In this document: piece after piece, positions 1-64,000 of the stretch | How the letters are laid out: every line of letters begins with the position of its first letter | Numbering within the stretch: position 1 is the stretch's first letter | Source: Branchiostoma floridae | Lineage: Eukaryota; Chordata; Leptocardii; Amphioxiformes; Branchiostomatidae | DNA length: 64,000 bases | Direction: 5' to 3' | Assembly (NCBI RefSeq): GCF_000003815.2 | Contig: NW_023365777.1 | Location: 478,855 to 542,854, forward strand | Made by a program: the position numbers and the translations under genes | Notes under the pieces: model-generated | What the model saw: the letters and a program-made list of their open reading frames with translations, nothing else | What the model was told of the DNA's origin: nothing | Database searches by the model: none

Positions 1-671
1 TGGCTGAAAAAGGTGTTACGACACCATCAAAATACTCCTTCTCCCGGACATCTCCCTTCCCAGGCATAAAGATCCTCTTAGACTATGTTGAAAATCGGGA
101 ACCAGAGCCCCCCTCCCCCCAAAACAACATCATCGCTCAAAAAGTCTGTGAAGGCGGCTATAGCATATTCTCCAAGATGATCCCACGGTAGCATAAGATA
201 GTATCAAAAGCAAGCAAAGGAGTGTAGCCGGCATTGAGTCTAGCGGAGGTAGCCAATGCACATTACCTTATGCTACCGTAAGATCTGCTTGGAGATTAGC
301 TATAAGTTTAAAAGTATAACACCCCTCGGTGTGACCCTTTGTCACGAAGGCTATGCTGATTTGACTGTGTGGATGGCATCCACTGGAAACTCTAAAAATG
401 ATGCGAGCGTGCAAATAAAAAAAATCGCCAACAAAGTGGCCTTCAGATGAAATCTTAGTGCTCAGGAAGGTTGAACAAATGGATATACACACAATACGGT
501 ACAGTATACCGAACAATAGATTTGTATTTTTGTTCTTTCACATCTTCTTCTTTGACTTGTGCATTCTATGACATTAGTATGCGTTTTCCAAAATTTCTTT
601 TCAATTTACGACATACATATGCTCATTTTACTTCTGCTTTAATTGTGCGATTTACGGTATGTTCGAAATTT

Positions 672-1000
672 ACGTCGATGAAGGTTAGACATCCAGGTGG
701 TAAGTTCGCGGGGATTTAATTTCGCGGTTAAGGGAACAAGGACTTTTCGCGGAGGTTTTAATTTCGCGGTAACACCATAGACTACAATCTAATACCATAA
801 TAGAAAAATGTTCGCGGTGGTTTTAAATTCGCGGTGAAGTGGTCACCGCGAAAACCGCGAACATTAATCTACCGCGAACATTTCTGCATTTGCATTTACA
901 GTACTCCAAATAGCAGTTACTCAAGCAACTGGATATGATTTTGGAAACGGTCAGACGTTTCAGGTTAAATCCTTTATCGTTCGTCAGTGACACTGAAGAC
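672..1000. repeat. Nested repeat: TTCGCGG-rich element inside an older inverted-repeat element
   Basis: The start (gtcgatgaaggttagacatc, 676-695) and the later block (gttactcaagcaactggata at about 915) also occur close together at 53860-53930. Here they are separated by about 200 bp rich in TTCGCGG and its complement CCGCGAA, with inverted copies such as TTCGCGGTGGTTTTAAATTC against CCGCGAAAACCGCGAAC. The simplest reading is that a TTCGCGG element inserted into a member of the 53.9-kb family. Both look like non-autonomous repeats with no coding capacity. Confidence 0.6.
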
Positions 1001-2079
1001 ATCTTGTTGAAGAGCGATTTACGAATATGTAAATTTATTTTTTTATTCTAACATATTTCCCATTCTTATCTGTATGAAAAATGGGTAAAAAAGGCACTTT
1101 TGTTTGTGTAACACATGTAATCAAATGGTTTCAACCAGACAAATTAAGGTGATTATCTACAATTAGATGTAGTCGGTCGTTAGCTTACTACGTGGGACTG
1201 GAACTTCTCTCTATGACATAACATACAATCATGTGTTTCCACGCCCTGATTACAATAAAAAGAAAGCTGAGATCAAAGAATTAAGCTTGTTATTAATGCT
1301 ACGTCGAACAAATCGCCATCATTTTCAAGGTCTTTTCAAAGCCTTCTTCACAAATCTATAGATGTATAGTTATGTTACAGAAGATCACAGAACGCACACC
1401 CTCCAACCCTATTTTTTTTGTACGTTTCGTTATCCCACCGTTTACGACCCTCCGGGCTTTTTTTGCCCATACCTTACTTTCTCTTCGGAACCCGCCCGGA
1501 GGTCAGGGAGGATATGGTACTATTTGCTGGGGGAGGGGGGTGTGCTAATTTGCGATTTTCAAGATGGGCCAGGCTTTGAAATACATGGAGAGCTTGATAC
1601 CGCTTCAATGCTGATGTTATCAACATGTGTAGATTATTAAGCTTTTGGATCAAATTGGATGTTGGTTTGTGGCGTTGTTGATAGATATCAAAGACTTTTA
1701 GATTGTTGTTTATTCTATGGCGCTCAGTTAGTTTCTCGTCGTGTTATTTTCATGATCAACTTTGGTGCACACTGAAATCATCAAATTCAAACGGCGATGC
1801 CATACTGTGGGTAGATTTTCAACGACATTTGCATCATTCATGGTGCCTTCGATTCTGTTTTCAGCACTGTTTTGGTTAAAATCGCCTTGGTCTGAAATCT
1901 GGGAAGGTATGATTGCATGTTTAATGAGGTCACCTTCTCGACTGGTCTACACAAACTTTTTGTTGTTGTTTGTTTGTTTGTTTATTTTTACCCGATAAAC
2001 CGCATTATGACGTAAAACACCAGATTTGTAATGTTTTGTACTGAAATTTATCCGGACAGATTTGATTGATCAACTCAAA

Positions 2080-2290
2080 CCGGGAAGGACCCTTCTCTTT
2101 ACATGTGTGGTGAATTCCCGAGGGACGTCCTTATCGAAGCTAATAAGACCTCATTTTTAACCGAGTGAATGAAGGGTGGAAATTCGTGTTGAATACCTTT
2201 ACAAAAGGCACATCATCGGGGTCTCGAACCCAGAACCTCTGAATTATTTTCAACTAAACATCTTACCTCTACTCTGAGCAACGTTAACGC
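2080..2290 (-). repeat. SINE-like element with tRNA-type B box (minus strand)
   Basis: Read on the minus strand, the sequence holds a tRNA-like head with GGTTCTGGGTTCGAGACC, resembling an RNA polymerase III B box, followed by a body with GTTAAAAATGAGGTC. The body resembles, at lower identity, the clearer SINE at about 56.45-56.65 kb. The limits are approximate. It is not a functional tRNA gene, because I see no good cloverleaf. Confidence 0.4.
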
Positions 2291-2357
2291 CACATTGTGA
2301 AGTTCGTAATTCGAGTTTAGTCGACTTTTAAACCAAAGATAACAAAAACGTTCTCAC

Positions 2358-2454
2358 CTGCTCTAGCAACCTGTTGTGACGCTACCAACAGTAGAAACGA
2401 CAGAAGGTAGTTCGTTTTGAGGGTCCCCATGGTGGTTGTTACTCTCGAAGGCAT
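2358..2454 (-). CDS. Candidate first coding exon of a secreted or membrane protein (signal peptide)
   Basis: On the minus strand, an ATG at 2454 (or the in-frame ATG at 2430, beginning MGTLKTNY) leads into a classic signal peptide: a hydrophobic LLSFLLLVA core followed by SQQVARAG. The frame reaches a good splice donor (GCAG followed by GTGAGA) after the first base of a codon, the usual phase for extracellular modular exons. No later exon could be recognised between 1 and 2357, so the product is unknown. A chance hydrophobic open frame remains possible, since only about 30 residues support the call. Confidence 0.4.
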
Positions 2455-2572
2455 GTTGTTTGGAACTCTGAGTGCCCTAAGCGTGTGACAACGCTCATCT
2501 TTAGGCATAGTAAAAATGTCGTGCTACCGGTTATTCAACCTACCAACCCTTTTTTTTTCGTTTGACGATAAG

Positions 2573-2750
2573 GCCTACGTCACATTTTCAAATGGCGGGG
2601 AAGCTTTCGGGAACGAAAAGTAAGATATAAAAGACACCAAACTACACGAGAGGTAAAGAGAATAGTCGTGGGCATTATTTGTACGTTTCATTTTTATCTT
2701 TCTTTTTCACAAACAGCCCGACCGGAACCGGTTTGGAAATGTTAGCGTAA
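2573..2750 (-). mobile_element. MITE of the GGCCCGG-terminal family
   Basis: The left end (cctacgtcacattttcaaat followed by an aagctttcgggaacg block) and the right end (cacaaacagcccgaccggaa) match in inverted order the elements at 52772-52965 and 60369-60563. About 180 bp, with no coding capacity. It contains a TATAAAA sequence (about 2625), so any promoter call here would have to be separated from the repeat. Confidence 0.55.
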
Positions 2751-4236
2751 CAATTACATGAAATATTCGATCTGACATATTTGCGATGGAAACTATGGTA
2801 CCAGCTTTGAACAGTTGGTTTAAGAATGTACAGTACACATTTCCTTCTTCATTTACTTCACTTTATTGATGTACTTCTGCCTGTAAAATATACTGAATCA
2901 GATAGTTTATTGCAAATTCATACCCGAGGGTCAATTGCAGATAACATGGAATGAGGCAAACAAACAAATAGTGTACAGCAGTATAGAATGTATCTACACT
3001 TTTCTAAAAGCTAAATCTAAACTGTAACTATTTGGGCCCGACTATTTTCCCCGAGACAGCTGTGGGAGACGAAGGATCCTACCCTTTCTACGTATCTATA
3101 ATGCAACATATATCTTAGGTTGAAAGTGTCTTGACGCTTTTCAATTTTACATTTCCATTTGTGAAATGTTTGAGGTCTGTAATCGAAACACAATTATTAA
3201 TTTTTCCACGCCTTGTGAGTGGGTATCCTTGGGCGGCTCTTCTGTGTTAGGTGTGTGGCATTTCTGATGAAAGGTAACTGTTTCAATCCCTTAGGCTATG
3301 TTATTTTCTTTGTATTGAATCGGCAAAAAAGGTCGACGTGGTGTAAATGATGTAACGATTTAAATGTCGAGACCTACAACGCTGGTACGAAATCTAAGCC
3401 CACAAACGATCACAGAAAAAAGTTTTGTACATTAACGTTACACAGTTTACATAAATCTCAAGATTCGCCACCCAGTGGGGTCAGGATTGTTTGATTATTG
3501 TTTGAATTATAAAGAAACGTGCTTTGGGGAAAGAACATAGACCAGCTCATTTTGCACAGATAGGGGTGTTCTGGAATAGTCAATTCTTGCACGTCTGCTA
3601 AAGCTTGATTTGGAACAGTTAATTTTTGCATGCGGTTGGAGGTGAATTTGTTTGCTGACGACCAATTGTTGGCCTTTCTAATATTCTTTGAGGGTCCTTC
3701 GCTATTACCTATGAATCATCATTAGCTTAAGTGACTAACCTATCCTTTCCGACTGACGGATCATGTGGGTGAATGATTTATCTATGTTTCCGAACAAAAT
3801 GAATTCTCGTTAACAGTTTTCCTTGTAATCAACTCCAAAGACTGAATAAGAATCATTCGTATGCCACCTCAATGTTTTTCCGCACTTTGGTTGATTTCTG
3901 AATCATTTATGGTGATTTCAACACGATTTTAATAGCGAGTGACCTCCTACTAAATAGCCTGGAAAAGAATTGTTCTGCGCCTGGACAGTGTAACACGTAA
4001 TTACAAGTCGCGTCACACTAGGCCAAGGAAAATAAATGTTTTGTTTCAGATTACTCCTGAAAGAAAGAGAAGTGTTGGTAGGTAGGAATTCTTTTATTTC
4101 TAGATGTTCTTTTAGATTTCTGCCGAAATAGTCGGTTTGGTTTTGCAGGGAGGGAACCTACAATTTGTGGATCTGATTAAATTATACATAGCCTTTTTCT
4201 TTGTGATATGAATGCCTATGCTAGAACATATTGGAA
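2751..4236. other. AT-rich stretch, nothing recognised
   Basis: No frame with family resemblance, RNA gene or clear repeat was seen. The stretch lies between a MITE and a palindromic repeat, upstream of the lectin gene. Confidence 0.4.
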
Positions 4237-4396
4237 AAATAAATTGAAGATGGTTCAGTCTATACTTCTAGATATATATCAAATTTTAATTTATTTTCGC
4301 TGATAAAGAACAGTGGACGCTGCTCGAAACGTCTAATCAAAATTTGATATACATGTATATCCAGAAGTATAGACTGAATCATCTTCAATTTATTGT
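4237..4396. repeat. Palindromic (foldback) element, about 160 bp
   Basis: The left arm (aaattgaagatggttcagtc, then tatacttctagatatatatc) is mirrored by the right arm (gatatacatgtatatccaga, then agtatagactgaatcatctt), with about 45 bp between them containing gctcgaaacgtc. This is a typical long-inverted-repeat miniature element. It holds no gene. Confidence 0.7.
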
Positions 4397-5167
4397 ACCC
4401 TGGATGACTAATCTTCACAAACGTATATTGGAAAACTGTTCTATAACGTTGTGGTCGCTCATCAGATGTCGAAAATTTGACATTTGGCAGAGTGTCGGTA
4501 GGTTTTTGCTAGGGTATTTCGGGTAACCGGATATACAACTGTTTTCTTTAGCATCGGCAGATGTGAGTATTGGATGCAAAGTACAGGATGCCAAAGTAGC
4601 ACTTCTTAAGGTGGTATCTCACTGCACTTGGGGCACCGGTGCAACTCAAGACAAGGACAGGCAAGATGTGGGAGGGGGTGGGGGTGAGCTGTGTGAGTAA
4701 CTAATGTGATGCGATATGCAGGGGCGTATTCATTTTGGAGAAGGTAATTTGTTACAAAACGATGAAAAAATAGGTAGGTTGCACATTTCCATGCCAAATC
4801 ATGACATGGGGTCTCATTCTGATTAGATACAACCTTTGGTTGGTTTACCTCTTTACTTGACCTTTTCTCAGGTGGATGACCTAACATTTTGATGACCGTC
4901 TTTGACTTTCCTCGGAGAAAAACGGTACTTTTCTACACTGCAGCTAGGTGTCTCTGCTGACAATGCGGTCCCAAATGCAGGGATATTAATTGTAAAGCTG
5001 TGATAAGTTTACAGTGTTTTATCGACCCCAACTGTACAGTGATCAATCAAACGACCGAACTATGAAACCATGTACTTCTTACGTTAACGTCTTTATTGAC
5101 ATTTTATATTATTACATCAAATGTTGGATAATGACGAAGAATATATATTGCGTCCTGTAACACAGAA
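4397..5167. other. Upstream region of the lectin gene, no defined promoter
   Basis: The stretch begins near a sequence (aaggtggtatctcactgcac at about 4608) that matches the terminal repeat of the MITE at 51676-51940, so an element end or remnant is present. AT-rich sequence (attttatattattacatc) sits about 60 bp before the ATG at 5168. No TATA box or initiator was convincing enough to call a start site. Confidence 0.35.
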
Positions 5168-5723
5168 ATGGCGGCGGCAGACAGAAAACATCTGTCTAAA
5201 GAAGAGCACAAGAAAGAAGAGGTTGTGACAGCCACAAAGTCGATCTCTGACGAGTTTCAACACGCCGAGCCCAACATCTACACCCCAGCCCCAAAACGTG
5301 GTAACAAACCTCGCAACAACTCGAATGAAGAAGTGAGAGAATTTAAGAAAAATTCTCAAGCCCTACAGAAGGATAAGAATCCTGCAAGCCGCCAGTATGA
5401 GCGTACCTTCAACACGAAGGAGACAGCTACCGGCCCCAACAGTGCTGTCTCTAGTAACTACACCGACCTCGAGACTCGGTACATTCACGTGGGTGATCAC
5501 GTGGTGGTGTGTCCGGGTCGAGAAGTAGAAGAAGATCCCTACAGGTACGAAGATCCTGAAGATGTAAACATGGCGCACGAGGAAGACCCGTATGGGTACG
5601 AAGAGCCTGAAGATGTAAACATGACACGCGAGGGAGAGTCAACCTCCGATGGCTACGACAAAGCAGACGATACTTATCAGTATAGCAAGTCGGAGGAAGT
5701 AAGCTTCGGCTACAAAGCTAAAG
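5168..5723 (+). CDS. Exon 1: cytoplasmic tail with tyrosine-motif repeats
   Basis: Encodes residues 1-185 from [15 protein letters not shown]. It is very hydrophilic and holds two near-copies of a block: [13 protein letters not shown], then [13 protein letters not shown]. Each gives a YxxP site (YEDP, YEEP) of the kind bound by Crk/Nck-type SH2 domains when phosphorylated; further tyrosines follow ([12 protein letters not shown]). The donor AAG followed by GTGCGT leaves one base, which combines with AA at 6480 to make Glu. The open frame runs on to 5815 past the donor, but that part lacks the membrane helix and is presumably intron. Confidence 0.75.
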
Positions 5724-6756
5724 GTGCGTATGTGTATGATGTAGAAGAAATCATATTAAGTTCCATCTCTGTCTGTAATAGGCAATTTTACACACCGTTT
5801 CTTAAAACAAAGTGAACCCCATACCAACACACATTCAACCAATCCTCTGATCCTTCTTAAGCTGAAATAGCCCGAATGATATGTCACGTGACCTAAACGG
5901 AAGTGTGACGTCAGTAACGGGTCAAAAGTGTCTGGCAGTCACGACGTCGGTGTCTGCCCCCGTCTCTGTTGAGAGATTGTCGATGTTTTCTAACATAGAT
6001 GTCCTCTGAAACTCTTCTTTAGAAGTATAAGAAATAATCTTTTTACTCACTGGTACAAGATTTAAACAATTGGGACGTTATTAGATAGGAAGAAAAAATA
6101 TACAGTTAAGGTACTCTTTTGAAATATCATGAAAAATATTCGTTTCGCAGTACAAAGTAAAACAATCACATGATTTATTACAGGACGTTATTTCGATTTG
6201 ATTGTTGTAAGTCAATAATTTCTGAAAAAGATGACGCTTACACTTTGGAGTTGCTGGTGATTTGATATAAGAAAAGTACTTGAAAGACTCTAGACAGCTA
6301 TATAAGAAGGCAACGTCTTGTTTATGTTATTATGCCAGCCATCGCTCTCCAAAACAAGGCTTGTTTACTATGTCACTGTTGGCTGTTAACTCTTAAAGTT
6401 AGAATAATAGTAAAATGGTTACGTTTTGCGTAATTTCGATGTCACAGTTTAATGCAGTTTGACTTTTCCATTCCCCCAGAACGTGCCATAGAACTGTGGA
6501 CCAGTCTGAAGTCTAACAGAGCTTGCCTGCCCGCCCTGGGTTGTGGCCTGCTGGTGATAATAACGTCTGTTGTCGCCGCTGCAATTCTATCAGCTTATCT
6601 CACTCCATTCAAGGAGGTATGCCGCCAAGTGTTCATAATACTGATAATACTAATGATACTAATACTACAAATACGACTAATAATACTAACAATTATAATG
6701 ATAGTGATAATGATACTAATACTAATTCTACTACTTCTACCTCTACTACTACTACA

Positions 6757-6802
<46 letters not shown>

Positions 6803-9800
6803 ATACTGCTAATGGTAATAGAAATAGTAATAAAATTCAACATTTATATACAGAATATCCATTGGTATATTGTTCTTCACTGATATGACGGTAATATTTT
6901 TGCGACGCCTCAGGGACTGAGTGCCTTTTAATATATTGTCGGTAACCTAGCTGATGACTAGTACGTTTTCGATGTGTTTAACTCGTCTGTGTGTTTTGTT
7001 TGTGTGTGGGTGGGTGTTTCTGTGTGTTTGGTTAGAAATAACCAAAAAAACAATGGATTGTAATGATGTTTGGTAGTTGTGTATGTACATGTCGTGGAAA
7101 AACTAAGCTGAGTGGGCCTCCTGGTGGCTGTTACAGTGCAACCTTTTGTTGCTGATACAGGATTTAAAGAGCGGAGATGCAGTGCGCTTGGTGACCGGGG
7201 CTAAACTGGAAGCGTCCGTTACACCATGGCCGAGTGCCGTCTATCTGACTACTCCCTCAAGTCCATCGGGATTGAAGCCTGCTGCACAAAACGAGACCTC
7301 ATCAGCTCCAGCAACAGTTCTGTCTACCACAGGTAAAACATTTAGACACCATTTGGCAAAAAATATATCTACTCTGAAATACATTACATATATAAACATT
7401 TCTATGCTCTCGCGAAAATCACATTAACTGACAGGTACATTTTGCCTTCCTATTTAAACCCTTTTTCGCATGTTTTGGACTGTTTTAACACTGAGTTCAA
7501 ATCATTTCTAATTCTTGCAAAGAATAGTTAAGAGGTCATCTACGTTAGGACCCACCGCCCATATCCCTCAACAGAGACGGGGGCCGATACCAACTGCAGG
7601 GCACCTTTGACCCTTTGCTGACATCATTCTGTTATATTACGTTACAACACACTACAATTGCAATCTATCAAATGCTTACTCATGAACTTTCCACATAGCG
7701 GCTCATTCCGTGACATCCGACATCGGAAACAGTCCCCTTGCTGTCCGTCCGACTTCGTCCTACATTCCATCGGGAGAGAAGACCACTGCAAAAACTAACA
7801 CCTCGTCAGTTCCAGTTGCAATTCCGTCTATCACAGGTGAACAATTTTCACATAATGTGACAAAGGGTACCTTGGCACTAGACCAGATCTACTCTGTAGT
7901 AACACATAGAATATCATAACGCAATGATATTGATAATATGTGATAAAGTTGCAACATATGCAATTCCCATTGTGCACTCTTCAGTCGCAGTGGCCCATTC
8001 CGTGACATCCGAGGCCATGGAAACCAGCTCCATTGCTGTCCGTCCGACTTTGTCCTACATTCCATCGGGAATGAAGACCACGGCAAAAACCACATCGGTT
8101 CCAGTCGCAATGCCGTCTACCACAGGTGAACAATTTTCACATAATTTGACACCGAGTACCTTGGAAGTAGACCCACTCTCCCTGTGAAATAGCACATAAG
8201 AATATTCTAAGGTAGTGAAAGTGCAAGATAAAATTATAATGACGAAAAATATAGTATAGAGACCCATACCTAAGTAATACAACCAATTTACTATGAAACA
8301 TGGAATATACCAACATGTGATTTAAAAGGAAAATATGATGTGATTCCTATTGTGCGCTCTCCACGTGCAGTGGTTCATTCCATGACATCCGAGGCCATGG
8401 AAACTAGCTCCATTGCTGTCCGTCCGACTTCGCCCTATATTCCATCGGGATTAAAGACCACGGCAAAAACTGAGACCGTCTCGGTTCCACTCGCATTCCC
8501 AACTACCATTGGTAAGCAATTTTTACATTAAGACTATCCTGACAAGTAATAGGCTTTCTCTCTCTCCCTCTCTCTCTCTCTTTGTTTAAGTCATATACAC
8601 TTTGGATTTGGACACTATGAAAATACTAAACAAAAAAAATTCGGCTGACTAATTCCGTCAGCCTTGTTCATGGAATAGAACCGTCTACGGCAGCTTTCGG
8701 GGCGTGACGTCGGAACCACGTGACTACAGCAGCGGATCGTAGGGGTCAGATAACCTATGTCGTCCCCCGTCTCTGTTCAATGTTGGACCATTCGTACATT
8801 CAAAGTGTAAGTAACTTTAAACTGCCAGAGTTTGAGCCCAATAAAACACTCTTAGTACCAGAGTATCACCACTAACCTCCAAAAGGAAACCCCCGAACAA
8901 GGTAGAAACTTCTATCCTCCAGGTCTCGCACGCTACGAGCAGGAAATTACAACACTCAGACAAGATTACGTCCGATGGCTGATTGCATACAAAGTAAAAC
9001 AATTTAACAGTGGTATGCAGGACATATACTTAACAAAGAATTCGAAGGAAAATGAAATATATAGATAAAGCCAAATCAAGTTAACTTGTTGGTCCTGGGA
9101 TTTTTCAGAAAAGAAATGAAGCGACAGGGTGGTAAAATTCTTGTAAAAATTCGAGACGACTCCGTTTATGTAATGGCTCATACAAAACAAGAAGAAGATT
9201 GAAGTTTTTAGCTTGAAAAAAACAACAACAACAAAACATTTGATTAAAAAAAAGTTCAATGCAATAATAGATCTGACGGTACTTAGACCTAGTTATCGAA
9301 GTGGAAATTGTTGAATGGCGTCATGTAATTTCATGATGAAAATCTTCTGAATGGAAGATGCGGGGTTTTTTTCACTCTCGGAAAAATAGAAGCCGCCGCA
9401 ATTCTAAAAGCCAATCAGCCAATGCATAGGCGCTCCTGTGGAAGATTATATTCTTCCATATGGGCCCGGTTCATATTGGGCAAGCTCTGTTTTGACCTGA
9501 AATCAATTCACAATATTAGTTCTCTTTTGGGGATAACTTACAGTTAAAATATTGCATTTTTGCGCAGGGGTGACTTGGAACAGTCCAATGTTGCGTGGGA
9601 ATGGGTATGGCTGAAATATGCTGTATTTGCACCCAAGCAAATGTCGGACTTTCTAGTGCAGTTTTGTTTTCGTCTTTTTTTCAACAGTTGGTATTTCGGG
9701 AAATTGATAATTAGAACGTACGTATCAATAGTTTCAAGTGTCAAACCTCTTACAAAGTTTATCTACTATAATTTTAAACAAGATGGCCGCCGTGTTCGGA

Positions 9801-12800
9801 CGCCTGGTACAAGGCCTCCGTGCGTAGAATGTTTTAGAGCAATTTAAAGCTGCGTATCACATATATTTCATAGTATTTGAGTACCGGATACGATAGAGAA
9901 CTGAGAGGACCCTACAAAAAGCAGAAAATGTCTGGAAGGAACACAAGATCGTCGACAAGAAGGAAAACAACGATGTGGTGGAACACGCCGGCGTCCAAAC
10001 TCCCAGCCGACGAGACTATACATGTGGACTTCGACGACCAAGCAAAGACGAGCCCTTGTGATACAAAGTTCGTAACTACCACCGGTAGGCTCCCAATCTG
10101 GGTTGAAATTTGCAAGATACGGTACAACGAACAATATGGAAGGGAGAACGGACAATCTGTAGAGTGGAGACAGGAGAACCACTCGGACGTGTTGGTTGTC
10201 ACCGAGACGGAAACAACGGACGGAAAACCCCATGAAGTGTGTGTACTTTCCATTCATTTCTGGAAAAATGGTACTATTCTCATCCAAGGAACATCTTTCA
10301 TGTGGTGGTCAGAAAAGATCTTCCCTGACTTGAAGAAAAAGGTCGATGAAACCTTGGAAATGAGAAATCAAAATGGCGTCCCAAGCGACGCTACCGGAAG
10401 CCAAGACACCACCACCGGAAACACCTCCGCCGACTTGATGAAAGGTAAGGCACACCTCGATCTTGAAGATTCCGTGTCGATATCCAGCAGAAACTCAGAC
10501 GAAACTTTGATCAAAACCCCATTTGGTACACCAAAGCGAAAGAACAGACTCAAAGAAGTCGTCCACAGCCTTATCAGTCCTTTCAGCAGATCTCCGGCTT
10601 CACCACATATCAACGACAGCGCTAGTAAGGTTCCCCCACCCCCCACATTGTCTGAACATGTTACGAGAGACATTCAGGATCAGTACACTAATCTGGTGGA
10701 CCTGACTAACAACCTTCAAGCCAACATGAATACTATGAAGGCTGAACAAGAAAAGCAGAAACGGCAGTTCGAAAAGGAACTGAAAGATCTCACTACATAT
10801 GTCAGGAGTTTGAAAAACCAGCTGGACGAAGACCGGAGAAACAAAACATGAAAACAAACCGTAAGCAGTCAACACANNNNNNNNNNNNNNNNNNNNNNNN
10901 NNNNNNNNNNNNNNNNNNNNNNNNNNNNNNNNNNNNNNNNNNNNNNNNNNNNNNNNNNNNNNNNNNNNNNNNNNNNNNNNNAGCTTTCTCATTCATTATC
11001 AGCTATAAGATTGTCTGCACAAGCTGAGTCATCGTCATCAGAAAAACGCCAGGATACTACTGAAAAGCTAGACTCTGAAACCACTGACAAAGACGACGCC
11101 TCCGGAGCTGAGATGGTAGGTGCAGACACTCTTCAGACAAACCACACTGAGACAATATCGGAAGCGATTGACACAACACCAAATGTCGAACAGACACAAC
11201 CGGCGTCACACAGTACCGACAGGCGACAGCCAGTCCCAACAAGAGACACGCGCGAAGTCAGAGTTTATACGGACTCTATCTGGAAAGCAGTGGACACTTC
11301 TAGAATGTTTCCAAACCGCTCCACCAGTAAGGAACATGCATCAACAATAGACCACGCGACTAAGAAGATGGAACGGGTGAGCGACCCTAAAACGACGTAT
11401 GTCATACTACACGTGGCTTCAAACGACCTGGATAATAGCCAGAGAGACACCTCCTCTGTACAAGACTGTCTCGATAAAACAACAGAGCTTATCTCATGCG
11501 CCAAGACATCTTTCCCCAATGCCACAATCGTCCTATCACAAGTACTCCCCAGAGGACACAACATGGACTCAAACTTAAACAAAAACATTAAGGACTACAA
11601 CCAGGCCGTTCTGCAACGAAGCAAGGATGACAGTAAGACTCTGTATGTCCGCCACAAGAAACTATCCACAACACGACAGCTCTACAAACGTGATGGAATC
11701 CACCTGGACGACACGACGGGGACCAGCCTGCTGGTTGCAGATTTAAAGCGCACCATGCGTTCTGCCGAGAACAGGTCCACTTACAGTGGCAGCGGCACTT
11801 ACACACCTCCCGACACATCAGCAAGGGAGCGCCAGGGGCCACGACAAAGACAGGATCGCCAGTACCACAACGCTCGAACGCCTCAGCACCAGAGCCAGGA
11901 CAGGCCCACAGGACCTCGCCATGATGCTGGAAGCTACCCACTAGGTGACTGGAGCCGCCGCCCGAACCTACACGCGTCCCAGATTCCACAACAGAAAATC
12001 ATGGACATAGCGTACAAACTGTCCGAGATGCTGATGAACATTTGAGCTACATATGGGAAACAATGGCACCGTCCATCGAAGGGAAGTCTTACTTTATTAT
12101 GTCCTAATATCCCAATATGAGCATGTTATGTTTTCTTAAAAGATGAAATAGTGTACGACCGGTACGTACTCATCTATAAGTTCAAAAGATAATTACCTTT
12201 AAATTCTATAGCATTAGCAGCACTTGAAATTGCTCTTGACATTCTTTTCTTTTCGGTAGTCTTTTATGGTTGTTGATGTGGCCCTAAGTTTGGCCAGCTG
12301 GAACATTCAAGGTAGTCTTTCTAGAAAATGTGTAGAATTAGATTTCTTAGAAGTTGTATGTAGATATGATATAGTTTGTGTTCAGGAAACTTGGTTAAAG
12401 CCCGATGATACTTTTCATATCAATGGATACCAACACATTCGTAGCGACCGTAAACTCAGGAAGCGCTCCTGACGGAACTCGGGAGGGGTCGCTGTCCTTT
12501 TTAACAAACTATCGCTAAAGGATTTCTAAACTAAAAGTAATATCCTGACATCCTCTGNNNNNNNNNNNNNNNNNNNNNNNNNNNNNNNNNNNNNNNNNNN
12601 NNNNNNNNNNNNNNNNNNNNNNNNNNNNNNNNNNNNNNNNNNNNNNNNNNNNNNNNNCAAAAAAGAACACAATTTTTGAAGATCTAATGGCGGACCTGGC
12701 AAAATTCAATAACTTAGGACATGTCCTTCTTCTTGGTGACATGAACTCAAGAACAGCAAATCTACAAGAACAACATTTTGATGGCTTTGACGAAAACTCT

Positions 12801-15800
12801 ACAAAAATTAACATTAAACCTAGGATAAACACAGACAATGTAAAAAATAAGTATGGTAGAGAATTAGTTGATCTGTGCTCGGCTGCCGACATGTTGATAG
12901 TAAACGGAAGAACGATTGGCGACCTCCCCGGAAAAAGTACATGTATAAAATATAATGGAACAAGCACTGTAGACTATTGCATAACCAGTATACCCCTCTT
13001 TTCATCCGTACAATACTTCAAAGTTCACAATCCTACCTGGCTATCAGATCACTGCCAGATCTCTGTCTCGCTTAAAACTAACCATTCTAGCTTTAGAAAT
13101 ATGGATAAAGAAAAACATCTTATACATCCAAAGAAATATATCTGGGACGAAACTTCTCGTGAAAAGTTTCAGGACGCGTTTCAACTTCCTCAAATTCAAA
13201 ACAAGATAAAACAGTTCATGTTACAACAATACACAAACAGTGACGCTGGAAAAGCTGTTGAGGATGTTAATCATATCATTAAGATGGCAGCTGACATTTC
13301 TTTAAAATCAATTCGAGTCTCCAAAAGAAAAAAGAAACCAACTAGTAAACCATGGTATGACCAACAATGTCGCGATCTGAGGTCAAAAATTAGAGTTCTT
13401 GCTGCTGAAATAAGGAAATATCCCTGGAGGCAAGACAAAAGACAAACAAACATTTTTAAAGTAAAAGAATACAAAAAACTAGTCAAAAAGACAAAGAAAC
13501 ACTATGCAGAGAAGAAAATGAGTCATATTTCTAAGCTATCTAAGGAAGATCCAAAATCATTTTGGCAAGAGATTAATAAACTACGAAACCTTGAAAACGG
13601 AAGCAAAGAGGATACAGGTGAACAAATATCAACCGACGAATGGTTAGATCATTTTAAGTCAATAAATAGCAACATCACATTAAACAAAAGAGAACAAGAA
13701 TATGCAGACAATATTGTTTCATCGCTAGAGCTTCAAACGGATAATCCACTAGATTTTGATATTACAACAGAAGAAATTCGACAGGGATTATGTAACCTGA
13801 AATGCAATAAATCATGTGGAGTGGATTCAATTTCTAATGAAATGCTGAAATATAGCGCCTCTCAACTCTCACTTCCTCTGAAGAAAATGTTTAACATTTT
13901 ACTACAATCCGGAACGTTCCCCCAACAATGGAGTCAAAGTATGTTAGTCCCTATACATAAAAGTGGCGAAACCACGAACCCAACAAATTACAGAGGCATC
14001 GCCATATCCAGCTGTGTTGGCAAATTATTCACATTCATCTTAAACAAAAGACTGCAAAATTACTTAGAAAGCGAAAACTTATTGTCCCCTTTTCAATCTG
14101 GATTCAGAAAAAACTTTAGAACAAGCGATAATGTTTTTGTGCTTAAAACACTGATTGACCAACAAATCTCCAAACCTGCAGGTAAACTATATGCTTGTTT
14201 CGTTGATTTCCGCAAGGCGTTTGATTCTGTGTGGCGGAACGGTTTATTCTACAAACTTTTGTCATCAGGTATAGGGGGGAACTTCTTCAAAATCATTAAA
14301 TCAATGTACTCTAACGTAAGATATTGCGTAAAAACACCAAATGGCCTATCACCATACTTTCAATCATCATGTGGGGTGCGACAAGGGTGTAACCTTAGCC
14401 CCCTCCTCTTTAATTTATATCTAAACGATCTTCCTAACATATTAAATTCACGAGCGTCTGATCCTCTCATTCTACAAGACACACCCATCAACAGCTTATT
14501 CTGGGCAGATGATCTCGTTCTTCTATCAAAATCTGAATCAGGCCTGAAGGAATGTCTAAGAACACTTGACCAATTTTGCTCCATTTGGAAATTATCAATA
14601 AATGAAAAGAAAACTAAAGTAATGATATTCACAAAAAATGGACGGACAAACAGTCAACATTCTACATATAAAATACAAGGCCGCACAATTGATATTACAA
14701 CTTCTTATACATACCTAGGAGTCGACCTAACCCCCTCAGGTTCATTTAACCGCGCCAACAAACAGCTAAGATTGAAAGCTCTTCGGGCTTCCTTTAAACT
14801 AAAATCACTTTTATCCACAAATTTCAATCCATCCATTCGACTAGCACTTGACCTATTCAACAGTTGTATCAAACCAATTCTTCTATACTGTGGTGAAGTT
14901 CTTGGAACTAACGCTCAAGGTAGAGACCTTATATTCCATGGTATAGAAGAAAGTCAAAATGACAATACCAGAGATTCAATAGCTAGGATCCTCAGTACGA
15001 CACTGGGATCAGAAATTCACATCCTCAGAGCTTCTCGTATCGGCAAAACATCAGACACTTCCACACCGCGCCCTGTCCTTGTTCGATTTCAAAAATACAG
15101 TGACAAACTAAACATTATCTATCAATCAAACATACTTAACAGACAAAACGTAACACTACAGCAACCAACAGTATCCTATGAAATTGCGGATTTAGAGTTT
15201 GTACTATTGAACTATTGCAAAATTACTCTCGGCGTTCCCAAAAGCTCTATTAACGCCGCGGTCAGGGGTGAGCTTGGAGTTTTTCCTCTATACATTGATT
15301 CACAAACACAGTTGATAAAATATTGGCTTAGATTACATAGTCTCCCAAATGACAGACTCGTAAAGAAAGCTTACAATACTTCTGTTCAGCTACAACAAGA
15401 CTGGGCTGTCCATGTACAAGACATGTTATGTAGACACGGTTTCCAAACTGTTTGGCTCAACCCTGCGGTGAATGCCAATCAGTTTGGAAATTTATTCAAA
15501 AACCGCCTGATAGACACATTTCTCTCTGGCTGGAGACAAGAAATAAGAAGTCTAAGCAAACTTAGTACTTATTGCAGAATCAAAAAAGATTTCTGTCTTG
15601 AAAATTACCTTTCAACTGTTCAAAACAAATCCTTTAGAAATATCATTACGAAACTAAGAATTAGTGCCCACTCCCTACAAATCGAAAAGGGTAGACACCA
15701 CAACACACCAGCCAGTGAGAGACTGTGTCCAACATGCCATGATAGTATTGAAAATGAATCCCACTTTATAATGGATTGTCCAACTTATGATAGAGGGAGA

Positions 15801-18800
15801 CAAAAAATGTTACAGTCTATTAAATGCAAATCTGATACTATGTTACCACCTACCAAGACAGAAATGTTCAATATGTTACTATCATGTCCTGCTGATATAT
15901 CTGCCTATGTCGGTCAATTTATATATAACTCATTTAAAAAACGTGACGATATTATACTATCATGAACCAGCACATAATGATAGCCTGATTGTAAATATTA
16001 TATACCATGTGTAAAATAGATTAGTCTGTTAGATTTTTAGATACTAGTAACTCATGTAGTGTTCTGTTCTGTATGTATTGTATGTTCAAGTTGCCAAACA
16101 CTGTATCCTCTACAGTTGTCGTGCAATAAAGTTCTTCTATAACACAGATGTAGATGAATGTACCAAGATGCCGTGCCAACATGGACGCTGTGTGAACCAA
16201 GATGGCGGATACAAATGTACCTGCTCACCTGGATGGACTGGACAGAACTGTCAGCAAGGCGAGTAAATCTCCGTACACTAAAATAAAAATAGCATTGAAA
16301 TGGCAACGTTTGTCTCTTTAATACATGCTTACTGGAGGTGACTATAAGGCAAACCAAGCCTGGGAAAGAACTGGACTGGATGTTTAGTCAAGTGGTGTAT
16401 CAACATTTTTTTGCTGGATTTTTCTCCTTTTTTTCGCCCTCGCGCATTAGTTTTCGGGTCTTCAGAGAATGTCATCCATAAACTAAGTCAGTGTGACCTA
16501 TTGTTAGCTGTTAGACACATTTTTGTATCACGAGAAATCACTAATTGAGGTTGTTCTTTCCGTTATGACACAGACATCAATGAGTGCACCAAGAAACCAT
16601 GTCAGCATGGACGCTGTGTGAACAAAGATGGCGGATACAAATGTGCCTGCTCGCCTGGATGGACTGGACAGAGCTGTGGCCAAGGTGAGAGGACACCTGA
16701 TATTATCCCCTTTTTTTATCACCAACTATTTAGTTGGTACATCAAGTGATATTTTTTGTTCAACTTCAAGATGTTCTTGCTTTGTTCTTGCTTTTTACGC
16801 AGATATAGATGAGTGTGCCGGAAAACCATGTCAACATGGAACCTGTGTGAACAAAGATGGTGGATACAAATGTACCTGCTCATACGGATGGACTGGACAG
16901 AACTGTCAGCAAGGTGAGTTCAACTATTTCACCATAGCAACTAAGACATGGAATGACATTTCCCCCTTTGTTTCCAGTTAAAACGTTTCGCCCAGTATAT
17001 CTATAAGTATTCTTTACCGCTATAGAACGAGTGCTAGTGCTAGCCAAATGTTTGTCTCACATGGGGTAGATACTTTTGAGGCTAGGGCAAGAAAGCTAAC
17101 GCATGTATTTATACAACGCATCGCCACATCTGAAAACAACATCATCTCCCGCTTATTCCACTCAGATGCCTTCATCCACAGCATATTCTGGACACAGCAT
17201 GTCAATTTCATCTACAAATGCCCCGGCTGATCCCACTCAACTTTTTATTGTATATATACCGTATTTGTGTTGTTGTATTATATGTTTTATTGTTCATGTA
17301 ATATAGGCCAAGTGCCTGCAATAAAGTCGAAATAATAAAAGAAATAGAAGCTGAAAGTTGAACTGAATTGCCTTACCTTACCAGACATCAATGAGTGCAT
17401 CGGAAAACCATGCCGACATGGAGACTGTGAGAACAAAGATGGCGGATACATGTGCACCTGGCAAGGGTGGACAGAACTGTACTCACTGACAATGTGAAAA
17501 CATCTCACCCTGTTGACATGTCAACAGGGTGAGATGTTTTCACATTGTCAATAAGTCGAATTTCAATATCATTTTTAGATCGTCTTTACAAGTAACATTC
17601 ATTTTTCCCTATCATAACACAGATATAGATGAGTGTGCCAGAAAAGCATGTCTACATGGATACTGTGTGAACCAAGATGGCGGCTACAGATGTAACTGCA
17701 GGCGTGGCTGGACTGGAAAGAACTGCCAAGATGGTAAGTTCCTTCTGGTGTAGTATCAGTTCTTCTGTCAGCAAGTCCTTTCTGTTTGGAAAATTTTTGT
17801 CTTTGTTCCTTCCTTTCATTACAAGAGGTCTCCGTTTTTTCCAATCATTTCAGTTTTGTCATCGGAGTACATGTCAATCAACGTGTTCCTGACGAATATT
17901 AGTGCAATTGTTACCTGAAACGTCTGACCGTTTCCAAAATCACTCAGTTGCTTGTGTCACTGACATTTGGCACAATCAAGGACGTTCTATATTGTAGAAC
18001 GTCCTTGGTACAATCAAATTTGACCAAGACGACCCGAATCACCGGGAAAAAGCGGTCGACTTGATCAGGTGGTCGGTTAGAAATGTATCGACTCACAACA
18101 TGCCCGATGCATAGTTTAAATGATTTCCGTTGTGTTTAATGGCAAATAGCAAGCACACGCACGTTCATCCGCCGCCATCTTTACAAGTTTTGAACATAAC
18201 ATCGTAATGGTAGTCAAAACCCACGCAAACTAGCCAATTTCGGCACAAAATTGCGCTAGTTATCATTGAAAATCGATGACAACTCAATATTTGAAACAGA
18301 CGCTGTCGTTATGGGCAGGAATTTGGTCCCAATTTTTGGCGGTCGCGGTCGCGTTGTCCAGGTGGTCGTTGTGAAGAGGTCGCTTAATGCTTAAGTCAAT
18401 GGGGAAAAAGCGGTCGTAATGGCCAGGTGTTCGCTAAGAAGAGCTGGTCGCTTGGGCAGGTTTGACTGTTTATCTTTTCTGTCCTTCATCACACAGATAT
18501 AGATGAATGTGCCATCAACACATGTCCACATGCAGATTGTGTGAACATAGCTGGCGGATACGGATGTACCTGCTTCCCTGGATGGACTGGACAGAACTGT
18601 GATCAAGGTAACTTCATTTTGTTGGGTTACCAAGACCACCCCTCCATAAGTTTTTTTATTGTTTTGTAAAATGATTTCTTTCTCACGAACTTGACTTGCG
18701 ACACAAAATATTTTAGTTATTGGTCATTAGTCACGAGATTCCACCTCTAGTTGTGACAAAGGTTCGAACTTGAGATCAGATCGCTTGTGACACCTACTGA

Positions 18801-20153
18801 CTTTTGTGTGGCAAACGCATCTCTGATGGTATATAACCACATCACTGTCGTCTTCTACAGCCTTACAATGTCAGAGTGGGTGGCACAGATACAACATCCA
18901 CTGCTACATGACTTCGTGGATCACAGACGAAGTCAGTTGGTCCACAGCGAGCTCACGATGTCAACAACACGGCGCAATTCTTGCCTCTATCAAGGACCAT
19001 GGCGAGAACAACTTTATTGCGGATCTCATCTCGAAAAGTGGGTAATAAGGTAGTTCTTTTTGACCATGAATGGTGAAGACTTTGCAAGTCTTATGTCTAA
19101 ATATGTAACGTTACCGTGCATCAATACGTTTTCACTTTCTCTCATTGCTAAATGTATGCATGATGAATCAGAAAATAAAGGGAATTTTCCTGAACATATA
19201 TAGTCAACTCGTATAAACACTAAAAATCCTTAACTGTTTACAAGCTGAAAATGATGACAGGAAGAAATTAACACATAATCACCAACAGATTCAAATGTTT
19301 TTCTCCATTAGTTTTCGAGGATTATCAATTACAACGTAGATACCTGTACATCGTATTTATATTTACAACATTTAGAAATGTCATCCTCGCAGCAGGGATT
19401 TTACCGTACAAGTTTCTTCTTTTGGTTACATCAAGGACGTTATACAAGGCAATGGCCCTGTATGTACCGAAAACCACTTAGTCATTAAGTGTCAAGTCCT
19501 TTTGTACACCATGGACTTTGTTTTCTCTTAAACCTGAATTTTCTGCAATTACTCAAATACTAGTCATGGGCATTGCCGGAAAAGAGCACCAAAGGCAAAA
19601 GCGCTCATCCCCACAACTAGAAGCAAACAGTTAGCAACGTTATCCTAGTAAAATGTCAGACTGTTTTTTTTAATTGCAGAAGATGATAACAAGTTCCGGG
19701 TGATTCCGTCCTTTTGGATTGGTCTTCATAAACAATCTGAACAATGGAAGTGGACGGACGGATCCCGTCTTGACTACACTAACTGGGCTCCGGATGAGCC
19801 GAACGGCAGTTTGTTCTCCTCGTTTTTCCATGGAGAGGATTGCGTCTCCATGTACTACAAGGTGTGTGCTTTCCCCCTCTTTTGTTCAGTAATGTAACCT
19901 TGAATATCAGCACGTCGACAACCTAAATTTCCTGTACCGGTACCCACCCCTATTGCAAACAGATTCTTTTCATTTGCTTGATTGTGTAAGAGAATGAGAT
20001 TGCGGAAATGTAATCGTCCTGATGACAATACTTGCTGTATCATTTATACAGACTGGCAGAAATATAATTTGGAAACTGAAGAGGCACACGGGACAGTGGA
20101 ATGACGACCGATGCAACTCTAACAAACCCTACATTTGCGAGAAACCAATTTAA
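5168..20153 (+). CDS. Type II transmembrane EGF-like / C-type lectin domain protein (14 coding exons)
   Basis: Fourteen exons join in frame to 764 codons plus a stop: 5168-5723, 6480-6616, 7161-7332, 7699-7836, 7991-8125, 8371-8511, 16148-16258, 16574-16684, 16803-16913, 17623-17733, 18497-18607, 18861-19037, 19680-19861 and 20052-20153. The order is an acidic tyrosine-rich cytoplasmic tail (1-185), a membrane helix (about 201-226), a stalk (232-426), five calcium-binding EGF modules (about 427-611) and a C-type lectin domain (about 612-764). There is no signal peptide, and the single helix near the N terminus implies type II topology with the lectin outside the cell. EPN (710-712) and WND (747-749) motifs predict calcium-dependent, mannose-type sugar binding from the known family rule. 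A sixth EGF exon at 17385 is broken and must be skipped. A retrotransposon fills the intron between 8511 and 16148. Likely role: surface recognition or adhesion receptor (inference). Confidence 0.85.
6480..6616 (+). CDS. Exon 2: signal-anchor transmembrane helix
   Basis: Acceptor ccattcccccag, donor GAG followed by GTATGC. Encodes residues 186-231. A basic or polar approach (LKSNRA) precedes an uninterrupted hydrophobic run ([20 protein letters not shown] onward to SAYL), then TPFKE. One helix after a long charged N-terminal tail is the type II pattern. The phase is 1 in, 0 out. Confidence 0.8.
6630..6835. repeat. Trinucleotide-type microsatellite (ACT/AAT)
   Basis: An imperfect array of AAT/ACT-type triplets passes into a nearly pure run of ACT (about 6745-6800). 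It lies in the intron after the membrane exon. Long polar homopolymer frames through it (Thr, Ser, Leu) are by-products of the repeat, not genes. Confidence 0.9.
7161..8511 (+). CDS. Exons 3-6: Ser/Thr/Pro stalk with three repeated exons
   Basis: Exon 7161-7332 is followed by three homologous exons at 7699-7836 (46 aa), 7991-8125 (45 aa) and 8371-8511 (47 aa). Each repeat begins AHSVTS or VHSMTS, holds [10 protein letters not shown]-like and KTTAKT segments, and ends near the ITG/TTG donor. All three are phase 1-1 and so can be added or lost without breaking the frame, and their flanking intron edges are alike. High Ser, Thr and Pro suggests an O-glycosylated extracellular stalk that holds the lectin head off the membrane (inference). 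Confidence 0.75.
8512..9876. other. Intron sequence with repeat fragments
   Basis: Between the last stalk exon and the retrotransposon there is AT-rich sequence with a CT microsatellite (about 8560-8581). A short block (cccccgtctctgtt at about 8764) also occurs near 5957. A Helitron-like 3' end lies at 9606-9656 (listed separately). No exon was recognised. Confidence 0.45.
9606..9656 (+). mobile_element. Solitary Helitron-like 3' end
   Basis: ATGGCTGAAATATGCTGTAT, then a hairpin ATTTGC-ACCCAA-GCAAAT, then a CTAG terminus followed by T. This matches the 3' ends of the elements in the 3.2-kb units (for example 23123-23172). A short hairpin before CTRR, with insertion next to T, is the known Helitron end signature. 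No body or 5' end was recognised here. Confidence 0.5.
9928..10851 (+). CDS. Retrotransposon ORF1, N-terminal part
   Basis: Begins [19 protein letters not shown] central segment ([19 protein letters not shown]) is typical of ORF1 proteins of invertebrate CR1-like elements, followed by a Ser/Thr-rich linker and a C-terminal coiled coil ([20 protein letters not shown] region). ORF1 proteins bind the element RNA and form trimers through such coiled coils. The frame ends with TGA at 10849, 25 bp before the first assembly gap, so it is unclear whether the esterase part downstream was once the same protein. Confidence 0.65.
   Translation: MSGRNTRSSTRRKTTMWWNTPASKLPADETIHVDFDDQAKTSPCDTKFVTTTGRLPIWVEICKIRYNEQYGRENGQSVEWRQENHSDVLVVTETETTDGKPHEVCVLSIHFWKNGTILIQGTSFMWWSEKIFPDLKKKVDETLEMRNQNGVPSDATGSQDTTTGNTSADLMKGKAHLDLEDSVSISSRNSDETLIKTPFGTPKRKNRLKEVVHSLISPFSRSPASPHINDSASKVPPPPTLSEHVTRDIQDQYTNLVDLTNNLQANMNTMKAEQEKQKRQFEKELKDLTTYVRSLKNQLDEDRRNKT
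10877..10981. other. Assembly gap (105 N)
   Basis: An unsequenced run within the retrotransposon, between the two ORF1 pieces. Open frames that run through it are meaningless. Confidence 0.99.
11011..12045 (+). CDS. Retrotransposon ORF1, SGNH-esterase-like part
   Basis: A segment around [24 protein letters not shown] and [12 protein letters not shown] aligns with the three landmarks of SGNH/GDSL hydrolases found in ORF1 of CR1-type elements: the GDS serine block, the GTND-like block and the DGIHL aspartate/histidine block. Here they read TDS, ASND and DGIHL, so the glycines are changed while Ser, Asp and His remain. The C-terminal part is Gln/Arg/Ser-rich. The start is uncertain because the frame comes out of the N gap. 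Confidence 0.6.
   Translation: MSAQAESSSSEKRQDTTEKLDSETTDKDDASGAEMVGADTLQTNHTETISEAIDTTPNVEQTQPASHSTDRRQPVPTRDTREVRVYTDSIWKAVDTSRMFPNRSTSKEHASTIDHATKKMERVSDPKTTYVILHVASNDLDNSQRDTSSVQDCLDKTTELISCAKTSFPNATIVLSQVLPRGHNMDSNLNKNIKDYNQAVLQRSKDDSKTLYVRHKKLSTTRQLYKRDGIHLDDTTGTSLLVADLKRTMRSAENRSTYSGSGTYTPPDTSARERQGPRQRQDRQYHNARTPQHQSQDRPTGPRHDAGSYPLGDWSRRPNLHASQIPQQKIMDIAYKLSEMLMNI
12266..12557 (+). pseudogene. Retrotransposon ORF2, N-terminal endonuclease fragment, broken
   Basis: Reads [14 protein letters not shown], then [14 protein letters not shown]: the N-terminal blocks of the apurinic-like endonuclease (Asn and Glu metal-site residues). The frame hits TGA at 12470 but clearly continues beyond it ([13 protein letters not shown]), then hits TAA. 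A CGA-to-TGA change is the simplest cause of the first stop. It is followed by an assembly gap. Confidence 0.7.
12558..12657. other. Assembly gap (100 N)
   Basis: Unsequenced run inside the endonuclease part of ORF2. Confidence 0.99.
12687..15965 (+). CDS. Retrotransposon ORF2: endonuclease C-terminal part and reverse transcriptase
   Basis: 1092 open codons. Endonuclease blocks GDMNSR and SDHCQISV are near the start. The reverse transcriptase palm follows: [50 protein letters not shown] and the catalytic [10 protein letters not shown] (a W in place of the usual Y/F before ADD), then [10 protein letters not shown]. Near the C terminus is [18 protein letters not shown], a C-x2-C-x8-H-x4-C knuckle common in CR1/jockey-like ORF2. 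It would make DNA copies of its RNA at the nicked target. The true N terminus is lost in the gap; the listed Met is internal. Confidence 0.85.
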   Translation: MADLAKFNNLGHVLLLGDMNSRTANLQEQHFDGFDENSTKINIKPRINTDNVKNKYGRELVDLCSAADMLIVNGRTIGDLPGKSTCIKYNGTSTVDYCITSIPLFSSVQYFKVHNPTWLSDHCQISVSLKTNHSSFRNMDKEKHLIHPKKYIWDETSREKFQDAFQLPQIQNKIKQFMLQQYTNSDAGKAVEDVNHIIKMAADISLKSIRVSKRKKKPTSKPWYDQQCRDLRSKIRVLAAEIRKYPWRQDKRQTNIFKVKEYKKLVKKTKKHYAEKKMSHISKLSKEDPKSFWQEINKLRNLENGSKEDTGEQISTDEWLDHFKSINSNITLNKREQEYADNIVSSLELQTDNPLDFDITTEEIRQGLCNLKCNKSCGVDSISNEMLKYSASQLSLPLKKMFNILLQSGTFPQQWSQSMLVPIHKSGETTNPTNYRGIAISSCVGKLFTFILNKRLQNYLESENLLSPFQSGFRKNFRTSDNVFVLKTLIDQQISKPAGKLYACFVDFRKAFDSVWRNGLFYKLLSSGIGGNFFKIIKSMYSNVRYCVKTPNGLSPYFQSSCGVRQGCNLSPLLFNLYLNDLPNILNSRASDPLILQDTPINSLFWADDLVLLSKSESGLKECLRTLDQFCSIWKLSINEKKTKVMIFTKNGRTNSQHSTYKIQGRTIDITTSYTYLGVDLTPSGSFNRANKQLRLKALRASFKLKSLLSTNFNPSIRLALDLFNSCIKPILLYCGEVLGTNAQGRDLIFHGIEESQNDNTRDSIARILSTTLGSEIHILRASRIGKTSDTSTPRPVLVRFQKYSDKLNIIYQSNILNRQNVTLQQPTVSYEIADLEFVLLNYCKITLGVPKSSINAAVRGELGVFPLYIDSQTQLIKYWLRLHSLPNDRLVKKAYNTSVQLQQDWAVHVQDMLCRHGFQTVWLNPAVNANQFGNLFKNRLIDTFLSGWRQEIRSLSKLSTYCRIKKDFCLENYLSTVQNKSFRNIITKLRISAHSLQIEKGRHHNTPASERLCPTCHDSIENESHFIMDCPTYDRGRQKMLQSIKCKSDTMLPPTKTEMFNMLLSCPADISAYVGQFIYNSFKKRDDIILS
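16125..16130 (+). promoter_or_regulatory. AATAAA signal in the retroposon tail, sense to the host gene
   Basis: AATAAA in gtgcaataaagttc sits 17 bp upstream of the EGF1 acceptor. It could serve as the element's own polyadenylation signal and might cause premature ending of lectin transcripts; whether it is used cannot be seen. Confidence 0.4.
16148..16258 (+). CDS. EGF exon 1 (calcium-binding EGF module)
   Basis: 37 residues from [15 protein letters not shown]. It has the DxDEC calcium-binding start and [10 protein letters not shown], matching the Asp/Asn beta-hydroxylation pattern C-x-[DN]-x4-[FY]-x-C. Acceptor ataacacag; phase 1 in. The frame-preserving donor is CAAG followed by GCGAGT, a GC-type donor, where the sister exons have CAAG followed by GTGAG. 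Confidence 0.8.
16574..16684 (+). CDS. EGF exon 2
   Basis: 111 bp, phase 1-1, from [15 protein letters not shown] to the donor CAAG followed by GTGAGA. Six cysteines, and the hydroxylation-type [10 protein letters not shown] segment. Very close to EGF exons 1 and 3. Confidence 0.85.
16803..16913 (+). CDS. EGF exon 3
   Basis: 111 bp, phase 1-1, [15 protein letters not shown] onward with [10 protein letters not shown]; donor CAAG followed by GTGAGT. An intact calcium-binding EGF module. Confidence 0.85.
17232..17335 (+). repeat. CR1-like 3' tail fragment
   Basis: The sequence ending ccaagtgcctgcaataaagt resembles retroposon 3' tails near 16.12 and 58.08 kb, and near 20.78 kb in reverse. A short 5'-truncated remnant within an intron. 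Confidence 0.35.
17385..17550 (+). pseudogene. EGF exon 4, broken, ending in a palindrome
   Basis: Starts like its sisters (acceptor ccttaccag, [15 protein letters not shown], then [10 protein letters not shown]). The segment that should code for the C-terminal [10 protein letters not shown] is then disrupted by small deletions (cacctggcaagggtggacag), several cysteines are lost, and the frame runs into TGA within a perfect palindrome. No in-frame donor follows. Skipping it keeps the gene in frame, since its neighbours are phase 1-1. Confidence 0.7.
17487..17550. repeat. Perfect 64-bp palindrome
   Basis: Two 32-bp arms with no spacer: the left begins TGACAATGTGAAAACATCTC and the right ends GAGATGTTTTCACATTGTCA. 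The centre is between 17518 and 17519, and I see no mismatch. It sits exactly where the fourth EGF exon loses its structure. Confidence 0.9.
17623..17733 (+). CDS. EGF exon 5
   Basis: 111 bp, phase 1-1, [25 protein letters not shown] and [10 protein letters not shown]; donor GATG followed by GTAAGT. More diverged from exons 1-3 but with all six cysteines. Confidence 0.85.
17915..18460. repeat. Composite repeat in an intron
   Basis: Begins with a piece (gaaacgtctgaccgtttcca) of the inverted-repeat family at 53.9 kb, followed by a small palindrome CAAGGACGTTCTA-tattg-TAGAACGTCCTTG (17978-18008) and then GGTCG-rich sequence. In the last part gggaaaaagcggtcg occurs twice, at about 18041 and 18401. 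It has the look of MITE fragments and holds no exon. Confidence 0.5.
18497..18607 (+). CDS. EGF exon 6
   Basis: 111 bp, phase 1-1, [15 protein letters not shown]. The hydroxylation block has become [10 protein letters not shown]; it still fits C-x-N-x4-Y-x-C but has lost the central Asp. Donor CAAG followed by GTAACT. It leads directly into the lectin exons. Confidence 0.85.
18861..20153 (+). CDS. C-type lectin domain exons (three)
   Basis: Exons 18861-19037, 19680-19861 and 20052-20153. The first gives [13 protein letters not shown] (the extra N-terminal cysteine pair of long-form lectin domains) and [15 protein letters not shown]. The second gives [15 protein letters not shown] and NWAPDEPN, followed by EDCVSMY. 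The third gives GQWNDDRC and PYICEKPI, then a stop. WIGL, EPN, WND and the final cysteines are the hallmark blocks. EPN with WND predicts mannose/GlcNAc-type calcium-dependent binding (family knowledge). The stop is TAA at 20151. Confidence 0.88.
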
Positions 20154-21125
20154 TAATGACTATAGTAGAAAAAAAAGATAAAACTTCGTTCCAGTCCAAT
20201 CGCTGAAGTCGTGGTGTGTATAAACAAGTAACGTTAAGTAATAAGCCATTGGACTATCAAAAAACAGATTGTGCTTGTACTTATTGTGCTGGAATGAATG
20301 ATTAGCTCTGTACTACATTTGTATCCAACACAGATCAATTTTGTCTTATTGTGATTATGCATAGATTCTTACACATTTATGCTCTGAATATTGTGGGTTT
20401 GCAACTTATATATTATTACTTATTGTTATATTGATATCATATCATATATTACTATTATTTAGTCACAATAAAGTTAGGCATCCCTGCAGCCTACTAATGT
20501 AAAATGTTAAATCTACTATTGCCGAGTTTGACTTCTTCTTTATGTGTTGTAAAGAATGAAGAGTACAACTTTGTAGAGTCTTCAGATGGAAAAAGTCGAG
20601 ATATTTTTTATTCAAATTGAGGTAAATGACAAATAAACCGTATTCCAGTCTTGATTTGATGTTCTACAAATTGATGAACAATGAAGAAACGACCATGTAT
20701 ATCTGCATTCGTATCTAATGTATACACAGGATTCTGTGTGCATTTCAAAATATATAGTCAAGTCAAGTCAAAGTTTATTGCACAACAATTGTAAAACGGG
20801 TACAATGTATGGCAAACTTAGGTAACGTTATAATGTATAAGGCAACTAGTATATATGTCCAGGTGTAGTGTTTCATATTTAACCATCTCTGCATGTTAAC
20901 AGCCGATCAACTGAGAGCAAAGGGTTGGATTGATTTGGTTGAACAATGACAATTTCGTCTTGCTTTTCTCATTTTGTTGTTTCTCTTAACTCGTGGAAAA
21001 TTTGTATATTTAGAATATCAAGGATTGACAAGAAAAGCAGTGACTCTTTTGGGGAAATTCTCACACCAGGGAACAATTTATGGCAATTTTTTCTCAAAAA
21101 GATGTTTGCTCTCAAGAATTTGTAG
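20154..21125 (+). other. 3' untranslated and flanking region of the lectin gene
   Basis: A likely polyadenylation signal AATAAA lies at 20467-20472, about 315 bp after the stop. Further on, agtttattgcacaacaattg (about 20774-20793) is a CR1-like tail in reverse orientation. Nothing coding was seen up to the tandem units that start at 21126. Confidence 0.5.
20467..20472 (+). terminator. Candidate polyadenylation signal of the lectin gene
   Basis: AATAAA in cacaataaagttagg, in the first AT-rich stretch after the lectin stop codon. Cleavage site not determined. Confidence 0.5.
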
Positions 21126-21517
21126 ACATTCCAGTCTAAATTGTTTTCTTGTCTAACAAGTCTATATTTCTTGTCATGATTAAGAAAATATTAGAATCTA
21201 AAAAATAATCTTACTTCAAGAAAAACTACTTAAGATAATTCTCAGCTCGTGGACAAGACAACTTTTTCTGTATACAAGGAGAAAGAGGATAACAAGAGAA
21301 GGTATTTTTGGTAGTAAACAATGTTTGCAAGTTGGAAGTAACGTTACGTGTCGAGGCCGCTTAAATTGCCTCGTACACAGTGCCCTAACGTAGTGTCGAG
21401 GACTTGGCATTTGTGATGTCTAAATTCCATTGCACATGTAAATACTCATGATTATATTTCTTCGAGTTGCAGAGTATCAGCAACCTCTGTGTTCATTTTC
21501 TGAACACAAGTCCTGGC

Positions 21518-21835
21518 TAAAGATGGGTACCGTTTCACACATGCGTATATATTCAAGTCCGTATGAGGTCCGTATGGAGTTCTTTGCCTCTGCCAGGGTC
21601 CACAAGTCGCTGTAAAAATAGAAGAATTTGGACAGATATAGACAGATAACATGCCAGGAGAGGAGTAAGCTGGCCGAGGAGTACGGTTTGCAACACAGCT
21701 AACTGGTTATCTGGCTATATTTGTCCGATTTCTATTATTTTTCCAGCGACCTGTGTAGCCTGGTAGATGCTATTAGAATTCCATACGGACCTCATACGGA
21801 CTCGAATATATACGCACGTGTGAACCCACCTTAAG
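21518..21835. mobile_element. Palindromic MITE in tandem unit 1
   Basis: The left end TTCACACATGCGTATATATTC and following CAAGTCCGTATGAGGTCCGT are mirrored by ATACGGACCTCATACGGACT and GAATATATACGCACGTGTGAA at the right end, giving terminal inverted repeats of roughly 65 bp over about 320 bp. A diverged copy lies at about 50036-50333. Confidence 0.8.
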
Positions 21836-22429
21836 GACAAATTGTGTCAAATAGACACTCCTTCTGAAATGCCATTTAGGGCTATTTAGCATTCGAGGCA
21901 ACTGAATGTTTGCGAGACTCATTAGTAAAGGTACAGTAGAAAACAACACGGTTCATCTCTTTTATATGGAAACAGTCCTTCAATGAAATTTCGTATGAGC
22001 CTATAGCATTACTTTCATCTTTAGGAGACGATATCGTAGATTTGATTTGATTACTAGCTGTAACAGTTATGATTGGATTGTATAATGCTTCGTGACAGAA
22101 AACGCCGTCCTTATGTGTACTCAATGGCTGTTTTTATGCGACATCTCAACTTTTTAAAACTTTTCTTTTGGGGCATGTCGACGTCGTCATTTTAATAACA
22201 AATAAAGAGCGGATCATTACCTCCACGAAATGGATTTTCAAATGAAGTAATACCTATGATCGCTAAAATACTAGTCTCAACGTCATTGTGCTTGTCAAAT
22301 GTATCATTATCATTATCGAAGTGATATGAGACACATTTAATGATCACCTGTGCAATAGTTATATTTCAGCCATACCATAGGTATGGTGAAATATATTGTA
22401 TTCGTAATGTTTTTTTCTTCTTTCTTTCT

Positions 22430-23172
22430 TTCTTTCTCCTGTCAAATCTTCAAATCGAATCAACTCCGCCATTTTTTAACCGATTGACTTGAAATTTGGC
22501 ACAAAGGTAGAGTAAGCCAATACCCCCAGGTATTTTTTTCATTTTTTCATATCTGCCTTTGAAATGATTTTATTGAGGTTTTTGTCAATTTTTATGTATA
22601 TTTCGGGCTCCTGTACCCTGGTATTACAGCCGAATGACATGAAATTTGGTACAGAGGTGCCTTGATCATATGCTCACCTAGATTCAATAAAAGTTTTCCC
22701 ATACGGTACAACAAAATACTTAATTTTGCGATTTTTGGCCATTTTTTGACCAAAAAAGGACATTTTTGGCTCCTGTAGCCTCGTTTTACAACCAAATGAT
22801 CTGGAATTTGGTATAAAAGTGCCCTTTAATTATGTTCACATAAATTCAATAAAAGTTTTCCCATACGGTACAACAAAATGCTTAATGCTGCGATTTTATG
22901 GCCATTTTTTGACAAAATTTGGACATTTTTGGCTCCTGTTCCCTCGATTTACAACCTAATGACCCGTAAATTGGTAAAGGGGTGCTCTAGATATCTATTC
23001 AAATGACCCATGTATAATTTTTGGCATGGACCACTTTAAAATGATATATTTGGGATTTTTATGGTCATTTTCCAATGGCCAAAGGGGTCAACGACCTCAA
23101 GGCCTATTGTTTCATGAGGGAGATGGCTGAAATATGCTGTATTTGCTCTCAAGCAAATGTCGGCCTTTCTAG
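22430..23172 (+). mobile_element. Helitron-like non-autonomous element with 162-bp internal repeats (unit 1)
   Basis: The 3' end is a hairpin ATTTGCT-CTCA-AGCAAAT (23141-23158) followed by GTCGGCCTTTCTAG and then T, the Helitron CTRR-T pattern. Internally, blocks starting ggctcctgt at 22606, 22768 and 22931 repeat with a 162-163 bp period, each with aatttggta and, in two, aaaagttttcccatacggta. The 5' end is not fixed; a TTTC microsatellite precedes it. No helicase is encoded. Confidence 0.55.
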
Positions 23173-24750
23173 TTATTATTATGTTTATGTGATGACATTT
23201 GCGCATGCAGACCAGACTTTTCTTTTTGAAAATTGCATTGCTTTCTTAAATTCTATTTTCAACTAATTATTTCATTCTTGTAAAACATGTTAGCAACAAT
23301 GACAACCGTCTCCTAAATACAACTGTACAGACCGTCAACTTTGTTCGAAAATTCCGTCCAGAACTGCGTAAAATGATTAGGTACTGTACCGACTGCGTGC
23401 CTGTCAGGATTCTAAAAAAACGCTCACAGTCCAGACTTCATTTCAACAGAAGGCCGCAATAGTAGGTGTCTGACCATGATTGTATATTTAGACAGCATTG
23501 TCCTATTTTCATGCCACCCCTCGTTCAATTTAGATCTCTAGTCTTGCGAAAATATTACATGTTTAACTTAAAAGTTATATGCGGATTGCTGTCAAAAATA
23601 TGCACTGTAATCTGCATGACAGGTGCAAGAGGTAAGATTAAAAGCAGTTTTAGTTCGTATGTGAAACAATGAACAAATTCAGCAGTGACTGCCAGACCTA
23701 AAAATATCGGATAAAATGGCGTTATGTTGACCACAGGAACTTGTGTTGATGTCAAATCTTTCACTCAACTTTCGTCAAACCCAGAACTCACAATAATCAC
23801 GGAATAGACCAAAATATTCAAATGTCGTGTTGGTGATCTAGTGAGTGTCAATCTCGCCGCCGGAAAAAATCCAGTCGGCAACTGAAATCCCGGTCCACGG
23901 AAGGCGATGGCTCTTTTGAAGGTTTAGTAGTGTTTGTCCATGAAATGTGTCAATTGACTTGCTGAATTTATATTCGTAGACGTAAAGTAGCGTCACTCTC
24001 AAGGACACTGACTTACAAACATGCTACACAAAAATCCGGCTGTAACATTTAAAACAAAACAGAAAGTGAACACACCACTCTGTCATAACAATAGACACAA
24101 AATACTGTCTTGTCCTATACTTTCCAGTGTTCTAGATTCATATAAACATTACATTGAAAAGTGATATGTCTGGCAAATGGACACAGTAAACACATACGTA
24201 CAGATGATTGTGGGGTACGTGCACGTGCACGTGAAGACGTTAAGACGAAGGGAAGAAGCGCTCTGCCGAACAACCACTCGCTGAGGATGCTTACAGCTCT
24301 GTGGACCGAATACATACACAGCAGTTAAGTGAAATGTTTTTCTGATAAACTTTTTTAGACATTCCAGTCTAAATTGTTTTCTTGTCTAACAAGTCTATAT
24401 TTCTTGTCATGATTAAGAAAATATTAGAATCTAAAAAATAATCTTACTTCAAGAAAAACTACTTAAGATAATTCTCAGCTCGTGGACAAGACAACTTTTT
24501 CTGTATACAAGGAGAAAGAGGATAACAAGAGAAGGTATTTTTGGTAGTAAACAATGTTTGCAAGTTGGAAGTAACGTTACGTGTCGAGGCCGCTTAAATT
24601 GCCTCGTACACAGTGCCCTAACGTAGTGTCGAGGACTTGGCATTTGTGATGTCTAAATTCCATTGCACATGTAAATACTCATGATTATATTTCTTCGAGT
24701 TGCAGAGTATCAGCAACCTCTGTGTTCATTTTCTGAACACAAGTCCTGGC

Positions 24751-25068
24751 TAAAGATGGGTACCGTTTCACACATGCGTATATATTCAAGTCCGTATGAG
24801 GTCCGTATGGAGTTCTTTGCCTCTGCCAGGGTCCACAAGTCGCTGTAAAAATAGAAGAATTTGGACAGATATAGACAGATAACATGCCAGGAGAGGAGTA
24901 AGCTGGCCGAGGAGTACGGTTTGCAACACAGCTAACTGGTTATCTGGCTATATTTGTCCGATTTCTATTATTTTTCCAGCGACCTGTGTAGCCTGGTAGA
25001 TGCTATTAGAATTCCATACGGACCTCATACGGACTCGAATATATACGCACGTGTGAACCCACCTTAAG
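24751..25068. mobile_element. Palindromic MITE in tandem unit 2
   Basis: Copy of the element at 21518-21835 at a 3233-bp offset, duplicated as part of the unit rather than by transposition. Confidence 0.8.
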
Positions 25069-25662
25069 GACAAATTGTGTCAAATAGACACTCCTTCTGA
25101 AATGCCATTTAGGGCTATTTAGCATTCGAGGCAACTGAATGTTTGCGAGACTCATTAGTAAAGGTACAGTAGAAAACAACACGGTTCATCTCTTTTATAT
25201 GGAAACAGTCCTTCAATGAAATTTCGTATGAGCCTATAGCATTACTTTCATCTTTAGGAGACGATATCGTAGATTTGATTTGATTACTAGCTGTAACAGT
25301 TATGATTGGATTGTATAATGCTTCGTGACAGAAAACGCCGTCCTTATGTGTACTCAATGGCTGTTTTTATGCGACATCTCAACTTTTTAAAACTTTTCTT
25401 TTGGGGCATGTCGACGTCGTCATTTTAATAACAAATAAAGAGCGGATCATTACCTCCACGAAATGGATTTTCAAATGAAGTAATACCTATGATCGCTAAA
25501 ATACTAGTCTCAACGTCATTGTGCTTGTCAAATGTATCATTATCATTATCGAAGTGATATGAGACACATTTAATGATCACCTGTGCAATAGTTATATTTC
25601 AGCCATACCATAGGTATGGTGAAATATATTGTATTCGTAATGTTTTTTTCTTCTTTCTTTCT

Positions 25663-26405
25663 TTCTTTCTCCTGTCAAATCTTCAAATCGAATCAACTCC
25701 GCCATTTTTTAACCGATTGACTTGAAATTTGGCACAAAGGTAGAGTAAGCCAATACCCCCAGGTATTTTTTTCATTTTTTCATATCTGCCTTTGAAATGA
25801 TTTTATTGAGGTTTTTGTCAATTTTTATGTATATTTCGGGCTCCTGTACCCTGGTATTACAGCCGAATGACATGAAATTTGGTACAGAGGTGCCTTGATC
25901 ATATGCTCACCTAGATTCAATAAAAGTTTTCCCATACGGTACAACAAAATACTTAATTTTGCGATTTTTGGCCATTTTTTGACCAAAAAAGGACATTTTT
26001 GGCTCCTGTAGCCTCGTTTTACAACCAAATGATCTGGAATTTGGTATAAAAGTGCCCTTTAATTATGTTCACATAAATTCAATAAAAGTTTTCCCATACG
26101 GTACAACAAAATGCTTAATGCTGCGATTTTATGGCCATTTTTTGACAAAATTTGGACATTTTTGGCTCCTGTTCCCTCGATTTACAACCTAATGACCCGT
26201 AAATTGGTAAAGGGGTGCTCTAGATATCTATTCAAATGACCCATGTATAATTTTTGGCATGGACCACTTTAAAATGATATATTTGGGATTTTTATGGTCA
26301 TTTTCCAATGGCCAAAGGGGTCAACGACCTCAAGGCCTATTGTTTCATGAGGGAGATGGCTGAAATATGCTGTATTTGCTCTCAAGCAAATGTCGGCCTT
26401 TCTAG
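25663..26405 (+). mobile_element. Helitron-like element in tandem unit 2
   Basis: Copy of the element at 22430-23172, with the same hairpin and CTAG-T end at 26402-26406. Confidence 0.55.
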
Positions 26406-27982
26406 TTATTATTATGTTTATGTGATGACATTTGCGCATGCAGACCAGACTTTTCTTTTTGAAATTGCATTGCTTTCTTAAATTCTATTTTCAACTAATT
26501 ATTTCATTCTTGTAAAACATGTTAGCAACAATGACAACCGTCTCCTAAATACAACTGTACAGACCGTCAACTTTGTTCGAAAATTCCGTCCAGAACTGCG
26601 TAAAATGATTAGGTACTGTACCGACTGCGTGCCTGTCAGGATTCTAAAAAAACGCTCACAGTCCAGACTTCATTTCAACAGAAGGCCGCAATAGTAGGTG
26701 TCTGACCATGATTGTATATTTAGACAGCATTGTCCTATTTTCATGCCACCCCTCGTTCAATTTAGATCTCTAGTCTTGCGAAAATATTACATGTTTAACT
26801 TAAAAGTTATATGCGGATTGCTGTCAAAAATATGCACTGTAATCTGCATGACAGGTGCAAGAGGTAAGATTAAAAGCAGTTTTAGTTCGTATGTGAAACA
26901 ATGAACAAATTCAGCAGTGACTGCCAGACCTAAAAATATCGGATAAAATGGCGTTATGTTGACCACAGGAACTTGTGTTGATGTCAAATCTTTCACTCAA
27001 CTTTCGTCAAACCCAGAACTCACAATAATCACGGAATAGACCAAAATATTCAAATGTCGTGTTGGTGATCTAGTGAGTGTCAATCTCGCCGCCGGAAAAA
27101 ATCCAGTCGGCAACTGAAATCCCGGTCCACGGAAGGCGATGGCTCTTTTGAAGGTTTAGTAGTGTTTGTCCATGAAATGTGTCAATTGACTTGCTGAATT
27201 TATATTCGTAGACGTAAAGTAGCGTCACTCTCAAGGACACTGACTTACAAACATGCTACACAAAAATCCGGCTGTAACATTTAAAACAAAACAGAAAGTG
27301 AACACACCACTCTGTCATAACAATAGACACAAAATACTGTCTTGTCCTATACTTTCCAGTGTTCTAGATTCATATAAACATTACATTGAAAAGTGATATG
27401 TCTGGCAAATGGACACAGTAAACACATACGTACAGATGATTGTGGGGTACGTGCACGTGCACGTGAAGACGTTAAGACGAAGGGAAGAAGCGCTCTGCCG
27501 AACAACCACTCGCTGAGGATGCTTACAGCTCTGTGGACCGAATACATACACAGCAGTTAAGTGAAATGTTTTTCTGATAAACTTTTTTAGACATTCCAGT
27601 CTAAATTGTTTTCTTGTCTAACAAGTCTATATTTCTTGTCATGATTAAGAAAATATTAGAATCTAAAAAATAATCTTACTTCAAGAAAAACTACTTAAGA
27701 TAATTCTCAGCTCGTGGACAAGACAACTTTTTCTGTATACAAGGAGAAAGAGGATAACAAGAGAAGGTATTTTTGGTAGTAAACAATGTTTGCAAGTTGG
27801 AAGTAACGTTACATGTCGAGGCCGCTTAAATTGCCTCGTACACAGTGCCCTAACGTAGTGTCGAGGACTTGGCATTTGTGATGTCTAAATTCCATTGCAC
27901 ATGTAAATACTCATGATTATATTTCTTCGAGTTGCAGAGTATCAGCAACCTCTGTGTTCATTTTCTGAACACAAGTCCTGGC

Positions 27983-28300
27983 TAAAGATGGGTACCGTTT
28001 CACACATGCGTATATATTCAAGTCCGTATGAGGTCCGTATGGAGTTCTTTGCCTCTGCCAGGGTCCACAAGTCGCTGTAAAAATAGAAGAATTTGGACAG
28101 ATATAGACAGATAACATGCCAGGAGAGGAGTAAGCTGGCCGAGGAGTACGGTTTGCAACACAGCTAACTGGTTATCTGGCTATATTTGTCCGATTTCTAT
28201 TATTTTTCCAGCGACCTGTGTAGCCTGGTAGATGCTATTAGAATTCCATACGGACCTCATACGGACTCGAATATATACGCACGTGTGAACCCACCTTAAG
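27983..28300. mobile_element. Palindromic MITE in tandem unit 3
   Basis: Copy of the element at 21518-21835, carried by the unit. Confidence 0.8.
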
Positions 28301-28894
28301 GACAAATTGTGTCAAATAGACACTCCTTCTGAAATGCCATTTAGGGCTATTTAGCATTCGAGGCAACTGAATGTTTGCGAGACTCATTAGTAAAGGTACA
28401 GTAGAAAACAACACGGTTCATCTCTTTTATATGGAAACAGTCCTTCAATGAAATTTCGTATGAGCCTATAGCATTACTTTCATCTTTAGGAGACGATATC
28501 GTAGATTTGATTTGATTACTAGCTGTAACAGTTATGATTGGATTGTATAATGCTTCGTGACAGAAAACGCCGTCCTTATGTGTACTCAATGGCTGTTTTT
28601 ATGCGACATCTCAACTTTTTAAAACTTTTCTTTTGGGGCATGTCGACGTCGTCATTTTAATAACAAATAAAGAGCGGATCATTACCTCCACGAAATGGAT
28701 TTTCAAATGAAGTAATACCTATGATCGCTAAAATACTAGTCTCAACGTCATTGTGCTTGTCAAATGTATCATTATCATTATCGAAGTGATATGAGACACA
28801 TTTAATGATCACCTGTGCAATAGTTATATTTCAGCCATACCATAGGTATGGTGAAATATATTGTATTCGTAATGTTTTTTTCTTCTTTCTTTCT

Positions 28895-29637
28895 TTCTTT
28901 CTCCTGTCAAATCTTCAAATCGAATCAACTCCGCCATTTTTTAACCGATTGACTTGAAATTTGGCACAAAGGTAGAGTAAGCCAATACCCCCAGGTATTT
29001 TTTTCATTTTTTCATATCTGCCTTTGAAATGATTTTATTGAGGTTTTTGTCAATTTTTATGTATATTTCGGGCTCCTGTACCCTGGTATTACAGCCGAAT
29101 GACATGAAATTTGGTACAGAGGTGCCTTGATCATATGCTCACCTAGATTCAATAAAAGTTTTCCCATACGGTACAACAAAATACTTAATTTTGCGATTTT
29201 TGGCCATTTTTTGACCAAAAAAGGACATTTTTGGCTCCTGTAGCCTCGTTTTACAACCAAATGATCTGGAATTTGGTATAAAAGTGCCCTTTAATTATGT
29301 TCACATAAATTCAATAAAAGTTTTCCCATACGGTACAACAAAATGCTTAATGCTGCGATTTTATGGCCATTTTTTGACAAAATTTGGACATTTTTGGCTC
29401 CTGTTCCCTCGATTTACAACCTAATGACCCGTAAATTGGTAAAGGGGTGCTCTAGATATCTATTCAAATGACCCATGTATAATTTTTGGCATGGACCACT
29501 TTAAAATGATATATTTGGGATTTTTATGGTCATTTTCCAATGGCCAAAGGGGTCAACGACCTCAAGGCCTATTGTTTCATGAGGGAGATGGCTGAAATAT
29601 GCTGTATTTGCTCTCAAGCAAATGTCGGCCTTTCTAG
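28895..29637 (+). mobile_element. Helitron-like element in tandem unit 3
   Basis: Copy of the element at 22430-23172, ending in CTAG at 29634-29637. Confidence 0.55.
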
Positions 29638-30602
29638 TTATTATTATGTTTATGTGATGACATTTGCGCATGCAGACCAGACTTTTCTTTTTGAAAATTG
29701 CATTGCTTTCTTAAATTCTATTTTCAACTAATTATTTCATTCTTGTAAAACATGTTAGCAACAATGACAACCGTCTCCTAAATACAACTGTACAGACCGT
29801 CAACTTTGTTCGAAAATTCCGTCCAGAACTGCGTAAAATGATTAGGTACTGTACCGACTGCGTGCCTGTCAGGATTCTAAAAAAACGCTCACAGTCCAGA
29901 CTTCATTTCAACAGAAGGCCGCAATAGTAGGTGTCTGACCATGATTGTATATTTAGACAGCATTGTCCTATTTTCATGCCACCCCTCGTTCAATTTAGAT
30001 CTCTAGTCTTGCGAAAATATTACATGTTTAACTTAAAAGTTATATGCGGATTGCTGTCAAAAATATGCACTGTAATCTGCATGACAGGTGCAAGAGGTAA
30101 GATTAAAAGCAGTTTTAGTTCGTATGTGAAACAATGAACAAATTCAGCAGTGACTGCCAGACCTAAAAATATCGGATAAAATGGCGTTATGTTGACCACA
30201 GGAACTTGTGTTGATGTCAAATCTTTCACTCAACTTTCGTCAAACCCAGAACTCACAATAATCACGGAATAGACCAAAATATTCAAATGTCGTGTTGGTG
30301 ATCTAGTGAGTGTCAATCTCGCCGCCGGAAAAAATCCAGTCGGCAACTGAAATCCCGGTCCACGGAAGGCGATGGCTCTTTTGAAGGTTTAGTAGTGTTT
30401 GTCCATGAAATGTGTCAATTGACTTGCTGAATTTATATTCGTAGACGTAAAGTAGCGTCACTCTCAAGGACACTGACTTACAAACATGCTACACAAAAAT
30501 CCGGCTGTAACATTTAAAACAAAACAGAAAGTGAACACACCACTCTGTCATAACAATAGACACAAAATACTGTCTTGTCCTATACTTTCCAGTGTTCTAG
30601 AT

Positions 30603-30823
30603 TCATATAAACATTACATTGAAAAGTGATATGTCTGGCAAATGGACACAGTAAACACATACGTACAGATGATTGTGGGGTACGTGCACGTGCACGTGAA
30701 GACGTTAAGACGAAGGGAAGAAGCGCTCTGCCGAACAACCACTCGCTGAGGATGCTTACAGCTCTGTGGACCGAATACATACACAGCAGTTAAGTGAAAT
30801 GTTTTTCTGATAAACTTTTTTAG
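30603..30823 (+). promoter_or_regulatory. Candidate proximal promoter / 5' UTR of the first LRR receptor gene
   Basis: A TATA-like CATATAAA (30604) lies in a block (ttctagattcatataaacat) shared with 36821-36840 upstream of the paralogue. About 80 bp further is an E-box-like array CGTGCACGTGCACGTG (30683-30698), reduced to tacgtgcacatg in the paralogue. A T-rich run ending TTTTTTAG just before conserved atccaaacagacagaatg looks like a splice acceptor, suggesting a 5' UTR intron. All of it is present three times because of the tandem units. Confidence 0.35.
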
Positions 30824-30874
30824 ATCCAAACAGACAGAATGTAGCTGACAGGTGAAGCTAAGAAGAATGCAGTC

Positions 30875-33800
30875 ATGTTGTTCATGCTTCTCTTAGCGGC
30901 TACTTGTGCTGCTTCAGATGACCCGGCGAGCTTAACTCAGTGTATGACGGCTGCATGGCTACAATGTATGCCTGACAAGCCGGGAATGCCTCGTATTACT
31001 TTGTCTGACACACATGCATGTGTCATGTGTAATTCCCTAATCAAGGGTGCTGTCTCTGCAAATCCTTTCCCTTTAATTGCTGGGGCCAATAGTGTGGCAA
31101 TTAGAGGATACCCGTTCTATGTCTTGTCAAAAGAGAAACTCGCACCGCTCCAGCATTCCGTGATTTCCAATTTGGGTCTGATAGACGCAAAGATCACTGA
31201 TGTGGAGAACAACACCTTCGCTGGGTTTTTCATCCTCTTAAAACTGTCCCTAGATTCTAACAGGTTGACAATTGTCAAGAAGACCTGGTTCACTGGCTTG
31301 GAGAATCTCGTGACGCTGATTTTGTCCAACAACAAGATCACACAGATAGAGCCAGGGAGCTTTGTGAACCTGACATGCCTGAATGTCTTAGATCTAGAGA
31401 ACAACATGTTACAGGTTGTAGACCCTGCCTGGCTCTTTGGAGCGACATTTGTCACGATCATGGACCTGAGATTTAATGAAATCGGTAGCATTTCACCGGG
31501 GTCATTTCAACACCAAACGCTGACCCGGTTAGACCTGATGGGTAACGATCTGTCAAGTTTGGATGGAGAGGTGCTGTGGGGACAGTTTTGGCTATCAAGG
31601 CTCCATATCAGCAGTGGCATGTTGGAATCTGTCCATGATGGAAGACCACACGGAATGTTGTGGAGCCTACATCGGATGGCAAATAGTCTAAGAGGGTCAG
31701 GAACGATGGTTGTTGAGGTGCCCACGTTTCTCTTCTGTGCCAGGTACACAGCTAATGAACTCTCGTTTGGGTGGATGTTCGATTCAATGAGGAATGTACC
31801 TCGTAACATCGAGTTGGGACGTCCCAACCCTGGCATCTCATGCGGTGCTTTGGAGCGTTCTCTGAGCCTAATCTCCATCCAGGCTCCTGCAGTTGTCCTG
31901 GCTACTGACGGCTCTTTGGCAGACAAACTGGTCCCCAACACGCTTGAGCAGTGCAGGCAGGTTTGGGAGTACCAAGGGGGGTATTACTGTAACAGTGGGC
32001 CTGGTGGGAAGCCCAATCTTCCGACTGGTTTCCATGTCCACAGGGAATGGAAGCTTTGAAGGTGTTGGCATGACATTTGTCCAGACACACGACACAAACA
32101 CACTCACCACCACAGAGTCCGGGCGCAACCAAAAGCAAACTACCCATAGAAACGCCAGTACCCGTAATATAAAGAACATCACCTGCATTCTGCTCACCAA
32201 AGATGAACACACTGAGTTGTTTTTCACCGTGCCCCCAGTACAGTGTCAAACACACTCAACACTAACCACTTACAGCACAGACACTGACGACTCCAGCAGC
32301 CTATCATACTACTCTGACTACTCAGAAAAACACGACACATCTTCAGAACTAGAAGACAACACAACACCACAAGAGAGCAACATACCTGAACCAGAGGTAC
32401 CTCCAGAAAAAAATCGTCTTCACATAGTAGTTTTGGCAGTGGTCGGTCTAGCGGTGTCAGCATTTGTAGTGTTGGTATGGAAGGTGTGCTCATTAAGATC
32501 AAACGTTGAAGATGAGGGGGCCAGTGACGATACACACATCTGGACAATACCACCTGGCGTTACTTTCCCCGGCTTGCTGAGGTCAGCTTCCCTCCCTGCA
32601 CGTCCAATCAAGGTTGTGTCGGATGACGCAGTCTCCTGTAGGTCATTACCCGCTACCCTGGATTCCATTGAACCTGCTTACAGCGAGATCTCAGATGAAA
32701 CGGCAATTGCTCAGAGGCCCCTGCCTGGCCTTCCACATACATACTGGGAGATTTCAGATGACGCCATCTCCAGCATCGTGCGGTCTTCTTCTCTCCCTGC
32801 TGTAACATGCACAGACCGGGGCGCCCCAGATGATGCGGCATCTTGCAGGTCATTGCCAGCCGTCCATCAGTCCATCGAGCCCACCTACAGTCAGATCCCA
32901 GATAACATAGCCGCTGCACAGCGCCCTCTGCCTGCTCTCCCGCGAGCAAAGTGGGAGGTTCCAGATCATGGCGTCACCCCACAGCGCCCTCTGCCAGCCT
33001 CATCACATACTTACACTGAGATCCCAGATGAGAACGGCCTCATGCCTTTCTATGCTGATGCTGAGTTTTCGCTTCATGTCGTCAGAAACCGGAGACAGGA
33101 TCGAAGGGCAATCCGAGAAAACGGTGTCACGTATGGATCAGCTGAACAGGCAAAAACCCAGTGTGAGCCTTTGCCTGCCCCATCCCAAACCTACAGTGAG
33201 ATCCCAGATGAGAGCGGCCTCGTGCCTTTCTATGCTGATGCTGCAGACTTTTCGTTCCATGTCGTTGGCAACACCACTACTTCCAGTAGACGCCGATCTG
33301 GAAGATCCATTGCCACATATGGTTTGGCTGAACAGACCAAAGCCCAGCGTAACAACTTCTATAGAAAGGCCCCCGAGGTTGAAGGCATAAGAGCCCGTAG
33401 ACAGCTGAGGACAGCCTTGACTGCTGAGCAAGGTGTGAGGTCGTACATCAACTTCACAGACGCAATGCTGTCCAGAGGTCAAAATGTCACGCAAGGTCAT
33501 ATCGCCTTCCTCACACTGCCTGATACCCATTGGCCTTTGGAAATCTCAGAAAATGGAAGCCGTATTACACCACGGCGTGCGTCCCTCCCCCTTGTCACAC
33601 AGCCTAACACCTATTGGCCATGGCATATTACAGGGGAGATAACCCACATGGGTATGAAACCTCACGGCGCGTCCCTCTCTCATATTCCAGGCGAGGGAGC
33701 ACCTATCACACCACGGCGTGCGTCCCTCCCCCTTGTCACACAGCCTAACACCTACTGGCCATGGCACATTCCAGGGGAGGAAGCATCTAACACACCACGG

Positions 33801-34292
33801 CGTGCATCCCTCCCCCTTGTCACACCACCTAACACCTACTGGCCATGGCACATTCAAGGGGAGGGAGCCCCTAACACACCACGGCGTGCGTCCCTCCCCC
33901 TTGTCACACCACCTAACACCTACTGGCCATGGCACATTCAAGGGGAGGGAGCCCCTAACACACCACGGCGTGCGTCCCTCCCCCTTGTCACACCACCTAA
34001 CACCTACTGGCCATGGCACATTCAAGGGGAGGGAGCCCCTAACACACCACGGCGTGCGTCCCTCCCCCTTGTCACACCACCTAACACCTACTGGCCATGG
34101 CACATTCAAGGGGAGGGAGCCCCTAACACACCACGGCGTGCGCCCCTCCCCCTTGTCACACCACCTAACACCTACTGGCCATGGCACATTCAAGGGGAGG
34201 GAGCCCCTAACACACCACGGCGTGCGCCCCTCCCCCTTGTCACACCACCTAACACCTACTGGCCATGGGAGTCCAGGAAAGGGAACCTGTAA
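30875..34292 (+). pseudogene. LRR type I receptor, copy A, split by a 1-bp frameshift
   Basis: Frame 1 (30875-32059) gives a signal peptide (MLFMLLLAATCAASD), a Cys-containing N-terminal cap and about six LRRs with LxxLxLxxN-type blocks (LDSNRLTIV, LILSNNKITQI, LDLENNMLQVV, LDLMGNDLSSL), then a C-terminal cap. At 31976-31981 there is a run of six G where the intact paralogue has five. After it, frame 2 (open to 34292) carries the rest: stalk, membrane helix, and a signalling tail with at least eight 28-residue repeats. Apart from this one base, both halves are open over more than 1100 codons, so the break is very recent, polymorphic or an assembly error. No intron is visible in the coding part. 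Likely a surface recognition receptor (inference). Confidence 0.85.
33565..34270 (+). repeat. 84-bp coding minisatellite in LRR receptor A
   Basis: An exact 84-bp period over most of the tract (cattcaagg at 33851, 33935 and on), encoding 28-residue units RRASLPLVTPPNTYWPWHIQ followed by GEGAPNTP. Eight NTYWPW units are present. The middle copies are nearly identical, which suggests recent homogenisation. In the last two units the Ser of RRASLP is Pro (tcc to ccc). Because 84 is a multiple of three, other frames through it stay open as well. Confidence 0.95.
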
Positions 34293-35970
34293 TACACCAT
34301 AAACATCGACCTTGTAATACACCCATTATTCATGACCTACATCTTCCAGCCATTTGCCTTTCTATTTCAAGCTGCAAGAATTTAATAGATTTATGTACAA
34401 ATTTATACTCTTGCCACGTCAATATTGTTACTCCATCCCAAATTTAAGATAGCGGAAGTGTAAATTAGTGGCAGAGTGGCAAACAATCTTGCCACCTATA
34501 TGAACAACACCGCTTGTCAACCAGATCGTCTCCTTTTAAAGCAGATTCAATTTTATCACCGAAAAAAACTTGCTTTTTCACCAACTTTAAACCTGAGACA
34601 TATTTTACGGTCTGTCTTTCCAAGAAGATATAAGAAGCAATAGCGGCCATCAATGATTTGGTGCATTTGGGTACGTTAAACAGAGATGTACAAATTCAAA
34701 TGGACTAACTTTATATCATCAATGAGAAAATATCTAAAGCTGTCAAGCGTTAAAATGTACGTTAATATTGGTCCAATCACAAAATGTATGATACTCCAAG
34801 TGTTAGCCAAGTGTGCACAACTGTAAATGATTTTTAACCCTTCTGAGAAGCATTGCTTACCAACCACACCTGTCTTGAATCCAAAGGAAATAGCATTGAA
34901 CACCATAGCAAAAAATCATTTTAAAGTTTACTTTTTAGCTTTTCTATCTACTATATATCTTTCTATCTTGTAGTTTGTCCATCTGAGCCCGTACATTTAC
35001 GGGTTGCACATATATGATGCCTGTATATGTGGTTCCAGTATCTTAATGGGTTTAGAGTATTTCTCATATAAATGTGGCATATCACAGCAAACCGCATCGA
35101 TTTGGAAAACAAACCTGCAACAGCAGCAAAGGTCAAGCTTAGCGGGTTAGATTAGCAAATAATTCACAGCATATTTATTCCTACAAAAATATATAGTCTT
35201 CATGTAATATGATTCTCTCATAGTACAGTAAAAAGTCCTTTCTTATATATTTCCAAAAAAGATTAGGTACCACAGCAGTGTATCAAAAACGAATGCAGAC
35301 TATGATTAAAAACACAAGAACGGCTGCTGCGGCCATTTTGACAATTTGATTTTACTGCTGATGCCTTTCCATGTTTGGATAGATCTGGACATACAACATT
35401 GTCCTACAGTTTTTATGTCACCTCATCCATTTACATTGCAATTCCAAGACTAGCTCCACCGTGAAAACAATAGAGAATCTGTTTTCTTTTCTTTAGCGTA
35501 GGAAATGATTTGGGTTAGATATTGGAAATTCTGACTGATTTATGTGCTTCTATAGCTATCTCTGAAGCTTAAGCATGTTTACATGTATATCATTATCATA
35601 ATATAATTAATAATGCTATTGCGTACATGACAATATTTGCACTAAAACAGAGATCTCTAAAATTATCAAGACCATTTTATTTACTAGTACCTTAAATTAT
35701 CAAGATACAAAGAAAATTGAGGAAAACCAAAATTTCACCTTTTAAATTTTTCTATTAGAACTGCTGTTTTTTATGTACTGTCTTGACAATGTAGCCTCAT
35801 CTCTATGACACAAATTATTTTCTGGCACATAAGTGTATAAGGTAAATAGAACCAGCATGCGGAAAATTATGTTATGTACACGTAGATTGATATTAGGCTT
35901 GTTCGTGAAGGGGAAATCAGTGGAAAAGCCAATAGTATCTATTTGTATTTCAGGCAAAATAAAAGTGGCT
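34293..35970. other. 3' flank of LRR receptor A, duplicated after receptor B
   Basis: Diverged but alignable blocks recur after the second LRR gene. Examples are ggcatatcacagcaaaccgc (35086) against ggcatatcgcagcaaaccgc (40846), agaaccagcatgc (35849) against ggaaccagcatgc (41802), and a terminal caggcaaaataaaagt (35952 and 41958). No coding sequence was recognised. Confidence 0.6.
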
Positions 35971-37090
35971 GCGTGCCTGTCAGGATTCTAAAAATAACGC
36001 TAGAAGTTCAGACTTCATTTTAACAGAAGGCTACTGTAGGTGTTTGACCATGACAATATATCCAGGCAGCATTGTCCTACTTTCATGCCACACCTCGTTC
36101 AATTTAGATCTCTAGTTATGCTAGATTATTACATGTTTAACTTAAAAGGTACATGTGGATTTCTGTTAAAAACATACACTGTAATCTGTATAGCAATTAC
36201 AACGGATAAGATTAAAAGCAGATTTAGATCGGGTGTGAAACAATAAAAAATAAGTCATGACTGTTATGCCTCAAAATATCTGATAAAATGGCGTTATGTT
36301 GAGGGTAAACGAGGGGAATTCGTGTTGATGTCAAATCTTCAACTCAACTTTTGCCAGGTCAAACCCAGAAATGACAATAAAAAAAATCATGGAATGGACC
36401 TAAATATTCAAGTGGTGTGTGGTGATCTAGTGAATTGTAATCCAGTCGGGATCTGAAAATCCGGCCAACCCATAGGTACCCAGGTTGGACGACAGTCAAA
36501 CCTTAAAGACACAATGACACCTCTGGACAGAGATATAGCATGCATAGCGTAAAGATCAAAGGTAATTCTTAATGTTGACATGAAACAGAGACAAATAGTA
36601 ATGTTTGTCTTGAAAGATGGGTGTCAATTGGCATACTAAACATTACGCGGATAGACGTACATGTAAAGTAGCGTTACTCCCAAGGACTTTTACATAGATA
36701 CTACATACTACACAAAAACATATAATGATCCGGCAGTAATATTTGAAACAAACAGAAACTAAATACACAACTCATGTCATACCAATAGAAAAAAAATGTC
36801 TTGTCCTTTACTTCCCAGTGTTCTAGATTCATATAAACATTACATTAAAAATGTAATATGTCTGGCAAAGGGACACCGTACAGGCGTACGTACAGATGGA
36901 TGTGGGGTACGTGCACATGCAGACGTTAGGACGAAGGGAAGAAGCGCTTTAGCCGACGAACAACTCGTCGCGGATGCTTACAGCTCTGTGGACCGAAAAC
37001 ACAAACTGCAGCTAAGTGACAGTTTCTCTAGTATTTTAGATCCCAACGGACAGAATGTAGCTGACAGGTGATGCAACGAAGAGCGCAGCC
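35971..37090 (+). promoter_or_regulatory. Upstream region of LRR receptor B, homologous to the 3.2-kb unit
   Basis: From gcgtgcctgtcaggattcta (about 35971) to the ATG at 37091 the sequence follows the right third of the tandem unit with scattered changes. It includes the TATA-like CATATAAA (36830), a reduced E-box block (tacgtgcacatg) and the TTTTAG-atcc boundary before the gene. The start site was not determined. Confidence 0.45.
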
Positions 37091-40000
37091 ATGTTGTTTA
37101 TATGCATGCTTCTCTTGACAGCTGCGTGTGAAGCTTCAAATGGTCCAATCCTACCTCGGTGTAAGCCGGCTGCATGGCTAGAATGTGTACCTAACAAGCC
37201 GGGACTTCCTTTGACTTTGACGTCTGGCACACATGCATGTGTCATGTGTAAGTCCATAATCAAAGGTGCTGTCTCTGCAAATCCTTTCCCTTTAATTGCT
37301 GGGGCAAATAGTGTGGCAATTAGAGGATACCCGTTCTACGTCTTGTCGGAGAAGAAGCTCGCACCGCTCCAGCATTCTGTGATTCACACATTGGGTATGA
37401 TAGACGCAAAGATCACTGATGTGGAGAATAACACCTTCGCTGGGTTGTCCAACCTGCAAAAACTTTCCCTAGATTCTAACAGGTTGACAAATGTCAAGCC
37501 GACCTGGTTCATTGGCTTGAAGAAGCTATTGGTGCTGATTTTGTCCAACAATAAAATCACGTATGTAGAGCCAGGGAGCTTTGTGCACCTAGCAGGCCTA
37601 AATGTATTGGATCTAGAAAATAACCTGTTACGTTTTGTAGACCCTGTCTGGCTCTTTGGACTAAAAGGTAGGATGATGTTGAGTCTGAGGTTGAATACAA
37701 TCACCAGTATTTCCCCAGGGTCATTCCGACACCTAACACTGACCTGGTTAGACCTGATAGGTAATGATCTGTCAAGTTTGGACGGTGATGTGTTGTGGGG
37801 ACAGCCTGCGCTATCAAGGCTCCATATCAGCAGTGGCATGTTGTCATCTGCCTATGGTATAAAGCCATGTGAAATGAAGTGGAGCCTACGTCGGATGGCA
37901 AATTATATTAGAGAGTCAGCAACAATGGTTGTTGAGGTGCCAAAGTTGATATTCTGTGCCAGGTACACAGCTTATGAACTCTTGCTTGGGTGGATGTTCG
38001 ATTCAATGAGGAATGTGCCTCGTAACATCGAGTTGGGACGCGTCAACCCTGGCAGATCATGCGGTGCTTTGGATCGTTCTCTGAGTACGATCTCCATCCA
38101 GACACCTGCAGTTGTCCTGGCTACTGACGGCTCTTTGGCAGACAAACTGGTCCCCAACACGCTTGAGCAGTGCAGGCAGGTTTGGGAGTACCATGGGGGT
38201 GTTACTGTAACAGTGGGCCTGGTGGGAAGTCCAATCTTCCGGCTGGTTTCCATGGCCACAGGGAATACAAGCTTTGAAGGGGTTGGCATGACATTTGTCC
38301 AGACACAAGACACAAACACACTCACCACCACAGAGTCCGGGCGCAACCAAAAGCAAACTACCCGTAATATAAAGAAGATCACCTGCATTCTGCTCACCAA
38401 AGGTGAACACACTGAGTTGCTTTTTACCGTGCCCCCAGTACAGTGTCAGACACACACAACAACAGCCACTCACAGCACAAACACTGACAACTCCACCAAC
38501 ATATCACACTACTCAGAATACTCAGAAAAACACGACACATCTTCAGAACTAGAAGACAACATAACACCACAAGAGATTAACACACCTGACCCAGAGGTAC
38601 CTCCAGAAACAAATCGTATTCACATAGAGATAGTGGTTGCTGTTTTTTCAGTGGTCGGTGTAGCGGTGTTAGCGTTTGTAGTGTTGGTATGGAAGGTGTG
38701 CTCATCAAGATCAAACGTAGAAGATGAGGGGGCCAGTGACGATACACACATCTGGACAATACCACCTGGCGTTACTTTCCCCGGCTTGCTGAGGTCAGCT
38801 TCCCTCCCTGCACGTCCAATCAAGGTTGTATCGGATGACGCGGTCTCATGTAGGTCATTACCCGCTACCCTGCATTCCATTGAACCTGCTTACAGCGAGA
38901 TCTCAGATGAAACGGCAATTGCTCAGAGGCCCCTGCCTGGCCTCCCACATACATACTGGGAGATTCCAGATGACGCCATCTCCAGCATCGTGCGGTCTTC
39001 TTCTCTCCCTGCTGTAACATGGACAGACCGGGGTGTCCCAGATGATGCGGCATCCTGTAGGTCATTGCCAGCCGCCCTTCAGTCCATCGAGCCCACCTAC
39101 AGTGAGATCCCAGATCACATAGCCGCTGCACATCGCCCCCTGCCTGCTCTCCCGCGCTCAAAGTGGAAAGCTCCACATCATGACGTGACTCTACATCACC
39201 TTCTGCCAGCCTCATCACATACTTACGGTGAGATCCCAGATGAGAGCGGCCTCATGCCTTTCTATGCTGATGCTGCAGACTTTTCATTCCATGTCGTCAG
39301 AAACACCACTTCTTCCAGTAGACACCGATCAGGAAGATCCATTGCCACATATGGATCGGCTGAACAGACCAAAGCCCAGCATAACAACTTCTATAGAAAG
39401 GCAACCGAGGTCGAAGGCATAAGAGCCCGTAGACAGCTGAGGACAGCCTTTGTATCCCAGACTGCTCATCAAGGCCTGAGAACGTACATCAACTTCAAAG
39501 AAACAATGCTGTCCAGAGGTCAAAATGTCACGCAAGGTCATATCGCCTTCCTCACACTGCCTGATGCCCACTTGCCTTTGGAAATCTCAGAAAATGGAAC
39601 CCATATCTTGCCACGTCGTGCGTCGCTCCCCCTTGTCACACTGCCCAACACCTATTGGCCATGGGACATTACAGGGGAGATATCTCGTATGAGTATGACA
39701 CCACGAGGCGCGTCCCTCCCCCTTGTCACACTACCCAACACCTACTGGCCATGGCATATTCCAAGCGAGGGAGCACATAATACACCACGGCGTGCGTGCC
39801 TCCCCCTTGTCACACTACCCAACACGTACTGGCCATGGCATATTCGACGTGAGGGAGCCCCTAACACACCACGGCGTGCGTCCCTCCCCCTTGTCACAAT
39901 GCCTAACACCTATTGGCCATGGCACATTCAAGGGGAGGGAGTCCGTAGCTCAATGCGTCGCGCGTCCCTCCCTCTTGTCACACCACCTAACACCTACTGG

Positions 40001-40096
40001 CCATGGGAGATGCCAGGGCGTCCCAACCCCTTGTCACACTGTCCAACACCTACTGACCATTGGAGTCCAGGAAAGGGAACCCGTAATACACCTTAA
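37091..40096 (+). CDS. LRR type I receptor, copy B (1001 aa, intact, single coding exon)
   Basis: Signal peptide (MLFICMLLLTAACEAS), an N-terminal Cys region (CKPAAWLECV, HACVMCKS), about six LRRs (LSLDSNRLTNV, LILSNNKITYV, LDLENNLLRFV, LDLIGNDLSSL) and a Cys-containing C-terminal cap. A Thr/Ser-rich stalk leads to a membrane helix at about 512-537 (IEIVVAVFSVVGVAVLAFVV) with KVCSSRS as stop-transfer. The cytoplasmic tail of about 460 residues has RSASLP and RSSSLP, RPLPGLP and RPLPALP (class I SH3-ligand-like), YSEIPD/YWEIPD/YGEIPD motifs, and five NTYWPW repeat units. There is no TIR or kinase domain. The tail reads as a docking platform for SH2, SH3 and 14-3-3-type partners (inference). 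The coding part is intronless, unlike the LRR gene at 62483. It could be an innate immune or adhesion receptor; the ligand is unknown. Confidence 0.88.
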   Translation: MLFICMLLLTAACEASNGPILPRCKPAAWLECVPNKPGLPLTLTSGTHACVMCKSIIKGAVSANPFPLIAGANSVAIRGYPFYVLSEKKLAPLQHSVIHTLGMIDAKITDVENNTFAGLSNLQKLSLDSNRLTNVKPTWFIGLKKLLVLILSNNKITYVEPGSFVHLAGLNVLDLENNLLRFVDPVWLFGLKGRMMLSLRLNTITSISPGSFRHLTLTWLDLIGNDLSSLDGDVLWGQPALSRLHISSGMLSSAYGIKPCEMKWSLRRMANYIRESATMVVEVPKLIFCARYTAYELLLGWMFDSMRNVPRNIELGRVNPGRSCGALDRSLSTISIQTPAVVLATDGSLADKLVPNTLEQCRQVWEYHGGVTVTVGLVGSPIFRLVSMATGNTSFEGVGMTFVQTQDTNTLTTTESGRNQKQTTRNIKKITCILLTKGEHTELLFTVPPVQCQTHTTTATHSTNTDNSTNISHYSEYSEKHDTSSELEDNITPQEINTPDPEVPPETNRIHIEIVVAVFSVVGVAVLAFVVLVWKVCSSRSNVEDEGASDDTHIWTIPPGVTFPGLLRSASLPARPIKVVSDDAVSCRSLPATLHSIEPAYSEISDETAIAQRPLPGLPHTYWEIPDDAISSIVRSSSLPAVTWTDRGVPDDAASCRSLPAALQSIEPTYSEIPDHIAAAHRPLPALPRSKWKAPHHDVTLHHLLPASSHTYGEIPDESGLMPFYADAADFSFHVVRNTTSSSRHRSGRSIATYGSAEQTKAQHNNFYRKATEVEGIRARRQLRTAFVSQTAHQGLRTYINFKETMLSRGQNVTQGHIAFLTLPDAHLPLEISENGTHILPRRASLPLVTLPNTYWPWDITGEISRMSMTPRGASLPLVTLPNTYWPWHIPSEGAHNTPRRACLPLVTLPNTYWPWHIRREGAPNTPRRASLPLVTMPNTYWPWHIQGEGVRSSMRRASLPLVTPPNTYWPWEMPGRPNPLSHCPTPTDHWSPGKGTRNTP
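39597..40020 (+). repeat. Coding minisatellite in LRR receptor B
   Basis: Five diverged copies of the RRASLPLVTLPNTYWPW unit (about residues 836-975). Unit lengths and sequences vary more than in copy A. After the last unit the reading frame differs from that used in copy A. Confidence 0.9.
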
Positions 40097-40461
40097 AACA
40101 CCTATTATCCATAACCTACATCATCCAGCAAACAGTTTCTATTATATAGGGTGCAAGTTTGAAAAAGACTTGAAACTTTATGGCCAGATGTATACCCTTG
40201 TCACGTCAATTTTGTTACTCAATCCCAAATTTAAAATAGCAGTAGTGTAAACTTGTGGCAAAGTGGCAAACACCTTTTTAACTAAAATTTTATATGCACA
40301 GCACCATTCATAAACCAGATCGTCTCCTTCTAAAGCATATTCTCTATTGCTCGTTTCACCTCCCTTAGAACTGAGGCATAGTTTTGGGTCTGTCTTTCGA
40401 AGAAGTTGAGAAAGAAATGGGGGACCTCTATGATTCTGTGCATTTGGGCCACTGTGCCACT

Positions 40462-40493
40462 AATAAACCTTGAAACAAACAAAGACAATAAAA
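40462..40493 (+). terminator. Candidate polyadenylation signals of LRR receptor B
   Basis: Two AATAAA hexamers, 40462-40467 and 40488-40493, about 370-390 bp after the stop codon. Confidence 0.45.
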
Positions 40494-41174
40494 TTAACAT
40501 TATGAAAAATTGGACGTAATTTGCATAATCAATGTGAAAATGTATAACATTGTCAAACGTTACAAAATTTTAAAAGTTAGTGCAAGTGTCATCAATGAGT
40601 GGCACAATGCAAATGATTTTAACCCCTATGTGAAGAAACACTACTTGCCAACCTGACCTGTCTTGAATGCAAAGAAAATAACATTGAACACCACACCAAA
40701 ATCATTATAAAGTTAGCTTTGTTAATCTTGTATTTTCTAAACCCTATAGCCTTCTGATCCCTTACATATAACGTTACGGGAATGTGCATATATGGTGCTT
40801 GTATGTGGGTCCAGATTCTTTATGTGAGGGTCCAGTACCTAAATGTGGCATATCGCAGCAAACCGCATTGATTGGAAAAATAAATTTGCGACAGAAGCAT
40901 GGAAAATGTTAGGTTTTACCGATCTGATAAATTGTCCCACGGAGGGTATTAGATTGTCAAAACAATTCACAGCATATCTATTTCTACTTGCCTATTGGCA
41001 GCAGATGCATGTCGTCATGTGATATGATTCTCTCATAGTACAGTAAAAATGTCTTTCCTATGTATATACCTAAAAACATACGTACCATAGCAGTGCATTG
41101 ACGCCGGCCGGCTTAAGATAGAAAACTTTAAAAAAATGTAGACTATGATTTCTCTACATTTTGTTTTTGCTTTT

Positions 41175-41248
41175 TACAAAATGGCCGCCACAGTTGTTGG
41201 TGTGTAATTAAATAAATACACACCAACGACTACGGTGGCCATTTTGTC
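41175..41248. repeat. Inverted repeat with about 31-bp arms
   Basis: ACAAAATGGCCGCCACAGTT and following GTTGGTGTGTA, a 12-bp AT spacer, then TACACACCAACGACTACGGT and GGCCATTTTGT. Arms match with a few differences. In the paralogous flank (about 35325-35347) only the right half is present. Confidence 0.75.
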
Positions 41249-41990
41249 AATTTAATATTGCTGCTGTTGCTTTCCGTGTTTGAATAGACATAAACGATGT
41301 CCTACAATTTTTGTGTCACCTCATCTATTCATATTGCAATTTTCAAGACTAGCCTTTACATAACAACACGTGTTTCATGCCATCGTGTGAGTCAGGTCTT
41401 CCAATGACGTCATGTCATTGGACAATCTGACCCTTTTGGGGACAGGGGCACCTTTGTAGGAAAAAAATCTTTTAAAGTTTATTGTTTTCTGTTTTATTGT
41501 GGATAATGAATCTAATATCCTGGCTGATCAATTTTCCTCTATTTCTGAAACTCAACCATGTTTATATAATAATAATGATGATGATTAAAAAAATGCTATT
41601 GACACATATGGTGATACTGTCACCAAAACAGAGATCATTGATCTTTATAAGTATTAGGACATTTTTCACAGAAAACTATAAAACAAGACATTGTATTTCA
41701 ACATTGCAATTAGTACTGCTGTTTATATTATACTATTCAAGACTATTCAGCGCCGTCTCTATAATGTAGATTATTTCAATGGATACTGTGTATAAGGTAA
41801 ATGGAACCAGCATGCAAAAAATATGTAATGTTATGTTATCTCGCTCGGAAATTAATCAATAGAAAAATATTGTAACCTTAGTGTTACACGTACATTGATA
41901 ATAGGCTTGTTCGTAATGGGATATGACTGGTAAAACCAGTAATATCGATTTTTATTTCAGGCAAAATAAAAGTTACTAAGTACTAGGGGA

Positions 41991-43624
41991 TTTTTAGTCT
42001 ATGTTAGTGTGGGGAGGGATTCCAAAGTGTTTTTTGCCTCACGGATAGTATTTGTTGTGCTAATTATACCAAGAGGAATTGTACGCTTACTTAAAACTAC
42101 TCTGCAAACGAAAGTTGACAAAAATAGTCGACTGAATATGAAATGTTATATTCATCGCGCTGCGCCAGATGTATCGTGGCAAACAAAAAAACATGTACCA
42201 GCCTTGTCCCGACCTCTGGTTGATGATGTATGTATGTATGTATGTAATAAAACATTACTTACGCCTACAGCCTCATTAAAGTCTACTGGTTGTAGCAAGC
42301 AGATATGATGTAGAAGAAGTGGGCTGGCACGTGACAACGACATGTACAGCCAGTTCAATGGGGGGGGGGGGGGGCACAAGGAATATAGTATCCATTGAGC
42401 ACCTTTGGGGCGTGATCTTCAAATCTAAGAAAAAATATATGTAAGAATGAACCAATGAGCTGTGACTGTCAGGACTCAAAAAATAGAATGACGTCGTGTT
42501 GAGGGTAAACTACCTATTGTTGCTGTCGAATCCTCAACTCATCAACTTTCGACAAACGTAGAGCTCGCAACAATCATGACTGAACCTTAATGAACATTCA
42601 AGTGACGAGCTGTACTTCCACCGGGCCCAGGTTGGAGGACAGTCACACCTCAAAGACACCACCACTTTTCTGGAAGACAGTGCTAGCTGTGTACGAGTTA
42701 TGGTGAAAACCTACCTGGTCTGAGGTCACCGTCTACAACGCACAGTGACTGTAAAATGCCTTCATCATTTGAGACACCTTTCTACTAGAATATTACCTAG
42801 ATACAGCCTGCTTTTTACTGACCGGATTGCACTAAGTTGTCTACGCTGTCTACAAGGCAAAGTGACTGTAAAAAATGCCTTGAATCATCATTTGAGATGC
42901 CTTGCTACTAGAACGTCAGAAGTTGTCTACGCCCTCTACACGACAGGATAACTGTAAAATATGCACGTCTTCATCATTCGAGACAGCCGAATACCAGGAC
43001 ATCAGCTAAAAAGCTAGCTTTGCAGTGGATACTTTGTCGAACTTGTAGGGATAATCTAACGTTTGCCACCTTCGAATCTGCGAGAAGACGACATCAGAAA
43101 CGCGCAAACGTTCATCTACAAGACCGGATACTTATTAAGTCTACATTTGGCAAAGAGGTTTATACTCGTTATACCGAGGCTCTGATATGTCACAGTTCTT
43201 GGTACATTTTCGCCGGTTTTGTCTAGCCATCGTTCTTTCGAGGTTGACTTATGTTAATAAGCAGCAAACCATAGCGTACCCCCCCCCCCCCATTGGACTC
43301 TGGCATGTAGTATTGAATAATGAATGCACTTTCGGGCACTCGATATTCACATTGAGCCCCTTAAAATGTACATATCTTTATTAGTTTTATCACGGTTGAT
43401 ATCCTTATGAAATATTTTGCTTTTTGACTTTTTGCCATCTGTCTGGTAATTTGAAGCGTACTTTAAAGAAATAGAATTATTAACAAACCAATATTGCGAC
43501 CATCAACATCAAGCAAAAAGCGGTCCATTTTGTAAATATGCTACAGACAGCTATTTTGTTATGTCATATACATGTATTGGTCGCACATATACGCATATAA
43601 CGTTTAACTCAGCTGATCCTTGAT
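41991..43624. other. Non-coding stretch with a remnant of a third LRR upstream region
   Basis: From about 42440 to 42660 the sequence (gactgtcaggactcaaaaaa, gtgttgagggtaaac, caggttggaggacagtcac) resembles the upstream regions at 23.4 kb and 36.0-36.5 kb, but no LRR exon follows. At 42740-43000 there are three imperfect copies of about 100 bp marked by gtgactgtaaaatgccttca and catttgagacac. Homopolymers of G (42361-42374) and C (43280-43290) are present. Confidence 0.5.
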
Positions 43625-44062
43625 AAGGCCACACTGACTTAATTCTATGGATAACACCCGATCGCGCATTAGTTTTCACCTATTTAAAAAAAAAGATTAT
43701 GGCCACATGTGACCCAATAGTATCTCTGGTCTATCAGAAATGTGTGCTTGCCAGAGCATCTGCGCGCTCCCCAGTGAAAGGGGGTACATGCTCAGGATAT
43801 GGGGCCACAGAGCCCTTGTTCCCATTTTAAACAAGAATGGCAATGAAAAAAGAATATTACTGCCATGCTGATGATTGTATCTTACAGTCACACTGAGGTG
43901 ACTAGAGGTGAACAGAGGACAAACCAATGAAACAATGGACTGTATATTTAGTCCTATGGTTTAGCAGCATTGTTTGTCGGATTTTTTTATTCGCTCTCTC
44001 GCATTAGTTTTGGGGTCGCCCGGGAATGTCATCCATAAAATTAAGTCAGTTTGTCCCAAGAC
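43625..44062. mobile_element. MITE with about 55-bp terminal inverted repeats
   Basis: The left end ggccacactgacttaattct, atggataacac and gcgcattagtttt mirrors the right end gcattagttttgggg, aatgtcatccataaaattaa and gtcagtttgtcc. Length about 438 bp. A right-end fragment (gcattagttttcgggtcttc to cataaactaagtcagtgtga) lies at about 16446-16496. Confidence 0.7.
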
Positions 44063-46329
44063 AATTTTGTAAGGCAATCATAACTAAATATGTTTCGAAA
44101 ACCATTTGTGATGTTTGTGAAAAATCAATGAGTATGGTATTAATCAAAAGCTATTCCAGTATGTTGTATTTTCTCCTACGTTTTGTCCACTGTCACCGGT
44201 AATATATCAACGATACCCATTGAGAACGGCGAACACGAAGATTACTGTTGATCTACTCACCACTCACAAAACATACTATATGTAACATTAGCAGCACTTT
44301 TATACACGGTCACACTGAATTGATGCGTCTCATCATTAAAAGAGATCAAGACAGCTCACATGTTGTAGACCTGAATTTATTACATTCTATGCTCAATTGC
44401 TTATACAGTTGGGAGCTTTAACTATATATTAGCGTATGATTGAATGACGTTGAGGAAATTGTCTTGTTTCCGATTGTGCCCTTGAAACAATTAGGGTGGG
44501 TGGGTAGGGATTCATTTTTCCTATTCATTATTTTTGGATTTCGGCCGAAATGGTAAAAAAATACTGTTTCAAAGAATCCTAAACCGGAAGGTAGTTATTT
44601 TCATATTGATACTATTATCAGTAAGTAAACTTCTGCCTTTTATGAACTTGCAGAAGCTCAAAAGGCCGCGGCATGTATTTATCATTCCTGCAAGTTCATA
44701 GTATTACTAAAAATGTTCCTTTTATGCTCTACATGAATTTACGAAAGTTTAAGTGCCTAGACGTTTCACTTTCTCAGCTAAAAACAAACACTTAACATAG
44801 TCCCTGCATTCGACAAGAGCCTTTTATCAATTTGCAGTAGTTTCATTGCCCAAAACACACTTAAGGTGCACTCTCACTGAACTTGCGTCAAGCTTCCGTC
44901 ACTACGGATTTCGTTCACTGCAGCACTGTTGTGTTACTTTTTCAGAGTTTTTTTATAATTTAGATATTGCGTCACAAGTAAAAGTATGAGTTAGAAGACA
45001 AAAAAATACACAAAACGGAAGAAAATTCGTTGTCATTGTGTCATTGCGCGATCGCTCCGTTTGGCAAACGCACCAAAATCAATAAATGACATATTTCCCC
45101 AAAATAAAACGCTTTATTGTTATGATTTTAATGTATTTAAGGAAATACATTTCACTGCAATCGAAGTAAATGGTAAAAACTTTTTTCAGACCAATACATG
45201 ATGACGTACTTTACCAATGTACGAGTATAACAACAGAAAAAACGACATACATTTTGCACCAGATCTAATCCAATATACCTATTCTACAACTACTTGTACT
45301 TCCACCCATACTATTTATGTAATCAAGCCCATGGGCGTCATATCGTAGTAATACATCTACACACACAAACCCATCAAACTGAAATCACTACCATCTATCC
45401 TAAGGTTGAAAAGACGTTGTTAATGAGTGCAACAGCCATTAATGACATCGGCGACGTTACTACAGTATAGAAGGCCTGTCCCGGTTATTTGAAAAACTCA
45501 CATACCAAAACAAAAAATCGGAGATCCTCCTTGAAATATTTGCATACAGATAATGCCCTTCCCTTTTTCCTATACTTGATCCCAACTACCTATCACCTTC
45601 CTATAGGGGGTTATTCCTACGGAAATGATTACCATGGACTATTCCACACTACATTTAGGAAGAGGGTGGTTTCCTGTAATGCTGCAGTACCAGAAAATGT
45701 TGCTAGTTTGGCCCCGAATCTACATGTTTCTTTGGGACATCATACTAAAATCCATTGACTTAATATACCTGCGATACACAGACGAAAATAAGAAAAAAAG
45801 AAACCCGGGGCCCCTCACAGGTAAACCTCCTTCCCGGAAGTAATAAGTCATATGTATGGATTTGCAATAATAAGTTATTCATTTTAAGCGTTTTATAGTT
45901 GTTGTTTCTTGTTTTCAAACAAACGGTACTACTAGCCTGTTCTCGTTTACGTAGCATGGTTTCTTGGATATGAGGTAAAAGATTGACAACTATTCACACG
46001 CACACACAGGCAAGTTCTCTACCTACTCTACTCTACTTCGCTCTCCGTTTCATTTAAGAAGTACAAAACTTAAACAGCATTTCAATGTATGAGAAAGAAA
46101 TACGTTATGCCACGGTCTCCTCCAAGAAAAGATTGTAGTATACATAGTAGATAGCTGAATTTTTTTCAGTACATGAAATGCACATGCACACGTGCCAAAG
46201 TTTCGGTTGATCAAACATGATGTCATTAATTGGTCAAATGTGCCAGGAAATTTCGTTGTGTACTAGTATGTTTTCTCCAGAGAAAGATATGCTACCTACA
46301 GCAAGGTTGTTTTGCTAACGTTTTGATGT
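44063..46329. other. Intergenic AT-rich stretch
   Basis: No exon was recognised. It contains a short inverted repeat TATGAACTTGCAG / CTGCAAGTTCATA (44640-44699), and at about 44870 a sequence (taaggtgcactctcactgaa) related to the terminal repeat of the MITE at 51676. It lies between the LRR gene cluster and the 3' end of the lipoxygenase-like gene. Confidence 0.45.
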
Positions 46330-47079
46330 TTAAAAACAACATGAAGTCTGGATGACGTCAGGGTCCAGGTATGAGAAAGGCGGGGACCTTTCCTTCTTCT
46401 TGTTGCTTGCTGAAATCGTGGCCATATCTTCCCGAAAACTATAGTAAAAAAGTTACATAATGAAATAACATAAACAAAAAAAAAAACATTTAAAAAAACC
46501 AAATAACATTCATGGGCACCTCACAATATGTACCGTTGCTATATTATGAAAAATAATATATTATACTACGAGTATATGGAACACATAGGAAAGTGCATAT
46601 AGACAAAAGGGTGAACTAAATTCCGTATGATTTACTCTTAACTACGTATACATTTTGAGATAATTGTATGAGATTTACGTAGCAGTGAATCTGTATAACG
46701 ATGTATATTTCATTGAACTAACCTAAACAATAAATCCAATTCTCCAACTCGCAGAGTATGCCACTGCACCACTTTCACATAACATACTGCTATTTTCACA
46801 TCACCGCGGACCCACACCAAGACAATATCTCGTTTCCATAAAGGTAATAAATGAACGTCTTGCAATAGCTCATTTCTATAAACTTTAAAGGAATAAGCGA
46901 ATGTTTTACCGTCTGACCGCGGCCTTCCCCACTGGTGAGAATAGGAAGTTGTTTTTGAAGTCGCCCAGTGTGTCCCTCAAGTTTCCCTTACAACTCAGCA
47001 GCCTTGTCATAGACATCATCCGCAGGGTCTCCTGCTTGTTTGGTACGTACTTCAGCACATCATCTATAGTTAGACGGGT
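46330..47079 (-). CDS. Last two exons of the lipoxygenase-like gene
   Basis: 47079-46910 encodes TRLTIDDVLKYVPNKQETL to PVGKAAVRR; the donor CG followed by GTAAAA makes a phase 2 junction. 46438-46330 (acceptor ttttttactatag) encodes FREDMATISASNKKKE to YLDPDVIQTSCCF, then TAA. The last 13 residues align without gaps to the family's YLxPxxIPNSxxI end, but the terminal Ile, whose carboxylate binds iron, is Phe. Reading straight through the donor would give a stop at VRR, losing the conserved end. Confidence 0.85.
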
Positions 47080-50000
47080 CTGGACGGAGAATCCACAAAA
47101 AGAGATGAGTCCTTAATGTCAAAATGCACGTTTTCTTGTCTAAATAGAATATTTGACACCCAGGAGGCCATGTTCATGACATCCACGCAAGTCAACTTTT
47201 GGCCGTCTAAAAACACGTTTTCAACCATGCTTTATATCGTACAAAGCAACTGCAAAATGAGCAAATTTAAGCTGGAGATTGCAAAAATGATATGAGGCCA
47301 ATTCCAAGGCCAAAGAAGATGTGAAAGACCAAAAATGAAGTATCTATTGTACTTATACGATATACATAAAATAGACCAACAACAATACCTCCCCTTAAAT
47401 TAGTAGCCTCTTCCATTGACCCCATGACCCGGAGAGTCTTGCCTGATTAACGACTAGTTCTACCAAATCTGACCTGTACTTCCTAGTTCCTACTGATCCT
47501 GCAAGTCTGATATTTGCGGTAATCTTCTGTCTCTGACAGTGCTTTTAAAACGGAAACACACCACCCCCTTAAAAAAACTAACGTAATACATGAAGTTAAA
47601 AGCAACGCCCGACAAAGTGTTAGCGTAGCCAAAACGATGTGATTTGTTAGATACCTTGTCTGTGATTGGATTGCCGACGAGGTTGAGAGGGTAGTTGGGT
47701 GGGAAGGCACACTGGCTGTACATCTGTAGGCTGACAGCACGCGACACCGTGCTGGTAAAGATGACTGACGTCACCGTTGCAATGACGTCATCGACAGTCT
47801 TGAACTCACCTTCACCGGGAACCCCCTGTGGCACAGAGGCAACGTTTCTGTCATTAGCGTCATTTTCATTTCTGTATTTGAGCTTCACGGAAAGATTGGA
47901 AGTAGGGCATTCCTATACACGTTACGTCACATAATTGCCTCTAGCGAAATAATTGCAAGGACACTAATTTGGGGTTGGCAGTATACTTAAGGAGAGGGCG
48001 GGATTTTTTATGCAGATTTTGTAAGGAAGGGTCACGCTATGGGTCACGTTATATAACCCTAACCCTAACTCAACCTTAATCCTATTACTTAACCCTAACC
48101 TCAAACCCTGCCCTAGCCCCAACCATGACTATGATTTAGTAGCTTTTCTAGCAATTATTTGGCAACGCAATGATATCTGACGCGACACTGGTACCTCTAG
48201 CGGAGTACAGGTGATTATAGAGTATGCAAGTAAAATCATACAACGAATAAGAAATGATAAAAAAAGAACAAATATCAACTATCGTAATAATTAAAAAGCA
48301 AACCTTCCCAACCTGCCAGTCTCCGGCTACACCATAACATGTGCATCCTGCTAATCTACAACGCTGAAATAACTACAGACAAACACCTCGACAAATAATA
48401 CACCCATTTTCATGGCAATGGTCTGCTTGATCGGTCATCATGTACCTGAATGCCTGCACCACCCTCGGCAGCTGCTTTAGTCATCTCCTCTCTCCAGGCC
48501 CTTAGCTCCTGGTCCCCTGAAACTTTATCCGTGTCATCTGAATTTGGTTAAAAAGACGGAAGAAAAAAGATATGGAATAACGTATAGACCAAACGTAAAT
48601 CATTCATATAGTAAAACGAATGATTTGCATATCACTTATGAGGCAATTGTCATCGTCAATGCAGTCCCAAATGTGAGTTTACACTCCCATTGTTCCCTTT
48701 CGATAAATGCACTTAGTTGTGTATAATAAACTTTGCTGTTCAGCGGCGTAAAAGCTTAATTTTACCGTAGTGGGCCTTCAGCACGCTCCTGGTGTATTTC
48801 TCGATGGCGTACCAAATGGGGAGGGCGTCGTCTCGGTAGTGGTAATTCGGAAGTGCAGTTGTGTCATCGACCTAGTAAAAATGTGTAATACACAATAGCT
48901 ATTGTTACATTTGTATGAAATGCACATGCTTTAAACCTGCTGTAAAATGTGTTATGTCTCTTAAATATACTGTATGAACACGTTAAAAATGAAAAAAAAA
49001 ACGTTTCAGTATACACTGGGTGACATTGTCAAAGCACATAACCAAATAATTCATTCAAGTACTTTAGATTTGGACTGCATTGTAAGTACTATCTATTTTC
49101 ATTTACTGTCTACATGCCTTACATTTAGGACCGCAATTGTTAGCAGCGACACCTATTTGCAGTTCGTAACAGAACCAGCCACAATTGCATTCACTGAGGA
49201 TGGTGACAGACGGTCTTGAAATAAGTATTTTGTCGAACAAAGAATCAAGCCCTGTCCTTGGTACTGAATTGGCCTCACCTCTCGATTCTCCAAATCACGA
49301 GGCAAGTTCCCTTCCACGTTCATTCTCCAATGGCTTTTCCACCTACAAAAAAGATTATCACAAATTATAAATTTACACTGTGATTTATATAGAGCAAACA
49401 ACGGGTAGTACAGCACGGTAGTGAAAGACAGTTTGGTCCATCCTATAGCATTTAGATGTGTCCATATTGAGTTATACTAATATAGTATCACCAGTACAAT
49501 GCCTTGATAAAATGACTCACCCTCTTTGCAGGATGTCGATAAATCCATCCCTGCCGATCCTAGTGGTTTCGTCCATCCACTGCCCCGGATCGAGCATACG
49601 AAGCGTTTCTCTGCAAATATATGTTGCAAATACTGATAACTCTTTTTTTTAAATGACCATCTTAACGTAAAGATGACATGGCCAATGTAACCTCCATCTG
49701 ATGATTTTTCTCATGGAAACCTCATTAAGGATTCTTGTCTACATGGTAACCACCTGTCCACATAGACTAACTTCATTGGTCTCTTGAGTGGTCTTCTAGG
49801 GCAGGTTATGGCTGTAGGTCCATGACTTGAAGGTATCGCTACCATGTACCGACAATGTAGGGAATAGGGAAGAAACGTGTTAAAGATAGATCTAAATTTG
49901 ATAATAGCATAGCCTTATATGTTTAAAATTGTGTAAATGACAGAATTGTAGTGTAGTGTAAATGAAAGTGTAGCATAAAATATGTTGCTTTGTTTACACC

Positions 50001-53000
50001 ACTGACACTGTTCAGGGCCGCTACAGGACTGTTCAGGACACACGTGCGTATATATTCAAGTCCGTATGAAGTCCGTACGGACGTCTTAGCCTCTACTAGG
50101 CTCCACACGTTGCTGGAAAAAGAATAGAAATTGGATAAATATGATACATAATATGTCAGACGAGTTAGCTGGCTCACAAACCGTACTCCTCGGTCAGCTA
50201 CTCCTTTGGCATATTATGCATCTATATTTGCCCAATGTGTACTACTATTACAGTGACCTGTGAAGCCTGGTAGAGGCTAAGAATTCCATACGGACGTCAT
50301 GTAGATTTGACTATATACGCAGACCCATTTACGTAAACGTGAAACAACTGTATTTTAATAGCCCATATGAGCTACGTTCGAATAAAGATCATTATTCTTG
50401 AAATAGTTGAACTGTAATTTCCAACACAAAAATTGGACTCACCAATTTTCGTCCGCATAGCATCAGTATTTGTCAAGGATTGAACAATCCACTGCTGTCG
50501 TGACGTCACGTTATGCAGATAGAACACGTGACTCAGTGAGCAGTGGATTACAGGTTGCAGGAGTGAGTGCATGGGCGAGTCCAATATTTGTGTTGGAAAT
50601 TACAGTTCCACTATTTCAAGAATGACTTCTACCAACACAGATTAACTTTTAAGTAGAGATCATCATTATTAGGAAATGTTGCAAGAACAAAATTTAAATG
50701 TTTACTGACGGACCTGTTTGCCGGGATGAGCTGGTTGAAGTGCGGCGCCAGGAGACGGGAGACGGGGTGAGACACGGACAGATTCCGGTGGGCACACAGG
50801 GCGACAGACTCCATGGCCAGACGAGAGAACCCTGCAACATATGCGTAACGTTACGTTGTTAAAATATTTATGGAGGTTATATTTCACTAGCGTTTGTGTG
50901 TGTGTGTGTGTGTGTGTCTATTATTGTGTGTGTGTGAATGTGACAAGATAACTCAGGAACGGCTAAGTGGATTAATTTCATAATCAGAGTGTTAGTAGGG
51001 CGTGATAAAAGCTGGAAAGGATTAGATTTTAGCCCCCAAGCGTCTTCCCTTGGTACTGCATCGTAGCTTCAGGTTTTGCTATCTCGTGTTCTGAACAAGC
51101 TATGGTCACGATTTTTAGGTGTTGGGTAGCTCTTGTGCTCAGAAAGACGTCACAGAAGTTTTGGCTCCCTAGTTTCATTTCTTTTCTCATCAACATGATT
51201 TATGTTAACATTTTTAGTCAAGTTTCATAGGAAACTAGACGGCTCAATCCTTAAGACATTTCTTTCTTTCTGACTTTAAAAGCAACCTGTCATCAAATAA
51301 CAAAACCCTGCAGCATGTCCAAGACAAAATACACAAACGCTAGACGTTTTTTGCAGTATCAAGGTCGGTCGCCAGGAGGCCCATATTCGATCTACACCGT
51401 CGTAGTCTATCATGAAGTCCCTTCATCCATTCAGCACCGTCTCACAACTTTGCCGTCGTCCACTCGCCAACCAGGATTGGTGCAAAATTGGGCTAAGATT
51501 CACCCTAGACTAACTCCATAACGCTCCCCTGATTGTATCCAAGTAGAATATGATCTTTCCAACTTTGATTTTTCAAACTTCGTAGCCGCCGACAATTTTA
51601 AAGACTAGCAGTAGGTAATCTCGCCGAACAGGGTCAAGAGGTCATGGCCGGCTACATGTGACAGGGTCTTAACAGTAAATGCGGTATCTCACTGCACTTG
51701 CGTCATCCTTGCGTCACTACGGGACTCGAAATATACTCAACGAATTTTAGAGATAAATAAGGAATTTTCTTACACTGTGTGTATTTTGTCGTCTTCTGAA
51801 GTCATACTTTTACATATTATGCAATATCTAAATTATGAAAAAAAATCAGAGAAAATAACAAAACAGTGAACGCAGTGAACGAACCCCGCGGTGACGCTAT
51901 CTTGACGCAAATGCAGTGAGATACTACCTTTAAGGAAGGCGGCACCTACCGAAGTTTGCGCACGCCAGGTGCCAAGAAGCCTCGGCCAGGTTGTACCACA
52001 TCTTCACCAGCAGCCAGGTGTACGGTGGGTCCGTCGGCAGGAATACCTGGACAGCCTGGACAGGTAAAGGGGTGAGATGAAACTAAAACATCACGATTAC
52101 ATTACCAAAAACATACCGCTTACTAGCAGGTAAGCAGGAAACAGGAACTTCTCTAAAAGCGATACTAAGTACCAACAATCTCGTTAACAATCATCCTGAA
52201 AATCTTAGTAATTGCGTTTAATCGACAAAATCAATGATATAACATTCGTTCGTCCGTTGGCACATACGTTAGCAGATTTCCTTGCTGTTTCAGTGTCAGG
52301 GTATTAACATTACAGGAGTGGTTTGCTAGCCATTCTGTTTTAACGTGCTAGAGGTACCTCCTAGAATATGAAACTCCCATTTTACGTTCCTTCCAAAAAA
52401 GGCATACAGCCCTATAATCAAGTGGTGTCTTATCAGGATTCCAGGTTTTCCCAGTCACCAATTAATTGGAATCAGCAGCGTAACTGTAAGGCTGCTACCA
52501 GTTGCACTACAAGGAAATCCCCATTCAGCAGTATGTATATAATATATATATATATATATCTTTGACTTTCTATTGGAGAAAAGATGTATTGTACATGTAC
52601 AGTCGGTAAATATAACGTATCCATTAGGCATATACACTTCTTACCTTGAGCTCATCAGGGAACAACTGGATGGCTATCGGCATGAGATCTCCTTCGTCAT
52701 CCACGAAGAACAAAGCCATTGGTGCACATAGCTGGAGAAAATACATGCAAAGTATTCATAGGTATAGCTAGGATCATATTTCAAAACCGGGGCCCGAACG
52801 GGCTGTTTGGGGAAATGAAACGAAAATTAAAAATATATACCTAGAAATAAACACAAATCATGCCCACGACTCCCATGTTTACGTTTTGCGTATTTTGGTG
52901 CCTTTTTGTGTGGTATTTATCGTTCCCGAAAGCTGTCCGGTCGCGGCCCGGTTTTAAATGTGACCTATATTATACTATATGTTACGTGAGCTCACCACCG

Positions 53001-56000
53001 CACAACTAGGAAGCAACTTAAACCAAATACATGATGGGCATCTTCACATGGTCTAGCCAGACAAACTACTGTTCTGTCTATTCATACTAAAAGTTAGTAA
53101 AACATAGTCATATGTATGGTGACCAGCCCCTCCAGTTTTGTCCTGCCACTTGCTACATTATGTAATGTAACACCAAAGGTTACTGCTGCAACTTCAGTGA
53201 CAATGATGACAGCCGCCAAGTCCAAGTCATTGACTTGATTTGTTCGAATAAGAATAAGAAAAGGTAGCCGAAGAGAAAGAAACGGAACAAAATCAAATCA
53301 AGTGTTTCTATTCGGTTAAGGTTGACATATGATAATACATGTACATGTAAAAAGAGCTGCATTTGTTGTTACGTTTTCCTAAGAATTTGGTTGTCGTTCT
53401 GTATCCATATTTTATACAAAATGTACTGACGCAGGTTGGGGCTCCACACGTTCAATCACTTACCTTATACAGGCATGAGAAACAAACTTATCATAAAAAT
53501 GTATTTTTCAATATTCGTAATATTTGTAAAGGAAAACAGGGTCCCTACCACGTTGCCGTCAATGCATTTGACCCCCTTTAGCATGGTGAGGTCAGTCAGA
53601 TACAGCCGCTTGTCTTGTATGGCCTGTTTCAGGGACACGTCCTTTAACACGTCCTTCACCATCTCTTCTGTCACGTTGAGACTTGAAATTAAAAGATCGT
53701 GATAACAGAAAGTCAAAATGAAGGTGCGACTTGCAATACGGTAGAATCTATTAACATGTAAGGCTTTTGAATTACAGCAACAAAAGGCCATACATAACCA
53801 GGAAAAACACAACAAAAACGATACCAACACTCCGTTAATCAGTAGCCTATTAGACTCTTTACGTCGATGAAGGTTAGACATCCAGGTAATAAGATATGCC
53901 AAAAAGTAATTACTCAAGCAACTGGATATGATTTTGGAAACGGTCAGACGTTTCGCATAGTATACACTATCCTTCGTCAGTGACACTGACCGTTTCCAAA
54001 TCATATCTAGTTGCTTGAATAACTGCTTTTTGGCATATCTATCTCCAGTGTCACTGACGAAGGATAGTGCTAGTGGATACTATCCGAAACGTCTGACCGT
54101 TTCCAAAGTCATATCCAGTTGCTTGAGTAACTACTTTTTGGCATATTAGACTCTTTCATGACCTGGACTGCCATGACTAAAGAACGATTTGTTCTACCAC
54201 TTCTGACCTAAGCACTTCGGCAAAAGCAACAATATTGGTTATTCGAAGAGGCTATTTGAGAAAGACGAACTACCGTACTACACTACTTGTACGTGTATAA
54301 TCAACCACTGGTTTGACATAAATTTGTCCCAGGAAGCCACGTAAACTATTTACAACTAATTCGGGAGTATAGAAGTGTCATCGGATACCTTGCTGGGATT
54401 TCCTTGCACAGTTTGATGAGGTTAGGAACCAGACCCTGAAGCCTCTGCTGTCCGAACATCTTATCGAACCACCAGTTCTCTATTCCCTGTGGTAAAAGGT
54501 TAAATAAAAAACATGGTACATCCCGCATCACTCAATGTACCAGCCCTCCCGCGGGTCGGAGCGCCTGACGGCCGAAGTCCGGCGGGCGATCAGACCCGCG
54601 GGAGGACTGGGACCGAGGCTGTGATAGGGGCTATTGACAGGGATCTACGACACTTTCCGTCACAAGACAGTTAACGTTTATACAACACATCCAAGGCACT
54701 CAGGAGAATGATGTTGATTTGTTGTCGTATACCTGCCGTGTGGCAAATATGACTGGGCTCCAGCAAAAGCAAGTACGAAATCAACAGGCAGGATGTACAT
54801 TGTATTTATACGTGCGTCAAGTATACATCAAGTATGCACCAAGTATGCATAAAGTATGCGTCAAGTATGCATTAAGTATGCGTCAAGTATGCATCAAGTC
54901 TGCATCATAACAGATATACACATGGAAAGTGTATAACACAAATGGAATTTCTATTACAATATTTGATTAACAACTTCCAATCTCTTTTTCTATGAAAAAA
55001 TTGCAGCTACCAAGAAGATTATACATCTAAAGTTATTCAACTACAGCTTCCTTGCTACTACAAACGGCGTTGAAATCTTTGCAATTGTACAAAAAGTTGA
55101 CAAACACCTGAGGGACTTTAAAGCCAAGCTCGTACAAGTCTGCAAAGTGGCTGAGTTGCTTGACCTGTCCCCACTGTGTCAGGCGGAGGAGAAGCTCATC
55201 GCTCTTGCATCGGTCTCGAATGTTGAAGTATGTTTTCTACAGAGATTGGAAAAAATGAGAACACGTATAAAGAAATACAATTTTATCACTCTACGTAACA
55301 AGCTATAGTAACAGTCTCAATGCCACCTGTTAGACTTGAATGGGGCTAAACCAGTCGACGGTTTAGTTCTTGACATTTTTGCAAGCGCCTTATACCCACG
55401 CCGATTATAAGCTGACATTTTTCTTGGCTGCGCCGACAATACCTTGTATTCCTGTGCCCACATTGCCTGTCTTGGTGATCCGGCAACCTGTAGAAAAGGG
55501 TAAAAACACAAAACATCAAAACCGGATATTCCGCTGAACTTTTGTTTTACCTCCCCGACAGAGTACCCAATGTTTTTCACAAGAGCCGCAGGGGGAGGGG
55601 CGATCCCTACCCACTCACCAAATATAAGGATCCACCACAACTTCTCGAGTTATTCTGTCCACTTCCCCATGGGGTACAATTTGAAACTGTTTAAGTCAAG
55701 TGTTAACAGACATCTTTCTTCACAATACAGTATTGTAACCCCAAACGCTTGAGTGGCTCCATGAGCCTTGTTTTGCGGTGAGTCCTAAGTAAACAACAAC
55801 AAAAAACTGACAGAAAGATAAACGGCACAAAAACATGACCTTCTTGGCAAGGGTAATAAGCTATGACCTGTACGGGACACCCGTCAGCCAATGATGTCAT
55901 TTGGAAGTCCTTCTTCTTGTCGTTGAGCTCCCGTCGTCGCTGTCCCGGGTGGGGGTCGTTCTGCGGTAAGCAGCAGTTGAAAGGCGGGATGAAGAGTCTT

Positions 56001-58502
56001 TTCCCCGGTCCGGGCTTCAACCACCTGGCGACGGAAGAAAAACAAGACTATCATCTAGCATGACAGTTCATCCTCGTCTTGGTAAGTGGCATTATGAAGA
56101 AACTTATCACTTTGAACCTTTGTCTAGTGTTGAAAAGTTCATTCTTCTTATGCGTTTTGATCAAACGACATTACAAACACATCTCAAGCTACATATTTAA
56201 CATTACTGAGGAAGGAGAAAAAGCCGAACAAATGTATTAGACTAGTCTTAGAATCCATGTTTTAGATTAGACTTAGAAACTATGTTTACTGTATTACCAC
56301 CCTTTGTATCTATATGCCTGTACTTAGCCCGATAGGGCACGAATGTCTAATAAAGGCTATTACATTTTTTTCTATTTTGCTTTTGGACAGACGAGGACAA
56401 TGTGGCACTGCACTCAAGTTAGTTACTTATATTAACAGTGACACATACAAAATACAGACAGAAGGTAAAGGAAGACTTTTGTATGACCTCACCGACCGAA
56501 GTCAGGTACCCATTTTTATACATGTGTGGAGTCAGAAAGTTCGTGTTAGGTGCCTTTCCCAAGCGCTCGACGTCGGCGGCATGGCTAGTATCGAACTCAG
56601 GACCACTAGATTCCGAGCCGAACGCTCTACCAGGTACGCCACATACAACTAAATTGTACCTAACTAATGCTGGAAAAAAATAGTTTTTAGAATGTGATGC
56701 ACGAACCTCTGGACTGGAAAGGTGTACAGCTCCACATCGGAAAGCGAAGAAATCTTGACGGTATCGACGAAAGTGTCGCCTTTCCCCTCGCTCCAGATCT
56801 CCAGTTCTTTAACCTATATATGGACGTGAATTGTCTGTAAGTATCAATGAGTGAGTGTTCGCCTTACATTCGGTAGGTCGTGAGTTCGATTCCAGGCCGA
56901 GTCACATCAAACCAGTTTTTACAAAATGGTACCATGGTGAGCACTGTTTTCCCTGCTTAGCATTTATGGGAAAGAGTATGGTAGTTGCAAAAACTATATT
57001 ATCAGTGGACTAGTCCCCTACTATCTATACGTAGCGACTTAATTAAGTTGTGTATACGCAGCCCAATGTTCTTTAATTGGGAGCTGGTGTGGGGAGTGGG
57101 GAGACTTTAAGTTTATTAACTAACTGCATGAAGGACATAGATGGCTTTTCTGTACACTTGTTAATTATGTGGAGCATCATGCTACTGTATTTATTTGGAA
57201 GAGAGAACTTTCTTTTGCGACGATTGTAACAGGTGCAGTGTATGGCAACTTATAGTGTCTGTACTTGCAGTTTTGTTTCAAACCGCTAGGCGATGTGCAT
57301 GTAACGACTAGTGGTCTTCACGTAATGGATATGAACACGCCTTATCCTCCTGAATTTTGGTAAATTTGGATATGCTAGTGAATGGGCATAATGTGTGTAT
57401 AATCCTTGACATAATGTGTGTATATTCCTTGACATAATGTGTGTATATTCCTTGACATAATGTGTGTATATTCCTTGACATAATGTGTGTATATTCCTTG
57501 ACATAATGTGTGTATATTCCTTGACATAATGTGTGTATATTCCTTGACTTTTAATTTTCGTTTCCACAAACATCCCGGCCGGGCTATGGTTGGGAAAAGG
57601 GATCTTAGCATTCCCCAAGCATCCCGACCGGACCCCATTTCAGAAAAGGGACCTAAGCCTAACACGTACCTTTTCACGCAGTTGAACGTTGCTCGGCGTG
57701 ACGCTGCTTTTCGATGCGGAAAGTTTGATGGTTTCCGTCCGATTACCGGCGATGTCCTCCAAAACGATGAAAATGGGGCTGGAACGTCATAGAAGATTGA
57801 TTTCCATGTTCGTGCCCCAAAATTTAGATTGCAAGAGGTAGAGACATTGGTAACATATACAAGTAACGGGAACAATCGTTGGGATGTAACTAGAGACTAA
57901 TCGAATCTATCTTAGAACAGCGACATCTATGCTGCAGTGCACTATCTCTATCTATTTATCAAACTCAGTGTAGTCCAGTATTGTAGCAACTGAAATTGTA
58001 GTGATATAATGTATATGTGTAGTATGAGACTGTGCCTTTTGTTGTCTATACATTGCCATACATTGTCACTGATACAATTGTTGTGCAATAAACCATCTAC
58101 CTATATATTTATCTAATAGTATGTATTATTACTCAAGTGGCAAGTTCACTCCAAACGATTCTGCTTTGTCTATCCTTTTTGACACCCTTTAACACTACGG
58201 CTTTCTCTATTTTGTGAACCAAATGTGTATACATGTATATGTGCATGATTGAAAGACCCTTATTGTAAATTCATACCTACGGCTACGACATAGGGCTAGG
58301 TACAGACATTTATCTTATGAATTATAACAAACATATGACAAAAGAAAGTAAACACGAGAAGACAAGGGTGTTGTAAAAAGCTACTGGTGATCCTTATACA
58401 AGGTTTGTCTAACATAAAAAGTGTAAACGACTCTTACCCGCCCCTTTCCTTCTCCGTTATGATTTGGCAGGTAGGGCCTGTTGAAGACGAGTTGTTGCCC
58501 AT
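46330..58502 (-). CDS. Lipoxygenase-family protein lacking the iron site (18 exons, 651 aa)
   Basis: Minus-strand exons in transcript order: 58502-58438, 57778-57670, 56813-56707, 56024-55868, 55487-55443, 55236-55108, 54486-54389, 53681-53549, 52731-52645, 52055-51950, 50831-50714, 49610-49521, 49342-49279, 48871-48766, 48537-48446, 47825-47655, 47079-46910 and 46438-46330. All junction phases agree, and the sum is 1956 bp. The layout is that of animal lipoxygenases: an N-terminal PLAT domain, then the helical catalytic domain, of near-usual length (about 650-680 aa). Family landmarks are LCAPMALFFV, WLLVKMW, HYRDDALPIW and FSYLDPD. Lipoxygenases add oxygen to polyunsaturated fatty acids with a non-haem iron. 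Compared with human ALOX5, the first ligand His is kept (His339) but the second is Asn344, the third Arg531, the fourth Leu535 (or Ser534) and the C-terminal Ile is Phe651. Dioxygenase activity is therefore not expected; a regulatory or lipid-binding role is possible (inference). Confidence 0.85.
47655..48871 (-). CDS. Lipoxygenase-like exons 14-16 with substituted third and fourth iron ligands
   Basis: 48871-48766 encodes VDDTTALPNYHYRDDALPIW (the YYRDDxLxIW block). 48537-48446 encodes DQELRAWREEMTKAAEGG. 47825-47655 encodes VIFTSTVSRAVSLQMYSQC, in the position of the family's VIFTxxxxHxxxNFxQxxxC helix. His is Arg531 and the Asn, four residues on, is Leu535 (Ser534 if one gap is allowed). 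Splice sites are canonical and phases are consistent. Confidence 0.85.
48053..48120. repeat. Degenerate telomere-like CCCTAA tract
   Basis: taaccctaaccctaactcaa then spaced cttaaccctaacctcaaacc: several exact and inexact copies of CCCTAA, the C-rich strand of the TTAGGG telomere repeat, within an intron of the lipoxygenase-like gene. Confidence 0.75.
49279..50831 (-). CDS. Lipoxygenase-like exons 11-13
   Basis: 50831-50714 encodes GFSRLAMESVALCAHRNLSV to SHPVSRLLAPHFNQLIPANR (the family HPxxxLLxPH block is clear). 49610-49521 encodes ETLRMLDPGQWMDETTRIGR. 49342-49279 encodes WKSHWRMNVEGNLPRDLENR. In ALOX5 the segment after the first ligand pair has a third conserved His (RTH); here the aligned position is Arg. 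Confidence 0.8.
50036..50333. mobile_element. Palindromic MITE, diverged copy in the lipoxygenase-like intron
   Basis: cacacgtgcgtatatattca, agtccgtatgaagtccgtac at the left and ccatacggacgtcatg ... ctatatacgcagaccca at the right match the ends and middle (tggctcacaaaccgtactcc) of the element in the 3.2-kb units. Confidence 0.7.
50389..50626. mobile_element. MITE with about 48-bp terminal inverted repeats
   Basis: Left attcttgaaatagttgaact, gtaatttccaacacaaaaat, tggactc; right gagtccaatatttgtgttgg, aaattacagttccactattt, caagaat. Length about 238 bp, in an intron. Confidence 0.8.
50895..50935. repeat. GT microsatellite
   Basis: Two GT runs separated by ctattatt, in an intron of the lipoxygenase-like gene. 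Confidence 0.9.
51676..51940. mobile_element. MITE with GGTATCTCACTGCA-type ends
   Basis: Left aatgcggtatctcactgcac, ttgcgtcatccttgcgtcac; right gtgacgctatcttgacgcaa, atgcagtgagatactacctt. Terminal repeats of about 45 bp over about 265 bp. It ends only about 10 bp from the exon at 51950. Related ends occur at about 4608 and 44870. Confidence 0.8.
51950..52731 (-). CDS. Lipoxygenase-like exons 9-10 with the first iron-ligand helix
   Basis: 52731-52645 encodes LCAPMALFFVDDEGDLMPIA, the family's CAPIxLFxxxxxxxLxPIAIQL strand. 52055-51950 encodes VFLPTDPPYTWLLVKMWYN, then LAEASWHLACANF. This aligns without gaps to the WLLAKxWVxxxDxxxHxxxTH helix: His339 is present, and five residues on the second ligand His is Asn344 (codon AAC). 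Confidence 0.88.
52540..52560. repeat. AT microsatellite
   Basis: A short (AT)n run in the intron between exons 8 and 9 of the lipoxygenase-like gene. Confidence 0.85.
52772..52965 (+). mobile_element. MITE of the GGCCCGG-terminal family
   Basis: Left aaaaccggggcccgaacggg, ctgtttgggg; right ctgtccggtcgcggcccggt, tttaaatgtgacc. Related copies at 2573-2750 (reverse) and 60369-60563. Confidence 0.65.
53549..55487 (-). CDS. Lipoxygenase-like exons 5-8
   Basis: 55487-55443 encodes VAGSPRQAMWAQEYK. 55236-55108 encodes KTYFNIRDRCKSDELLLRL on to ELGFKVPQ. 54486-54389 encodes WWFDKMFGQQRLQGLVPNLI (the family's F.xQRLxGxNPxxI block). 53681-53549 encodes LNVTEEMVKDVLKDVSLKQA to RLYLTDLTMLKGVKCI (the VTxxMVxxxL and RLFxxDYxxLxG blocks). 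Phases 0/0, 0/0, 0/2 and 2/0 fit their neighbours. Confidence 0.82.
53860..54150. repeat. Multi-copy inverted-repeat element (CAAGCAACTGGATATGA family)
   Basis: ttactcaagcaactggatat, then gattttggaaacggtcagac and gtttcg, are followed by inverted and again direct copies (gaccgtttccaaatcatatc, tagttgcttgaataact). At least three arms are seen, separated by cttcgtcagtgacactg. Fragments of the same family lie at about 908-1000 and 17915-17965. A spurious 179-codon minus-strand open frame runs through it. Confidence 0.75.
54815..54907. repeat. 11-bp minisatellite
   Basis: About eight imperfect copies of catcaagtatg in an intron. Confidence 0.85.
55868..58502 (-). CDS. Lipoxygenase-like exons 1-4: N-terminal PLAT-type domain
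   Basis: 58502-58438 encodes MGNNSSSTGPTCQIITEKER. 57778-57670 encodes PIFIVLEDIAGNRTETIKLS. 56813-56707 encodes VKELEIWSEGKGDTFVDTVK to DVELYTFPVQ. 56024-55868 encodes RWLKPGPGKRLFIPPFN to ELNDKKKDFQMTSLADG. The VxxLxIWxEGxGD...DxVxI...YxFPxxRWL pattern is the beta-sandwich PLAT/LH2 domain that brings lipoxygenases to membranes. The first Met is followed by GNNSS, a possible N-myristoylation context. The first exon is the least certain part; an alternative upstream exon is listed at 60254. Confidence 0.7.
56440..56652 (-). mobile_element. tRNA-derived SINE (minus strand)
   Basis: On the minus strand a tRNA-like head has an A-box-like TGGCGTACCTGGTAGAGCG and a B-box-like GGTCCTGAGTTCGATACTAG, followed by a body with AAAAATGGGTACCTGACTTC and GGTCGGTGAGGT. 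Typical SINE structure, in an intron. Not a functional tRNA: it lacks a clean cloverleaf and continues into the body. Confidence 0.6.
56840..57080 (+). mobile_element. SINE-like element with tRNA-type B box (plus strand)
   Basis: gtgttcgccttacattcggt followed by aggtcgtgagttcgattcca resembles the second half of a tRNA gene including the B box, and is followed by a non-tRNA body. 3' limit approximate. Opposite orientation to the SINE at 56440. Confidence 0.45.
57387..57547. repeat. 23-bp minisatellite, seven copies
   Basis: The unit cataatgtgtgtatattcct followed by tga starts at 57387, 57410, 57433, 57456, 57479, 57502 and 57525. Nearly perfect copies, in an intron of the lipoxygenase-like gene. 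No spacers, so not a CRISPR array. Confidence 0.95.
57990..58115 (+). repeat. CR1-like 3' tail fragment
   Basis: ttgccatacattgtcactga followed by tacaattgttgtgcaataaa. The inverse of this wording occurs at about 20774-20820, and a related tail closes the retrotransposon at 16.12 kb. 5'-truncated. Confidence 0.45.
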
Positions 58503-60253
58503 TTTGCTTGTGTACTAGCCTGCGGCAAACCGGAAAAAAATTAAAACACGCACAAGCTTTATTGACAAGACATAAAGTAAAGTTACTTTTGTATGGCCAA
58601 CTATAAACTACAACAAAAAAAGAGAGAAAGAATACAGAATATATCTTACAATTCTACTAATTAAACAGTATATAGATAAGATTCTACTAATTAAACAACA
58701 TAGGATAATAAGGAAAAATCTGTCACAAGGCATTAAGGAATGCTAACCTCCTTTGCAGCCGGCGGCGGTATTATTTTTTGGGGAGAGCTTTTGGGAGAGC
58801 TTATTCGCGATTTTGGGGAGCGCTAGATTGGCGATCTGCAACATAGAGAGCATTACGTCCGGGAATATTACATTTGATATTCCCAGCATAAGAATCTGTC
58901 TCATATGTTGAAAATCGTGGATCAGCTAACCCCTTCCCAAAACAGAACCACTCCTAGAAGGCTGCGAATGAGGCTAAACAAATGCATGAAATTTTCAGCA
59001 AGCTTTCAAGACTTCTTCACATATTGTCGACACCCTGAAATGCGTTTCCGATCATGTATTGCTACTGTATTACAGGTTTTTTTTTCAAACGCGCGAACGT
59101 AAAAAACACAGCGAACATTCCATGATTTACAGTACTAGTGATTACTTAGATAACACATCATTGTTTTCAACATCATCTAGCAAAATTATGCGTACTTTTT
59201 CTACAACGTATAGTGTATTCCTAGTTCAGTTGTATTCTACTAAGGAAACTGGCGCCTTGATAATCTCAACATAACGTTAAATATGCTGCTATATATTCTA
59301 CATTTCCTTTTCAGTGTGTTTTTTTGATGTACAGGATAGCAAATCACGTAGAGTGGCAGCTGTCACATTTTGCTCTCGTTGAATTTAGATAGAATGCTTA
59401 GTCCGACATGAAAGCTTTGTTTAGTGCATAGCTTATGTTTAGTGTACAACCTACGTGTGACCTATGTTCATTGTATAACCTATGTATCGTGTGCAACCTA
59501 TGTCTGGTGTAGAATCTGTTTCGTGTATAACCTATATATAGTGTATAACCACTGTGTATACATATACGTATAACCTACGTGAAGTATATAAGCTATGTAT
59601 AGTGTATAACCTATGTATAGTACATAACCTGTGTGTTTGTTATGAATTGCTCGAAGTTGGCCATTACTAATCCTAAAACCGTGAAAACGTAACATTCACA
59701 CATAAGCAACGAGGTTTCTCCCGCATGTATCAAACTGTATGTGTGCCAAATTCTCTTAACACAGCGCACGATACTCTAACAAAAAATACAAAATATGTGC
59801 ACACTCGCAAGAATGCAGTTTTCGGATAAGTTGGGCAGAAGATTGACAACCTCGAAGAACCAGTGTGACCCTATGTGACACCAAGAAAATGGGGGGCGTG
59901 TCTCTCTAGAGGCATAATTTGCAAGTCTTGTGGTAGACGCTTCCAGACACACGTTTAGGTACCACGAAAACATGAATCAGATGCATATTTCAATCTTCCA
60001 AAAGAGGCAAATCATCAAATAATTTTGTTACTAGTACTACAGCTTGTACGACGTTTTCTGGGGCAAGTAAAATGTAACGCACTGTCAAACCAAAGTTGAG
60101 CCAAATCCTGCCTATAAGGGTGCTTACATATACGTTTCTGAGATTTTCACTAACTACAGAATAACATGACCTGTAACTTTTGATATGTAAATCCTTGAGC
60201 ATTTCTAAAACACTTCTAAACTTTCTGCAACTGGTAAAAAACCCCGCACGTAC
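58503..60253. other. Upstream or first-intron region of the lipoxygenase-like gene
   Basis: AT-rich. At 59425-59640 there are many degenerate copies of gtgtataacctatgta. No other exon was recognised apart from the candidate at 60254. Confidence 0.45.
59425..59640. repeat. Degenerate tandem repeat (GTGTATAACCTATGTA-like)
   Basis: About ten imperfect copies of a 15-20 bp motif. Simple minisatellite. Confidence 0.75.
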
Positions 60254-60367
60254 CTTGTTCTTGTTGTGCTGGTGATTATTTGTGGCAGGTGTTCGCACTA
60301 CAAACTTCCCAGTGGACCGCAGCAGCACTTCGAGCGCGAACAAGTCTAACCGGTTCTTTTGTCCCAT
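60254..60367 (-). CDS. Candidate alternative first exon of the lipoxygenase-like gene
   Basis: Minus-strand ATG (60367) opens MGQKNRLDLFALEVLLRSTG, runs to NHQHNKNK and ends at a strong donor (AAG followed by GTACGT) in phase 0. Splicing to TAG at 58515-58517 would add YTSK in frame before the MGNNSSS methionine. It could also be the first exon of an unrelated minus-strand gene. A GGCCCGG-type MITE starts immediately outside the ATG. Confidence 0.35.
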
Positions 60368-60368
60368 T

Positions 60369-60563
60369 GAGGACTACGTCACATTTCCTATCCGGGGCCC
60401 GGCCGGGCTGTTTGCGGAAACGGCATGTTTATGGCAATAAATATGCACAGGGCATGCTACATGTTGAATAATTTTTGGTCCGTTTTGTGTTTTTGGCTGT
60501 TTTTAATATCGTACTTTCTGGTCCCCAAAACTGCTCGACCGGGCCCCTTTGTGGTGACGTTAG
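60369..60563 (+). mobile_element. MITE of the GGCCCGG-terminal family
   Basis: Left ctacgtcacatttcctatcc, ggggcccggccgggctgttt; right actgctcgaccgggcccctt, tgtggtgacgttag. Related copies at 2573-2750 and 52772-52965. Confidence 0.65.
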
Positions 60564-60904
60564 TCTAAAATGGCTTCTGTATTGCAAGATCATGTTAAAC
60601 GGGTACCAATATGTCTCCCTCCATGTGTCTTTATTCATGAAGGGGAGAGGCAGGTTTGAAGGAATTTTAACTACTACGAATATTAAACAATAAAGAAAAT
60701 CTAATAATTTTAACAGACATTAATGTTTAGTGGATCATGGAAGGACGAAAAAAAAACAAACAATTTCAACGTTTCCATGACTACTACCTCTCTAAAAAGG
60801 AATTGTTTCGCAACATAATTTTGAAATCGAACCATATATTCCTGAGATAATGTAGTGCACCTAGACCTAGAGCAGACTGCCGTACCTCCTTTTTTGCCGA
60901 ACTT

Positions 60905-60975
60905 TGATTGGTTAAGCCACCTAGGGCACCTTGCACCTGGTCAGGGCACTATGAACCTGGCCTATAAAAGCGAGA
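60905..60975 (+). promoter_or_regulatory. Candidate core promoter upstream of the LRR gene at 62483
   Basis: An inverted CCAAT box (GATTGGTTAA, about 60907) is followed 50 bp later by CCTATAAAAGCG (60960-60971), a good TATA box. A start near 60993 would place the mariner-like element (61159-62077) in a 5' intron of the LRR gene. Plausible but unsupported by a recognised 5' exon. Confidence 0.4.
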
Positions 60976-61158
60976 ATATGCTGTACTGTGCTCATTCGAG
61001 CCCACAACACTAAGGAAGCCACACGGTGAAATATGTTGGTGTGTACTGGTTCGAATTAAGTTCCTATACGGGGAACATGCGGCTCCAGCGTCTTTTCTGA
61101 AGATGTGGCGTAAGTGTGTACGGTTGGCTTGAGGTTGTCCTTCCCCACGTACTCATGC

Positions 61159-62077
61159 ACGAGGGGCGTTCAAAAAGTAATGCCACAGGATTTGTCGCAG
61201 AATAATTTTTTTCATCAAATGAGTTGAAATTTGGCACAAAGGTAAAGGCATCTAGAGATTTAAATGTCTCAGTTAGTTGTTCAGGTTTTTATGAGTGACT
61301 GAGTTGAGTTCAAGATGACCGCACCCTTGGAAGCTTGTCAGGAGAGCAATTCCTCTAAAGCTGACCCTTTTAAAACTATTGTAGGAAGCTAACGTTTCAT
61401 CTGTATGATAAAAAATGTCTCAATAGACTACATGCCAAATTTCATGTCTGAACTCTCAATGGTTCATCTTTTACAGCCACTAAAATGGAGCGAGTTGCTA
61501 TATTACATGCAATTTCATTAATAGCCAAATACGTAAACTGTTGACTTAAGATTTTCTGACTGCTTTTCTGCTGGCCAAAAGATACGATTTGGCACAATTA
61601 CTAACTGTTTCAAGACCAAGAAGTGTGCTATAGGTTTGATACCTCTTAGTTAATAAAAAAAGTCGGTTACGGAAACTTTAAGCAGCCGACCCTTGATCTA
61701 CGACCCCTCATACCTCACATCATCCCAGGATCGAAAATATAATAAATGATTGGATCTAAAAGACGAAAAATAGGAATGTGACTTATAGAGAAATGCAACT
61801 TGATACTTGTGTAGTTTCAGTTTCGTACAATAGTTACTAGTAAGTCATGGAGATTATCAATTGCACGTTAATTTACCCTCCAATTTCTTCCGACGGGATA
61901 ACAAGGGTGTGGTCATCTTGAACTCAACTCAGTCACTCATAAAAACCTGAACAACAAATTGAGATATCTCAATCTCAAGAAGACATATACCTTTACCTTT
62001 GTGCCAAATTTCAACTCATTCGATGAAAAATTAGCCTGCTATAAAACCGGTGGCATTACTTTTTGAACGCCCCTCGT
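61159..62077. mobile_element. Mariner-like non-autonomous element with long terminal inverted repeats
   Basis: Ends ACGAGGGGCGTTCAAAAAGT / ACTTTTTGAACGCCCCTCGT, with inverted similarity extending about 170 bp (gttgaaatttggcacaaagg, ttcaggtttttatgagtgac). GGCGTTCAAAAAGTAATG-type ends are known from mariner elements. Length 919 bp with no transposase frame. A TA target duplication was not seen at these limits. Confidence 0.75.
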
Positions 62078-62482
62078 CTTCCTGACTTGAAACGTTCCGT
62101 GTTTCCCCTTAGCTTATTCAGACTAATAAAAACCAATCTGGTAAAGCGTGCCATACGTGAGTACCTGGCGTTAAAGAATGTCTCTGTTGTTGTTACGACG
62201 CAACTCCGCTATATATATGAAAATGCTTGAAATAACGGAGACTTAATCAAGTGGGGCGCTGGTTGTTGCAAGATCCGGTGCGGTTAGTGCGCTGTTGCGC
62301 CACCGCAGACAACACGGCTTTTCTCTGAGCTGCTTAGCTGAAGTCGTGGGAGAGAGAGACTAACGGTAAGAATTTTGTAGAGCCATCACATTTTAGCTCA
62401 CCCTTCTTTGGTAAGGATATGTATATGCAAATGATACTATAGGAAGCAGCTATCCATGTGCATGGTGTGTTGACTAACTATC

Positions 62483-64000
62483 ATGGCTACGAAGTTGACG
62501 GTAAAGGTCTGCTTGTTGCTGCTCTCGCAGCTGCTAGTGCATAGTGTGGACGCCGGTAGCTGGCAGGGCTGCCGTGAGGTGTCCGTGGCAAAGTGTGGTG
62601 TAGGTGATAGCGGTCTGGATGGTCGTGAGTACCGGTACGACACTGGAGCGTACCGGTACAAGTGGACCAAATACCCGCGTGAAGTAGCCAGTTACGAAGG
62701 CCCGTTTCGAACCGTTGCTTTGAGTCAGAAGTACCAATCCTGTCAGGTCTGCTCAAATGAAACAACGCCTACTAAGGGGGGTCCCACTCGGAACCTATCC
62801 CCACAAGGGACAACCAACATCATGATCGTTGACACTAACGTGGGCAAGCTTGGCACTGAAAAGGCAGAGATCCTCTCTCAGATCCCCTGTGGTGGATATT
62901 GTAAGCTGTGGTTTGTGGGTTGTAACCTAACGGAGATAGAGGGAGGGGCGTTTGCTAAGTTGCCACAGGTCTCCACCCTGGTCATCTGGCGGAGCAATGT
63001 CCAGACTCTGAGGAACGGCACGTTTGCTGGGATGGAAGGTATTAAACGTCTTCTGCTGTTGGAGAACAACCTGACACATCTGGAGGTAATTATATTTCAC
63101 AACACGCAATTCTTACAAATATTCTTCAGATCTGTTGTTATTGATTTTTACTAATGATCATGTCATTGTTTGTGTTCAGGGATTCCTTCGCGTATTTTAT
63201 TTCACCCCATATGCCATAAAATAGGAGGAATTTAGGAAGTACATGGTCTTAAGCTTTTGAAAACAATTTTCCCCTATTATGCGCTATGGCATACGCTTTA
63301 CTGTAGTTTATAGTTCTATAGTACTGTTGACTGTTGTGCTGTGTAGTGTTGATGTTATCAAACTGGACTGTCCACTGTTCTTGTCCACTGTTGTCTAGCG
63401 CTAGTGTAAAGGGCCTTTATAATCGTTATGATATGATATTATACATATTTGTAGTAATCTTTTTTGTTTTGTTTATTACTATGGTTGTTTGCACACTTCT
63501 ATTCAGTTGTTATATCATTGTGTTCTTGAAAAAAAAAATAGAATTGAATAAAAAAACTTTCTGTTGCAGGATGGCTGCTTTGATGGGTTGCCCAGCTTGT
63601 CCTTGCTCATCCTCGTGGACAACCGAATCCTGACGCTGTCACCTGACACGTTCCGGGGAGTGCAGCTGCAGTGGTTGGACGTAAGTGCAAATCACCTCAC
63701 TAGCGTAGCTGCTGGGACCCTGCAGGCGATCAAGTCCGTAGAACATGTCCACGCCGCCGAGAACAAACTGCGAGCGATCGGCGCCGGAATGTTCCACGGT
63801 CTTGAGCGGCTGCGGATCGTGATACTGGAGGGTAACAGAATCTCCCACATCGCTGCATGCGCGTTCCACTCAAACACGAAGTTGTCGATGTTAAACCTGG
63901 CAGGAAACAGGCTGACCTTCCTGTCCGGCGGTTGGTTCAAATCGTCATTTCCATCCACATTCCTCGTGCGTGGAAATGCGATTGCCGCAATGGCGCTGGA
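62483..64000 (+). CDS. Leucine-rich repeat secreted or membrane protein, 5' part (cut by the window end)
   Basis: Exon 1 62483-63085 (201 codons): signal peptide MATKLTVKVCLLLLSQLLVH, a charged N-terminal region with CQVCSNE and CGGYCKLWFVGC, then LRRs (FAKLPQVSTLVIWRSNVQTL, FAGMEGIKRLLLLENNLTHL). Donor GAG followed by GTAATT, phase 0. Exon 2 starts at 63570 (acceptor ttctgttgcag) and continues open to the window end with more LRRs (LPSLSLLILVDNRILTL, LQWLDVSANHLTSV, RLRIVILEGNRISHI, LSMLNLAGNRLTFL). GC-richer than the surrounding DNA. Whether a membrane helix or TIR domain follows cannot be seen, so Toll-like, Slit-like or variable-lymphocyte-receptor-like outcomes remain open. Confidence 0.82.

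Follow-up and report, generated by a model that had tools for sequence, protein, structure and literature searches.

A full-length lipoxygenase homologue lacking conserved iron ligands in Branchiostoma floridae, a probable pseudoenzyme

The lipoxygenase gene and its surroundings

The window analysed here is a stretch of 64,000 nucleotides of the Branchiostoma floridae genome (assembly GCF_000003815.2, contig NW_023365777.1, positions 478,855 to 542,854 of the forward strand), and positions given below without a contig prefix are counted from its first letter. It contains on the minus strand a gene of 18 exons, modelled by hand, for a homologue of lipoxygenases, which are fat-oxidising enzymes; the gene runs from 58502 to 46330 and comprises 651 codons and a stop. 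Exon 1 (58438..58502) carries the start codon and an N-terminus of the N-myristoylation type, MGNNSSST, and is followed by exons 2 (57670..57778) and 3 (56707..56813, with FPVQR at its end), which cover a worn PLAT region, and by exons 4 (55868..56024), 5 (55443..55487) and 6 (55108..55236). The well conserved catalytic-type domain begins, by the hand model and Pfam, in exon 7 (54389..54486) and continues through exons 8 (53549..53681) and 9 (52645..52731) to exon 10 (51950..52055), which aligns with the first cluster of iron ligands, and exon 11 (50714..50831), where alignment places Arg349 in the position of the His of the THL motif. Exons 12 (49521..49610), 13 (49279..49342), 14 (48766..48871) and 15 (48446..48537) lead to exon 16 (47655..47825), which aligns with the second ligand cluster, exon 17 (46910..47079) and exon 18 (46330..46438), which contains the stop codon and ends the protein in QTSCCF, as against PNAISI in the aligned paralogs. 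In this model all 17 introns are GT-AG with consistent phases, and there is no stop or frameshift. A spliced protein-to-genome aligner returned identical exons, a check that tests the splice choices and not the protein itself, as its query was the hand-built protein. The gene model of the first-pass annotation (18 exons with their coordinates, 651 amino acids, one frame) was reproduced exactly by hand and by the spliced aligner.

Several repeats lie within or near the gene. Intron 2 contains a 23-base minisatellite of seven nearly identical copies (57387-57548), open in all three minus-strand frames, and inverted-repeat elements resembling small DNA transposons are present in two introns (53894-54146 and 50394-50623) and upstream of the start (61159-62077). 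Elsewhere in the window, a 3.23-kb unit is repeated in three head-to-tail copies with 99.9% identity (21119-30824), reflecting either a very recent event or an effect of assembly. Two related stretches (30845-34292 and 37061-40096), 87% alike in DNA and leucine-rich-repeat-like by eye, differ in that one has two overlapping frames of 404 and 806 amino acids and the other a single frame of 1011; near their 3' ends stands an 84-base (28-codon) minisatellite in 7.0 and 4.8 copies. An open frame of 1138 amino acids (12549-15965), which has an assembly gap where it begins, resembles by eye a non-LTR retrotransposon's endonuclease and reverse transcriptase.

Family membership and the N-terminus

The 651-residue protein matches Pfam profile PF00305 with 151.6 bits (E=4.2e-44; curated cut-off 23.6) over profile positions 176-651 of 673. 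Its best solved relative by sequence is human ALOX15B (E=7.6e-60), with 32% identity through the catalytic-type domain almost to the C-terminus, and coral 8R-LOX shares 29% identity over this stretch. Compared with these two lipoxygenases, the window protein lacks the second and third His ligands (His2 and His3), the Asn, the C-terminal Ile and a recognised PLAT domain. No match to PLAT (PF01477) was listed at E<=10, with the HMMER filters dropping most matches above about 0.1, whereas all three paralog N-termini tested match it with E values of 2e-18 to 1e-17; in the window protein, loop-adjoining stretches of this region are missing. This comparison gives no support to PLAT as the route of the membrane recruitment that had initially been suggested, and the Met-Gly N-terminus appears to be a better candidate for a membrane anchor.

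The usual rule for N-myristoylation asks for Gly after the initiator Met and for allowed residues at positions 3, 6 and 7, and the window start, MGNNSSS, reads accordingly at each of these positions. Met-Gly starts are also present in three of the five modelled paralogs (MGANCSSE, MGAQCTGG and MGIVTSKP), these being the only three paralog starts established, and all four look like N-myristoylation signals. They are located at 58502 (window, MGNNSSST), C10:13076497 (MGANCSSE), C4:24323178 (MGAQCTGG) and near 13106607 on C10 (MGIVTSKPKKPK); two have a Cys at position 5 and one continues with a basic stretch.

Loss of the iron ligands

Ligand positions were read from a MAFFT alignment of the window protein with 15 homologues, namely 13 from the same genome, human ALOX15B and coral 8R-LOX. 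Catalytic lipoxygenases have His-x4-His in the first cluster, of which the window protein keeps His339 (codon at 51969..51971, minus strand, as are those that follow) and has Asn344 (51954..51956) at the second site, which is His in all 12 other paralogs read. The second cluster, His-x3-Asn with His or Ser in place of Asn in some enzymes, is replaced by Arg531 (47739..47741), an adjoining deletion of one Ala codon, and Ser534 (47730..47732). The chain ends in Phe651 (46333..46335) with its own carboxylate, where catalytic lipoxygenases end in Ile or a similar residue.

These changes differ in weight. Ser occupies the fourth site in human ALOX15B too, and lipoxygenases use a main-chain carboxylate as their fifth ligand, which a terminal Phe could still offer; hence the losses of His2 and His3 carry the most weight, and together they would remove the standard iron site. 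The first-pass annotation had counted four of five ligands as lost, which holds to the letter when the gene is compared with its paralogs and overstates the chemistry, since Ser534 and Phe651 are soft losses; its central point, that the standard iron site is gone, is borne out by Asn344 and by Arg531 with the adjoining deletion. For the fourth site it had offered Leu535 or Ser534, and alignment with closer paralogs selects Ser534. The surroundings of the site are altered as well: the His of the THL motif has become Arg349, a conserved Asp has become Ser539, and the tryptophan-AK motif has Val327 in place of its Ala, giving VK as compared to AK in all 15 other aligned sequences. In the available text of an ALOX survey this motif, printed W-XXX-AK, serves as a filter for authentic ALOX sequences (PMC10531496).

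That the protein is still a catalyst, either holding iron or another metal in a different geometry through His339, Asn344, Ser534 and the C-terminal carboxylate or carrying out another lipid reaction, draws on the survival of His339 and the terminal carboxylate and on the Ser shared with ALOX15B. Against these stand the Arg at the His3 site with the neighbouring deletion and the loss of the THL His and the conserved Asp, all of which make a metal site unlikely, and we regard continued catalysis as very improbable.

An error of assembly or gene model, in which the ligand exons were misassembled or wrongly chosen, could be suspected from the smaller contig and from two gap runs in the window, though both gaps are outside the gene. 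It is given as little credence as residual catalysis, because the changes fall in two exons about 4 kb apart and in the last exon, within well aligned open stretches, and because no alternative ligand exon was found in the window. Exons that restore the ligands had been named from the outset as one finding that would overturn the reading: a tblastn search of the window with paralog B at E<=10 matched 14 of 18 exons and two unrelated weak spots, and gave no second copy of a ligand-bearing exon. An alignment artefact was also considered and discarded, as the hand model, a spliced paralog alignment and MAFFT agree on the changed positions.

Relatives in the same genome

The genome searched comprises 513 Mb in 431 contigs, with the window on C219 (644 kb). 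It contains at least 12 further paralogs of the gene's own group, and all 12 keep both His residues of cluster 1 and the His and Asn of cluster 2, as read from two ligand-bearing exons each, which for several were paired into one gene by proximity. Thus the window gene alone of 13 has lost the metal site. The C-terminus is PNAISI in all six of the 12 for which it was read. In an unrooted protein tree built on 446 columns, a split with support 100 separates the window gene and five own-group paralogs from the rest; the other seven stand outside the tree and were assigned by similarity only. Paralog B (C10:13076497-13067823) is 44% identical overall to the window protein (280/631), likewise has a Met-Gly start, and has exon sizes closely similar to window exons 7 to 17, yet like the other 11 paralogs it retains the four side-chain ligands. 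No second near-identical copy or allele of the window gene was found among the matches listed (68 of 125 candidates scored).

Two features of the paralogs may be recorded here. At C10:13076630, 133 bases upstream of the start of paralog B, its first coding stretch recurs almost unchanged (MGAACSIENSTVDS), which may reflect duplication of the first exon or an alternative version of it. Two paralogs on C19 (470468-484051 and 741999-758353) are 85% identical in the catalytic-type domain, and the former has one apparent frameshift in its model, either real or an exon-boundary error.

A separate clade in the same genome consists of five lipoxygenase homologues, each without one to three side-chain ligands. 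The gene at C7:556670-549681 has His1 changed to Gln and a C-terminus of SR, and with a single side chain lost its product may still bind iron. That at C7:577272-592122 has His2 changed to Asn and His3 to Tyr, ending in RV; C11:13800346-13806515 has His1 to Gln, His3 to Arg and Asn to Ala, ending in TP; C12:12361050-12357023 has His2 to Tyr, His3 to Asn and Asn to Thr, its C-terminus not being found; and C12:6562270-6567743 (near 6.565 Mb), aligned by eye, has His2 to Leu, His3 to Arg and Asn to Thr. Four of these genes group with support 99 in the unrooted protein tree, adjoining coral 8R-LOX (support 82), and the fifth, known from exon fragments only, is for that reason not in the tree. The four modelled genes have no stop or frameshift, all their introns are GT-AG, and their GC at third codon positions (GC3) is 0.67 to 0.86 as compared to an intron GC of 0.39 to 0.46. 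A third lipoxygenase group of nine loci has the standard ligands wherever these were read (8 of 8 for cluster 1, 5 of 5 for cluster 2). Overall, at least 6 of about 27 lipoxygenase homologues are ligand-deficient, these counts being lower bounds. The single-gene picture given at first pass was therefore incomplete; of greater import is that two separate lipoxygenase groups of this genome include genes that, judging from these sequences, have lost ligands and kept their frame.

Apparent maintenance of the reading frame

Pairwise dN/dS proved unusable, as synonymous sites are saturated. With a branch codon model on 444 codons from five genes of the own group, the hypothesis of omega=1 could be rejected for the window branch (LRT 17.0, p=4e-5), whose omega did not differ from the rest (p=0.35); the saturation renders the omega values rough, and the test spans the whole window branch, part of which pre-dates the ligand loss. 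Base composition has not decayed: the window gene has a GC3 of 0.663 and a fourfold-site GC of 0.589 against an intron GC of 0.388, values which may be set beside those of paralog B (GC3 0.69, introns 0.38) and of paralogs A, K and G (GC3 0.56 to 0.62). Under a model in which all change is neutral after the first ligand loss, the joint probability of the further losses and of no stop reaches at best 1.1e-3 if two of the three remaining side-chain ligands are considered, 9.6e-5 once the C-terminal Ile is added and 1.4e-6 for five of six positions, all picked after the fact; taking the splice sites and the start and stop codons into account lowers it further. These lines are indirect, and together they agree with the original view that this is not an obvious decayed pseudogene; the frame looks maintained.

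One rival is a young pseudogene, that is, a gene that recently became dispensable and has been drifting for too little time to acquire stops. The terminal branch of the window gene in the protein tree is long (0.76, with 0.26 for B, 0.27 for A and 0.60 for G), and of 47 non-ligand residues shared by nine or more of 11 active-type sequences, which we call family-invariant, it keeps 33 and has changed 14, while genes of the second clade keep 36 to 42. When active-type sequences were left out in turn, five retained 0.94 to 0.96 and three (G and two O sequences) 0.70 to 0.73, the latter partly depressed by missing or misaligned stretches and providing no clean yardstick. Across the family, the losses showed no significant concentration at the metal site (Fisher p=0.24 for the window gene); within the own group p was 0.04, and for the four modelled second-clade genes it was 0.05, 0.16, 0.37 and 0.12. 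The long branch, the retention of 33 of 47, a ligand loss not clearly concentrated and the unrecognised, worn PLAT region make a young pseudogene a live rival, to which the location on a 644-kb contig, not one of the large ones, and the lack of a near-identical copy among the matches listed can be added. Its difficulties are the joint neutral probability of 1e-3 to 1e-6 at best, the undecayed GC3, the rejection of omega=1 and a start, a stop and 17 introns that are all intact, and on balance we hold recent decay to be unlikely, although distinctly more plausible than residual catalysis or an assembly error.

A probable lipoxygenase pseudoenzyme

Pseudoenzymes are well known in other protein families. 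A pseudoenzyme is an enzyme homologue without the conserved residues that define active members, as worded in excerpts of PMC7586955, and by its predicted residues the window protein falls under this definition. The best explanation, to which we assign a probability of roughly two in three, is that the gene encodes a lipoxygenase pseudoenzyme, with a full-length fold that would not hold iron in the standard manner and that has been kept for a role other than dioxygenation. This reading, already proposed at first pass, is favoured by the intact frame, the lost iron site and the lines that argue against neutral decay; it stands here without PLAT recruitment and with a softened count of lost ligands. 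The presence of five more such genes in the genome suggests that the window protein may be reused for a non-catalytic job. Mechanistically, it would adopt a lipoxygenase fold without metal, be tethered to membranes by an N-terminal acyl group rather than by the worn PLAT region, and work through what it binds, be this lipid, an active lipoxygenase from among its paralogs or some other partner, in the role of a decoy or regulator.

Inactive variants of human 5-LO provide a precedent for such catalysis-independent action. According to available portions of these studies, the inactive delta13 form of 5-LO inhibits 5-LO product synthesis, with less leukotriene made by the active enzyme (PMC4501781), kynureninase expression is restored by a 5-LO mutant without catalytic activity, and beta-catenin is bound by an inactive 5-LO form (PMC11065698). 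These are lipoxygenase proteins acting without catalysis, as is proposed for the window protein; however, they derive from an active gene by splicing or mutation, while the window gene is a separate gene with its metal site lost.

Setting and significance

In an open-access library, with most subscription papers outside its scope, neither a lipoxygenase pseudoenzyme described as a separate gene nor a description of these amphioxus genes was found. According to the available text of the ALOX survey, sequences whose iron ligand clusters are incomplete were left out, so that such genes can be missed; one sequence excluded there is a predicted ALOX homologue of the seahorse Hippocampus comes, likewise without complete ligand clusters (PMC10531496), and by an inferred match of accessions this is probably XP_019726606.1. 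In a bacterial study, both ligand clusters are called essential for true ALOX sequences in the portion available (PMC6612559). Lancelets also have an epoxyalcohol synthase of the CYP74 clan, which acts downstream of lipoxygenases, as stated in excerpts of PMC10813956.

Taken more broadly, lipoxygenase pseudoenzymes may have evolved at least twice in amphioxus, once as an old clade of five genes and once as a lone member of a 13-gene group with several acylation-type starts, and would constitute lineage-specific, membrane-tethered, iron-free folds, which would tune oxylipin signalling by binding lipids or active lipoxygenases; this wider proposal is tentative, and we lean somewhat against it in its entirety. 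Should these proteins be expressed and retained, they would represent the fold of a drug target in a natural form devoid of iron, and could be used to examine roles of human 5-LO that are reported to be independent of catalysis.
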